From NCBI GenBank assembly GCA_950295325.1, contig OX485806.1, forward strand, positions 9,052,001-9,116,000: a stretch of 64,000 bases of DNA, written 5' to 3'. This DNA comes from Polytrichum commune (taxonomy: Eukaryota > Streptophyta > Polytrichopsida > Polytrichales > Polytrichaceae). The position numbers and the translations under genes are program-made. Numbering within the stretch: position 1 is the first letter of the stretch; every line of letters starts with the position of its first letter. Below the pieces are notes generated by a model. That model was given only the letters and a program-made list of their open reading frames with translations. It ran no database searches and was not told the DNA's origin. Of the stretch, positions 1-64,000 are shown piece by piece.

Positions 1-1217
1 CCCGGCATGTTATCGGGTGGTCCCCGGGCAACAAAATAGTTGTTGTACCTTCTTTGAAGGTTATGTTTTTCTGCCCCGCTATTGTTGTAACGTGGCTAGT
101 CCGCCAACCTATGTTACTAGCTGGGAATGAGAAAAACGTTAAACTCCTCAATATGGTATGTGTAGAGGCGCTGTCCAAGAGGGCAGTCTCCATACCTTGA
201 GTCATTGGAGTTGTGACAATCATGTAATTCTCTATGTCCATATCAGGGATGGATGGAATTTGGACTGCATGAGACTCTCTATTTTGGCTACGTAATTTCT
301 GTAGCTCCTTATACATCTCAATTATGTAGGCCGATGCTCGGCAATCTCTCGCATAATGGCCGGGGCGGCCACATTTATGACATGAACATGCGGATTGCTT
401 TGAGGCTTTATGTTTCGGCGGTACATACCTCGGTTTTTGGTCCCTAGGTTTGAATTTGAATGACCTAGGTGGAGGTCGGCGTTGGAAACCTCTTGGTGAT
501 CGACGTGGCGCTTCCGAGAGGTGTACGGCCGGCGCTCCTTTCGATGGTCCAGCAGCTATCATTGCATGGATCTCACGTGCGGGCCTAGATTTTGCATTTT
601 TAAGCAACATGGCCTGATGTTTCTCTGCGAGAAGGAGGTGAGACATCAGCGTGCTATATTTCTCAAATTTCATGTTTCGGTATTGCTGGGCAAGAATTGC
701 AGAAGCAGGTGGGAAAGTTGAGAGAGTCTTATCAATCAGTTGAGCCTCAGAAACTGGCTCGCCACACAGACTGAGTTGTGATGAGATTCGGTGGAGTTCC
801 CCGTTGAATGAGAGTAGGTCGGGAAAATCAAGGGCCCTGAGATTAATCCAGTCATTTCTAGCCTCGGGTAGAAAGATGGTTTGTTCATGATGGAACCTGT
901 CACGTAGCTGAGTCCACAAGTCAGCGGGGTGATCTACTTTAATGTATTGTTGTCTCAGGGATGGGTGTAAGTGCCTTCGGAGAAGAATCAATACTTGACA
1001 TTTGAGAGAATCTGGTTGACCCTCGGCTGTAGTTTTATCAAGATAGATAGTTGTCTCTTCGGCTCCTAGAGCTACCCTAGCATCATTTTCCCATTCTAGA
1101 TAGTTTGACCCATCGGCAGCAAGGGGAGTAAATTTGGTTTTCATGTTTGCACCGATATCTGCTGGAGGTCGGCTTATGGTAGCTAATGTCACTCTCGGAT
1201 TCGAAGATGATGCCATT
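1..1217 (-). pseudogene. copia gag-like region (decayed)
   Basis: The minus-strand translation begins near 1217 with MASSSNPRVTLATISRP. It has the layout of plant copia Gag proteins, with an N-terminal helical gag domain and, at about 330-390, a CCHC zinc knuckle reading CHKCGRPGHYARDC. In the family, Gag builds the particle and the knuckle binds element RNA. The region is not continuously open and is treated as a fossil. It continues beyond the left window edge. Confidence 0.75.
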
Positions 1218-2161
1218 TCAGGTCATCTAGGAATTAGATGGCAACAATGTACTAGAGTGATGATACTTTTTAGTTTTAGCCTATCGTAATCTGATTCAAC
1301 AAGTGTAGTATCTAAAGTATACAAATATACTTTTGTTGTAATAAAGTGGGGTTATATATATATCCAGACTGTATTTGTTGTTGGTTCAGATTTCATTGTT
1401 AGTTTAGAGCTGATCTAACTCGGACAAAGCATCAAAAGTAGAGAGGAGGGAGGGATGGTTTATCAGAGTTAGTTTTGTCAATGTGTGTTTATGTAGTAAC
1501 AAAATGTAGCTCTCGGCAGCAGCAAAATGTAGTTCTCGGCAGCAACAGAATGTAGCTCTCGGCAGCAGCAGAAGTAGTCTATCTGCAAAAGAGGAGTTAA
1601 TATCTGCAGCCGTAATAAGAGTTATCTGCGGCAGCAAGGAGAGTCTAACTGTAGCAGCGACAACTAAGTAATGGAGGGTATCTGCAACAAAACTCTAAGA
1701 TGTTCTAGCAGTAATACAGTGAGCATATATGCGGCAGTGATAAGAGTTTGTTTACATAAGTAGTAAGAAGATAGTATCTGTGGCAACCAGAAAAGTCTAT
1801 CAGCAAAAAATGAGATTTTCTGTAGTAGCAAAAAGGGAGAAAGTTTTCTGCAGCAAGGAAGATTTATCTGTAGTAGCGACAGAAAGTTATCTATGGCAGC
1901 AAAACTCTAAGATGTTCTAGCTAACTATCAGGGTCTCTCTAATCTGTAGTCCGATTCACTGATACTAGTTGCAATCTGTTCTAAAGAGTAAATCATAGGA
2001 GTTGGTGTAGGACCAGCGCTTCCGCGTGGTATAGCGGAGCGGAGAGAGAGAGCTAGATAGTGAGCTAAGGTTTTTATGGGGCTGAAGCTTAGTCTTGAGC
2101 GGGAAAGAGAGGAAAAAAAAAATTTGAACTAGGAGCTCTCAAGCAATCGTGACTGATAACG

Positions 2162-2409
2162 TGTTAAGACTAGGCAATAGCCGGTAAGTGTGATAGTGCA
2201 AGTGACTAACAAGAGTCATGTAGTCGTATATATATGCTTTAAGACTAAGTACATTAATGGGGCTTAGCCGCCACTTAGTAGCCTACAATACTATGTTTAA
2301 CTAACCCGGACCCACTACCGTGGGGATAGTGTAGCCACCTTCCGGAAGGCGGCTACCGTCATCTATATTCGGCTATAGGTCGTCAGGCTAGCTATAGGCT
2401 GCCTTAACA
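2162..2409 (-). repeat. LTR of copia element (5' LTR, reversed)
   Basis: In element orientation it starts TGTTAAGGCAGCC and ends GTCTTAACA, so it has TG...CA ends and is 248 bp long. It contains a GC-rich inverted stretch around the CCGCCTTCCGGAAGG core. The outer flank at 2410-2414 (AATAT, i.e. ATATT in element orientation) matches the outer flank of the LTR at 29074-29321. Confidence 0.9.
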
Positions 2410-4306
2410 AATATGTATGGTAACCGCCTGTAAAAATAAGAATGTACTTTATTACTGTGGTAGTAAATGTTCCAAACACTGTTGAATGTCTACACATTAG
2501 CATAAGACGACCTAAAGTTGGGCATTCGCAACATCTACGTAAGCTCGTCCAGTATAAAAATTCATATGAGTTCATCGGGTGAGTGGGATGGGGCTCATTT
2601 TAGAGGGTGGGTTGCAAGTTGGCAAGTACATCCTCCTTGTCCCTCTTTAGTAATCTCAAAGAAAGGATGAAAACATGTGCACATGATGAGCTTGTATATT
2701 ATTTCCCAACATTATTGAGTTAGCGTGGTTGAGAGGTTGTGCATGATATGGCTTTGGATCCTCCTTATTAAATTGGACAAACATACATATATACATATAT
2801 ATCATGTTTATTGCTAATCTACCTCATTCATTGGGTTGCCCATATATTTAGAATATTATTAAAAGAAATCACATTGAGATTGATGTTTGTCTTCTTATTG
2901 TTGAAAAACCCACACATATTTTCTCACATAATATCATAATCCTTATTGTATTACTCTATGTTGGCATTTAAACCCTTATATTGAAAGCATTGAATTATAA
3001 AAATGTCAAAAATAATTACTTTTATATGGTTTTGAAGTGCTCATGGCCGCCCTTATTGAGACTAGAATCATCTTAGTTGTGGGTACCTAAACATATAGAT
3101 ATAAAGTCAACAATCCATTAGTCCAGATTTAGTCATGATAAAAAATAAGAGCCCTTAGACACGGGGCCTTCTTACACCAAGTGATAATCTTAGAGCCACA
3201 TGATAAATAAACTTTGGCGTTTCACAAAGATGAAAGTCCGTTGCTTTGAGCTTAAAAATGATGATAGGTAGACATTGTGAAACCCTAGCCAACCACAACC
3301 TAACTGCACACACCAAGGTAGATGTAAGTCGTATAGGTATACGTAGAATCAGAAAAGCAAGGAGCAATACAATTATCCATAAAGTTCCTCAAAGAGGGAC
3401 GGAAACCATGGGTTTGATATTTCTTTGAGAAAAAAAATACTATTAAGAGCTCATTAGCTCATCATGTATTGGAACCTTTTTGAAAGTTGGTTGAAAGTGT
3501 TGGGACCTCCTCTTCCACCTCTGAAACCTGGGCATGCCAAAATGAGTTTGATACCCAATGAACCAATATGGAATGCCCTTCGTTCAAACCTCCACATTGA
3601 CTCCAAGCATGCACCCACAACTTACCGAACATGGAAAGTTATGCATGCGAAACAACCAACTCCCTACTAAAACTCCGGTTGAGTTAAAGGATAACTCTAA
3701 TATGTCTCAAACTTTATAAATTTAAGAGAATTACTTGATGGAGTTTGTATCGACTGGAATCTGTCTTGGAATCCACCAAGCATTCTGTCCTAAAATCTAT
3801 CTTGCTGAAAAAATGTATTAAATAAGTTGTGGTCTCCCGGAATTTGCGTCAGGCTCACCTCTTGGAGGTGGGTCTGAAGCAAATTCCAGTAGATCATGCA
3901 CCCTTATCCACAACCTGCCATGTAGGACTCCATGTAGACTTTTCACCCACAAACATTTCTTTGGACATTTAGGCCTTCACCTCCTAGTGTGAAGTGAACT
4001 TAACCGGTCTCCGCCTTTTCGACCAATGAGAACTCTTACATTGCCATGGTCAGGGCCTTCAGCCTTGTGTGTGAAGTGGCCCTGACACCACGCCCTTTCA
4101 AGGATCTAGGAATAAACCAACCCATTCACAAAGCTCCAATGGAAGGGTGTGTTGACAAGCCATCCTGTCCTTGGACTCATTGTGGAGTCCACTATGTGCT
4201 CCCACTAGCCCAAGTTAGCATAATCTCATTTTAGTTGTGTCACTTTCCAATAGAGGAAATCAACAATATGCTCATCCCAGATATCATGAAAGAGATGAAT
4301 CTCTTT
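2410..4306. other. AT-rich intergenic DNA, no gene recognised
   Basis: Only short frames occur, with no domain or conserved motif that I recognise. The one structured item is the hairpin at 3839-3887. If the inversion model for the copia element is right, this is the original upstream flank of that insertion, now reversed. Confidence 0.5.
3839..3887. repeat. 49-nt hairpin
   Basis: Two 23-nt arms, GGAATTTGCGTCAG... and its near complement ending GAAGCAAATTCC, are separated by the 3-nt loop TTG. I count three mismatches in the stem, one or more of which would be a G-U pair in RNA. The flanks do not extend the pairing. No function can be assigned; it is short for a plant microRNA precursor. Confidence 0.6.
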
Positions 4307-4315
4307 GTAATTTAG
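4307..4315. repeat. 9-bp target-site duplication, left copy
   Basis: GTAATTTAG abuts the left end of the inverted-repeat element and is repeated exactly at 5599-5607 beside the right end. Confidence 0.85.
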
Positions 4316-5598
4316 GGAGGACGCTAAACACCCCCCCACGAACTTCTAGGGATTCCATATTCGGGCGGGGGCAGCCCTCCCACAAAATTTCTGGCCCCGC
4401 CCGGATTTTTTCCAAACCCGCCCGAAAATAGCTGCCCGCCCCGCCCGAAAACGAAAAAAACATTGCTCTTCCATTCTTGAAGGCCGCTTGACTACAAATC
4501 CCATATTGAGTGCACTTCACCTTCAAGGTCTCAAATCCAATATATATATGTGCACTTCCACCTAGTAAATAAGGCATTAAATGGGATTTCATTCCGGAAG
4601 TGAAACCATCAACCAAGAATGTAATTAACTTGGAAGTCAAAAAATTAGAAAATCCTCATCAACATTGAGGTTATAATGTTTATGACTTACCATTTGAAAT
4701 TGTCTTCGTCATTCTTAAATGACACTTAAATTTAGTGTGCTGATGTGGTATGTATATTTTATAATATTTTAGATAATTCTGGCTACTTTCAAGAATATTC
4801 ATACGCACTTATTTATAAAATATACTTAATGGAACTAATTAATAAATTATTCTAATTACCGGATTTAATTGGAGTTAATTCCATTAATTAAATTTTAGGG
4901 TTAATTAGGCTTACTGGATATAAAAATTGAGTATTGTAATTACTGAAATTGATTGGACTTAATTGGAGTTAATTCCAGTAATTAAATTTTAGTATTAATT
5001 AGTCTTACTTAATTTGGAAAGAATACTCTCTGATTTATTTGGGATTAATTAGGATTAATCAGAATTAATTAGACATAATTACATTAAATCACACTTAATT
5101 AGAATAAGTGCGTATGAATATTCTTGAAAGTAGCCAGAATTATCTAAAATATTATAAAATATACAAACCACATCAGCACACTAAATTTAAGTGTCATTTA
5201 AGAATGACGAAGACAATTTCAAATGGTAAGTCATAAAAATTATAACCTCAATGTTGATGAGGATTTTCTAATTTTTTGACTTCCAAGTTAATTACATTCC
5301 TGGTTGATGGTTTCACTTCCGGAATGAAATCCCATTTAATGCCTTATTTACTAGGTGGAAGTGCACATATATATTGGATTTGAGACCTTGAAGGTGAAGT
5401 GCACTCAATATGGGATTTGTAGTCAAGCGGCCTTCAAGAATGGAAGAGCAATGTTTTTTTCGTTTTCGGGCGGGGCGGGCAGCTATTTTCGGGCGGGTTT
5501 GGAAAAAATCCGGGCGGGGCCAGAATTTTCCTGGGAGGGCTGCCCCCGCCCGAATATGGAATCCCTAGAAGTTCGTGGGGGGGTGTTTAGCGTCCTCC
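4316..5598. mobile_element. Mutator-type non-autonomous element with long inverted repeats
   Basis: Both ends read GGAGGACGCTAAACAC inward, and the arms pair over about 495 bp (4316 to about 4812 against about 5104 to 5598). A 9-bp direct duplication, GTAATTTAG, flanks the element exactly (4307-4315 and 5599-5607). Long terminal inverted repeats with a 9-bp target duplication are the hallmark of the Mutator (MULE) superfamily. The outer 200 bp of each arm are GC-rich and full of GGGCGGG runs, while the ~290-bp centre is AT-rich with ATTAATTAG motifs. Similar short reading frames in both arms (4284-4640 minus, 5355-5618 plus) are a by-product of the symmetry. There is no transposase, so it needs one from elsewhere. 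The arms are very similar, so it is probably young. Confidence 0.85.
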
Positions 5599-5607
5599 GT
5601 AATTTAG
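5599..5607. repeat. 9-bp target-site duplication, right copy
   Basis: GTAATTTAG, identical to 4307-4315. Confidence 0.85.
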
Positions 5608-5702
5608 GACGATTTTAAGACTTGGTGATGCTCATTGAAATTGCGTACATAGCATGTTACATAATGTTAGGTTAATTGTTTGTAACATTATTAAAATAGA
5701 TT

Positions 5703-7637
5703 CGAGGTTATCGTTGTACTCATCAATGATAGATCTATGAGATTTTACCGTCCACTTTCATAAAGGTCAAGATTCACGAATTCTTATTGTCTTCTTTCTT
5801 GTGAGTAGTAAGTCTAGGATTCCTCGACAACTACAATGTGAAAGGAGAAATTTCTTAAAGTATTTTAAACACCTAGTAGTTGTTGTTGGTGGTCTTCAGA
5901 TCTTGGTGTAAACAAGAAAAACACCCATAGAAAGGAAAATTGAAGGAATATAATAGAAAGATGGGATGTACATAGACGCTTAAAGGGGCAGTTGACACCA
6001 AGACAATAGCGAGGCACCAATTGAATTGACCTTGAATGAGTTCCACATTGGTGGATGTGATCATGAAAATCAAGGGCTTGAGACGAACTATTCTATGATA
6101 ATATATAAACATGGTCTTGGTGAAGTGACACCCCACATGGACCATAGTGGGAGATCTTGTCTATTTATTTATGAAGCCAACATTGGTGATGGAGGTAACT
6201 TATTTTCAAGTAATACAAATTAACATTTATGAGATTTATGGCATCATGATCTTTTGGACTCCAATAAAGATAATCAAAGAAGTGATCAAGAAATACTATA
6301 TATTTTGGTTGTGTAGGATTTCAAATATACTTCTCATCCATGAAGAATGGCATGAACCTTGACCCAAGTGTAACCCAAATTGGACAACAAGAATCATTTT
6401 TGACCAAGGTGTACAACTTTAAATATTCTAGGGGACCCTAACTTTGGTCTTAGTTTAAACCACTTCTTTTATAAATTCAAGATAAATGCAAAACTTAAAA
6501 TATTCTACCACAAGTTTGGGCAAGGCTATAAGAGGTTGCTCAAGACATGCCTTGTGCCACATGAAAAGTTTGGACATGAGCATATATGAATGGCATATAC
6601 CAATCACAAAGGATATTGAAATGTTCCAATTTGTAAAATTTGAAGAAATCAAGAGGTGAGCCCGATTATCATGAGTATTATGCCCCTGCAAATGAACTCA
6701 TAAATCACATTACTTTGAACAATCAAACTTGTGAAACGGTAGTCTTAATAAGGTTGGTTGCACTACAATGCAATTGCATTCACACTATAGATAAGGTTGT
6801 TGCAGTTCATCATTTATATATGTATTATTTTAGATTTGTGTTTGTTGCTCTATTTAGGGTTTGCATGTAGGAAGGGACACCTATATTAGCAATGTAGTCA
6901 ACAAGAAAATATTTGTACACATGAGATGCACACATGCATAGTGAAGCCTATTTTAGGTGCAAGCTAAAAAAATCATTTACTTGTATTGGGAAAAGTAGCA
7001 ATAGCGTAGACATGGATGATAGAGAGGAAGGTGTGCTACCCTTGATAAAGAATGATAATGAGTAAAGTTTCACAAAATTTGCAACAAGGCCAAGAGCCAG
7101 AGACGAGACAAGAAACTTGAAACAAAGAGCTCCCAAGTGATGACTCTAATCACTTCAAACAAAATGAAGCACTTTAAATAAGATGAGAGTCAATCAACTA
7201 TATAGAAAGAACTTAGAATCTACCAAGTTGACAACTGAAAGATGAAAACAACCAAATTTCGAGAGGAGCATGCGAGACGGTAGGAGCAATAAACCAAATT
7301 GAAGTGTTGCAATCCAAGCACACGTGGATTGAAGATGACTCATTATGCACCAATGACTGCCGCCTAGTGGAGCTCAATACATTCACAATTATAACAATAT
7401 TTCATAATCAATGATCACACAAGCATTATCCTCATTGCCTCAAATGATAGAAGTTCTTTGAAAAGCAGGTTGCTCATACGCCTCAATAATGTAGGACATC
7501 AAATTTCTGTGCCCAAAAGAAATTGTTGTTGACCTTAGGATGCAGCTTGCAATTCCTTTCAGGCTAACAACCACACTTAGAACCTCATTTTGTATGTTTT
7601 CATTTTGCAATATGACAAGGATCCAATAGATATGGAA
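5703..7637 (+). repeat. ~2-kb dispersed repeat, left copy
   Basis: This stretch is repeated in reverse orientation at 56692-58980. Shared landmarks include the segment near 6060-6200 (58440-58620 in the other copy) and the short frame at 6640-6870 (57464-57694 minus). Both copies show many scattered substitutions, so the duplication is older than the MITE present only in the right copy. No coding domain, terminal inverted repeat or target duplication is visible, so the element class is unknown. It could be a non-autonomous transposon or a segmental duplication. The left boundary is approximate (about 5700); the right one is where similarity ends, near 7637. Confidence 0.75.
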
Positions 7638-8696
7638 TCACTACCACCATATGTGGTTTTCGTCACAGCCAAAATAGCTAGATTTTGTGTTGCGTACGAC
7701 AAATGTAACTCATAGTTGCAATGGACATGTTGCAATTGGCAAGACCGACGAGGGACAACATACACATGAAAAATAACATTAAGAAACATATTCACTGCAA
7801 CTGCATTAAATGCAATGACCAATGCAACTGCGGAGTTCTCAAACAACAGATCGAGGATGCTAATTAATTAACTATAGTGACCAAGTCATAATCTTAATAT
7901 GACGTTTGAACATGGGTGCGCACTGCCATAGTGATTGTGGAGACATTTAATTTGAACTTCCAAGTTAACGTCGTTTGTAGGGTTTTACGCATCAAATCTT
8001 TTCAAGTTGGGCCCTACCTAGTACATGACTCTCGGGGGGAGCACTCCCTTGTATATTTTGCATACACCTGCGATAATGACCTATTAAAATGGGGGCTATT
8101 TACCTATGAGAAAGGATTATAAGGGATGCTAATTTTTGAAATAATGGTAAATTGTTGTGATTATTTGCACCCTATTGGTAATTATAAATTCTTGGATGTT
8201 TGATTTTATGGTACCCTATATTACTTATATGTAATTTTTTTCCCCTGATTGCCCCCATTCCTTAAAGTGTATGATAGAGTAGAATTCTCGTTAGAAACAC
8301 GTGTACAGAGTAAGAGAAACAAACATTTACTAGGGTTTAGGGTTCACGGTCACACTGAAGTCCGGGCAAAGCAAAACACTAAACAATAACAACAAAAGAT
8401 TGCAATTACATGTCATTAAGCAACACGAGCCAACGAATAAAAATTGTGTTGGATAACACAGTTAGAAACCTTGAAGTCTTAGGGAACAGGCCAGCCACAT
8501 GTGTCTCAAAGTCACATTTACAAGGTTTGCAGAAGCCCTACAATTGATGCCTTGATCTTCCAATCCTACACATTGGAGGAAAATCCCACGCCATGCAAGC
8601 AAAATCCACCTAAACTACCTAGGCTACCATTTACACATGTGGGAGATATGAGGGTACTCGAACTAAAATGACTACTACAGATTTCAAGGTATACTA
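7638..8696. other. Non-coding DNA, no gene recognised
   Basis: Short frames only. Around 8213-8260 there is a TACCCTATATTACTTA stretch followed by a pyrimidine run and GCCCCCAT. Very similar wording recurs near 9610-9720 and at 47290-47460, so part of this may belong to a repeat family. Confidence 0.4.
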
Positions 8697-9080
8697 AGGT
8701 AGGGGTGGCTATTTCCGTCCAAATTTCAGATGTGCCTAGTTGGGATGCTGAAATTATTTTTTTATAAATTTTGAGCGCTCCGCAAAGCTGGTGCAAGAGC
8801 AACTATGAAAAATCAAAATTTTCCGGCATGTTTATGATTTCCTACAAACTTTTAAAGGAAACCTTGTAGAGTGACCAACACTCGCACATAGGGTACGTGG
8901 TATATCCACCGGGTGGATTTCTAAAACCGACCGTTGGCAGCCAATGAAATGTTGGCACCGCTGTGAACGGTAAAAACACCTTGATAAGTGCTTTTGTAAA
9001 CCCAGGTAAAAGCACCTAGAAAGGTGCTTCCGACATAGTGGTCGACTTTAGGACCCGCACGGAAATTGCCACCCCTACCT
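8697..9080. mobile_element. MITE with TA target duplication
   Basis: The ends are inverted repeats: AGGTAGGGGTGGCTATTTCC at the left, and the complement of AGGTAGGGGTGGCAATTTCC at the right, with one mismatch. TA flanks each side (8695-8696 and 9081-9082). The 384-bp inside has no reading frame of note. A TA duplication suggests the Tc1/mariner group. The TAGGGGTGGCAA wording is also seen in plant hAT-type MITEs, but no 8-bp duplication is visible, so the superfamily is left open. Confidence 0.6.
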
Positions 9081-9148
9081 TAATGATCATTCAGCCCTTT
9101 TCCAAATTATATCTCCACATGTGTGAGATAGTACAAATTTAGCAGGTT

Positions 9149-9493
9149 TTATTTTTTATTTGAAATGAACTCACTCAATGAGTTTGCATCTACCTCATCT
9201 AAGGTGTAGATTTTGCTAGTTGATTCATACACTAGAGACACAGTTGAGATAATAGCATCCACATCAACCCACACACAATCACTCTCAACATACTTATATT
9301 TGTTGAGACCCGGTTGTTTTTTGAACCAATGGAGGTAAGCCATAGCAGTTGGGAAGAGCGTTTCTCTATTTCCGTTCTGGACTGCACGTTTCATCAAGTC
9401 AATGGGTTGCCAACAATTGCCCCACTTGGTACCAACCTTCACCCTTATCTTTTGAACCCTTCCTATATAGAACATGCCATATTTTGGTGGCAA
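9149..9493 (-). pseudogene. CACTA-like transposase fragment (downstream piece)
   Basis: A minus-strand frame of 114 codons reads GRVQKIRVKVGTKWGNCWQP near its start and VESDCVWVDVDAIISTVSLVY later. The compact pattern of tryptophans and charged residues looks like real protein sequence. It lies downstream of, and in the same orientation as, the piece at 10350-10763, so both probably come from one plant transposase-related gene of CACTA (En/Spm) type. The assignment rests on remembered family resemblance. No terminal CACTA repeats were found. Confidence 0.35.
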
Positions 9494-10349
9494 AGTATTT
9501 AATTTTTGAAACTATCGCTTTTTCTCCATGCTAATTTATATGTACCACTTAGGTAATTTAATCATGTTTTGTCAAATGCTATATTACATATAATCATGTT
9601 TCACAATCCCAGAGCACCCTATACTACATCTAATAATTTTACAAATTTTATGCCAAATTTTTATACAAGACCCTATATTTTATCGCACGTAGTTCCTACG
9701 TTTTTCGCCAGTGCCCCCCCCGAGACATGACTCCGGGCTAACTTTAGTAAGCATTTTCCAGCTAGCATTACATACTGACTACTAGTTGCACAATTTAAAT
9801 TGGAATTGTATGTTATATGCAAGCTCCCCACAAAAAAAAATTCCACTCATGATTCATGCCTGTAAAATGCACATAGGGTCATGAACATGTCCGAGTCCAG
9901 TGATCCCAAAGACACCAAAAAAATTTGTCGATCCATGTGCTCAACCATACATTTCATCACGCAATATGCACACACAGATAAAAATTTCAAACGTCACACC
10001 ATTCCACAATGAGCACATATGAGTCAATCCTTGCTTTACTTCAGGAAACGCAGATTTCATCTTTGCTACATTGGTAACATGGCTATGGCAGAAATTGAAA
10101 AAAAGCAGGCTGCTACCAAAGAGCGCCACGCTATGCGATTACAAATCAAACCTGTACTCTAGACATATCCCTATCAAAATGCTGCCACAAGGCACAAAAT
10201 GTAAGGCTTCCTGAAACTGCTCGGTCCCATACACAGTAATCACTACAATTCCCCTCCCACATCCCATTCAACACAGTTGGCCCGGTCATTACAAAGCCCA
10301 TGTGTTTCCTCCACGGGTCATTGTGCCTAGTAAATGACCATCCACCTTG

Positions 10350-10763
10350 TTACTGCTTTGGCTTCCGGAGCATTTGTAGGAATTCCACTGGCCACATTAT
10401 CTCGTATCCCACGGTGCCCTCCAAATTTTTGGGAGTAGGTTCAATTGTCACAGCTAGCAATGGGATTACATCTTCCTTTGTAGACTCTGTCACAACCACG
10501 AACTGGGCTCCCTTAGGATAATTCAAGGCATCCTCCCCTTCCAGGACGCAATGTCGTCCTGCCCGACCTTTCCCCACGATCTCCGTGTCGTACTGCGGAT
10601 GCAATAGCTCCACTAAAGAACCCTTTGGATAGGTGGACTGTGCAACACATGAATCTACAGATTTGGTTACCTGCACATGGCCAGGTGTAGCACATAGCAT
10701 TGAGGAAGTTATATTCCTGCTAAAAAAACCCTCCCAACAATCAAGCCTGACCGATTCATGCAT
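10350..10763 (-). pseudogene. CACTA-like C-terminal domain (DUF8039-like) fragment
   Basis: The 137-codon minus-strand frame contains YPKGSLVELLHPQYDTEIVG, then NYPKGAQFVVV and ends near LEGTVGYEIMWPVEFLQML. This resembles the C-terminal domain common in plant En/Spm-type transposon proteins: a small beta-rich domain closing with G-x-x-I-x-W-P. A splice-acceptor-like TGTGCAG precedes the conserved part, so the first ~30 residues of the frame may be intron. The fragment ends about 510 bp before the Ty3 element begins at 11275. I saw no matching upstream half on the far side of that element. Confidence 0.45.
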
Positions 10764-11274
10764 GCCAAAAACTTGTGCCTACTTGAGTGCACTACACTTA
10801 CATCCAATGTAAATTTGTTTTTTGTCCAATGATGAATTTCATGTTTGGTCCTCTTTAGGCTTGAGGAGGCTAACATCATGCTCAAACGTTAGAAAATCAT
10901 ACCTGATCAATTACATCTTCGCAATCAGAGCCTGCGCCGAGCGGGCAATCCACAACGACTATTGCTGCCTTCGCGGGGCAAGCCGGAGCGCTCCCAGCTC
11001 TGCTAGACAAAAATTTGTCCCAAATAGGCATCTTGTAGCCCACACCCACCTCGCTTCTCAGCATTGCCTTCAAGAGCAACAACCAATGCACCCAAAGAGA
11101 TTTCCCAACTCACCAACATTGCACTCACCTGACACCCTATCCCAAATACATGTAGCATAGCCAATTTCCACATAATAAATCCACAGAGCACCCATTGTAA
11201 CAAACCATCTAACATACCTTCTCTTTTCCATGTTTGCCTGCCACTTTAGCTTTTGATTGCACCCCACAAGATGG
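10764..11274 (-). other. Possible upstream part of the CACTA-like gene
   Basis: Overlapping minus-strand frames of 64-75 codons lie here (10897-11091, 11003-11215, 11070-11297), including VGVGYKMPIWDKFLSSRAGS. They could be decayed exons of the same transposase-like gene, but none has a motif I can name. The stretch is cut off by the start of the Ty3 element. Confidence 0.25.
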
Positions 11275-13230
11275 TGTGAGCCCAAAAGGGTGCCCACATT
11301 TAGTCTTAGACCCTTGAAACGTTAGTTGATGCACTTTGAAGTAGCATGTTACTTCACAAAAATATAAAAAGAGTGAAATGTTAGTCTTAGAAGTACCATG
11401 TTGTAAGAGGCTAGGATGTGAGTTGTTATTGTGTTTTTACCTTCGGAAGGATTTGAGTGAATGAGGATAGGTAAGGAGAACTTGGATTGAGTAGTTAGTG
11501 AGTAGGCTAGTACAAATGGATGGAGACAACCAAAGTGACTCAAGAGGCAAGTGCATTCGAATTGGGATGAATGGAGGATCACATGGAGCGCACAAGTGGA
11601 CCACCTCATCATGGCCACTTAATGGGGAAGGCCCAAGGAAGAATGCAAGGTGGAGGATAAGCAAATTCTCAAAGCACCAATCAAATCACGAGTTAAGCAT
11701 CGTGGTTTGAATTAAGTGGTGAGCGACGATTTGGGAAAGTAAGGGGAGAAAGTTATGGCGGCGGAAAGCGAAGGAGGCTAAGTTTGGGTTGAAGCATCCC
11801 AAGTTTGGTAAAGTGTGGTAGGTAGAAAGCCAAGGCTAGTTAAATGTTCGAATTAGGATCCTTGTTGATCATTTGAGGGAGGAAGGCTTAGAAGATAGGA
11901 TTGGCGCCTACTAAGTAGGAGGAAATCTCAAGGGCTTATCGTGAGCCTTGAGGGTGCTCACCCCCTCAAGCTTACTATATAATCCCTCATTCTTCCCTCA
12001 CTCATCCTCTCTTTCCTTTGTGCTCCAAGGCACCCCACGAGTTATAAGTGTGGGTGTGGGAAGCCATATTGGAGCACATGTGTGTGCTTAGTTTTTAGTT
12101 TGAGAGCCAAGGCTTGTTAGCCTTGAAGAGGGCTTGACCTCTTGGTAGAATTAGTGTTGACGTGAAGGATTTTAAAGTTAATTCATGATTCCAATTTGTG
12201 GTACTTTAAGTTCATGTTTTGAATACACGTGGTTGCAAGTTCCATGTTTAAGAGTTGAGCACTTGATGTTGTGATGAGTGCAAAAATATACTTGTGTGGA
12301 TTAGTTAGTCTTAGTGAAGTTAGGAAATTCTCTCTCCCCCTCTCCTCTCTAGGATTTTAGGATTTTAGGATTAGAGAAGAATTGTGTGATTAGAAAGGGG
12401 TTGTTAGTAGAATTAGGGAAATTAGGTAGGAAGATTAGTTAAGGGCTTGAATAATTAGTGAGGTAGTTGGGGATTACAACTACAAAGTTGTGGGTTCATG
12501 AAGGAGCTGGGTTTATGAAGGAGCTGGGTTTTGTTTAGTTAGAAGCTAAGGAGCTGGGTTTATGAAGGAGCTGGGTTTATGAAGGAGCTGGGTTTGTTTA
12601 GTTAGAAGCTAAGAAGCTGGGTTCATGAAGGAGCTGGGTTTATGAAGGAGCTGGGTTTGTTTAGTTAGAAAGTAAAGAGCTGGGTTTATGAAGGACCTGG
12701 GTTTGTTTAGTTAGAAGCTAAGGAGCTGGGTTTATGAAGGACCTGGGTTTGTTTAGTTAGAAGCTAAGGAGCTGGGTTCATGAAGGAGCTGGGTTTATGA
12801 AGGAGCTGGGTTTATGAAGGAGCTGGGTTTATGTAATTAGAAAGTAAAGAGATGGGTTCATGAAGGAGCTTAGTAGATAGCCTACCTAATTAGCTCATAG
12901 ACAAGTAGTTAGTTACATTATGCTAGTTAGTGTTATGGTGGCTTTCACAAGTAAATGTATTTGAAATTGACTATAGAGAATAGTGTTTTTTTTAACACTT
13001 GCATCCTCTCTTTAAAAATAAACCACGTGCACAACTTAATGGAGAATGTGGAGCACTCTCGCGATGGCAAGACAAAGGAAGCAAAGACCAAAGTTAAATC
13101 CAAGACCACTTGAAGGGTGAACCTTGCACTATGGACTCATCCAAGTCCAAATCCAATACCGCGGAGGAATGTGAGCCCAAACCCACTACTCGGACTACGG
13201 ACGCTTAAGGGTGGGGGGTTTGGCCTCACA
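11275..13230 (+). repeat. 5' LTR of Ty3 element
   Basis: 1956 bp with ends TGTGAG...CTCACA. It contains a TATA-like stretch near 11975 (CTATATAATCC) and a minisatellite at about 12494-12868. It is nearly identical to 20443-22398. Confidence 0.95.
12494..12868 (+). repeat. LTR minisatellite (GGAGCTGGGTTTATGAA)
   Basis: About 15 tandem units of a 17-bp core, GGAGCTGGGTTTATGAA. They are interspersed with a longer spacer containing TTTAGTTAGAAGCTAA. The same array, unit for unit, is in the 3' LTR at about 21662-22036. Confidence 0.85.
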
Positions 13231-13232
13231 TA

Positions 13233-13252
13233 ATTGGTGCGTCCGCCGGGAG
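13233..13252 (+). other. Candidate primer-binding site
   Basis: ATTGGTGCGTCCGCCGGGAG lies 2-3 nt after the 5' LTR, where an LTR element carries the complement of a tRNA 3' end. The TGG start fits a CCA terminus. I cannot name the tRNA with certainty. Confidence 0.5.
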
Positions 13253-14141
13253 CGAAGCGGAAGGTAGTTACAAGACTTGGAGGCGACTAGGAGACTTGGA
13301 GGCAACTAGGAAAAATTGGAGACACAAACTTGAGAGAAGGGAAGGAGCACCCGAAATTCGGTAAGTATTCTCTCTTTGGGTTACATTTGAATTCATTGTA
13401 TTTCAACTATTCCTTGGAATGAATTGCATTGTCAATTACGCAAATTCATTTTTGAGGAAGGAGCGCGGCGAAGGTACGTCCTCAACCTTTTTGGGAATTT
13501 GCTAAGAACTTAAAAGGAACCTATAACCGAGTAGCTCATTAAAACATTAGAGGATAAATTCACCTTAGGACATTGAACTTTGACACTCACCTCGGGGTGA
13601 GTCTCAAAGTTTTGGGAGTTGTCATTTCATGCTCTAGATTAAATTAATATTTCACAAAGTTTATGGTGTTGTTACATTGAGTCACGATTGAGGGGAGTGC
13701 TAACTCACAGGGGGATGCGATTGCTCAAGGTATGTTTATTTCTTCAAAGTGAACTCATTAACTAATTAAGGAATGCCTTTTGTACTCGTGATTGTTGTTA
13801 TCCGTTGTAGAGGGTAATTCCCGAATTGTGGATGGTGTGAGAAGTTGAAGGGTGAAGCCTCGACTTTTAACATAATCTACTCGGAAGGTCACCCCCTCAC
13901 AATCGGTATTGTGGTGAGTGTTAATTTGCGGGAAGGTGCGGAGGTGATGCTCCGACTTAACCAAAAAAATTAACATGAACATGCCTATCCCCTATTGGGA
14001 TTCTTTCACCTAAGTGGGCTTGCAGGTTCTTTTCCTCACCTCCTAAAAAAATTATAACCACACCAAGACAAGTGAAAAATATTAAGAGGGGAATTGCTAG
14101 GATTATGTGTGGTCAAGTGAGGGTCGATCGATTCTTATGGA

Positions 14142-17100
14142 ATGCAAGGTAGGACTCGCTCACAAAAACCAAGTTTGATAGTAGGACTAGAGAAATCTAC
14201 TCGAAAGAGGCGGTCCTCTAAAATCAGTGATAGATTAGAACAAGATAATGTTAGAATAGAGAGTTGTTTGAACGTCGAACCTAGGACTAGGTCAATTCTA
14301 GACACCTTAGAACTTGGAGCTCAACTTGAAGAGGAGATCACTCCCTCCAAATTGAGTGGTGAAACTTCTTCGGAAAATTACACACTTAGAGAAGAATTCC
14401 CGGTAGAAGTTGATAGGGGATTGTTGAATAGTTCACCGGTCACCATGGCCGAGGAACGGGGGATGGATCCACCACCCATACCCCCAATTCCGCCCATACC
14501 TCCTATACCTCCAATAGACCCATTGGTTAGGCCAAGAGGCCTACCAATTGTGGTTCCACAAAATTTAGCGGCGATGGATATGCCATCTCATCTCCCTAAA
14601 TTTTATGGGACCAAGGATGAGGACCCCTCTCGGCACATGGAACGGTATATCGAACGGTTGGCTAGCTTCCTCATAACCGACCCGGGTTATTGGTTAGTGT
14701 GGTTTCCTACCACTCTAGAGGGGGAAGCCTATGAATGGTATCGGGATCATGCCGAGGGACATTTTAGGGGATGGGAACAATTACAAAGGGAGTTTCTTAA
14801 CGAATTTAGGCCGGAAGTGGGTCAAAGTACCGCATTAAGGGCATTGTCGTCATTGAAGCAAGGAAGGGAGGAAGAAATTTCGGCTTACATTAGGAGGTTT
14901 GATTTAGTGTGCACTAGATTTGTGGGTACCATGCTCAACGACGACACGCTAAAGCAATTTTTCATTCAAGGGTTTTTTAAGTCCGGAACTATTAGGGGTG
15001 TTCTAGAAAGGAATCCCTTGACCTTGGCGGATGCCAAGCGTGCGGCTAGAGATATTGAAAACTTGGATAAAGATCACGAAAGGCTATGGAGAAGGGAGGA
15101 TGAATTGATCCCACAATTCATCCCCATACGCCCTAGGGTGGTAGCGGTAGAACCCGCTAAGTATGAGAACCAAATTCCATATGCCATTGTGGACACCGGT
15201 CCCCGACCTTTAGCGGTTAGGGAACCGGCACCTCTTTTGGCACTACCGGCCCCTAGAACGGATCCACACTTGGAAGAGGTTGAGAGAAGACTAGGTGCTA
15301 GCCAACTAGGATTCCAAGAGGCTATGATAAAACAAATGCAAAGCCTCACGGATCAAATGTCATTAATGATCCGGAGTCAACAACCGGGGCCTCCACCCCC
15401 GGTTGAGTCGGGTAGGCATTCTTCCGGATTATGGTGTGTCCAATGTGGCCAACCGGGCCACACGCGTCAATTTTGTAGAAGTGGACAAAACCGTGACCAA
15501 AGAGGAAACGGTAACCCACCTCAACAAAATCAACGAGGTCAAGCGCCACCTCACTATGGAAATGGAAGCAATAGAGGACCACAACCTAGAGGGCAAGGTG
15601 GCCAAAATTTAGAGAAGAAGGAATTTCATCCCTTTTGTGGAAGGTGGCACGCTCAAGGACAATGTTGGTCCGAAGGTCAAGAGTTTAATTGTAGCAATTG
15701 TGGAGGAAGTCATCCCTCGGATACGTGTCGCCAACCGGACAAAATAATTAATGTCCCTTACCCGGTGGCTAATCCACAACAACAAGCAAGGGATAATATG
15801 CGAGGTGCTAGGCCACAAGGAGTACCGGCCAATGAACTTAGGCCACCTAACTTATACTATGACCATAGTAATGCTAGGCAAACTTTTCATCCACCGGCGG
15901 GCTTGCAAACTACAACCGGTTACATTCCAATACAAAATAGACAAGGAGTTCCACCTAATGGTAGTAACGGGAGACAAGCGCCTCCAACGGATCCGGGACC
16001 ATCTAACTCCCAAGATGTTAGGTTCATGGATGGAGTGTTGGAGGCCACATGTGATGACATGCTTCCTCTCCCAACGAGAATTGGAGAGGAGCAAAGTCAA
16101 TGGCCTCCTCACACCAATGCTATTACATATGAGTTAGTGAAGGGTAAGGGTGTGGTTGAAGAAGCACCTGCACTAGCGGTAACTACTAGGGCTAGGAGAG
16201 GGGATGCCCCGTTGGAGGTAGGAATAGGAGAGCAAGGAAATTACTCTTCGGATGAAGAGATTAATCTCTCCGAGTTGGATAGGGTAGCTAGAAGAGCTAC
16301 TAAGGATGTGGAGAGGGAAAATATAATTTTACAAGATAGGGAGAGGACTAATGCGGTACATGACTTGGATAATAGCGATGTGGGTGAATGGGAAGGACCG
16401 GGGGTTCCCGTAGACGAATTCGACGTAGTGGGTAATTCTAAGGTGGAAAGATCTACCGGGTACGACTTGTGGGCGGACCTTAGTACACTCAAGGCGGATA
16501 TTACTTTCGGCCAACTATTGGAAATTTCACCCACGGCAAGGAAAACATTAAAGGAGGGAATGCCGGTACACAAGAGGATGAGGAAGGTGAAAGCTAAAAT
16601 AGCCGCTAGGATCCAATCACAAGGTGGAAGAGACGTGAAAGCTATAGAAATAGAAGTTGTTATAGTAGATAAGGTGGTTCCTAATGTGCTAGTCGACGGA
16701 GGGAGTAGTCTAAATATACTACCGGAGGATACTATGAAAAAATTGGGACTTGGACTCACGGGGCCTTCACCTTTGGTCATAAATATGGCAAATCAAAGTT
16801 CGACTACGCCTTTGGGGATGATCAAGGATTGTAGAATGACTACGGGAGGTGAGGAGTACTTGGTCACCTTCCATGTCATTAAAATGCACTCCAACAAGGA
16901 CACCTTCCCCATTTTGCTAGGTAGGCCTTGGTTGCGGATGGCGAATGCTATGGTCAATTGGGGTGGACCTAAACCATCCATCACTTATGGTCCGGAGGGT
17001 AATAGGGTCATAGTGTCCATTGGTTCATTAGAAGGATGGATGAAGAAGGAGATGTATTTGCCATTGGAGAAGGAAATTGATGACTTAAACGAGAATGAGA

Positions 17101-20100
17101 TTGGCAAGGCATTGGTGGGAGTCGTCCATCCCGAAGGTCAAAGGGTTGTTATAGATTCGGGCTCGGGAAGTCTAGGTCCTAATTTTTACAATTATGGGGA
17201 TAATGGGGATTATGCCCAATGGCTAAGGGAGTACCCCGAGTCCGAGGTTGATGTAATGGTTACATTTCACCAAGTAGGCTTAGGGAGTGAATTTCCTAGT
17301 GTTAGTTTAGGAGAGGGCTCATTGTTGGAGCCATGTGAGGTGCTCACCGAGGAAGAGTGGGTTAGCGGTGGGTTAACACCTTGGGTAGATGACGTGGAAG
17401 AGGGTGAGGTTAGTTTAATTCATGTAGATGGGACTCAAGAGGAGGATGTGATTATTGAGTCATCGAAATTGGAGGAGCCTTTACATTTCAAGACCACGTC
17501 TACGGGGATAGTTGTAGGTCAAGATGTGAAAGATTACCCCAATGTGCCTTCCGATTGGTATCGGAACAAAGAGGAACAAGCACATGTGTCGGAAGCGGAT
17601 TGGCGGTACGTGGATGTGAAATTAAAGAATGGAAAAACCCGACAAATGAAGATGGGCTCCAAATTGGGGGAGAAAGAGGTTAGGGAGTATAGCAATTTGG
17701 TGGATGAGTTTAGTGATACTTTTGCATGGTCCTACGATGAGCTTAAGGGAATTCCTAGGGAAATGGTAGAGCACCGGATTCCTTTAATTCCGGGGGCGAG
17801 GCCAATTAGACAAAAGGAGAGGAGGATGAATCCTCAATTGCAATTGTTGGTGAAAGCGGAATTGGAAAGGTTATTGAAGGCCGGGTTTATCAAGCCGGTG
17901 GAAATCACGGATTGGGTTTCTCCTATGGTCTTAGTAAAGAAAAAAAATGGGAAATTAAGGGTTTGTGTCGACTATAGGAAATTGAATTCGTGCACACAAA
18001 AGGATCACTTCCCCTTACCTTTTATCACCTTGTTGCTTGAGGAGGTTGGAGGTCATTCGCGATATACCTTTATGGATGGGTATGCGGGTTATAATCAAAT
18101 TTCCATAGCCCTCCAAGATATCCATAAAACGGCTTTTACTACACCTTGGGGTACTTTTGTGTGGGTAGTGATGCCATTTGGGTTATGTAATGCCCCGGCT
18201 ACTTTCCAACGATTAGTAATGTATATCTTCACCGACTTGTTGTTCAAATCCATGACCGTCTTTGTGGACGATTTTAGCACACAAAGTAATGTGGATGATC
18301 ACCTACATTGTGTTAGGGAGGCATTGGTTAGGTGTAGGAAGATGAGGTTAGCATTGAACCCGGATAAGACATTTTTGGGAGTGAATAAGGGAGTGTTGTT
18401 GGGTTATGTTGTTAGTGAGAAAGGTAGAGAACCCGATCCGGATAAGATTGCGGCCATAAGCGACTTGGCAACTCCAACCAATTCCAAGGGGATCTCTAAG
18501 TTGTTAGGACATGTGGGATGGTACCGGGAACTTATTCCTAATTTTTCAAAGATAGCGGTGCCCATTACCCATTTGCTCAAAAAGGATGTCAAATTCGAGT
18601 GGACGGATGCTTGTCAAAAAGCCTTTGAGGAATTGCGGGATAGGTTGAGCACCTATCCGGTGTTGATACCACCCAATTGGGGTAAACCTTTTCACGTCTA
18701 TTGTGATGCTAGTAATGTGGCAATAGGGAGTGCGCTTTGTCAAGCAACGGGAGAAAAAGAGAAGGATCAACCTATAGCTTATGCGAGTAAGCAATTGACC
18801 CCCGCCGAAAGAAACTACTCTACAACGGAGAGGGAGTGCCTAGCCATGGTGTTTTCCGTTAAAAAGTTTAGGCATTACCTCATGTGCAACCCGGTTGTAT
18901 TTTTTGTTGACCACATGGCTATCAAGTATCTAATTAACAAGGCGGAGTTAAGTGGTAGGTTAGCTAGGTGGGTTTTGTTATTAGAAGAATTCGACTACAC
19001 GGTGGAATATAAACCGGGTCGTATGCATTTACAAGCGGACCACTTGTCTAGGTTGTCGGAGGAGATAGGAAAAAATCCGGTAAATGATATGTTAGTAGAT
19101 GATAGCCTCTTTGTGGTCACTTCTACACCGGAGTGGTATGCGGGCATAGTGGAATTTCTAACAACCCACAAGTTGCCCAAAGAGTGGACAAAAGAAGAGA
19201 GAAGGAAGGTGAGGGTAAATAGTAGGCAATTTGTTGTAGTGGGCCATAGGTTGTTTAGAAGGGGGTCCGATGGTATTTTACGACGATGCGTGTCAAAAAC
19301 GGAGGTTGAAGCGATTTTAATCGCTTGCCACGATAGCGCTTGCGGCGGTCACTTCTCGGGTCAACTCACCGGGCAAAAAATACTTAGAGCGGGCTACTTT
19401 TGGCCTACACTATTTAAGGACGCCCATGACTATGTAAGGAAATGCGACGCTTGCCAACGGTATGCCCGAGACGACCTTAGAATGGAGATGCCTTTACATG
19501 TATCATTACCCTTAATTCCTTTCGAAAAATGGGGCATCGACTATGTGGGTGAGGTCCATCCCCAATCTTCAAAAGGAATGAAATATATTGTGGTGGCAAC
19601 CGAGTACCTCACCAAGTGGGCGGAAGCCAAAGCGGTGAAGACCGACACGGCGGAACACGCGGCAACATTTATGTACGAAAACATAATTTCGCGGTTCGGG
19701 GTGCCGAAGATCCTAGTAAGCGATAGGGGTACTCACTTTTTGAATGACTTGATTCGAGAGATGACAGAGAAATTTAAAATTGATCACCGGAAGACTACTC
19801 CCTACCACCCACAAACCAATGGACAAACGGAAAGGGTTAACGGAATTTTGGTGAGTATACTACGCAAGACGGTTATAGACTCGAAGCGGGATTGGGATAC
19901 GAAACTAACGGCGGCACTTTGGGCATACCGTACAACCTATAAGGTAACTACGCGTGCTACACCATTTTCCTTAGTCTATGGTCTTGAAGCGACACTACCA
20001 ATCGAATATGAAGTCGAGTCACTTAGGGTGGCCGTGAGTACGAGACTTACCGAAAGTCAATCCTTACGAAATCGACTAACCGATTTGGAAGCACTTGACG

Positions 20101-20381
20101 AAGGGAGGAGAATGGCGGCTCAACATATTGAGGCAACCCAAAGAAGGAGAAAGATTACTTTCGACAAACGACATAAGAGAAGGGCCCTAACACCGGGAAT
20201 GATGGTCATGATTCAAGACGCACGAAAGCTTGAATTTCCGGCGAAATTCAATGCGGTATGGTTAGGACCTTACCTTGTCTATGAGGTCTTTCCTAATAAT
20301 TCAATTCAATTGGAAACGTTGAATGGTGAGCTCTTTCCTACCCGTACATCGGGAAGTAGATGTAAGGAGTACCGAGCTTGA
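14142..20381 (+). CDS. Ty3/Gypsy gag-pol polyprotein
   Basis: One 2079-codon frame from ATG at 14142. In order it holds: a proline repeat (PPIPPIPPIPPI, about residue 110); a retrotransposon gag domain (about 150-290, with GEAYEWYRDHAEG); a CCHC knuckle CVQCGQPGHTRQFC (about 431) followed by a second Cys-rich patch; an aspartic protease with LVDGGSSLNIL (about 850); a reverse transcriptase with VCVDYRKLN (about 1273) and VFVDDFS (about 1373); an RNase H beginning FHVYCDAS (about 1520); an HHCC integrase zinc domain (about 1727-1770); and an integrase core with GIDYVGEV, SDRGTHFL and TNGQTERVNG (about 1800-1900). The family uses these parts to build particles, copy RNA into DNA and insert it. 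The unusual VDGG form of the protease site is typical of Athila/Tat-type elements. Confidence 0.95.
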   Translation: MQGRTRSQKPSLIVGLEKSTRKRRSSKISDRLEQDNVRIESCLNVEPRTRSILDTLELGAQLEEEITPSKLSGETSSENYTLREEFPVEVDRGLLNSSPVTMAEERGMDPPPIPPIPPIPPIPPIDPLVRPRGLPIVVPQNLAAMDMPSHLPKFYGTKDEDPSRHMERYIERLASFLITDPGYWLVWFPTTLEGEAYEWYRDHAEGHFRGWEQLQREFLNEFRPEVGQSTALRALSSLKQGREEEISAYIRRFDLVCTRFVGTMLNDDTLKQFFIQGFFKSGTIRGVLERNPLTLADAKRAARDIENLDKDHERLWRREDELIPQFIPIRPRVVAVEPAKYENQIPYAIVDTGPRPLAVREPAPLLALPAPRTDPHLEEVERRLGASQLGFQEAMIKQMQSLTDQMSLMIRSQQPGPPPPVESGRHSSGLWCVQCGQPGHTRQFCRSGQNRDQRGNGNPPQQNQRGQAPPHYGNGSNRGPQPRGQGGQNLEKKEFHPFCGRWHAQGQCWSEGQEFNCSNCGGSHPSDTCRQPDKIINVPYPVANPQQQARDNMRGARPQGVPANELRPPNLYYDHSNARQTFHPPAGLQTTTGYIPIQNRQGVPPNGSNGRQAPPTDPGPSNSQDVRFMDGVLEATCDDMLPLPTRIGEEQSQWPPHTNAITYELVKGKGVVEEAPALAVTTRARRGDAPLEVGIGEQGNYSSDEEINLSELDRVARRATKDVERENIILQDRERTNAVHDLDNSDVGEWEGPGVPVDEFDVVGNSKVERSTGYDLWADLSTLKADITFGQLLEISPTARKTLKEGMPVHKRMRKVKAKIAARIQSQGGRDVKAIEIEVVIVDKVVPNVLVDGGSSLNILPEDTMKKLGLGLTGPSPLVINMANQSSTTPLGMIKDCRMTTGGEEYLVTFHVIKMHSNKDTFPILLGRPWLRMANAMVNWGGPKPSITYGPEGNRVIVSIGSLEGWMKKEMYLPLEKEIDDLNENEIGKALVGVVHPEGQRVVIDSGSGSLGPNFYNYGDNGDYAQWLREYPESEVDVMVTFHQVGLGSEFPSVSLGEGSLLEPCEVLTEEEWVSGGLTPWVDDVEEGEVSLIHVDGTQEEDVIIESSKLEEPLHFKTTSTGIVVGQDVKDYPNVPSDWYRNKEEQAHVSEADWRYVDVKLKNGKTRQMKMGSKLGEKEVREYSNLVDEFSDTFAWSYDELKGIPREMVEHRIPLIPGARPIRQKERRMNPQLQLLVKAELERLLKAGFIKPVEITDWVSPMVLVKKKNGKLRVCVDYRKLNSCTQKDHFPLPFITLLLEEVGGHSRYTFMDGYAGYNQISIALQDIHKTAFTTPWGTFVWVVMPFGLCNAPATFQRLVMYIFTDLLFKSMTVFVDDFSTQSNVDDHLHCVREALVRCRKMRLALNPDKTFLGVNKGVLLGYVVSEKGREPDPDKIAAISDLATPTNSKGISKLLGHVGWYRELIPNFSKIAVPITHLLKKDVKFEWTDACQKAFEELRDRLSTYPVLIPPNWGKPFHVYCDASNVAIGSALCQATGEKEKDQPIAYASKQLTPAERNYSTTERECLAMVFSVKKFRHYLMCNPVVFFVDHMAIKYLINKAELSGRLARWVLLLEEFDYTVEYKPGRMHLQADHLSRLSEEIGKNPVNDMLVDDSLFVVTSTPEWYAGIVEFLTTHKLPKEWTKEERRKVRVNSRQFVVVGHRLFRRGSDGILRRCVSKTEVEAILIACHDSACGGHFSGQLTGQKILRAGYFWPTLFKDAHDYVRKCDACQRYARDDLRMEMPLHVSLPLIPFEKWGIDYVGEVHPQSSKGMKYIVVATEYLTKWAEAKAVKTDTAEHAATFMYENIISRFGVPKILVSDRGTHFLNDLIREMTEKFKIDHRKTTPYHPQTNGQTERVNGILVSILRKTVIDSKRDWDTKLTAALWAYRTTYKVTTRATPFSLVYGLEATLPIEYEVESLRVAVSTRLTESQSLRNRLTDLEALDEGRRMAAQHIEATQRRRKITFDKRHKRRALTPGMMVMIQDARKLEFPAKFNAVWLGPYLVYEVFPNNSIQLETLNGELFPTRTSGSRCKEYRA

Positions 20382-20442
20382 CTAGGCAACTTACCCTTGG
20401 AGCAAGAGATGTTTGGATTCATCCCCCGATGGTTGCCAATTA

Positions 20443-22398
20443 TGTGAGCCCAAAAGGGTGCCCACATTTAGTCTTAGACCCTTGAAACATTAGTTGATGC
20501 ACTTTGAAGTAGCATGTTACTTCACAAAAATATAAAAAGAGTGAAATGTTAGTCTTAGAAGTACCATGTTGTAAGAGGCTAGGATGTGAGTTGTTATTGT
20601 GTTTTTACCTTCGGAAGGATTTGAGTGAATGAGGATAGGTAAGGAGAACTTGGATTGAGTAGTTAGTGAGTAGGCTAGTACAAATGGATGGAGACAACCA
20701 AAGTGACTCAAGAGGCAAGTGCATTCGAATTGGGATGAATGGAGGATCACATGGAGCGCACAAGTGGACCACCTCATCATGGCCACTTAATGGGGAAGGC
20801 CCAAGGAAGAATGCAAGGTGGAGGATAAGCAAATTCTCAAAGCACCAATCAAATCACGAGTTAAGCATCGTGGTTTGAATTAAGTGGTGAGCGACGATTT
20901 GGGAAAGTAAGGGGAGAAAGTTATGGCGGCGGAAAGCGAAGGAGGCTAAGTTTGGGTTGAAGCATCCCAAGTTTGGTAAAGTGTGGTAGGTAGAAAGCCA
21001 AGGCTAGTTAAATGTTCGAATTAGGATCCTTGTTGATCATTTGAGGGAGGAAGGCTTAGAAGATAGGATTGGCGCCTACTAAGTAGGAGGAAATCTCAAG
21101 GGCTTATCGTGAGCCTTGAGGGTGCTCACCCCCTCAAGCTTACTATATAATCCCTCATTCTTCCCTCACTCATCCTCTCTTTCCTTTGTGCTCCAAGGCA
21201 CCCCACGAGTTATAAGTGTGGGTGTGGGAAGCCATATTGGAGCACATGTGTGTGCTTAGTTTTTAGTTTGAGAGCCAAGGCTTGTTAGCCTTGAAGAGGG
21301 CTTGACCTCTTGGTAGAATTAGTGTTGACGTGAAGGATTTTAAAGTTAATTCATGATTCCAATTTGTGGTACTTTAAGTTCATGTTTTGAATACACGTGG
21401 TTGCAAGTTCCATGTTTAAGAGTTGAGCACTTGATGTTGTGATGAGTGCAAAAATATACTTGTGTGGATTAGTTAGTCTTAGTGAAGTTAGGAAATTCTC
21501 TCTCCCCCTCTCCTCTCTAGGATTTTAGGATTTTAGGATTAGAGAAGAATTGTGTGATTAGAAAGGGGTTGTTAGTAGAATTAGGGAAATTAGGTAGGAA
21601 GATTAGTTAAGGGCTTGAATAATTAGTGAGGTAGTTGGGGATTACAACTACAAAGTTGTGGGTTCATGAAGGAGCTGGGTTTATGAAGGAGCTGGGTTTT
21701 GTTTAGTTAGAAGCTAAGGAGCTGGGTTTATGAAGGAGCTGGGTTTATGAAGGAGCTGGGTTTGTTTAGTTAGAAGCTAAGAAGCTGGGTTCATGAAGGA
21801 GCTGGGTTTATGAAGGAGCTGGGTTTGTTTAGTTAGAAAGTAAAGAGCTGGGTTTATGAAGGACCTGGGTTTGTTTAGTTAGAAGCTAAGGAGCTGGGTT
21901 TATGAAGGACCTGGGTTTGTTTAGTTAGAAGCTAAGGAGCTGGGTTCATGAAGGAGCTGGGTTTATGAAGGAGCTGGGTTTATGAAGGAGCTGGGTTTAT
22001 GTAATTAGAAAGTAAAGAGATGGGTTCATGAAGGAGCTTAGTAGATAGCCTACCTAATTAGCTCATAGACAAGTAGTTAGTTACATTATGCTAGTTAGTG
22101 TTATGGTGGCTTTCACAAGTAAATGTATTTGAAATTGACTATAGAGAATAGTGTTTTTTTTAACACTTGCATCCTCTCTTTAAAAATAAACCACGTGCAC
22201 AACTTAATGGAGAATGTGGAGCACTCTCGCGATGGCAAGACAAAGGAAGCAAAGACCAAAGTTAAATCCAAGACCACTTGAAGGGTGAACCTTGCACTAT
22301 GGACTCATCCAAGTCCAAATCCAATACCGCGGAGGAATGTGAGCCCAAACCCACTACTCGGACTACGGACGCTTAAGGGTGGGGGGTTTGGCCTCACA
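20443..22398 (+). repeat. 3' LTR of Ty3 element
   Basis: 1956 bp, the same length and ends as the 5' LTR, with the same internal minisatellite (about 21662-22036). The right flank is a tandem-repeat array. The left flank of the 5' LTR is a CACTA-like fragment. Confidence 0.95.
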
Positions 22399-22843
22399 GG
22401 TATATAGTTTGATTTTCGGCGGTTTGCTTTAGGAAAATGGGTGACCCCTGCGTTGGCGCAGGGGTCCTTTCTGCCTTGGTGAATTTGTGCGCCGATGATA
22501 AGCTTGTGGTTCAGAGGCAGGTTAGGGTATATAGTTTGATTTTTTGCAGTTTGCTTTAGGAAATTGGGGACACCTGCGTTGGCGCAGGGGTCCTTTCTGC
22601 CTTGATGAATTTGTGCGCCGATGATGAGCTTCTGGCTCTGAGGCAGGATAGGGTATATAGTTTGATTTTCGGCAGTTTGCTTTAGGAAAATGGGTGACCC
22701 CTGCGTTGGCGCAGGGGTCCTTTCTGCCTTGATGAATTTGTGCGCCGATGATAAGCTTGTGGTTCAGAGGCAGGATAGAATATATAGTTTGATTTTTTGC
22801 AGTTTGCTTTAGGAAATTGGGTGACCCCAGGGGTCCTTTCTGC
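22399..22843. repeat. ~127-bp tandem repeat with hairpin, about 3.5 units
   Basis: Units start near 22399, 22526, 22652 and 22779. Each begins GGTATATAGTTTGATTTT and carries a palindrome GACCCCTGCG-TTGG-CGCAGGGGTC (10-bp stem, 4-base loop; one arm is altered in unit 2). In the fourth unit the tip of the hairpin is missing and GACCCC joins AGGGGTC directly. The array directly abuts the end of the Ty3 3' LTR. Confidence 0.85.
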
Positions 22844-23107
22844 TATAGGTTATATGAGTATTTTTTTGTCATGTGATGATGGCCTATTTATTCTAATCCA
22901 TATTCATTTTTTTTGTAGGTTTCTTCACAGAGAGTACATGGAGCCGAGTACAACAGTTACTTGTCCGAGATGCTTAGTGATTTCAACATTGTCTTAGCTA
23001 GTTGTCGTTTAGTCATAGGTTTACTTGCTATAACTTAGCTAGTCGTCGTTTATAGTACTTCATATTTTTTTCCTAAGTGTATTGTGTTTCATTTACCTAC
23101 CTTCCAG
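22844..23107. other. Intergenic or 5' region upstream of the ParB-like gene
   Basis: There is a pyrimidine-rich acceptor-like run ending TTTTTTTTGTAG at about 22918, then a short exon-like stretch. A second acceptor-like TACCTTCCAG lies immediately before the ATG at 23108. A 5' untranslated exon is possible but not shown. Confidence 0.3.
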
Positions 23108-24415
23108 ATGACATTATCCGATGTTCCCGTACCCGAGCAAGTCCCACCTCCCTCGATAGATTCCTTGGAGGAGGATTGTGGCATTCCCCCTCAACATTCT
23201 TCAATCCTAGATGTTGCCGACTTGGAGGAGGATGTCCCATCCTCCGATCAACATGCTGCCGATACCACACAAGAGGCCACCCAAGAAGCCGATACCATAC
23301 AAGAGGCCACCCAAGAAGCGCCCGATTCAAGCGACAAACGCTCGTCAAATCCCTTACGTCCTCCTGGTGGTGTTGAACTTGGCATTGTTCACATGTCCCC
23401 TCATTTGCAGGACAAGGACCCCATGTGGAGCGCAAATGAGATGAGATTGTTGCAGAAGAGTGACTACAATACTGTCATCTCCAATCTTCGCACCAAACCC
23501 ATTAAGAAGTCTCGATTCCTTATTCTTCTTTGCCGTCTCAAGACCTACCCGAAGGTGCGTCCAATTGTCGATTCCGACGTCGAGATGTTGGCGAACGAGT
23601 TCGTCAAAGGGTATCGAGAAGGAGATCGAGTTTTGTATGTGTCTCTTTTCGACATCACGGACAAGGACCTAGCGGTTCGAGAGGATGACGCCATCTGGTC
23701 TAACACACTATGGAAGTCTGCTCATAATGAGTTCGAAGAGTACTTGTCGTCTGATCCTGATCTCCATCAGTTTCGGAACAAATACTTTTATGTCTACGAA
23801 GGTAATCACCGCGTGACGGCTTGGATGGGTTACATCCACAAGTACCATTCCAATAATTATGACTGGTACATTTCGGTTGACTGTATTGTTCTCGACGCAC
23901 GTGGGCAATGCTCAATGCTTCTCAACGCCATGAACGACATAAACTGGTAAGTATACTTGCAAATCCATTTCCATTAATTTCATATTCCATTTACCCATGG
24001 AAGCCTTGTTTTAATACTCATATCTTCATTCACAGGTCGACGGAACATGATCATGTTCAAGACAGTACTATTGCCAAGTTGCAAAGAATTCGAACCTTCG
24101 GCTCCTTCAAACTTTCTGATTTCAAAGGTCTTATTAGCAAAGAGGACATGGCTATTTGCGAGGCTTATAAACCCCGTCTACCGTCATGGTATCCACTCAC
24201 AATGGACATTTTTGTTAAATTCCTCCACGCGGTAAGTTTTCTAAAGTTATGTGCTTATCGTTTTCATATTATGAAGTGCATCATGCGTTTCTTGCATCTT
24301 AATTATTGTCGTACAGAGACAATGCGCTGCTGCATCCGACGCTGCTTGCTCGAACTATTACGAGACTGTACCCGAGAATGAGAGGACTGGGCCTGGAGTC
24401 TGGATGTCTACATGA
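23108..24415 (+). CDS. Three-exon gene with a possible ParB/sulfiredoxin-like motif
   Basis: The exons are 23108-23946, 24036-24231 and 24317-24415, each junction with GT...AG and in phase (the first splits a TGG codon), giving 377 residues. I chose the ATG at 23108 because the longer upstream frame starts at GTG. The N-terminal 100 residues are acidic and disordered, with a 30-bp tandem duplication encoding TQEATQEADTIQEATQEA. The middle holds YPKVRPIVDSDVEMLANEF (about 155-175) and, near 227-240, YVYEGNHRVTAWM. The G-N-H-R motif and the spacing recall the ParB/sulfiredoxin fold (D/E-G-N-H-R), which in other families binds nucleotide or DNA or cuts DNA. That is inference. Exon 3 ends in TGA, and the frame then stays open for another 60 codons from ATG 24422, which may be a lost C-terminus. 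It could be a host gene or cargo of a mobile element. Confidence 0.65.
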
Positions 24416-24421
24416 GTCTAC

Positions 24422-24604
24422 ATGAGTCCTCCTACTTCGTTCGCCTTACCTTCATATGCCGAACGTATAGCACAAGAATTCATACGCGCCCCATCTCCAA
24501 TCCTTTCAGATTTTCCACGTCAACTTTTCAACCCTACAGTGCTTAGATTCATGGATGTCGAGGCTGATCAATGTGACGAGAGTTTCGATGTTGGTTCACA
24601 TTGA
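24422..24604 (+). CDS. Possible C-terminal continuation of the ParB-like gene
   Basis: A 60-codon frame (MSPPTSFALPSYAERIAQEF at the start) is in the same phase as exon 3, six bases past its TGA, and ends at the TGA at 24602-24604. The stop region contains a 10-bp tandem duplication, GTCTACATGA twice. The protein-like composition suggests it was once coding. Whether it is read through, spliced around or dead cannot be told from the sequence. Confidence 0.3.
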   Translation: MSPPTSFALPSYAERIAQEFIRAPSPILSDFPRQLFNPTVLRFMDVEADQCDESFDVGSH

Positions 24605-26585
24605 TCAAGACTATCCATATGTTTGTTTCTGGTTTGTTACGTGCATAATGTAGCCATTTCAAATGGCCATTTCTTTTTAAAATAAAACATCTACAAGTTT
24701 CTTTGTGTCATAGCTATTGTAGACTTGTCAAAGAAGTTCAAAGAAGTTGAAGTTTGAAAGTTTGAGTTATGCCATTTGCACTGAAATGCATGTGCACGCT
24801 TCTAACTTGAACACTGAATTGACTCTATCTAACAAAACTTTGTCATATCTAGTGACATTTGGGAGATGTCACTAGATGGAACTCCCAATTTTTAATACAT
24901 ACATGAATTTTTCTCGCCATCATATTTGTTGCTTCACAATTGCTCCTTTGTTTGTTTTGAATAAGTCTATGGCTTAGAATAGGTGTCTACAACACCCTTG
25001 CTTCAAATATTTATGTTAAATTGCTCAAGCCTCCAATAATTTATATTCCAACGCCCAATCCTTCCTTTCGGATTTGCTAACACATTGATATTTTCACTCC
25101 ATGCTCTTTGCACTCCTAGGTTACCAATTCCCTTGAATTGTCATGAATAGGTGTCTCTACCTTAGAGGGTGTATAAACCAACACTCGAGAGGGCTTAGCC
25201 GATTTAGATCAACGGTATAAATGATTGGCTTAGCAAATTGACCTAGATTTATGGGTTGCTCGACCCAACTCTCGACGCAACCTCCAAACCTAACCTCCAA
25301 TAACATGTAGTGATGTAAGCATCCACATCAAAGTTGGGACATAGGACTTAGGACCCCACGTGAAGTAATAAGTCCCAATTTTTATCCTTTCAACAACTAA
25401 GTTTGCACATATTGACCTTAAGTGAACTAAGACTTGGGACCCCTTTTGAACCAACCCTTAGTGAACCGCCCTCGTTCACATCGACTTAAAGTGCCGAATT
25501 TATTTTTCTTTTCTTTCTTTATTCCCCGGCCCAAGGAAGATGGTGGTCCACCAAATTGTCCTATTAGTGTGGGTTACCATTTGGGGTTACGTATTGCTAG
25601 AACTTTTTACCGACATTATTATATTTTAACTAACTAGATTACATCATATTCTTCAGTGTGCGTACTAAATACTTGTGTCATTTGGGTAAAAAATTATACT
25701 CTCTGTAAAATATTATAGCAATGCGTAACTGCAAACAATAACCCCCACTAATTAGGCAAAATAGCGTAGTAAATACCATAAGCCTTGTAGTTGAATTTTA
25801 ACATTGGCTAGGCATTTTTAAAATTTAAGATCATGACTGGTCATCTCTAGATTCCACCTATAAGAAGATAGAGCAATATTACTTTATAAGTTATCCATAA
25901 ATCAGAATAAGGAAAACTTATTTGGAAATCAACGTCTAGAATTTGACAATGACTTAGTTGAAGAATGAGGTAAGTAAACCTAATTTGGTTACTTATCTTG
26001 ATTGAAAATAATTATGTTTAAATGGTCTTTGGTTAAGTGTGTATCCAAGATTGGACACCAAGAAGACACGTGTTTGATAGATTTGGAAGAAAGGCATAAT
26101 GTTCCTCAATAAACCACACAATGTTTAATACTCTCAAACAATATTCTTTACTAAAATTGTCGGCACTACCCTCTCCACTGAGATTCTAGATTGAGGGGAC
26201 CTACCTACATGACCGATTAACAAGCACAAGAATATTCACTTGTTGGATTGTATAAATTTTGCCATTTAAATTATTGTTTCGAGGATGCCAGCCCTAATTA
26301 CGCCCTTAGCCTTAACACTGAAATAAATTTGTTAATTAATTAAAACACAATTTCATTTCAACCTTGAACGGTCCTCATTTAAATCACCCTTTCATATAAA
26401 TGATGACGTCAGCCCTAATTTCACTATATATATAATAACAAAAATTTGCAGTAGGACCCCCTTCCACGGATTTGGGGTACTCTTTTCCCTTAAAATATAC
26501 ATTTATAGTTTTCTCCGGACCAAATTCAGTGGTAATAGGATCCTTATGTTTCAATAAAATTTTGAAAAGCGAGCGGAGAAATTCA
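24605..26585. other. AT-rich intergenic DNA
   Basis: No gene recognised. A motif near 25161-25184 (AGAGGGTGTATAAACCAACAC) recurs in close form at 30133-30156 and, reversed, at 45375-45398, which hints at a small dispersed repeat. Confidence 0.4.
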
Positions 26586-27971
26586 CGAAAACATGACGCT
26601 CACCGCTCTACGCTCTACGCTCTACGCTCATGCTGTAACTTTCCCCACCGCATCAAGAATCACCCTTACCTATGCTGTACCTTATGAACATTCGCGAAAT
26701 GGTCTTGCGGAAGCTTTCATAAAGAAAGTTCAGCTAGTAACTAGGCCTTTGCTCATCCATGCCAAGCTCCCAGACTCATTCTGGGGCCATGCGGTTCTTC
26801 ATGCCGCAGCCCTCCTAAGGTTGAGACCAACCTTATTCAACCAACAAACACCCCTTGAACTCATTGCCGGCCGGCCACCCAATATCACCCATTTATGAGT
26901 ATTTGGTTGCCAGGTTTGGGTACCTGTACCTGAACCACAACGAAAAACCATTGGTACCCATCGCTCCGAGGCAATCTACCTCGGATACGACTCACCCAGC
27001 ATCATCAGATACATGGACCCCAAGAACGGGGCCATCCTCAAAACCAGGCTAATAAACTGTAAGTTTATGGAACACACATTCCCAACTCCACCGGTTGACC
27101 GCACGGTCAAGTAGGTTCCCTTAAACTTTCAGGCCCCGGAAACATTAACCCATAATCCGGACCCTCGAACCTCCCTAGCCGATACTGAAGTTACCAAACT
27201 TATGAACTTGAAGGACCTTGCAGAACATATTCCCGATGGTTGCTACTCCGGACCTAGAATGCTTAGAAACCCACTACCTGGAACAGGTAACACCATACCC
27301 AACAAACGGTTGGCACCTCTCAATTCCAAGTCCACTAAGGTACAAAGGACCACGTTCAGCACCGAGGTTGCACCGGACCCACTCACATTGGCCGAGGCCA
27401 AGGCCTCACCGGAATGGCCCGATTGGAGCAAAGCTCTAGAAACCGAATACGCATCCCTCAAGAAGCACCAAGTATTCGGCGAGGTATCAACTAACCTTAC
27501 AAAACCTCCAGTGGGACACAAACTCATTTTCTCCAGAAAATTCGATGCCAACGGCAATTTACTCCGGTTCAAGGTCCGTCTTGTTGCTCAAGGCTTCTCG
27601 CAACGACCGGGATAGGACTTCGACCAAACTTACGCCCCCGTCCTAGATATCACATCATTCATGTACCTGTTGGCATTCGCAGTCCATTTTCGCCTTGAAA
27701 TCTTTTTGATAGATGTTGTAACGGCATACCTATATGGAAACCTGGATATGCTCTTGTATATCTTACCCCTCCAGATTTCTTACCAAAGTTGCCTACCCCC
27801 TCACCCGGGAGATTTCTAGGCTTACGCATATGTAAGGCACTATACGTCTTAAAGCAAGCCGGCAGAATGTAGTACCACCTACTCCGTGATTTTCTGATTT
27901 CACATGGGTTTTTGCATGATCCAACTCTACCATGCATCTTTACCTTAACCCAAAATTCATAATATCTAATT

Positions 27972-28982
27972 GTGGCCGTCTATGTGGATGATCTAAATCT
28001 AATCGGATCCCCCGCATTGTGTAAGCACACTGAAGCTTTACTAACGGCCCAATTTGACATGAAATTGCTCGGAAAGACCTCATTTTGCCTTGGTTTACAG
28101 ATTCAGCATTTTCCAAATGGCGTCCTCCTACACCAACAGTCATACACCCGCAAGCTGCTCAAATTTTTTAACATGGACCAAGCTTACGTGTTGGCCGCAC
28201 CGATGATCGGGAGGAGCCGTAGTAATAACGACCCGTACCAACCTTGCTCGGAGGAGGAGGAGATAGTGGATAGGTCCAAGTACCTCACGGCGGTTGGAGT
28301 TTTCACATACCTAACCACGCACACGCGGCCGGACATCGCTTTCGCAACGAACATACTCGCGAGGCACAGCCAAAAGCCGACCGCCCGCCACTGGAACGGC
28401 GTTAAGCACCTACTCCGATACTTGAGAGGTACGGAGGATCTCGGATTGTACTACAGAAATGACACAAATGGCGAGATCACAGGATATGTTGACTCTGGGT
28501 TCAAAACAGATGAGGCAACGGGCAAGTCCCAAACCGGTTACATATTCATAAAAAACGGAGCAACGATTTCATGGAAATCAGCGAAGCAAACTGTGACCGC
28601 CACATCCACGAATCATGCCGAACTCTTAGCATTTCACGAAGCCTCAAGGGAAGCGGTATGGCTAAGGACAATGCAAGAGATCTTGGCCAAGCAATGCAAG
28701 ATGAACCAGAAGTTCAAACCAACGGTCATATTCGAGGATAATGCAGCATGTGTCGCCCAAATGAACACGGGGTTCATTAAGGCTGATCGGGTGAAGCACA
28801 TCAGCCCACATATATTCGGATTTGCTCAAGACCTTATAGAAACAGGTCAGATTGAGATAAATAAGATAGAATCCGAAAACAACATAGCCGATATGCTCAC
28901 AAAGGCCTTACCGGCCTACAAGCATAAGAAGCTAGTGTTAGAGGCAGGAATGAAAACCTTACACGAACTCACTTCGAACTAG
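27972..28982 (+). pseudogene. copia RT C-terminal part and RNase H
   Basis: An open 336-codon stretch of the fossil element. It holds the copia RT signature VYVDDLNLIG near its start, the connection ending near TTHTRPDIAFATNILARH, and an RNase H with GYVDSGF, TNHAELLAFHEASREAVW and FEDNAACVAQMN, closing with ENNIADMLTKALP. These are the standard parts of Ty1/copia Pol. It is part of a broken element and not an independent gene. Confidence 0.85.
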
Positions 28983-29062
28983 ATTACACTCTTTTCTTTA
29001 TCGCTGGTTTTCCCCTTTGGGTTTTACAGTAGTAAAGTTTTTAATGAGGTAATCGCTATAGT

Positions 29063-29073
29063 TCGAGGAGGAG
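29063..29073 (+). other. Polypurine tract of copia element
   Basis: CGAGGAGGAG directly precedes the TGTTAAGG start of the LTR, where the family primes second-strand synthesis. Confidence 0.65.
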
Positions 29074-29321
29074 TGTTAAGGCAGCCTATAGCTAGCCTGA
29101 CGACCTATAGCCGAATATAGATGACGGTAGCCGCCTTCCGGAAGGTGGCTACACTATCCCCACGGTAGTGGGTCCGGGTTAGTTAAACATAGTATTGTAG
29201 GCTACTAAGTGGCGGCTAAGCCCCATTAATGTACTTAGTCTTAAAGCATATATATACGACCACATGACTCTTGTTAGTCACTTGCACTATCACACTTACC
29301 GGCTATTGCCTAGTCTTAACA
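29074..29321 (+). repeat. 3' LTR of copia element
   Basis: 248 bp, TGTTAAGG...CTTAACA. I see one difference from the reversed LTR at 2162-2409. Confidence 0.9.
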
Positions 29322-30739
29322 ATATTGATCAACAAAGTTATAAGTTTTGGTATTATGATTTTGACCCAAGATAATTTGATTGAGTAAGAGACAACCTATT
29401 TGTGCAGGCAACCTCACTACATATAATCAAAATGTACACAACATTCTTTAGTGCTTGCAAAATGAACTTAGTGAGCCCAAGAAATCCCATGCCCATTATG
29501 CAATTATATCTTTGGAATGCGAATTTCCTCCTCCACTTATGCTAAAATTGATTGGTTTGGGTGGCAAGGGTTGTAATATAGTGCCATGCTATAGAAACAT
29601 GGACACTCTCTTGGAATTGTGAATGTTATGTAGGTAGAGTATTTAAGGGTGGTCAGTGATCTTAGAAATTTCTACTATTAAATTACGTTTTGAATTTAGT
29701 CTAAACCATTAGCAGATTGTGGATGATTCCCATGAACTCATCCATTATCTGTGAAAAAATTATGCATGGGTGGAGCTTAACACATATCTTATGTTTTATG
29801 GGACAAAGTAAAAAGTATTTGAAACCTTAAATGTGTGTAAGATGGTCTTTAGTATTCAACGCATGATGATTTGGTCTTTGTGTTGGAGCCAAAGATGGTG
29901 TCCTAGTTGTCATTTGTTTTCAAGAATGGAACATTTAGACCAATTGTCTATTGTCAAAGATGGAATAGTCTGGCTCTATGTGCAGGCCTGGCACTTAGAA
30001 ATCATGCTTTCATCCACATGTATGCTTTGTGAAAAATCGTCACAAAATGAAATTTAGTACCTCAAGCTCATTCTGATGGCAATAAACTCAAGCAAGATTC
30101 ACCAATTAACTAAGTGTTTCCCCTTGATTTAAGGTAGAGGGTGCTTAAACCAACACTACTTTAAGCTATTGCACATACATATGGCTATGTGGTTCATATA
30201 TAAAATATATTAGGCTTTGGGCTAAACACAAATATCAAGAAAGAAAGAAATATATTTAGTTTCAATTGAATATTTGATGAATACTCAAAGTCAAAACTAC
30301 TAGCTTCCTTAAACCAATCCATAGGCTCCGTGTATGGCAACCTCGCATATGATGAGGACCCCCACTTTCATTGCCTAGAACCAACACAACATGGTTGGGT
30401 ACTAGACCCAAACTACATCAAAGCCCAAGTAGTGATGATACGCAAAGCCACACGGCTACCTCCATGATCCCATCCAATTCGCTTGCAAAACCATCACCTT
30501 GCATCCCGGGAACCAACCCCCTTGCATCCTGGGAAATGACCCTTTTGTGCTTTGTGGGGCTACCTCCTTGGCGTTGTGATAAAGTGGCTATAATAGGCAT
30601 TGACAAGCCACCCAAATCCCACCTTGAACCAACTTGAGATAGAGTGGAGCATGTTACCTACCCTACATGAAGGTAGTGAACGCCACTATGAGGTGGCATC
30701 ACTAAGATGTACATAAACATAAGGGATCTAAATCTTATG
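29322..30739. other. Non-coding DNA between copia LTR and LINE
   Basis: No coding region recognised. Short frames (29833-30057, 30371-30637) have no family signature. The LINE 5' end must lie somewhere between about 30690 and 31030, where the base composition changes to GC-rich. Confidence 0.4.
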
Positions 30740-31035
30740 TATGTCTTTGTAGATGGAGATGAGCAGCTGCTTAGCCCCGGCGAAGCCCTGCCGGAACGCT
30801 GAAAGGCTGCCGGAGGTAAGAGGAGGGGGCTAGAGTCGAAGCAGCAACTTTGTTGCTCCTCGAGCCCTCTCCTCCATCCACCCACCTGTTCAGATTCCGA
30901 AAGGGCAGCCATACAAATCCCTGCACAACAAACTGCGAGGCACCTGAACAAAGAGAAAACTCGACGAAGTTACCGCTGCTACACCTGCACTCCACCATCT
31001 CCTCCCCATACTCCTGACTTCGGCGACCAAAGACC

Positions 31036-31700
31036 TGAGCAGCCACCGAAGATTACCTGGGCGGCAAAAGTATTGACATTGCTACCACCAAACTAAGCAA
31101 AGATCCCACCGAAGACTACTAGGGCGGCACAAGAACTGACTTTGACATCACCGAACTCAATCCAAATCTCACCCAAAACCACTAAGGCGGCGGCACAAGA
31201 TCGGCGTTGCTGATCACCGACCTCAAGCAAGAATCAAGCGACATCAGCAACCAAGGACCTGTGAAGCCACCAAAGATTACCTGGGCGGCAAAAGTACTGA
31301 CATTGCTACCTCCGAACTTAAGCAAGACCTCACCGAAGACTACTAGGGCGGCACAAGAACCGACATTGACACCACCGAACTCAAGCTAGATCTCACCGAA
31401 GACCACTGGTGCGGCGGCACAAGATCGACATTGTTGATCACCGACCTCAAGCAAGAATCGATCGACACCAGCAGCCAAGGACTTGTAAAGCCTCCGAAGA
31501 TTCTTGGGCGGCACAAGTACTGACATTGCTACCACCGAAGTTAAGCAAGATCTCACCAAAGACTACTGTGGCGGCACAAGAACCGACACTGACATCACCG
31601 AACTCAAGCCTAGATCTCACCGAAGACTACTGGAGCGGCACAAGAATCGACACTGCTATCACCGAACCCAAGCAGGAACCGAGATCGAGACCCAGCCTTC
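31036..31700 (+). repeat. ~222-bp tandem repeat in LINE leader, 3 units
   Basis: Units start near 31036, 31259 and 31481, each opening with a GAAGCCACCGAAGATTAC-like phrase and containing GGCGGCACAAGAAC. The last unit is partial or diverged. LINE leaders often carry promoter-like tandem units, which is the likely role here, but no promoter motif was identified. Confidence 0.75.
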
Positions 31701-32378
31701 CAGCCCACCAACATTACGACTCCAGGTGGTGTAGCCCCAGAACCAGATTCTTAAACTATAGCTTGCCCATTCATTGTTTGTTCATTTACAGTCCCACTCA
31801 CAGTCCCATCTCCTCAGTTCTCCGTAGAATCAAGAAACCCACATAGATTGACGCCCTTGGAGGATTCACTCTTTGTTTTCCCACTCATAGCCTCAGTATC
31901 ACCCCGCCTCAACCCAAAGACACCCCCTTGTTGCAGAACCCCAAAAAATTAAAAAACCTTAAGAATTAGAGAGATCCCCAAATTGTAAGACCCCACTCAC
32001 TGATTGATAGGTCAAAAGTCTCATTTATAGCCCATTTAAAAGTGTCTCCTCACAAAACCGTCTTAATAATCCTCCACTCCCGAAACCCTGCAAAACTTAG
32101 AGAGTTCAACGCTTCTGTCAAAACCCATTATCATCTTAGTTCTGCCTTCATACAAAGATACCTTCCCTTATATTGAAATAGCCTTTGTTCGACCAGTATA
32201 AACCATTGCCATAAAGAAATCCTGCTGCGGCTAAGTGAAACCAGTAACCACCATACGTAGACTGCCTCACAGATAGCAGGGATCGGGAGACTCTTGAATA
32301 TAACCGGCTGAGTGCATGAGTCTGCTGACTGAAGCAAAGCCAGCTGAAAAAGATTGTTGTTGCCACCGAAAAACAACC

Positions 32379-32735
32379 GGGGAACTTTAAGCCAAGGAGC
32401 TACTGGACAGCTGCTGGGAGAAGCTTAGAGTTGCGGAGTGCTGCCGCGGAAGAAGACTGTGGAGCTACCAAAAACAAGCCGGCCACAGAAATTGAAATTG
32501 TTGAGGAGCTGCCGGGGAACTTTAAGCCAAGGAGCTACTGGAAAGTTGTTGAGAGAAGCTTGAAGTCGCGGAGTTGCTGCCGCGGAAGAAGACTGTGGAG
32601 CTACCGAAAACAAGCCAGCTACAGAAATTGTAACTGCTAAGGAGCTGCCGGGGAGCCGTAAAGCCAAGGAGCTACTGGACAGCCGCAAGGAGAAGCTGGA
32701 GCCGTGGAGTTGTTGCCACTAAAGAAGACTGTGGA
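32379..32735 (+). repeat. ~135-bp tandem repeat in LINE leader, 2.5 units
   Basis: Units start near 32379, 32513 and 32650 with TAAGCCAAGGAGCTACTGG and contain GAAGAAGACTGTGGAGCTAC. The array ends about 45 bp before the ORF1 ATG at 32779. Confidence 0.8.
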
Positions 32736-32778
32736 GCTACAACTGGGGAGCTGCTGCCCACCGCATCCCAACCAAAAC

Positions 32779-34512
32779 ATGGCATCACCTTCCACATTCC
32801 GACCCATCTTGGGAGATGATGACAACATGGAGGTAGACACACCCACACAAAACCTCATGCGGATCTTAGCGGAGAAGGCTAAGGAGAAGCAAGCCGCGAA
32901 GGAAATAGGCACCAAGAGGACCCGGGAGAAGACAACACCGAACAAATCTCTACACCAAACCCCACAACGACGCCCACAAGCCACACAGGTAAATTCTATC
33001 TTCCCGGAACGAAGGTTCCGTCAAAATTTTTGATATGGTTTCACTAACATGGAGAAATTGGCTATGGAAGAGGGGTTGGAAGAGCTCTTCGATGGTGAAT
33101 CCATCGAAGATAGGGTACTTAGGGGTGTGCCAAGGAAGGAAGCGGAAGAAATGGAGGGGGTCGCAATATCCTTCCCAAGGATACCCCAAATTTATTACCC
33201 AGGTAAGAGAGAGGATGGTGTCCTTGGACAACACCTCAACCTAACACAAATCCCATATGATATCCCAATCGATCCCAATACATGTCTCTCTTTGGACTTC
33301 CATGTTGCTATTGAATTTCAATTACCCAACACCCCTCTCCTCCATAACCATGTAAAAGAACTAGTAAGGAAAAGACTTGAGTTGATGCAAATACCACTTG
33401 GTACTAACCTTATTGAGCCCATATCTATCATGTGCATGAGTGTTAAGAGAGGTGGGGAGAAAGGAGTTTGGGCGGGTATTGCCAAACTCCACCTTCTCCA
33501 CCCCGAAATTGATGGGGTGGCCTTGTTGAAAGGACTTAGACCATTCATTCTACAATTGGACCCCAAATCAACCCAAGGTACTCTTGGAAAGGTATGTAAG
33601 ACTTACCACTCCATAGCTAGGAACAACAACCTTTCAATCAAAATCACTAGCGAAACTTTGATTGATGTCTCTTCACACATGCTCTTCAAAAATGTTTTAG
33701 AGAATAGTTTTAGGAGAGGTTATGAATTTGAGATTGTAGAGGTGCAAAAGGACACTTCTAACAACCATGCTTACATTGTTGCACCAACCCCCTCACAAGC
33801 TAAGAAAATTCAAGATCTCCAAGTTGCAACACATCATGAAATTTTGGAAGGACAGTTGAAGAAAGGGCCTTCTCTCACCTTGGAGCAAAAAAAAAGGAAA
33901 GAAGCTCTAACTCTCACCTTCTACAACCTTCCCATCTTGATGAGCATTGATGACACATCTCTTGAAATTTGTAAGATAATTGGAACCAAGAATGTTGTCT
34001 CCATTTGGTTCCATAAGCAAGATGGAATTAGACACAATGGTAGTGCAAATGTTGAATGCCTCAACCCCTTTGTATACAAAAAGTTTGTAGGAAAAGAGGA
34101 AAAAATTGGTGTTTATCATGTGGAAATCACTCCACACCGTAGAAGTCTTGATGGTATTGACAAACCCTCCAAAGATTTGTTGGTCAAGTTTGGATTTGAA
34201 GATACTAACACTTGCTTGGTGAACACCATTGAAGCAATCCAAAACCAAAACCAAGGGGAGAAGAATGCCACCAAAAGCGAAGTTTTTACCATCATGAAGG
34301 AGGCCATTGAAGAAGGCAACAAGAAACTCAAGCTTGAACTACACGAAGAGATGAAGGTCTTGAAGGATGACATAGTCAAAGAGGCCCACAACTATGTAGA
34401 TGACATCAACGAAAAATTGAAGAAGCAAATGTTGGACATCCAGCACATTAACCATAGCACTTACCGGGATGCAACAAATTACTGGGTTGGTAAACCCAAA
34501 TCTTATGATTAA
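32779..34512 (+). CDS. LINE ORF1 protein (RRM-like, coiled coil), one in-frame stop
   Basis: The frame runs from ATG 32779 (MASPSTFRPILGDDDN) to TAA 34510-34512 and is interrupted once, by TGA at 33031-33033; ATG 33049 follows 15 nt later in the same frame, so one protein of about 577 residues is implied. The N-terminus is basic and disordered. Counting from 33049, an RRM-like region (about 285-370) begins TLTFYNLPILMSIDDTSLE, and a weaker one may lie at about 195-260. A Lys/Glu-rich coiled coil follows at about 415-470 (NKKLKLELHEEMKVLKDD). ORF1 proteins of LINEs bind the element RNA and travel with it. There is no CCHC knuckle. The assignment is by position and architecture. Confidence 0.7.
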
Positions 34513-34530
34513 AGACCTGCCAAATGTGGA

Positions 34531-37500
34531 TTGACCACAAATCGCCGGGTAAAACAAAAGTATTTACTTCAATACTATCTTAGATACATACACATATGTA
34601 GACATAGTATTAAACATAGTATTACACATAGTATTCTATATACTATTACACCTAGAATAAATACTAGATACCACCGTACTACTCATAGTATCCCACAATG
34701 TCCAAAATACCATATGAAATACAAGTTATCTACTTTATACAAACATAAATTCCATACTCAGGCAAAATGCCATACTCAAGCAAAATACTATACTCAAGCA
34801 AAATATCATACCCAAGCAAAATACCATACTCAAACAAAATACCATACTCAAACAAAATGCCATACTCAAGCAACACACCATACTCAAACAAAATACCATA
34901 GTCAAGCAAAATGCCATGCTCAAGAAAAATGCTATACTCAAGCAAAATACCATACTCAAGCAAAATACAATACCCAAACAAAACACTATACTCAAACAAA
35001 ATACAAATACCATACAATTAATCCAAAATACACATACTTCCTACTCAAACAAATAAAAAGCATAACACCCGCCAAAACTAACCTTTTCACTATAACCAAA
35101 AACATAATCATAAAAAACCAAAGAATAAATAAGACTAAAACCCGACCACACCCAAACATCATACACACACCTACAACAAAGTCCGTACTCTATAATAAAA
35201 AATACCATCATACTAGCCATGATACCATACGACGGCCAAAATACCATATGAAATATAAATACAATCACTTTACTTTACACATGCACAAAGACAGAACTCA
35301 AACGAAACAATATACACACCCAAAATACAAACCCCGCACAAAATACATATTACACCCAAAATATAATCCTCACCAAACATATAAACTCCACCAAAAATAC
35401 AAACCCCACCCAACATACAAAACACATCCAAAATACACATACTTCTTACCCAAACAAGTAAGAAACATAACACCCGCCACAACCAACCCTTCCACCACAA
35501 CCAAACATATATTCACAAAATATCAAAAAATAGATATCACTAAACCAAACACACCTTACCCAAACCTCAAAACCCACCCAAAATTATACTACAACCCAAA
35601 ACACAAATACCACGAAAAATACTCAACTTCCATGTTAAAAATTAACAAAAACCATAATAAACTAGAACGAGCTCGGCCTACCGGCCTCGCCAATAAAGAA
35701 AACAAAAAACAAAAAAAGATAAAAGAAAAGATCAACAAAACAAAAACATACCAAAAAACCAAAACCACAGCTAACATAACAAGACATAAACCACCCAACA
35801 CCCCTTACCAACAAAGACCCATCAACCTAATTACTATATCCCCTATGAAATTAGAAATCCTTTTGTATTCCTATAATACAAACATCTACGCTGCCCTACA
35901 ACCACAATACACCTCTTATGCAATAAAAGATATACCATCAAAAAACAAAGAAACCCAACCACACCCTAGTACCATATACACACCTACAACAAAGTCCATA
36001 CTCTTTAAAACAAGATATTATCATACTAAGCATGATATCCTACAATACCCAAAATACCACATAAAACACAAGTACAACTACCTTACTATATACACACACA
36101 AAGACAATACTCAAACAATATACTACACGCATCCAAAATGCAAACCCCACCCAAACTCAATGTTACACCCAAAATATAGACCTCAACAAAAATACAAACT
36201 TCATTATACATATAAAACCTTACCGAAATTAAACATAAACCCTACGGACAAACACAAGAAACAAACAAACATAACCAAAGCACACATCCAAAATACAAAA
36301 CACACATATACAAAACCAAAACCATATCAAACACAAAAGACAATAAGAAAACATACAAACACACACCATATCACTACAAATACAACAACCCACAATACCA
36401 CCTCACCCCTTTCAAAAAAAAATCCCCTAAAACACCAAAACATAAAAACACAAAACATAATCCACGACAACCACCTAAGAAGGGCTCGGCCTACCGGCCT
36501 CATACCCATACTCATTCCACCCCAAAAAACCAATAAAAACAAATATCAAACACTCAAATCACACCAAAACATTAACCCAAATCTTTACCTCAAAAAACAA
36601 CTCCATCCCCACACTAAGTACAAAATTGCACCCAAACACAAAAAGGTTTTAGCCCACCGGCCACGCCATAAAAGTTATAAATACCAATCTACAAACGAAG
36701 AGAAACCAAAAGTAATAACAATCTACAACACACACCTCTTACCCAAACAACTTGAAGAAATCACATCCATCCTACACTACAATGCCCATCCAACCCACAA
36801 ACACCCCCAACCTCACTCAAAATACATATCACATCCAAAACATAGACTCCATCCAAGACACAACTCTCATCCAAAGAATAAACTTCATCCGAAATATAGA
36901 ATCCGCTCAAAACTTAGACTTTACCTTAAAAACAAAGTGCATCCACAACAACGCCTAAAGCATAATACCCACTCAAAACAAGAAACCCAACCTAACCTAG
37001 AACCTCACCCACTATCTAAAAAACATCCCAACCTACGCTCAAAAAACACACCATACCCTAGTTCCAAATCCAACCTCCACTTGAAATACAAATCATATCA
37101 CAATTACACAATGACCGTGTCCTACCATCTCCACCACAAGCCAAACCCTATTACAACCAAATGGAAACCACGCACAACTACAAAACACGTACCCCAAGAC
37201 AACTCCCATACACACCTCTTAACCAAATATAACACCCACCAAAACCACAAATCATTCCCCAGAAACCACCCCTACTCAAAACTAAATTTGCACACTAAAC
37301 AAAAACTCAACCCGAAAAACAAAGCAACCTCAACCTACCAACCTCACCTCTCAACAAACACCAAACCATACCTACAAAACAAATGTTCCAAAAATAAACC
37401 CTACCCTAACTTCGAACACCATCACAAAATCAAAAACCTATTAAGCCCTCATACAAAATACCAACCCCACCCAAAAAACACAATGGCCTCGGCCTACCGG

Positions 37501-38058
37501 CCTCGCCACACAAATAATAACAAATACCACTTCATAAATAATTGGAAACCTAACTCAATAACAAGCCAAAAATCTATAAATAATACAAAACCACACTTCT
37601 CACCCATACAAATAGAAAACACCATACCCGCTATACCTAACCTCTATACCACAACCAAATTCACAATCACAATATATCTAAAAACAAACATGAAAAATCC
37701 AAAAATAATTCACTTCCACAGATACTACTTCATTACCAAACTAGAATTACTAAAATGCGGGGACATAGAATCCAAGCCCGGACCAATGCCTAACATACTA
37801 CATACACATCCTGCTACACACAAAAAGAGAGCCAACATATACTTCATCCCAAACACTATAAAATTACACCCTGAATACCAACACATAGCAAATACATTTG
37901 CTCCCATACTAAAAAATACACACCCACTACACCATCAAGCAATAAATACCCACCCACATCTACATCAAATACATCCAAACACAAAGGCAATCACCACTAA
38001 CCCATATGCTATATGCTATAGTCATCACCATCCACCCCTCAATAGACACATGCAATAG
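34531..38058 (+). CDS. LINE ORF2 N-terminal low-complexity region (1175 codons)
   Basis: An open frame of 1175 codons in the same phase as ORF1, from which it is separated by one TAA. It begins at a TTG, not an ATG; the first ATG in phase is about 180 nt further on. The protein is almost entirely Lys, His, Tyr, Thr, Pro, Asn and Gln. It starts with about 14 copies of a 6-residue unit (QAKYHT; 18 bp, about 34749-35005), then degenerate HPKYKPH-type repeats with a longer period of about 813 nt. The plus strand is very poor in G, so chance stops should be common, yet this phase has none over 3.5 kb, which argues for selection on the frame in the recent past. It is predicted to be a basic disordered segment, perhaps nucleic-acid binding. 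A 2A-like motif sits at residues 1071-1085. Confidence 0.65.
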   Translation: MTTNRRVKQKYLLQYYLRYIHICRHSIKHSITHSILYTITPRINTRYHRTTHSIPQCPKYHMKYKLSTLYKHKFHTQAKCHTQAKYYTQAKYHTQAKYHTQTKYHTQTKCHTQATHHTQTKYHSQAKCHAQEKCYTQAKYHTQAKYNTQTKHYTQTKYKYHTINPKYTYFLLKQIKSITPAKTNLFTITKNIIIKNQRINKTKTRPHPNIIHTPTTKSVLYNKKYHHTSHDTIRRPKYHMKYKYNHFTLHMHKDRTQTKQYTHPKYKPRTKYILHPKYNPHQTYKLHQKYKPHPTYKTHPKYTYFLPKQVRNITPATTNPSTTTKHIFTKYQKIDITKPNTPYPNLKTHPKLYYNPKHKYHEKYSTSMLKINKNHNKLERARPTGLANKENKKQKKIKEKINKTKTYQKTKTTANITRHKPPNTPYQQRPINLITISPMKLEILLYSYNTNIYAALQPQYTSYAIKDIPSKNKETQPHPSTIYTPTTKSILFKTRYYHTKHDILQYPKYHIKHKYNYLTIYTHKDNTQTIYYTHPKCKPHPNSMLHPKYRPQQKYKLHYTYKTLPKLNINPTDKHKKQTNITKAHIQNTKHTYTKPKPYQTQKTIRKHTNTHHITTNTTTHNTTSPLSKKNPLKHQNIKTQNIIHDNHLRRARPTGLIPILIPPQKTNKNKYQTLKSHQNINPNLYLKKQLHPHTKYKIAPKHKKVLAHRPRHKSYKYQSTNEEKPKVITIYNTHLLPKQLEEITSILHYNAHPTHKHPQPHSKYISHPKHRLHPRHNSHPKNKLHPKYRIRSKLRLYLKNKVHPQQRLKHNTHSKQETQPNLEPHPLSKKHPNLRSKNTPYPSSKSNLHLKYKSYHNYTMTVSYHLHHKPNPITTKWKPRTTTKHVPQDNSHTHLLTKYNTHQNHKSFPRNHPYSKLNLHTKQKLNPKNKATSTYQPHLSTNTKPYLQNKCSKNKPYPNFEHHHKIKNLLSPHTKYQPHPKNTMASAYRPRHTNNNKYHFINNWKPNSITSQKSINNTKPHFSPIQIENTIPAIPNLYTTTKFTITIYLKTNMKNPKIIHFHRYYFITKLELLKCGDIESKPGPMPNILHTHPATHKKRANIYFIPNTIKLHPEYQHIANTFAPILKNTHPLHHQAINTHPHLHQIHPNTKAITTNPYAICYSHHHPPLNRHMQ
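34749..35005 (+). repeat. 18-bp tandem repeat coding QAKYHT
   Basis: About 14 imperfect units of CAAGCAAAATACCATACT within the long frame. The length is a multiple of three, so copy-number change would keep the frame. Confidence 0.85.
37741..37785 (+). other. 2A-like ribosome-skipping motif
   Basis: The frame reads LELLKCGDIESKPGP, close to the 2A consensus (G-D-V/I-E-x-N-P-G-P) and to the 2A-like motifs known in several LINE clades. The one departure is Lys where Asn is usual. It lies between the low-complexity region and the APE endonuclease, where skipping would release the enzymatic part as a separate protein. Activity is not certain with Lys at that position. Confidence 0.65.
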
Positions 38059-39406
38059 CATACTAGCCCAACCCCAAAATTACCACTTTAACGACATATG
38101 GACCAACATATTAATTATTAGACTAGCTAACCTCACCAACCCCCCCGAAAGGCAAATATTGACACCTCACCCCTACACAACATTTGTAGGAAATAATCAA
38201 GATATAATACTCCCAAAAAATTCAATACACACAGAAATATATGAATTCATTCACAACCAAGATACTACACCCACACCCATCACCCTCTAAAACAAATTTA
38301 CCTTCCTCCCAAATCAATTGATCACTGAAGCACTTCGATGCCTAGAACGCATAAACGAATACTCGCACCCACCTCCACCCCCAGCTACTCCTGCACCAAC
38401 CATAAGAATCAACACAGACAATGTACACGAAACAAACATAATAACATGGAATGCATCATCACTCAACACTTCACTGCCAAACCTACAAAGCCTAATAAAC
38501 AATTCGCTAAACAACACAGCAATCATACATATCCAAGAAACCAAATTAACTGCAAACAAATTTACAAAATACATACAAAATCTATTTCCGGAATTTAAAC
38601 TCATTTTCAACAACACACATGCACTCACAAGATGCATACAACAAAGAATGTCCTATACACTCGGAAGAGGAGGCCTACTCACACTTATCCACAAAAAATA
38701 TGCATTCCCTAGGAATATTACCAAAATTCCCACACCAGCAAATATCTCCCCATATCTACAAATAATTAAAATAAACAATCACCCACTAATACCTTGGCTA
38801 ATCATACATATGTATATGCCTACATACATAGAAGACATACACCTCATCCCACACCTTAAGAACGAAATCACTAATCAAATCACTATAAACCTCAATCATA
38901 TATACACATTATGTGGCGACTTTAACCAAGATATTACAGTTATGGGCAGGCAAAATAACAACATTAACATCCCCCTACAAGAAGAAAATTATCAATGGAA
39001 AAATTTTACTACATCACTCAACCTAGAATATATCCCAACTAACACTCGCATCTCCAGACAAGGAGGCTATAATTACACATCAACAAGTCTAATAGATGGA
39101 TTATACATCCACTCACCAGACAACAGCAAATTCATCTCCACCACAAATACAAATATGAATCTAAACTCAGACCATTATCCAGTTGCACTACATATCCCCC
39201 ACAACACCCTTATAGCAAGATCCCCACCCCCCACAAACACGTCACCAACTAGAATACTAACCCCAATACCACGAGAAAATATCGAAAAATTCAACATAAC
39301 ATTCTTCGAAAAAAACTCTGTCCAAATAAAAACCCTTACCACATTACTAGAAAACCATAAACACTTAAGCCCCGGATCAATGGATAGAAGCTTGTACAAC
39401 ATTTGA
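38006..39406 (+). CDS. LINE ORF2: APE-type endonuclease
   Basis: The reading phase changes from that of the long frame at about 38000-38058. A first piece (38006-38290) ends at TAA 38288-38290 and the same phase continues to 39406 (362 codons from TTG 38318). It shows the exonuclease-endonuclease-phosphatase signature of LINEs: NIITWNASSLN, then IIHIQETKL (catalytic Glu), LCGDFNQDI (Asp and Asn) and SDHYPVALHI (final Asp-His). In APE LINEs this domain nicks the target DNA to prime reverse transcription. The key residues all appear intact. Confidence 0.85.
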
Positions 39407-41411
39407 CCATATTGTAAACAAAATTTCAGAAACAATTGAAAAAACATGTAAAGCAGACCCGTTACCAAACCTTACGAGCAGAACATCACAACAAGGTGGT
39501 TTTCTGCCACGAAAACTGGCCAAAGAATGGAAAAAACACCTCAACACATACCACCTCATAAGAAAAACCATATACATTGCACAACACGATCCACTCTAGC
39601 AAACACACCCCATCCTAAATAATATACGAAACCACCAACACACAAACATCCCACACCCACCTATCACAACGGCACCTCCTACTGAGTGGATTAATACCAT
39701 AGCAACCATAGCAAAAAAAGCAAATAAAGAAGCCAGAAAAATCACCACAAAATACACCAAAGACTGCATTTTAAAAGCCGTATCAAAATACAGACAAATG
39801 TACGAAAGAAGCCCTAAAACAATAAATCGGAAAGTCTTCAAGAACAGTGAAACCTCACCCCTGGACTCCATCATTGATAGACAAAACAATATACTAACCA
39901 ACCCAGAAGACATCGCATCAGAAATTCACATACAACAATCCATCAGTAACCATCCTATAGTCCCCACATGCAAATACCAAAATACACACCCACTACACTG
40001 CACATGTGGAGTCCGACAATATTCATGGCATGACCTAGACGGATACATAATTGACAAACGAGGAGAACCCCACACCCCTCTACACACATATTTTGACCAA
40101 GAAACATACGACTTTTGTCTTAAAAACCTAAGTAATAACAAAGCCCCAGGCCCAGACAAAATACCTAATTCAATTGTAAAAAATATGCCTCCACGCTTCC
40201 ACAAATAACTCTTCCTATTCTTTAAACACTGTTATAAACAAAAACAAATTCCCGCATCATGGAAAACCAGTCTAACAGTATTACTATAAAAAAAAGGAAA
40301 CCCATCACAACTAACAAACAACAGACCTATTGCGCTAGCTAACACCATATATAAATTCTACACGAGTACACTAACCTCTATTCTATCAACATATGGCGAA
40401 AAATACCAAATATTATATGACAGTCAAGAAGGCTTCAGAGCAGAGACAAGCACTTCTAGACAAATTCAACTACTCATCGGAGCGCTTGAGGACGCAAGAC
40501 TCACGAACCAAGATATATATATTCTCTACATTGACTTCAAAAACGCCTTTGGCTCCATTGATCATGCCAGACTTTTAGCTATAATGAAAGATCTGGGATA
40601 TCCCACTGATTCCATAAATCTCATAGGAAACATATACTCACAATCCTCAATAATATTCATTGGAAAACACTTCGGAAAAACCTCACCAATCCCTATTCAA
40701 AGAGGTATAATACAAGGTGATGCCCTTAGCCCATATCTATTTATCATATTCCTAGAACCCCCCCCCTCAAATGGCTACAACTAGGAAATAATGGATACAC
40801 TTTTGGCACATCTAAAGTAAAAAATCTCATCAGCAGCATATGCAGATGATCTTGCAGCAATCGCCAATAAACTAGAGACACTGCAAACACAACTCATCAA
40901 ACTAGACAAATTCTGCGAATGGGTAGGAATGAACCTTGGAATACCCAAGTGTGCAATAACTGGCTATCCAAACAAATCCAAACTTCACCCCACAACCTTT
41001 AAAGCCTTAATCCAATCCACCAATATACATTACAGGATTCAACCTATACCAGTCTTAAACCAACATGAACCATACACGTATCTAGGAATAAACCTTGCAC
41101 CATCACTCAAATGGAAAACACAAATAAATACTACTACAGCTAAAGTCATCAAACAATGTCAAGCCTTTGTAGCATGCCCAGCTACTATGAAACAAAAAAT
41201 AAACATGGCAAATACAGTCATACGCGCTGGAATAGCATACAGCTTCTACGCAGTACCATACTCCATACCAGCTATAAAAAAACTAGATAAAAAAATCATA
41301 GCACTTCACAAAACGATTTGCGGGATACCAAATGCACATCTAACATCGCTACACAACTCCCACACAACCTATTTGGAATCGAAGCTTTCTCACTACAAAA
41401 TGCCTATCTAA
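39381..41411 (+). CDS. LINE ORF2: reverse transcriptase (interrupted)
   Basis: The reading phase moves again at about 39381, and the RT then follows with stops at 39597-39599, 40206-40208 and 40287-40289 and a slip at the C-run near 40760. Recognisable blocks are NNKAPGPDKIPNSIVKN, NNRPIALANTIYKF, the motif-A segment YIDFKNAFGSIDH, the motif-B segment IIQGDALSPYLF and the catalytic AYADDLAAIAN (about 40840). The region 40929-41411 continues with KCAITGYPNKSKL and YLGINLAPSLKWK, typical of the RT palm-thumb border. This enzyme copies the element RNA at the nicked target. The breaks make this copy inactive. Confidence 0.85.
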
Positions 41412-42518
41412 GATGCATTGGAGAACAACTACAAAATGCCCTCAATGACAAAGGGAGAATTGGGAAATATATACTGGTCTATTACAATTCATAGTCGCCA
41501 AATATGGGGGCTCTCAAGAAATCACTCGCATTAAATACCACCACTGTGTTAGATCACCCATCACTAGAACATTGTTCCTGCTCAAACATAAAGCCGGAGT
41601 CCATCTAAAAAGCATAATACATAACTTCCTACTAACCCCATCCTCACTTGAAACTACATGGATGCAAGACGCACAAACGCTACATGGCCTTAACTCCAAC
41701 ACCTCACTTAAACTACTACACAAACTACTTATACATAATATAACCACACTAGACCAAATTACCATGCCTAATGGTACCACCCTAATGAACAAAGATGAAT
41801 TCAAAATCTACCACTCTACTCCTTCTAAACTTATCCAAAGCGCACTTAATATAGCTAATCAACTATTCTGCCAAACCAATGCAATCAATGCTCCCTACCT
41901 TGCCAACAACATCATCCAACAAGATCCCTCAAAAACAAATATATAATAAGAAATGACAACATCCTACCTCACACACCGACCGCCCCCGTACACCCCCCTA
42001 ACCTCCCCATCCCCCATCTACCTCCTCCCCCCAACAACATGCTTAAAAACCCCCGACAATTCCCCATACACAAAATACTCGATCACAAACAAAAACAATC
42101 TAATGACCACAATGGAATAAAAAGAACAGTCACGTCATACCTATGTCAATGGACCACAACAAATAACAACACATATAATAAATGACGAACCCAAAGGGAC
42201 CTATACCCCTACTGTGAAGCCAACATATGCAATCACAACACAAACCTGTTTATCCAATATTACACAGAAAGACAACACAAACATTTGTCAAACATCATTA
42301 ACGCCTACTTCACCACAGAACAACACCGAGACACAAGATACATCACACCAACCACAATAATTCCGCTAGTACATATATCTATTAGTGAATGCAACCCAGA
42401 AAACGACATTGAAACAAACTCTGATACTATCCAAACACAATTCGATGTCGCTCACATATACGAAGACAATGGAAGGCATCTCATCACCATCCCGAAAGCT
42501 AGATTAACATGGCTATAG
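41412..42518 (+). CDS. LINE ORF2 linker between RT and RNase H (fragmented)
   Basis: It contains open pieces at 41572-41946 (124 codons, with HAGVHLKS-like and NGLNSNTSLKLLH-type helices) and 42285-42518, separated by a stop-rich, very C-rich stretch (41950-42250). The last piece is in phase with the RNase H frame, from which it is separated by TAG 42516-42518. No known domain was recognised. Confidence 0.4.
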
Positions 42519-44321
42519 AAACAATACCAATTGGCAAAAAATACCACACACGGTCTAGAACCATCTACCCAATCATTCGAAACTGAAATTGTTTGGCTAT
42601 ACCAAAGATACAAATACCATATCCCAAAAAACGACCCACTCAAAAGAGCCCAATATACAATACCAACTCAAATATTGGATCTACTAATTACAACATTCAA
42701 TATTAACCACTCATATTTTTCATCCCCAGTTACATGTCCTACACAATTCACCCAATTCTACTCACCATTCTCACGAGACATAATATTTGGATCCTTAGGT
42801 AAAGTGTTTGACTATAAATGGCAAGGAATCGGATATGCACATCCTCACAACTCAACAAACCTACAACAAGCCATTCACTGGGCACGCACGGCGGCCCAAA
42901 ATGACCCTTACACAATCACTATAATTATATCCCTAGACACATATTGGTACCAAAACTCGAACCCACACACAGGCCCATTCCCAGACACACATGTCATTGC
43001 CCATTTTGCCGCTGATACAATCACATACGAAGAACCAACAATACCCCCCGAGCTCAATATCACAAGGAAAGAACCATCTACCATGCAAATATTTTGTATC
43101 CATCACCAAAATAATAACATAGGTACCTACGAGCAAATGAAGTTAATAAATAACACAGCAAATAACCTCCAAATACTACAAAGCCACACTCAAATTGCAC
43201 CACCTACCCCTCCGAACATCACCGTTAACCCTAGTAAAAAATGGGCTAAATCAAACTACCCAAACACACCCCTACACAATAATATCCCCACCCCACAACT
43301 TCCAAACTACCAAACTAACTTACCGCTAAAATTCCACCCCCAATTTAGCTACTACACGGACGGATCCTTTATAAAACCCAAAGAAATTGCCCCTGGGGTA
43401 TGGAGAAGAGAAAGAGCTGGATACGGTATCTATAGCCCCAAAGGCTTAAATATCGCCAAAAGACTCCATGGGCATCAAAACATACTACGTGCAGAAATGA
43501 TGGCTATACACAAAACACTAAGAATCATCAATACACAATTCCCTAATGAACCCGCATTTATATTCACAGACAGTCTAAACGTATTATACCTACTCAACAC
43601 ACAAATTAAACACCCCACTCTCCATAATAGTCACCCAGACCAAACCACACTCAACTCCATGGTAAAAATCCTTCAAGACCGTACACAGCCAATCACACTA
43701 TACAAAGTCAGAGCACACGTCAACATTGACGGTAATGAAAAAGCGGATAAACTAGCAAAAGACGGGTTAGAATTAGAACACAGAATTGCCATCCACCCAT
43801 ACGAACATGCCCACGCCACCCCGTACTATTATCAAAAGGACGTCTGGGCCTCGATGGCAGACGTCCCAGACAAAGGCCCAGTAAGATTCTTAGAAAAACA
43901 AATTAAAAAATATGATAGGGAAACCAATATAGCAATCATGGCCACACAAACCCCCAACACGTGTAAATGGACAGAAAATATAGACATTGACAAAGAACTG
44001 TCCAACGAATTCTGGACAAATCCCTTAATCACAGGCAAACAAAAATTCTGCCTTATTAAATTCCGCACAGGAACATACATGGGTAATGCTAGAAAACAAA
44101 TGTCCTTCGGTCACCAGAGGTACCCCTCTATCACGTGCCCTATATGCAATTCAAATGATCCAGATACTTGGCTACATGTACTACTGAAATGTAACCAACA
44201 ACATATATACTCACTACGAATTAAAAGACATAACAAAGCAGTCGGAGAAATTAGGAAGCTCCTAATCTCGTCCGAAAAAATCCCGATGTTTTACTCTCAT
44301 GAATGCCGGTACCTTCAATAA
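42519..44321 (+). CDS. LINE ORF2: unassigned domain, RNase H and zinc motif
   Basis: An open frame of about 600 codons. Counting from 42531, residues 50-220 form an unassigned globular-looking region (FGSLGKVFDYKWQGIGYAHP, later QQAIHWARTAAQNDPY). It faintly recalls a methyltransferase-like fold, but that is only an impression. The RNase H follows at about 273-430, with all four acidic positions visible: YYTDGSF, LRAEMMAI, IFTDSLNVL and HVNIDGNEKADKLAK. Near 537-555 is CPICNSNDPDTWLHVLLKC, a zinc-binding motif of the kind found after the RT of many LINEs. RNase H removes the RNA strand after copying. The frame overlaps the next one by 23 nt. Confidence 0.8.
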   Translation, partial: KQYQLAKNTTHGLEPSTQSFETEIVWLYQRYKYHIPKNDPLKRAQYTIPTQILDLLITTFNINHSYFSSPVTCPTQFTQFYSPFSRDIIFGSLGKVFDYKWQGIGYAHPHNSTNLQQAIHWARTAAQNDPYTITIIISLDTYWYQNSNPHTGPFPDTHVIAHFAADTITYEEPTIPPELNITRKEPSTMQIFCIHHQNNNIGTYEQMKLINNTANNLQILQSHTQIAPPTPPNITVNPSKKWAKSNYPNTPLHNNIPTPQLPNYQTNLPLKFHPQFSYYTDGSFIKPKEIAPGVWRRERAGYGIYSPKGLNIAKRLHGHQNILRAEMMAIHKTLRIINTQFPNEPAFIFTDSLNVLYLLNTQIKHPTLHNSHPDQTTLNSMVKILQDRTQPITLYKVRAHVNIDGNEKADKLAKDGLELEHRIAIHPYEHAHATPYYYQKDVWASMADVPDKGPVRFLEKQIKKYDRETNIAIMATQTPNTCKWTENIDIDKELSNEFWTNPLITGKQKFCLIKFRTGTYMGNARKQMSFGHQRYPSITCPICNSNDPDTWLHVLLKCNQQHIYSLRIKRHNKAVGEIRKLLISSEKIPMFYSHECRYLQ

Positions 44322-44811
44322 TAATCCCCAAGAAAATATTGTCCCCAATTGGCTACCCCCCTGCACATGTAACACACAAAGATGTCATTGCAACGCAAGA
44401 TTTCGACCTGATACACTCTGCGTTAAAGGATTACCATATCAAAATGACCCTCCCATTGACATTGACCCTAACCTCACCATACAATTTATTGAATTCACAT
44501 ATTGTAACGACAGATTCTCCCCAGAAGCAATAGAAGCAAAAAACAACAAATACAAACCATTGATTGATAGTATCGCTTCCAGAGGATGGAAAATCGAACC
44601 AATTATTGTCATCACAGCTGGGGCCCGAGCTACGGCCCACATCTCATCTATGAAAATACTAGAAGAAAATCTCAAAATACCCATGGTTACCATCAAAAAT
44701 ACCTTTAAAAATATTAATACCATTGCAATACAATATGCCATGTCCATCCTCCTTCATAAGAGGAGAATTGAAAACCACCAACCGCTCCCCCAAAACTTAG
44801 ACCCTCCATAA
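44299..44811 (+). CDS. LINE ORF2: restriction-like endonuclease (RLE)
   Basis: A 170-codon frame from ATG 44299. A Cys cluster (CTCNTQRCHC, residues 22-31) precedes RPD (36-38), then QFIEFTYCND (62-71), KNNKYKPLIDSI (81-92) and GWKIEPIIVITAGA (96-109). The order R-P-D, then a strand with an acidic residue, then K-x-x-K-Y and a final hydrophobic strand is that of the PD-(D/E)XK restriction-like endonuclease at the C-terminus of R2-type and Dualen elements. Comparison with the copy at the right edge of the window suggests this was originally one frame with the RNase H and that an A-run length change split it. Confidence 0.7.
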   Translation: MNAGTFNNNPQENIVPNWLPPCTCNTQRCHCNARFRPDTLCVKGLPYQNDPPIDIDPNLTIQFIEFTYCNDRFSPEAIEAKNNKYKPLIDSIASRGWKIEPIIVITAGARATAHISSMKILEENLKIPMVTIKNTFKNINTIAIQYAMSILLHKRRIENHQPLPQNLDPP

Positions 44812-44960
44812 AACCCAAAAACTTATATAATATTTAATATCTATTTACAGCTCAGAATGAGGGATTGATGCCGGTTGGTTGGTACAAATTTCCTGCCTTT
44901 TACTCACTTGCAGCACCAAGTCACGTCTTACATTTTAAACGATCATACGGACTCGACTGG
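44812..44960. other. LINE 3' end and junction region
   Basis: AT-rich sequence follows the last stop; the LINE 3' boundary is probably within 44820-44860. No poly(A) or clear tail repeat is visible. Confidence 0.4.
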
Positions 44961-45035
44961 AATCGAACCCGGAACGTCTTAACTCAAACATCCTCCCACA
45001 ACCAACCGAGGAATCATGACTTGGTGTTCACTCTC
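44961..45035 (-). ncRNA. tRNA-derived sequence (SINE head or tRNA relic)
   Basis: On the minus strand a perfect pol III B box (GGTTCGATTCC) is preceded, at about tRNA spacing, by CCTCGGTTGGTTGTGGGAGG, which resembles an A box region. The overall string resembles tRNA-like heads of plant SINEs. It does not fold into a sound cloverleaf by inspection, so a working tRNA gene is unlikely. The body would run toward 44850, but no tail was found. Confidence 0.45.
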
Positions 45036-46180
45036 ATTACAAAAATTATACTTAAAAGGCATGCACCCCCGTGGGCCATGATCGGCCCATGTTATTTGTT
45101 TCTCGGTTACTATAGTGTCCATCCTCGAAAGAGGAGAGTAGTCTTGTCCCAGCTTCCCCATGTCCTGTGGGCATCGGGTTGTTGGCATTACGAACGGACA
45201 CTCTATTCACGCCGGCCCCTAAAAAGGACCGGAGTTTCTATCTATCTTGGCATCACTAATGGCACCTAAAACCGTCACTCCGTGGGCCTAGACACTCCTA
45301 CACTGCCGAGTATGGTTCAAAGTTGTAGAGTGTTGGCAATTGGGAGGCGTTTATAGGTGTTGGTTTTGGATGGGGTGTTGGTTTTAGCACCCTCTACTGC
45401 ATGTTACAAGAATCCAAACCTCTTGCAATCGATCATAATATGCTCATCTATCCTAGTCTAAACATGAGAGAAGTCTAAATATTCTACATAGTTATGAGGT
45501 TAACAACCCCATCAAACTTATATCTAGTTCGTCACATTATTGGATGATATATTATAGATAAATAGATAACATTGCCCAATAACGTGGGCCCTCATAATAT
45601 AATAGTGGGATGTTGGGAGCTCACTTCGAATGTGAGTCTCCATGTGCAACTTTTTGAGCATCCGCCTTATATTCTAAGAGCTCACAAAATGAGAATTGAC
45701 CAGTAGTAATGTCATGAAGTGATGAGGGGAAGGGCTCCACATGTGCTATAATGGCATCTTGTAGGAATTCCAAGAGTTAGAGGACTAAAATTGGTTTGAT
45801 GTATGTAACAAATATCGCATAACTGAAGGACGTGAATATCTAAAAGACTAAACATACTAACCACACACAACATCCATGACCAACAATTAGCACCTCAACG
45901 ACACTTACCAAAAAGTATCAATTGACATGAATGGGAAAAACAACATGAATTTTGATGCAACCAAGAGAAGTCTTTTGCATATAGTGTTGAAGCACCATCA
46001 AAGGATCATATCCATGTAATTGAGAATGAAAAAAGTAGTTTTGGTCTTTCTATATCCATAAAATTCGTTGTTTTGATGAGAAACTTGATATAACATAACA
46101 TTACTCAACAATACGGTGTTGCACCGTGGGGCCCGGAATTTTGTGCACATCATATGTCTTTTACGTTGGGCCACCCCTAT

Positions 46181-46217
46181 AAAATGAACAATTCTCAAAT
46201 TGAGTATTGTTCATTTT
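46181..46217. repeat. 37-nt near-perfect palindrome
   Basis: AAAATGAACAAT and its complement ATTGTTCATTTT enclose CTCAA-A-TTGAG. The only unpaired positions are one T-T mismatch and the centre base. Confidence 0.7.
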
Positions 46218-47114
46218 GCAAGGATGAACCCAACATGTGCTACATCAATCTGGGCTTGCTTACTAGGAATTTTAGGTACTACATGTCGAGTAAAATTATA
46301 AAGTAAATTATGCTCATTGCTAGGGAGTCCACGTGGGTGGCCAACCTACTGGGTAGGTTAGCATTGTGCCAGTTGGTAACTTGGCACAAAGTTGAGAACA
46401 TTGACAACTCGAAATAAAGGCTAGTTAGCTACTAACAACTACACAATTTAGAATTGAAGTGAGCTACAACCTACTAGCAATGTGTAAATGTGATGGATTG
46501 GTTGAAACCCACAAATATTATATGGAGAGTTGATAAAATAATATGCTCGTGGAGTGATCATAAATTGAATCACATTGATTGAGTTATATATGAGTATTTC
46601 ATGAAATACAAAGGATTTTTAAGCATCCATGAAAATTGAAGACGAAGCTTTAGGAGGTGATGGGTGTTGTCAATATAGCTAAGTATAGGAAGTTGGTAAG
46701 AAGTGATTGTGTTTTAGCAAGATGGGCAATCAAACATTAAACAATTTCACGTACAAGTCTTGGGGTGTGCCGTACATTACTTAGGCAAAGGTGGGAGGGG
46801 GAGGGGGTTATGTTATGACACGAGGTGTTCTGCAAGTGTAGTGAATAATACAATCATTTGGTAAGCTAAGTTAGCCATACTCATGTTTCTGAAGCAACTT
46901 GATAGATTGTTTTGCTACTTAGGCGAGTTCTTGTTGTGCCCTTGTTTTTCCAACCTCGGCGGAGGTGCACCTTGCTATTTAGTTCACAAGCTTGCTTAAT
47001 TTGGCATGTTCTTGTAGCCTTGGTTTTTGGTTCTCTTTGAGTCATTACTTTGTTTCTAGTTTTGTCATAAGATCCATTGAGTTAGGTCAGTGTTTGGCGG
47101 GGTATCCTTTCTTT

Positions 47115-47129
47115 GGGGGGGGGGGGGGG
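47115..47129. repeat. Homopolymer of 15 G
   Basis: An uninterrupted G run after CTTT, likely length-variable. Confidence 0.8.
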
Positions 47130-48898
47130 CAGTGTGTTAAAAAGTTAAGGATATAGGTGCAAACAACCACTATTTTATAGGGGGGTATTACTTTCAATTC
47201 TCTTCTTTTTTTCACATGCTATCATTATAAATTTTTCTACTTTGGGTTAATAGAAAAATGGCTTGCATTACTTATAATTCCAAATTACCTATTATTCCAT
47301 ACCCTATAGTACTTTAAAGATGTCCAGTGCCATTTTTGATACCCTATATTACTCTTAAGTCCATTTATATTTTTTTGCCCCCATGTTTTTAAAATACCCT
47401 ATCATTTGTTCGCACGTATATTGCTACTCCAACCAATGACTACAACCCCCCAGTATCCTTTGAGAACGGGTTGTTTTGGAATTCATAAGTCATAGTAATT
47501 TTGTCTTTGAAGACAAAGTGTTATGCTTGGATACAATTTTTGACAAAAGTTTGGGTTAATTTGAGTTTGGAGGCATGTGTATAAGACCCCATGAGCATTT
47601 ATGGGTAAGGAATGTGGGTCTCATGTGGTCACTTTTCTTGGACATCATATTAGAGAGAGATATGGCAAGGCTTGTAGGTAAGAATGTTTAAAAATCAACA
47701 AAAAAAAATACATATGTTATGGGTAGATTGGACCTTGTGCTCGAAATTGTTCTAAGTTCAACTTGGAAGACAATAAGAAGGGCCTATGTGACTATTTGAA
47801 GAGATAGATAATCCTCACTTTGACCTCTTATATTTGCAACAAGTCATTTCCAATTTTGAAATTTGATTGATCACAATCTTCATAAATCAAGCATGTTGAT
47901 AACACATGAGACAATGTTCCCATTCAATCCAACGGCCAATGTTGTATGTGGAGCTGGAAGTGCGGCCTACAATAGGGCCACAAACTGTATATCTCTTGGG
48001 CACTTCCTATCTCACATATGCAATGGAAATATGTAAGTTTCTTTCAAGAATGACTTCAGTGACACCAAATCTCGGGATGCTTTAATCCAATTCCCCATGA
48101 ATGAGCTTCATTTGCAGCCTCTTGGAGCCCGATTGTGGGCTCCTCGGGGGATTGTATTGTGGGTTTTTTAATTAAAAAAACCTATGCTACAAGTTGATTC
48201 TTTCGCTCTCTATTACAAGTGGTTACTTCTGTCCGTTGATCATGTTTGCAACACAACCCCCTATTTGAGCACGACTCTTTGACATGGATTCTAGTGTCTT
48301 GGTTGTAAATGTATTCCTTAACACAACCAAAATTTTGATTTTAAACTTCACAGAAGATATTCTTTCAAAATTTAGTTTTCAGAAGAAGTCTTTGTTTGGT
48401 CAATGGTCCACTCCCCAATGAGCATTGCTTCTTGCGGGGTTTTGGTGCCTTCATTGTAATTAAATTCTCTTGCCATGGAATTTCAGTTGTTGAGACTTGA
48501 GAGTCTTGCAGAACAATTTGGCAGAGGACATGTCGGACTTTGAAGCAATGTTGACTTTGTGTTTTTCCATAATGTCACATGTTGCACTGATTCTCTTGTA
48601 TCACGCATCCATGCTAACATTGCATAACTTTATCCTGGTATCATGTGCACTTTGGTTGCTACAAAGCATGATATTACGGAGTTTGGAGTGTACACAAGTG
48701 GTATAGAGTAGACATACCCATTTATGATACCCTCCCCAATCTTATTACATATAGTCCCTTAAAGCCGTGAAGTTCCACACATCTAGAGCCGTCATTTTCC
48801 AACATGATGGGAAAAAGTCATTTTAGCCACGACATTGCCTCTTTCTACGTCCTGAATCCTGACCATGGGGGGTGGTCCGTCTCCGATTCCACATAATA

Positions 48899-49384
48899 TA
48901 GTCCACCCTCGATAAATGTTACACTTATGAACGTTAACTCATTATATTTGTTAACAAAATCGTACTCCCCTCATATTGCTAACTAGAATGTTAACTATGT
49001 TAAATGTTAACAATAATTTACTCCCCTCTTTGTTAATTTGCCACTTATAAATATTAACCTACGAAATACATCCAATACTGTGTGATGACATCCGTTACAT
49101 TGACTCATAACCTTTCAAAGTGGCAAAAGCCACCAAATTTGACTTTTGTGATCAAATTATTCATGTGGACTACATTGATTCTTATTTTGTTTCATAAAAA
49201 TAAAAGATTGATTTGATACACAAACTTTATATATGATAATTTTGCAAAACTCTCCCTTTCTAATTGTAATGAATTTATGTTTGTTAAGCATTCAAAAAGC
49301 TCCCTTTATAACTGTTACAATTTAACTCACTATAAATGTTAGGAAAATTTACTCCAGAGCCTAACACTTATAGGGGGTGGACTA
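48899..49384. mobile_element. Small inverted-repeat element (MITE) with TA flanks
   Basis: The ends are TAGTCCACCC and GGGTGGACTA with partial further pairing (ATAAATGTTA against TAACACTTAT). TA flanks each side (48897-48898 and 49385-49386). The interior is AT-rich with many GTTAAC motifs and no frame. A Tc1/mariner-type non-autonomous element is the likeliest reading. Confidence 0.5.
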
Positions 49385-49386
49385 TA

Positions 49387-50913
49387 TGGTAACCGACAGT
49401 GTCAGATTCCCCACTATCTACAAGTCAACCCCAAAAACAATGATGAGTCAGACAGCAGGCTTGAAGGCCCCTAAGTTAATTGAAGTTCAACGAACCAAGC
49501 CAGTGGCCGGGAAGTCTTGGGCAGATTCGGCAAGATCCTAGTGATTCTAAATCCAGCCGGCTACATGTTGACATCTTCCGGTTTTGCTTTATTCATTTGA
49601 GGTATATTCTATAGATTCCTCTAAAATGATCGGTAGTTCTCCTGAGGCTCGAACTTCAACCGGTTATTTCTCAAACTCATCCGGTTCATCTGTAACTAAC
49701 CGCCGGTTCTCCCCGGACATAGAACCAAGGAGCAGCTCTCCTGCAACAATGGCAAGTTGGGGGTTAATTGTGTTATCTGGGGGAGAGGTAACTTCCAGCT
49801 AGTCGTTTCGGAAGGCACTCACAAGCCTGAGATCCGCAGCCTTGCCACTTTTGGGTTTCTGCAGGTTGATCAAAGGACAGTTCCTTCTCGCTCCCTCCGA
49901 AGTCATGATTCTCGACGATGATGGTGGTGGTGATGATGAACTTGGCGTTGCAGGCAGAGTGTAACTTAACTAGTTGGAGGGTGTTGCATCAGACGATCTG
50001 GCCATCAGTGCAGCTGGGTGGTGGTCTCGGTATTTGAGGAAACCTTTCAATATTGTTCAAGAGTATTCGATCTCATCATGATCCTCACATAGCAAGTTCG
50101 ATATGATCCGTGGGTCCGGAGGTTCTAGTGCTGGTTTCGGTCACCCAGGTTGAGGCGAGGGCATGTGAAGAATCTCTTCAGCAGACAGCAGTCGAGTCGG
50201 TAACCGAATTCCTGTGCTGGATCGAGGTATCATCTTTCCGGCACAGAAGGAAGCTAGTAGGAGAGATTGAAAGAAAGGTTATGGCCAACCTGTGAATTGA
50301 ATCGAATCTCATCAAGTCGAAGAGTCTCCTCTACCGATTGCAGGAAGAGGCGTAATTGGAGGCCAAGAGTACTCCTCGGTCATCAGTTGCACTGGGAGGA
50401 GGAACTCACTTGGGGAGAAGATGGTGGCCTCTGGGGGCACTAGCTGGCGAGTGCCTCAGAATGTCAGGTACTTAGAACTAGGGTTTACAATTTTGTGTGG
50501 GTCTCATAATGAACAACCAAGTAATTTAGTGTACTATGTGACATACTGTTGAAACCATATTGATTGTTTCAGCATTTGGATATTGATGCTGCTGTAATGA
50601 GGAGGAACAGAACTTGTAGAGTTTGCAATGATAGACAGAATAGAAAAGAAAACAAAGAAGGAAAACGACGCCGCGGCAGTTGTCATGAGTTATGGTGTCG
50701 AGGCTTCATTTTCGAGCTCGCCTAAGTCTACGTAATCCTGAAATGGGCAGTGCGACAATTAGAGGGCTCTCGGCGATGAATACTATTGCCTTCTTTCAAA
50801 TGTGTTCACTGGCCGGCCGGCACTTATCCCCTAGGTTCACACATGGTGGTTGGTTGAAATTACGCGGTTTATGTGGATACCCACACTGTGATTGGGTGGA
50901 TCACAGGTGGTAA
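49387..50913. other. Intergenic DNA of mixed composition
   Basis: Higher GC than its surroundings, with frequent CCGG and CCGGTT. Short frames (49584-49802, 50110-50295, 50692-50913) show no family signature. The wording resembles leader or LTR DNA of retroelements, but no ends were found. Confidence 0.35.
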
Positions 50914-51030
50914 GGTGCACAGGAAACAAGTGCTAAGAAGGTCGGTCACCCATTATCAAGTAGTATCCCGGCCTCAGGCTGCTTAACCTCGGAGTTCCCA
51001 TGGGATCTGGATTGATAAGCCCGGTATACC
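50914..51030 (-). rRNA. 5S-rRNA-derived sequence (pseudogene or retroelement part)
   Basis: On the minus strand, 117 bp start GGTATACCGGGC and include GATCCCATGGGAACTCCG, GGTTAAGCAGCCTGAGGCC and AATGGGTGACC, ending GTGCACC. These match plant 5S rRNA in order, spacing and total length (about 120 nt), including the internal promoter A box and C box. The middle and 3' part differ from functional 5S. It is a lone copy, not an array. It may be a 5S pseudogene, a 5S-headed SINE, or the 5S block of a Cassandra-type LTR element, whose LTRs carry such a block. Confidence 0.75.
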
Positions 51031-51577
51031 TTGCTTTAATAGTGTATAATGAACGATATAACGCCGTAGTTAATCTCTGTCGACCCCTCTAGCTACTGTT
51101 GTTGAGTTTGTAAAAGTGGAGATTTAATACTGATATTGAGTAGCTGATGTGGGAATCATGATGGTGGGTGTCAGGTGATAAGATCACTTTCAAGGTGTCT
51201 TATATCATGATATCTGGGGCGATTGGGCTGGCCTCATACATGTTCAGTGCTGTGTGCGCTTCAACTCCGCAAGAAGAAGGTGCTTACTACTCCGCAAATA
51301 TAAGATGCAGACAGGCCTCTAATTAATTAAGGCTTTTTTCTCTTCTTTATATCAAACCTCCAAACTTAGACCATTACTTAATGTATGGAAGAGTAGTAGG
51401 CTGGCAGGAGCCAACTGATTATTATAGACTGAAATGTGGCGATTGAACATGCAGTGTTCCGGAAGTTAGAGATTGTAGAACCAAATTTTGGTGACAGGCA
51501 AATCTGTGGCTCTCATCAAATCTTTGACAGTCTCAAATAAGAGACACATCTTATTTGTAGTTATTTAGTGTGTGAAG
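51031..51577. promoter_or_regulatory. Upstream region of the kinase gene
   Basis: There are 547 bp between the 5S-like sequence and the kinase ATG. TATA-like words occur (for example CTTTATATC at about 51345), but no core promoter can be fixed. No coding region is seen. Confidence 0.3.
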
Positions 51578-53212
51578 ATGGCAGGTTCGGTAGACATTCT
51601 CGACCGCTGTAAAGATTTTATAAAACATGTACAGTACCTTGTATCAGCTGAAAACCCTAACCCTCCGCAAATCAACAAGCAGCAGTGCCAGCTTTTGGCT
51701 GAAAAGCTTCCAAGGCTCCAAGGAGCCATACTCAAGTTTGAGGTAGAGACGTATCGTGAACTATTAGCAAACAAGGAGACCGAAGGCTCAGAAATTGCCT
51801 CCTTGATGATCCCAGCTGCGGAGTTGAATTCAGTGCTTGAACGAATTACGGCCCTAATTGAAGAGTGTTGTTGCGGCACCGATGAATGGTTAAACACAGC
51901 TCTCAAGCAAGGGGACCTCAAAGAGACCTTCTCGGGAATTCTCTACGACTCCGAATGGCATGAGAAACTCATCTGCAACATTTTACTCACATCCATAACA
52001 TTCGACAATAATGTATTCCACGCCGGAGAATGTGAAGGGAAGTTGAGTGTGGTTGAGTCTCTCGATTTATTGTTCGCAGCAAAGCAGGATCAAGAGACTC
52101 TCAAGAACCGCTGTCAACGTGAACCATCCTCTCAATGTCTTGCAACGCAGCTGCTGGTAATTCTAAATGTGAAACCCTCGGACATAGCCATCGACTCGAG
52201 TGGCTTAACCTCCTCACCTCTCATCTTCTGGGTGAGCCCCGATGATTTGTCCCGAGGCGAAGTACTCGGCAGGGGAGGGTTCGGAGTGGTCCGAGAAACT
52301 ACATGGTTAGGGTTGAGATTTGCAAAGAAAGATTTCAGGGGAGGAGACAACAAATTCTTCAGGCAAGAAATTGGTGCTCTTGCAGGGTTAAACCATCCAC
52401 ACATTGTGCGGTTGGTGTGTTGTGCGATGGACAAACGTAGCTGTTCCTTGGTGATGGAGCTAATGGACACCGATCTCTATAACTTTCTCGAAGAGTACCG
52501 AGAAAACATGCCCTCCGGAACAACAACAAAAAGTTCTCCGTTCTCACACATCCAATCCGTTGACCTAATGCTTCAAATAGCCGAAGGCATCCGGTACATT
52601 CACAGCAAGGGCTTGGCACACCGAGACCTCAAGTCACCGAACATCCTCATCAAATTCCCTGAGCCTTCCAAACCTTTGGGACCTCGAGAACCTTCAGACA
52701 GAGATTGGACATTAGTGAAGGGCAACGATTCAGGCTGCAACAATAGCAGGGTGTTCCTTGTTAAGGTGGCTGATTTCGGTCTCACAAAAATTAAGAATGC
52801 CAGCACCAGATACTCTCACATGACATTGAACACCGGTACCCGGAAGTGGATGGCACCGGAGGTTTACAAGGTGAAGGATTATGATAAAGATGAGGAGCAG
52901 TTGCCAGATCGGTTCCAGCCTTTTAAAACCGATGTGTATAGCTTTGGAATTGTGTGCTTCGAATTGCTCACCGGTGAGGAGCCTTTTGCTGATAGCAACC
53001 AAGGTGAGCTTTACCGCAGGTTAAAAGGCGGAGAGCGGCCTCCAATCCCTGTAGATTGCCCTGCAAGATTGGCAAACCTCATTCAACGTTGCTGGGATGG
53101 CTATCCTCGAAATCGGCCGGAATTTCACGCCATCTGCAAGGAGCTTCGGTACATCAAGGGTTTGCTCCTTCTTGGTAAGCTTCCATTCCGTCCCCAACTC
53201 CGGTGGGTGTAA
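51578..53212 (+). CDS. Protein kinase with N-terminal DUF1221-like helical domain
   Basis: A single uninterrupted frame of 544 residues. I chose ATG 51578 (MAGSVDILDRC) because the longer frame begins with GTG. Residues 1-190 are a mostly helical domain (DRCKDFIKHVQYLV, QCQLLAEKLPRLQGA) like DUF1221, which precedes kinases in plants and includes the HeLo-type bundle of plant MLKL-like proteins. The kinase domain spans about 225-535: glycine loop GRGGFGVV (about 230), a lysine in RFAKKDF (about 250), HRDLKSPNIL (about 348), DFGLTK (about 398) and WMAPEV (about 426). All catalytic residues are present, unlike the MLKL pseudokinases, so it is probably an active TKL-type Ser/Thr kinase. No signal peptide or membrane segment is visible, so it should be cytosolic, possibly a defence or cell-death regulator (inference). 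The jacalin gene follows about 1.2 kb downstream. Confidence 0.85.
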   Translation: MAGSVDILDRCKDFIKHVQYLVSAENPNPPQINKQQCQLLAEKLPRLQGAILKFEVETYRELLANKETEGSEIASLMIPAAELNSVLERITALIEECCCGTDEWLNTALKQGDLKETFSGILYDSEWHEKLICNILLTSITFDNNVFHAGECEGKLSVVESLDLLFAAKQDQETLKNRCQREPSSQCLATQLLVILNVKPSDIAIDSSGLTSSPLIFWVSPDDLSRGEVLGRGGFGVVRETTWLGLRFAKKDFRGGDNKFFRQEIGALAGLNHPHIVRLVCCAMDKRSCSLVMELMDTDLYNFLEEYRENMPSGTTTKSSPFSHIQSVDLMLQIAEGIRYIHSKGLAHRDLKSPNILIKFPEPSKPLGPREPSDRDWTLVKGNDSGCNNSRVFLVKVADFGLTKIKNASTRYSHMTLNTGTRKWMAPEVYKVKDYDKDEEQLPDRFQPFKTDVYSFGIVCFELLTGEEPFADSNQGELYRRLKGGERPPIPVDCPARLANLIQRCWDGYPRNRPEFHAICKELRYIKGLLLLGKLPFRPQLRWV

Positions 53213-54411
53213 ACGGATGTAGGAATGTTAGATGCATTGCAAAGTACTGAGTTCCTGTAGAACGTCCTTCTACATTTTCAATGTGCAGTGTTAATGATAC
53301 GAATGCTATATATTGTCAATCGGAAGTAGTTCGCACAGCAACATCTTTCTATCTAGGTATTGTCTCGTTGTTTGATGTCGATACCAGTGTTGGACTGGTA
53401 TCGTCTTTTTATGATACCGTTTGGGTATCTATAACAAGGATTTCACATTTTTGGGTACTAGTAGGGTATGGGTATTTCATAGTATTTTTGTTTTCGATAC
53501 CATTCGGGTCTAGATACCATGCAAGAATTTTCATACCTAAACAAAAGCGCCCTAGTATCAATATGGTTTAGAATGGTATTGACACAAAAAATAACTTGGT
53601 TTACAAAGATTCTCTCACCTTGACATCACACCAAATATCAATATTTAAGTGGTATTACAATTTTGAAATCCACAGGTAGGTTCTTTGATACCATGATTGG
53701 TGTTGATTATTGATACCATGCATTCACCTATATAGCAGACCGACACTGGTTGATACTAGGAGACGCACAAACAGACATTGTACTGGTAGATGTTTTGTTG
53801 AGTTTCTATAGAGTGTATCTCTACATTATGAATGTGCATTGTGGATGATACCACTGTTGTACAATGTCGATAGGAAATGGCTTGCACTGCAAAATCTTTG
53901 AACGTAGGCATTGTCTTGCTGTCTAATGTTGATAGTAGGAGGGGCACAATTTTTTTTGTAATGTTTGATACTTTTTGAAGTGTTGTTTTCCTGTAGAATG
54001 TGTATTAGACTTTGCAATACTTTGTAGATAGTTGAAATCCTGTGATGATTGAATATTTGTAGAGTGTACAGTTCTAAGAATCTGACTATGGAGTTTCTTT
54101 GAAGGATTGAGAAGATTGTTCTTATATGTGATAAATTTGCAAGCGTATGCTAAGTGTTTGATCTCTCAATCTTTTTGATTTCCTTGGGTAATGATCTTAG
54201 GGCACATTACAATTGTTGTTGATACCTTGCATTATGCAACCATTCAAAACTTTCATCTATTCTTGACTGTATTTGTCCCAGTAATTTTCTCATTTTGCTG
54301 ATTTTGCTGATTTTTATTGATTGATCGATTTTCAAATCTAAACAAGATCTTTGTAGACTGACACTCTTGAATTTTAGCTTGTTGTTAACGTCATTGGTGG
54401 CTATTGATCAG
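53213..54411. other. Kinase 3' region and region upstream of the jacalin exons
   Basis: AT-rich, with the word GATACC or TGATACCATG recurring about a dozen times between 53390 and 53860, a loose degenerate repeat. The first exon of the jacalin gene, with its start codon, should lie in here but I could not place it. Confidence 0.4.
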
Positions 54412-54470
54412 GTGATCTGTCCAAGTTGGGCAAAGTAGATGCTCCTACTTTTCAGATGGAAGGTGTTCAG
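54412..54470 (+). CDS. Jacalin gene exon (short, upstream)
   Basis: 59 nt between TTGATCAG and GTAAGC. It joins in phase to the exon at 55283. It could be the second exon. Confidence 0.55.
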
Positions 54471-56456
54471 GTAAGCCGCTGTTTAGTTTAAGATCAACGT
54501 TGGTGTTCACTAGATGTGGGCAACACAAGGGGTTCTTAATCTGTAAACATGTTTTTCAAACATTGTATTTGTTTGCATGTCAAGCATCGGAGTCATATTA
54601 TAGGAGCTCATGTTCATTGGCATTTGTTAATACTAATGAACTTACGTAGCTCAATCCCTCAAGAGGTGAAGTATAAGAATATACAGGTTCAATGTGGGGT
54701 CTGTGTGTTAGTGATTCTCATGTTTTCCCTACTAGAAGGTAGTGCACATTATCAGGAGTCTGGTTCATCACTAGTTTCAGAATAGCGGTACATTGTTTTT
54801 TGTATTTTGTGTTAATTATGTATTAGTGTCACCTGCCCTATTATAAGGGCATATCTTAGGTTGTACTGAGGCCAACAACTTGGCCATTAGTGTAACCTTG
54901 TGACACTTGGCATTAGCGCGCTTACTAATTACATGGTACTAGGATACCTGATAGTATTATGATGTCTATGCCTAGGTTACACAAGGAAACACATAACACT
55001 TGTCATTAGTATGGTTTCTTACATATCAAAATGTAAAAGTTTCATCTTAAGTACTCCAAAATACCCTGCATATTTATGGACTTCAACGAGTTACTTATGT
55101 TGGCAAATAGTGTCATATTGACCATTAGCGGACATGGCACTAGTAGGCCTCAGGCATCTAGTTTAGGCCGTTCACCAATAGTGTACATGACACTCAATAC
55201 TATAAACTGTAATGTGTTCACCAAATCTTTCATATAGTGAAGTGGAGGTTCCATACAAATTTTGACTTAATTGGTGGGACAGGTGCTTGGGCCTTGGGGA
55301 GGTAAAGGCGGAAATCAGTTTGATTTCTTTGATGGAATAGTCACCTCTATCAACCGGATAAGGTTGACATATGGCCCAGATGGGATTCGGTCTATTGTGG
55401 CTGATTATGAAGTCAGTGGGACAAAGTTCACACGCCGTCACGGTGATGAGATTGGTGAAATTGCAGAGGTAAGTAGTACTAAAAAAAAATTGGCCACTTC
55501 ACAGTGTATGTGTGTACATATTGTCTGCGAGATCTTAATCTCATCACTGAAAATGTGTCTGAAATAGTAATTCTTTTCTGACTAGCCGACTTCTCCTAGG
55601 ATGTGAAACACATGATCAGAACAAGATGATAGAGGCTGAAGTCACTTTTTGCTTATAATTTCTGGACCTCATTTGAATATGATATTCATTATCATAGTGA
55701 AGATTCTTTTGCTCATTAAATGGTCTTATAGGTCCCCCCAATTACGTTGACATTTGAGCCTGGGATGGTGAACGATTCTTGAGCATGTAGTCCAATCTTT
55801 TCTAAACACGTGTCTTGCTTGTATTCTTGGAGGCCATTCTGAACCACATACCACTCAAATATAGGTGTCCGACCAAGATAAGTAACTGAATTAGGCACGT
55901 CTACCTTAGTGGCTTAACCTTTCCAAGTCTCTGAAGTGAAAGTTATTGGCAGTGGTTCTTTATCCCATACTTTTTTTCCCCATTGTAATTCTCTCCATTC
56001 TGCCATATCTCTTCAAAAATCGCACATGTTTATTTACCATAGAATGTATGGTAGGAGGTTACGTGTAAGAAATCAAGCCTTACAGATGGTTCCACTTGAG
56101 TGCAACAACAAGAGTCCTCCTTTTGGTGTGAGTTGAATTTGGATATAAATAAACTTTTGTTTGTTTTGCAGATTGTGTTCAAGAGCCCTAGTGAGTTTCT
56201 TATGCAGATTGAAGGATGGTTTGGCATAACATCTGGAATCTGTAATGTAGCCCATGATGGTAGTGCAGTTCCAGTAATTTTGGTTAAGTCTTTAACATTT
56301 CGAACAAACCATAAAACATATGGTCCATATGGTAATTATAGTAGTGCACGTGATACACAGTTCAAGAGTGACACTGGTAGAATATTGGGATTTTGTGGTA
56401 AAAGTGGATGGGGCATTGATTCACTTGGTGTACTTATGGCTGTTAGTGAGAGCTGA
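54412..56456 (+). CDS. Jacalin-related lectin (mannose-binding type), 5' end not found
   Basis: Three exons join in phase: 54412-54470 (encoding GDLSKLGKVDAPTFQMEGVQ), 55283-55468 and 56172-56456 (stop TGA). Each junction shows AG before and GTAAG after (the first two donors are GTAAGC and GTAAGT). The two large exons make one jacalin domain of about 155 residues. It starts LGPWGGKGGNQFDFFDG, with the strand RIRLTYGPDGIRSIVADYEV, and ends KTYGPYGNYSSARDT followed by GRILGFCGKSGWGIDSLGV. That closing G-x-x-x-D segment forms the sugar-binding loop, so mannose or a related sugar is the probable ligand. There is no signal peptide in the visible part; a short first exon with the ATG is missing, as the 54412 exon needs one more base upstream. 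Such cytosolic lectins serve in stress and defence. Confidence 0.8.
55283..55468 (+). CDS. Jacalin gene exon (first half of lectin domain)
   Basis: 186 nt, 62 codons, bounded by GGGACAG and GTAAGT. It begins with VLGPWGGKGG. Confidence 0.85.
56172..56456 (+). CDS. Jacalin gene last exon (second half of lectin domain)
   Basis: 285 nt including TGA, after the acceptor TTGTTTTGCAG. It encodes IVFKSPSEFLMQIEGWFG and the sugar-binding loop near its end. Confidence 0.85.
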   Translation: MVFKSPSEFLMQIEGWFGITSGICNVAHDGSAVPVILVKSLTFRTNHKTYGPYGNYSSARDTQFKSDTGRILGFCGKSGWGIDSLGVLMAVSES

Positions 56457-56691
56457 AAATTTTGTTCACTCTTGATTTTCGAAGACCCTATTTTGAATTT
56501 TATTTGGATATTGATGAAAGCCTTATGCGATCAATTTTTTGAAATCAGGGTTTGGCGAGGTTATCACCATGTTTTGTTTTTATCATTTAGTAGTGGAAAT
56601 GGGTATTGAAAAAAAGTATAATTTGATATCTTGTGGGTTATTGTGCATTCAACAGCAGCCCCATCTTTCAAGCTTGATGCCCTCATTTGTA

Positions 56692-58980
56692 CACATTCTA
56701 TATCTATTGGATCCTTGTCATATTGCAAAATGAAAACATATAAAATGAGGTTCAAAGTGTGGTTGTTATCCTGAAAGGAATTGCAAGCTGCATCCTAAGG
56801 TCAACAACAATTTCTTTTCAGCACAGAAATTTGATGTCTTACCTGATTTAGGTGTATGAGCGACCTGCTTTTCAAAGAACTTCTATCATTTGAGGCAATG
56901 AGGATAATGCTTGTGTGGCCATTGATTATGCAATGTTGGTATAATTGTGAATGTATTGAGCTCCACTAGGCAGCAGTCATTGTTGCATAATGAGTCATCT
57001 TCAATCCACGTGTGTTTGGATTGCAACACTTAAATTTGGTTTATTGCTCCTACCGTCTCGCATGCTCCTCTCGAAATTTGGTTGTTTTCATCTTTTAGTT
57101 CTCAACTTGATAGATTCTAAGTTCTTTCTATATAGTTGATTGACTCTCATCCTATTTAAAGTGCTTCATTTTGTTTCAAGTAATTAGAGTCATCTCTCGG
57201 GAGCTCTTTGTTTCAAGTTTCTTGGTTCATCTCTGGCTCTTGGCCTTGTTGCACATTTTGTGAAACATTTACTCATTATCATTGTTTATCAAGGGTTGCA
57301 CACCTTCCTCTCTATCATTCATGTCTACCCTATTGCTACTTTTCCGATTACAAGTAAACAGTTTTTTTAGCTTGCACCTAAAATAGGCTTCGGCGTGCAT
57401 GTGTGCATCTCATGTGTACAAATACTTTCTTGTTGACTACATTGCTAATATAGGTGTCCCTTCCTACATGCAAACCCTAAATAGATCAACAAATAAAAAT
57501 CTAAAATAATACATATGTAAAAGATGAAATGCAACAATCTTATCTATAGTGTGAATGCAATTGCATTGTAGTGTAACCAACCTTATTAAGACTACCGTTT
57601 GACAAGTTTGATTGTTCAAAGTGATCGAATTTATGAGTTCATTTGGAGGGGCATAAGACTTAGGATAATCGGATTCACCTCTTGATTTCTTCAAATTTTA
57701 CAATTTGGAACATTTCAATATTATTTGTGATTGGTATATGCCATTCATATGTGCTCATGTCCAAACTTTTCATGTGGCACAAGGTGTGTCTTTTGAGCAA
57801 CCTCTTATAGCCTTCCCTAAACTTGTGGTGGAATATTTTAAGTTTTGCATTTACCTTGAATGTATAAAAGAAGTGGTTTAAACTAAGACCAAAGTTAGGG
57901 TCCACTAGAATATTTGAAGTTGTTAACCTTGGTCAAAAATGATTCTTGTTGTCCAATTTGGGTTACACTTGGGTCAAGGTTCGTGCCATTCTTCATGGAT
58001 GAGAAGTATATTTCAAATCCTACACAACCAAAATAAATAGTAAATCTTGATCACTTCTTTGATTGTCTCTATTGGAGTCCAAAAGATCATGATGCCATAA
58101 ATCTCATAAATGTTACTCCCTCTGTTTCACAATAAAACCATGGTTTCTGCATAAACTCCGTGCCAGAATAAAACCATGGTTTCGTTATTACCACTACTCA
58201 TGCCTATCATTCATGGCTAACAACGGCAGTGCAGCTGGGCCTACTAATAAATATGGTATATTTATCTAAGAAGCTACAGTAGCCTCGGTAAATACTGTAT
58301 ACTCTGTGCCAGCTTGCTAATTTTTGGCAGCTCCCAATTTTGGTTAAAAAGCGCATTGTGGTTCAAAGCCGGTCATTGTTCTTAATCCCGCACTGAAATA
58401 GAAACCACGGTTTTATTTTGAAACAGAGGGAGTAATTTTTATTACTTGAAAATAAGTTACCTCCATCACCAATGTTGGCTTCATAAATAAATAGACAAGA
58501 TCTCCCATTATGGTCCCTATGGGGTGTCACTTCACCAAGACCATGTTAAAATATTACTATGTTTATATATTATCATAGAATAGTTCGTCTCGAGCCCTTG
58601 ATTTTCATGATCACATCCACCAATGTGGAACTCATTCAAGGTTGATTCAATTGGTGCCTCGCTATTGTCTTGGTGTCAGCTGCCCCTTTAAGCGTCTGTG
58701 CAGATCCCATCCCTCTATTATATTCCTTCAATTTTCCTTTCTTTGGGTGTTTTTCTTGTTTATCTAAAAATTTGAAGACCACCAATAACAACTACTAGGT
58801 GTTTAAAATAATTTAAGAAATTTCTCCTTTCACATTGTAGTTGTCGAGGAATCCTAGACTTACTACTCACAAGAAAGAAGACAATAAGAATTTGTGAATC
58901 TTGACCTTTATAAAAGTGGACGGTAGAATCTCATAGGTCCGATCATTGATGACTACAATGATAACATTGATAACAATGAT
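56692..58980 (-). repeat. ~2-kb dispersed repeat, right copy (reversed)
   Basis: The reverse complement of 5703-7637 with scattered differences, plus a 317-bp MITE insertion at 58116-58432. The similarity ends near 56692, about 240 bp after the jacalin stop codon. Confidence 0.75.
58116..58432. mobile_element. Stowaway-type MITE (317 bp)
   Basis: The terminal inverted repeats start CTCCCTCTGTTTCA, matching the Stowaway family wording (CTCCCTCYGT), and pair for about 32 bp with two mismatches. TA flanks both sides (58114-58115 and 58433-58434). The left copy of the surrounding repeat keeps the empty site (AAATTAACATTTATGAG near 6220), so the insertion point and the TA duplication are directly confirmed. 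No frame inside; a Tc1/mariner transposase would be needed in trans. Confidence 0.92.
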
Positions 58981-58984
58981 AACA

Positions 58985-60150
58985 ATGGGATGCGAGGGCC
59001 TTCTTGCGAAGCCCTGGAATTTGCAGAGCGAGGCAACATTGAGTCAATGAAAGACCTGTTGAAGGAAATTCAAAAGCTCATGCCTCCGCGCGGACCCCCA
59101 CGGCGGATGACGGATTCAAGCTTGCCCAGATCGCCCACGGCCGGGATTTACGAAGTAATAGGCAAGGTGGAGCTCGTCCCAACTGCCCAGGCCACTGCCG
59201 GGCCTAGCCAAATCGTAGGGACATCAAGGCAACATGAATCCGACAGAGTTGCGGATCGCGAGAAGACTCCAGAGCCGGAAAGGGCCTGGTCACCTCCGAT
59301 TTGAAGGAAGAGCACGGAGCGTTCGGCGAGGTCAGGGTGGGTCCAATCCCCAATGACGGAGAGGGCCAACACGCGGGAAAGGGCTAGGACTCCGGATCGA
59401 GCAAAGACGCCGGATCGCGGTAAGACTCTTGCGGTACAGGTTTCGCAGCCACCCGCACCCGACTGCATGATCGTGGAGCCTTGGGGACAACCACCCCCTC
59501 TGGCAGTTAGAGAGCGGAGGATTACTCCGACCCTGAGCAGTCGGAACGGAGGACGGACAGCGGAGAGCGAGCCTTCACCGAGGCAGAGCTCCAGGATGAA
59601 GAAGAAGGTCCCAACCCCGGAGCGTTCTGGCTTAGACAACGGATCGTGGGAGTAGACAGGTCCTTAAGCAGCAGAGGAGTCCGAAGAAGATGTCACCCCC
59701 TCTCCCAGCATGCACAAGATCTTCACCCGACTTCAGGAGAGGAGACTCCTAACCCCAGGTGGAGGGGCGTCCGGAATCAATGGGATAGCTGGGACGCCAG
59801 TCCAAGGCAGGGACAACACCGAAGAAGCACCGAACCACCTAAGTTAGGTAGTTAGACAGTTGGGTAGTCAGGAGTAGGAGGTCGTGCAGGGAAGTGGTAG
59901 TTCAATTTTGTGTCAGCGCAAAAGTAGGATCTGAGATCCGGAATTTCCACAAAGGCATCGATTCCGGGGCACTCTCAGTTAGGGTAGGGTAGAGCGGCCA
60001 ACGGTGCCGCCTCTTCAGTTTGGGGTCAAAGACCACTATTTAGGTGGCTTGGAAGTTTGGAAAGGGGTATTTTCTCCCCCTTTGTGTTGTTTTGTGCTTT
60101 CTAACTCAATAAAACTCTGATTCTTTATAGCCATGGCGTGTTTATGCATG
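58985..60150 (+). other. GC-rich retroelement-like debris
   Basis: Composition changes sharply to GC-rich at about 58985. Two frames (58990-59304 and 59353-59655) encode Arg/Pro/Glu-rich sequence with repeats like REKTPEPERA and ARTPDRAKTPDR, which recalls the disordered part of gag-like proteins, but no domain is recognisable. A phrase with AATAAAACTCTGATTC at about 60105 looks like a polyadenylation region. It could be the remains of an LTR element; neither end was found. Confidence 0.35.
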
Positions 60151-60233
60151 AGCAATCCGGAGTGTGTCCAAGGAACAGGGAGAATAGTTGAGTTAGGAAG
60201 TCAAGATAGCACGAGAGGGAAAGGCCCGAATCG

Positions 60234-60745
60234 GATCCGGCTACATGATTGGGTTGACCACTTCTGTGGTGTAGTGGGAGGTGAAACCTCGCTATTCCGT
60301 TTGCTTGTATAACTTCTATGTGGGATAGCCGCTATTAGGAATGGGTAAGGGGTGCGAGGGGTACTCGAACTTACGCCGTCCGACCTTCTAATGAGGTCCC
60401 ACAATATCTGGGAGGGGTAGTACGGAAAGCGGTACAGGTCGCCCAGTTATCCCGGATTTACTGGACCCCATTCACCTGTAGCCGGAAAGGTCTATCGGAA
60501 GAGGGAGAGAAACCGGATAGGTTAGGATTCCGGATCGGGTTGATCACTTCTGAGGTGTAATGGGAGTGAAGCCTCGGTGGTTCATTTGCCTGTATAACTT
60601 CTATGTGGGATAGCCGCTGTTAGGAATGGGTAAGGGGTGCGAGGGGTACTCGAACTTACGCCATCCGACCTTCTGATGAGGTCCCACAGTACCTGGGAGG
60701 GGTAGTTCGAGGAGCGGAACGGGTCGCCCAGTTATCCCGGATTTA
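60234..60745. repeat. ~285-bp tandem duplication
   Basis: Two units (about 60234-60460 and 60521-60745, offset 285-286 bp) share long stretches such as CTTCTATGTGGGATAGCCGC and AAGGGGTGCGAGGGGTACTC and end alike at TTATCCCGGATTTA. There are about a dozen or more differences between them. No coding content. Confidence 0.8.
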
Positions 60746-63356
60746 TAGACCCCGGGCGGATCCAGATCAATCTGTCGTTGTAGTTCCGGGCATACGTTAC
60801 GGATCCCCTGAGTGACCTGCCATGCCGGATTAAGCTGATCCGGGTGTTGAGTACAACATTATTCAACAATCTAACATCAAACAAGCAAGTGGAAACGAGA
60901 AAGGGAGCATCAAACTTTGAAGAAACTTGAAGAGCTACACCGAGGAAGCACTGAAAGAAGGAGAAGGAGCTGCGTTTCGGAGAGACGTTCGACCATGGTA
61001 ATAGGGCTTCGGCCACGGTAATAGGGCCCCTTCCACGGAGATAGAAGGAAGACGCGCGGTCATATGGTCCCTTACCCACGGCTATAGGTACATCAGCGTT
61101 TAATGAAGGGAACACAAGATTTTGGTTAAGGACAAGTATGTCAGTGTAGAAGAAGATATTGTTAAGCAATTATGAGGAATATGTAGAAGTACATAGGAGT
61201 ATTAAAGAGTATATAGGACTATGTTTACATTCTACTAGTATAATTTTAGCTAAGTACAAATCATTTTGATTCAAATCAATCAATTATGTAAGATTTGGTT
61301 GATTCTTAAAAGGGATTTGTAATGTAGCCACGGCAAGGATATAGTGGAATCTTAAAGAGACGAACATTAAGGTGTCTTGACGGTTATAACCATTTGTGAT
61401 AGATATCATCTACATATGTCGGAGATAGGTAGTTATCTAGAGAAGTGGAGATAACAACCACTCCAAATTTAGATTTTGAGTTAGATAGAAAAGACTATAT
61501 AAAGGGAAGCACTTTTAGGAGACTACACCTCATTTCAATACGACGAAGTTTTTCTAAGATTGAGTGTCAAAACCACTTGAGCTTAATTTTGTATCTCTCC
61601 TCTCGGAGCACTTTTTGCAATATATTATTTTTTCCACAAATATGTGTGATCTCTCTCTCTCTTTCTCAATTAGACTTACAAGTTGTTAAGTGGTACTTGG
61701 AACTTAAGTGATTGAACAACCGAGAGAAGAGTAGACTCTCTTTGAGCAAGAACTCAAAAGATTAGTGCGAGGGTGAGAACAAAGCGCTCAAGGGTATTCG
61801 GAGAATCAATGGAACTTTGAGAGACAACGTGATGTTGAATTGAACTTCAAATCATACAAACTTGAATAGATAAAACAAGTTGCCCTTCAAAGCGGAAGTT
61901 ATAGTTGAGCTCCTAAAAAGGGAAAATATATTAATGATTGAGTGATTAAGATTGAGAATTATATGTATGACATGAATGATTATGAGCTAACATTCTTAAC
62001 GATGACTAAATTCCTTTAAAAGAAGAGAAGCTTATCACTATAAACTACATGTTGACCCATATATGTGTTAACCATTATACATAATATATTATATAACATA
62101 TGTTTGAGTATTAAACTTATTTTATGATAAATGATAAGAACATTGACAAGATACTATGAAAATTAACACATCGAAGTTTGAGTCCATATGAATGAATTAA
62201 TATGTGATGAACTACTTACCACAATTGTTATTCGAATTGGAACTTCTTACTCTCTCGAAGATTCTTTGTGAGTTGTTGGATGTCATTACAAGTTGAAAGA
62301 TTTGTCTCTCTTGAACAAACACTCAAGAGAGTAATGTAAGAATGATGTTCAAATCTTCTCGTCATCAAGAAACACTTTGTAGTAAAAGTGTTTTCTCTCT
62401 CAAAGATTCTTTATGAGTTGTTGGATGTCATCACAAGTTGAGAGATTAAACAATCGGAGAAGAATTGTCTAAATATGTAATATGTGATTAAGTAGAAGTA
62501 AGATTGACGTTCTAATTACCCTATGTATGCTTATTATTGAGATCGTAATATTATATTATAAGTAGTAACACTTGAGCTTAAAAAGGAGAAAGACTCAAGA
62601 CATGAGATCTTCTTCATTATTGTTATAAATTGTGAAAGTGACATATTAAAGAGTATGATTGATGTTTTATGAACTAAGAACTTTAAACTCTTATTGAATA
62701 ACTAAGTTGCTATCAAATATTTATGATATTATATTTATATATGTTTTGAAGGGATTTGATATACCTCTTGAACCCTCTCTACCTTAATTGTTCTCACAAT
62801 CAACGAGCCTTACGTTGAGAGTGAAAATAAGTGAGGATGAGATCGTTTTACTCCAAGGAACTATATTCAAATCATAAGGAGAAGAGAGGCTACTAATTTA
62901 AGATCGAGCATATTAATTAGGCACGGTAGTTCTCAAGCGAATATAAATTTACATGATGTCGCATCGTGAGTCTTCTTAGCTAGTTTGCAAAGGAACGACC
63001 CACGGCGTCCATCACAGGGTTGGTTGTGAGGGAATACCGGAAAGTGGCCATATCAGGCCATCTTTCTCGGATGAGCCACTTCACCCTTGGAGGTAGGAAT
63101 ATAGGAGGTAGGAGTAGGAGTAAGCCTTAGATTTAGTGGTTCATCCGGAAGGCAAGTCCTGGAAGTGAGGATTTCCAACTAACCATCCGGAAACGGAAAG
63201 GCCATTCTGCCCGGTGGTTGATTTTCAAGCAGGGAAGGAGAGGAACAACCATCTTACACTTCACAGGGTCCCTGGAACGATACTCGGATCATCCGGACAC
63301 CCGGATTAAGCACTAAAAACGCTTAAACCGGATCCTTTGTCGATCCCGTGTTCCCA
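60746..63356. other. Non-coding DNA with retroelement-like right end
   Basis: AT-rich in the middle, with a ~55-bp phrase (AGATTCTTTGTGAGTTGTTG) at about 62252 repeated in close form at 62397. From about 63001 the sequence is CCGG-rich again and stops at TGTTCCCACA (about 63357), where it meets the LINE copy. This end has the CA finish expected of an LTR, but the other end was not located. Confidence 0.4.
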
Positions 63357-63360
63357 CACT

Positions 63361-64000
63361 GTGTTTTCTGGTGGATTATTGTTATATGTGCCTGCATTCA
63401 TGAGAACTTAACATCTTGATTTTTTTGATGCCACTATTAGTGTTCTTAATTCCCATATTGCCTTATTATGTCTTTTGGTTCTAAGGGCATGTATGTGGTG
63501 TTGTATGCACTTTAGGAGTAGGTGTAGCCATGTGTCGGGGTCTAGGGAGTTACATATGGGACATGTGATTGACGGGAAGGCTTCTCTACCGAAGAATAAT
63601 TATTTTTTGGCGTTCCCCATATATTGGCCATGTCTTAATTTTAGAAGGCATGTTTTTTGAGCATCCGTAATGTTTTTGTTCGTCCAAAATTTATTTGATA
63701 ATTCATTGTCTATTGTCTCATTGGCTATCCATTTATCTATGTTAGGGTATAGTATAGGAATTAATTCTAGGTTTATATTTTTATCGTATTTTATAAGATA
63801 TTTTTCAAGGAATCTAATGGGTCCTTTGTCCGGGGTTGAGTCCATTGATGGCCATTCATCTCTTTGGTAGTAGTATGGGGTTGAGTGGGCAAATTCATGT
63901 GATTGGGAGGCGTTGAGGCGTTCAATAGTTGTGCCTTCTTTAGCAAGTGCGTCGACTTCTTCGTTTCCCTTGATGTTTGCATGTGCTCTGACTTTATATA
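63361..64000 (-). mobile_element. Second Dualen-like LINE copy (RNase H to RLE start), continues off window
   Basis: The minus-strand translation matches the LINE at 43700-44350: RAHANIKGNEEVDALAKEG (end of RNase H), then PDKGPIRFLEKYLIKYDKN and ITCPICNSLDPDTWLHLLLK (zinc motif), then LMNAGTYNNNPPENTV (start of the RLE part). It diverges clearly from the first copy in DNA but keeps the order and most residues, so it is a separate, older or sister copy. It has stops of its own, for example after MGNAKK and after KKSRC. Its 3' end is cut at about 63357, where unrelated sequence begins. Confidence 0.85.

What the first reader, a model, noticed from the sequence alone, without database searches (positions are those of the whole stretch)
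30740..44830. Dualen-like LINE with both APE and restriction-like endonucleases in a land plant
Seen: one element carries an APE endonuclease (QETK, GDFN, SDH), a reverse transcriptase (YADD), an RNase H (D-E-D-D), a C-terminal zinc motif and then a PD-(D/E)XK-type domain (RPD, E, KY). Known: LINEs normally have one nuclease type; Dualen/RandI elements of green algae have both. Flowering-plant LINEs are mostly L1 and RTE types with APE only. Inference: this is a land-plant relative of that algal clade, and at about 14 kb it is unusually large for a LINE.
Basis: partly seen in the sequence, partly recalled or inferred. Interest (0 to 1): 0.88.

Follow-up and report, generated by a model that had tools for sequence, protein, structure and literature searches.

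The report
Two-nuclease jumping gene in a plant
A worn copy of a large retrotransposon in plant-like DNA seems to carry two different DNA-cutting domains plus an unexpected methyltransferase-like domain; its nearest kin found here is an uninterrupted element on a stray DNA contig, and such two-nuclease elements are known mainly from algae.

Summary
The core of the finding holds. At 38.3-44.83 kb lies a decayed ORF2: APE, reverse transcriptase, RNase H, CCHC-RHN zinc motif and a C-terminal PD-(D/E)XK-like (RLE) frame. Its RT does not group with L1 (AU p 9e-9; no named RTE was available) but forms a 99-100% supported clade with three RTs on MAG contigs that I take for eukaryotic contamination. 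One, L016, is an uninterrupted 3038-codon frame with the same domain order. Weak points: the RLE has no significant profile hit; no named Dualen sequence to compare; host species unknown. In passages seen, Dualen/RandI is reported from green algae, cryptophytes and (RepeatModeler label) an apicomplexan; none from a land plant.

The parts
34513..38058 (+). long upstream ORF (1181 codons without stop), low-complexity K/T/H/P/Y-rich, with 18-base tandem repeats 34716-35057; probable ORF1 of the element
   Evidence: longest ORF in 300 dinucleotide shuffles 195 codons; third-position composition like the RT; composition change point at 34648, inside it
37759..37785 (+). 2A-like motif GDIESKPGP (canonical has N where K stands; consensus recalled), upstream of APE
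   Evidence: only match to D[VI]ExxPGP in six frames of the window; chance about 4e-7 in this ORF by letter frequencies, pattern chosen after seeing it
38291..39406 (+). APE endonuclease frame with the motifs WNASS, QETK, YMP, GDFN, SDH
   Evidence: PF14529 E 5.7e-4, TIGR00633 E 0.0014, both under cut-off; L002 APE E 0.015
39600..41411 (+). reverse transcriptase, YADD at 40839-40850; stops end at 40208, 40289, 40784, 40820
   Evidence: PF00078; L016/L001/L002 E 3e-76 to 9e-75; R2 87 bits vs L1 53 bits; trees
42366..42935 (+). CAPAM/PCIF1-like methyltransferase domain; HP at 42840-42845 where PCIF1 has NP of NPPF
   Evidence: PF12237 E 2e-12, 3.4e-13; alignment to PCIF1 6irv; L001 and L016 at the same place
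43347..43769 (+). RNase H (D-E-D-D, recalled as the active site, present)
   Evidence: PF00075 E 1.3e-13; Ribonuclease H1 chain E 4e-5; L016 E 5e-19
44136..44240 (+). CCHC zinc motif followed by RHNKA
   Evidence: shuffle z 22.6 against L016
44299..44811 (+). RLE-like PD-(D/E)XK frame: RPD 44404-44412, E 44491-44493, K 44548-44550
   Evidence: collinear with L016; 3 of 2000 shuffles reach the score; PF15518 E 0.03, under cut-off
63357..63998 (-). second copy: end of RNase H, CCHC-RHN and first 23 residues of the RLE frame matched, same frame but with two in-frame stops; cut by the window end and interrupted near 63357
   Evidence: tblastn 59% over 193 aa E 8e-72 and 78% over 23 aa; codon differences 53/44/113 of 192
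35672..37504 (+). three exact copies of CTCGGCCTACCGGCCTC (35672, 36485, 37488) in the long ORF, two of them in one frame; role unknown

Best explanation
It is an old, inactive copy of a non-LTR retrotransposon of the dual-endonuclease (Dualen/RandI-like) kind, about 10.2 kb (34.6-44.85 kb), in plant nuclear DNA. Shown: domain order, RT relationship, second copy, codon pattern of past purifying selection. Inferred: the RNA was translated as ORF1, a 2A-like break, and a large ORF2. ORF2 worked by target-primed reverse transcription: one nuclease nicks the target to prime the RT on the element's RNA, the other probably cuts the second strand; RNase H clears the template; the CCHC-RHN region holds target DNA as thought for R2. 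The CAPAM-like domain, lacking NPPF, most likely binds rather than methylates, for example the capped 5' end of the element's own RNA, favouring full-length copies. Roles of the two nucleases and of this domain are untested.
For: Domains in order by Pfam. RT 36-38% identical to L001/L002, E 3e-76 to L016. Uninterrupted L016 frame of 3038 codons with APE, RT, RNase H by Pfam, CAPAM-like piece, CCHC-RHN and RPD...ELKY by eye. Trees: window + three contig RTs 100/98 and 99/99 (100/99 without outgroup), next to R2 (95/97; with L1 in the set 88/93 and 92/93); AU rejects window with L1 and L003 (9e-9) and inside R2 (0.004). CAPAM-like domain in 3 of 3 sequences that reach that far (window 3.4e-13, L001 3e-7, L016 6e-4; only the window's is over the cut-off), each with HP. 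Second copy with dN 0.28-0.31 against dS 1.6 or saturated.
Against: The RLE has no significant profile hit in Pfam, NCBIfam or PHROGs nor in PDB sequences; L016's own C-terminus hits no nuclease either (best Ku, E 0.036). Its local score to L016 ranks second among 7470 overlapping six-frame segments of the window, so score alone does not prove it. APE likeness to L016 is weak (16 of 2000 shuffles reach it; not among the eight best of 1494 segments). PF12237 was not listed for the whole L016 protein (E up to 1) nor in its MAG (E up to 0.1), only for the cut-out piece. No RLE catalytic part in the second copy. No target-site duplication. No named Dualen or RTE sequence compared. A weak PHD/RING-like finger of L016 and L001 was not seen in the window.
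Confidence: 0.83

Rival explanations
1. An APE-type LINE whose C-terminal frame is not a nuclease but a DNA- or RNA-binding tail; the RPD...E...K match is coincidental.
For: No significant nuclease profile hit for the window or L016 C-terminus; window has EFT where L016 has ELK; local score not unique.
Against: The frame follows CCHC-RHN, as in R2-type elements (recalled); L016 keeps RPD and ELK in an uninterrupted frame; 3 of 2000 shuffles reach the score; weak PF15518.
Confidence: 0.12
2. The element is an R2-like (RLE) element next to an unrelated APE-bearing LINE fragment, so the pair is a junction of two elements.
For: Frame changes between APE and RT frames; RT is nearer R2 than L1.
Against: L016 has APE and RT in one uninterrupted frame; L002 has both in order and in one frame with one stop between; APE and RT of the window share third-position composition; AU rejects the RT inside R2 (0.004).
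Confidence: 0.03
3. The ORF at 33034-34512 and the tandem repeats from 31016 are this element's ORF1 and 5' UTR, making it a true 14 kb LINE.
For: Adjacent and same strand; its stop at 34510-34512 directly precedes the next ORF in the same frame.
Against: Third-position composition unlike the RT (p 7e-15) and a composition change point at 34648; no family hit over its cut-off.
Confidence: 0.25

Closest known systems
Dualen / RandI group of non-LTR retrotransposons
   Same: Both APE and RLE in one element, with RT and RNase H (passages of PMC4640811 and PMC3636483)
   Different: Reported, in the passages seen, from green algae (PMC4438587, PMC8226300), cryptophytes (PMC12747079) and by RepeatModeler label an apicomplexan (PMC9714946); a CAPAM-like domain or 2A is not mentioned in those passages; the cysteine protease of Dualen (recalled from the 2005 abstract) was not found here
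L016, uninterrupted element on a contig of the MAG that holds L002
   Same: APE, RT, CAPAM-like domain with HP, RNase H, CCHC-RHN, RPD...ELKY in the same order
   Different: No broken frame; 57% GC; has a weak PHD/RING-like finger; RT only 31% identical (37-38% over the tree columns); host organism unknown; frame runs in from the contig start
R2 (PDB 9nl2, 9nl3, 9dou, 8gh6)
   Same: Closest solved RTs; CCHC and RLE at the C-terminus (recalled)
   Different: R2 has no APE, RNase H or CAPAM-like domain (recalled); AU test keeps the window RT out of R2
Plant L1 and RTE LINEs
   Same: APE-bearing LINEs of plants, often with an RNase H (PMC9033089 passage)
   Different: RT apart from L1 in the trees (RTE not tested); no RLE in them (recalled); the review names only L1 and RTE among plant LINEs

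Membership tests
Dualen/RandI | APE endonuclease upstream of RT | tested here: met
   PF14529 E 5.7e-4 and TIGR00633 E 0.0014, both below cut-off, with all expected motifs
Dualen/RandI | C-terminal domain with PD-(D/E)XK motif order after CCHC | tested here: met
   RPD...E...K..KY, collinear with uninterrupted L016
Dualen/RandI | that domain scores significantly to a known RLE or PD-(D/E)XK profile | tested here: inconclusive
   best PF15518 E 0.03; no nuclease in PDB by sequence; AlphaFold model pLDDT 35, not used
Dualen/RandI | RT outside the APE-only rows and outside R2 | tested here: met
   trees and AU tests, with L1 as the one named APE-type row
Dualen/RandI | RT groups with named Dualen/RandI elements | not testable with these tools
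   I had no annotated Dualen sequence
Dualen/RandI | RNase H | tested here: met
   PF00075 E 1.3e-13
Dualen/RandI | cysteine protease (recalled from the original description) | tested here: inconclusive
   no protease hit in the upstream ORFs, but these are low-complexity or of unsure membership
L1 | RT clusters with L1 | tested here: not met
   AU p 9e-9 for window with L1 ORF2 and L003; R2 87 vs L1 53 bits
RTE | RT clusters with RTE | not tested
   no named RTE sequence was used
R2 | RLE only, RT inside R2 | tested here: not met
   APE present; AU p 0.004
CAPAM/PCIF1 methyltransferase | homologous domain | tested here: met
   PF12237 over its cut-off, 50 vs 31.1 bits; PMC7641849 passage calls this Pfam family a CAPAM-like methyltransferase
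CAPAM/PCIF1 methyltransferase | NPPF catalytic motif (recalled) | tested here: not met
   HP at that place in window, L001 and L016

The most novel reading that the evidence does not exclude
A lineage of two-nuclease LINEs, found in a plant and in unidentified (perhaps algal) eukaryotes, carries a captured cap-methyltransferase fold turned into a non-methylating RNA-end (cap) reader that ties reverse transcription to full-length capped RNA: a retrotransposon that checks the 5' end of its own template.
Probability: 0.25. Interest if true: 0.87.

Novelty: new variant of a known kind. Interest (0 to 1): 0.72.

Why it matters
Elements with both nucleases are proposed intermediates between RLE- and APE-type LINEs (PMC4640811 passage). 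A land-plant member would extend their known range, and the uninterrupted L016 frame gives one protein in which the division of labour between two nucleases could be tested. The shared CAPAM-like domain is, as far as the searches here show, an undescribed part for a LINE (lists of 10 and 35 were capped at 15 of 52 and 10 of 2,002 papers).

Tried and rejected
L1 membership: rejected by tree. Composite of two elements: spoken against by L016. Target-site duplication: none found. Own-genome search: no genome held. Viral contigs: four scans gave no relative. More kin in genomes: RT of L016 against 395 and 72 genomes of the classes of the two MAGs found close kin only in those two MAGs; three other genomes gave weak hits (E 1e-5 to 4e-4). 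PF02048 (a toxin family name) in L001 at E 0.002 is under its cut-off, falls on a cysteine-rich finger and I take it for chance. AlphaFold of the RLE (single sequence, pLDDT 35.4) and of the CAPAM-like domain (two rows, 34.4) gave models too poor to search with, so no fold search was run. The frame after the RT (41449-41946) shows no likeness to L016 (826 of 2000 shuffles reach the score). Of the ten loci, L001 and L002 are close kin; L003 (both strands), L004, L006, L007, L009, L010 served as other LINE-like RTs (not typed further, save that L003 is nearest L1); L005 was left out of the trees because its RT stretch is nearly that of L006; L008 was in the first tree only, being long-branched and full of stops; of the PDB R2 proteins 9dou and 8ibw were not used as rows. 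L019 and L020 served as outgroup; I take them for group II intron RTs by look. Land-plant Dualen in print: searches showed none; lists capped at 5 of 8,667, 40 of 95 (mostly German text) and 15 of 206; others (5; 8) were listed in full.
Full report
Observation. Pfam finds Exo_endo_phos_2 in 38291-39406 (E 5.7e-4, below the curated cut-off), RVT_1 in two RT pieces (3e-17, 2e-5) and RNase_H (1.3e-13). The RT frame 39600-41411 holds four stops, and the frame changes between APE and RT, after the RT, and between the zinc motif and the RLE frame; the copy cannot be active.

Unexpected domain. Between RT and RNase H, Pfam PF12237 (PCIF1_WW) scores 47-50 bits against a cut-off of 31.1. A passage of PMC7641849 states that this family is misannotated and is a CAPAM-like methyltransferase. 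PDB search aligns the stretch to PCIF1 chains 6irv and 6irx, weakly (E 0.07 and 0.3); the position of the catalytic NPPF (motif recalled) reads HPHN.

Relatives. Two, L001 and L002, match at E 1e-70 and 2e-69 and 36-38% identity; they lie in MAGs titled Clostridiales and Mollicutes, isolates B1Sed10, and I take them for eukaryotic contamination. A search of the same two MAGs found a third RT on a 9489-base contig of the second. That contig, L016, holds one uninterrupted frame of 3038 codons that runs in from the contig start, with Exo_endo_phos, RVT_1 and RNase_H, PF12237 on the cut-out piece (E 6e-4; not listed for the whole protein nor for that MAG), CCHC-RHN and RPD...ELKY. L001 reaches PF12237 at 9e-6 as a whole and 3e-7 as a piece (30.6 bits, just under the cut-off). 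L002 ends within the RT region and does not reach the domain. Shuffle tests of window against relatives: CAPAM-like z 9.8 (L001) and 9.5 (L016), 0 of 2000 each; zinc region z 22.6, 0 of 2000; RLE z 4.8, 3 of 2000; APE z 3.3, 16 of 2000. Among 7470 overlapping six-frame segments of the window the RLE frame ranks second, not first, against L016, so its identity rests on position, motif order and continuity more than on score. APE against L016 is not among the best eight of 1494 segments; the CAPAM-like stretch is first and second there.

Tree. With 17 rows (window, three contig kin, three R2, eight other LINE-like RTs, two outgroup RTs) the window joins the three contig RTs with 100/98 and, with L1 ORF2 added and L008 removed, 99/99 (100/99 without outgroup). 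The group stands next to R2 (95/97; 88/93; 92/93). L003 is nearest L1 among solved RTs (107 vs 68 bits). No named RTE was in the trees. PDB scores: window R2 87, 83, 83, R2Bm 62, L1 53 bits; L016 R2 94, 93, 92, L1 60, R2Bm 52, so L1 outranks R2Bm there.

Second copy. tblastn of L016 on the whole window found a further match on the minus strand at the window end. It is 59% identical to copy 1 over 193 aa, with 23 residues at 78% that begin the RLE frame in the same frame as the zinc motif; it too has two in-frame stops. Differences fall 53, 44 and 113 on the three codon positions of 192 codons; dN 0.28-0.31, dS 1.6 by one method, saturated by another, a third failed. So the lineage was long active and under selection. 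The copy is interrupted before RPD.

Upstream part. The frame 34513-38058 runs 1181 codons without a stop, while the longest ORF in 300 shuffles was 195 codons. Its third-position composition matches the RT (p 0.34), unlike the ORF 33034-34512 (p 7e-15); the composition changes at 34648. Near its end stands a 2A-like GDIESKPGP at 37759-37785, the only such match in six frames. I saw no 2A in what precedes the APE of L016 and L002, as far as their contigs reach (by eye).

Literature (passages only). Dualen defined by both APE and RLE (PMC4640811, PMC3636483); Dualen/RandI listed for green algae only in 2015 (PMC4438587), in Chlamydomonas relatives (PMC8226300), in cryptophytes (PMC12747079) and, by RepeatModeler, in the apicomplexan Besnoitia (PMC9714946); named without hosts in two Repbase papers; plant LINEs as L1 and RTE (PMC9033089). 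No paper seen on a land-plant Dualen or a CAPAM-like domain in a LINE, several of these lists being capped. Subscription literature and Repbase are not held, so novelty is provisional.

Host. A 2086-aa Gypsy-type ORF, a Copia-type fragment and a kinase gene of a type I know from plants point to a plant; the species, and land plant against streptophyte alga, were not established.

Verdict. A decayed dual-endonuclease, Dualen/RandI-like LINE of about 10 kb with a CAPAM-like domain, probably in a land plant: a new variant of a known kind.

Noticed in passing
window 33034-34512 and 31016-32740: ORF of 492 codons with no family hit over cut-off, preceded by 224-base and 136-base tandem repeats; composition unlike the LINE. 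Perhaps part of another element.
   Followed up: partly
window 5732-7638 and 56695-58939: Long inverted repeats, 93-95% complementary: two copies of one element in opposite orientation.
   Followed up: no
window 4308-5606: Fold-back structure, arms 98-99% complementary.
   Followed up: no
window 14121-20381: Uninterrupted 2086-aa Gypsy-type ORF with 300-base repeats identical at 11275 and 20443, so probably young.
   Followed up: no
window 2162-2409 and 29074-29321: 248-base stretches, 100% complementary, the second just after a Copia-type RT fragment: probably LTRs of one family.
   Followed up: no
window 51569-53212: Kinase gene in one open frame with a plant MLKL-like look (name recalled; kinase by Pfam).
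   Followed up: no
L001, L002, L016: Retrotransposon contigs, eukaryotic by inference, binned into bacterial MAGs (isolates B1Sed10_159 and B1Sed10_225).
   Followed up: partly
window 35672, 36485, 37488: Three exact copies of a GC-rich 17-mer inside an A/C-rich ORF.
   Followed up: no
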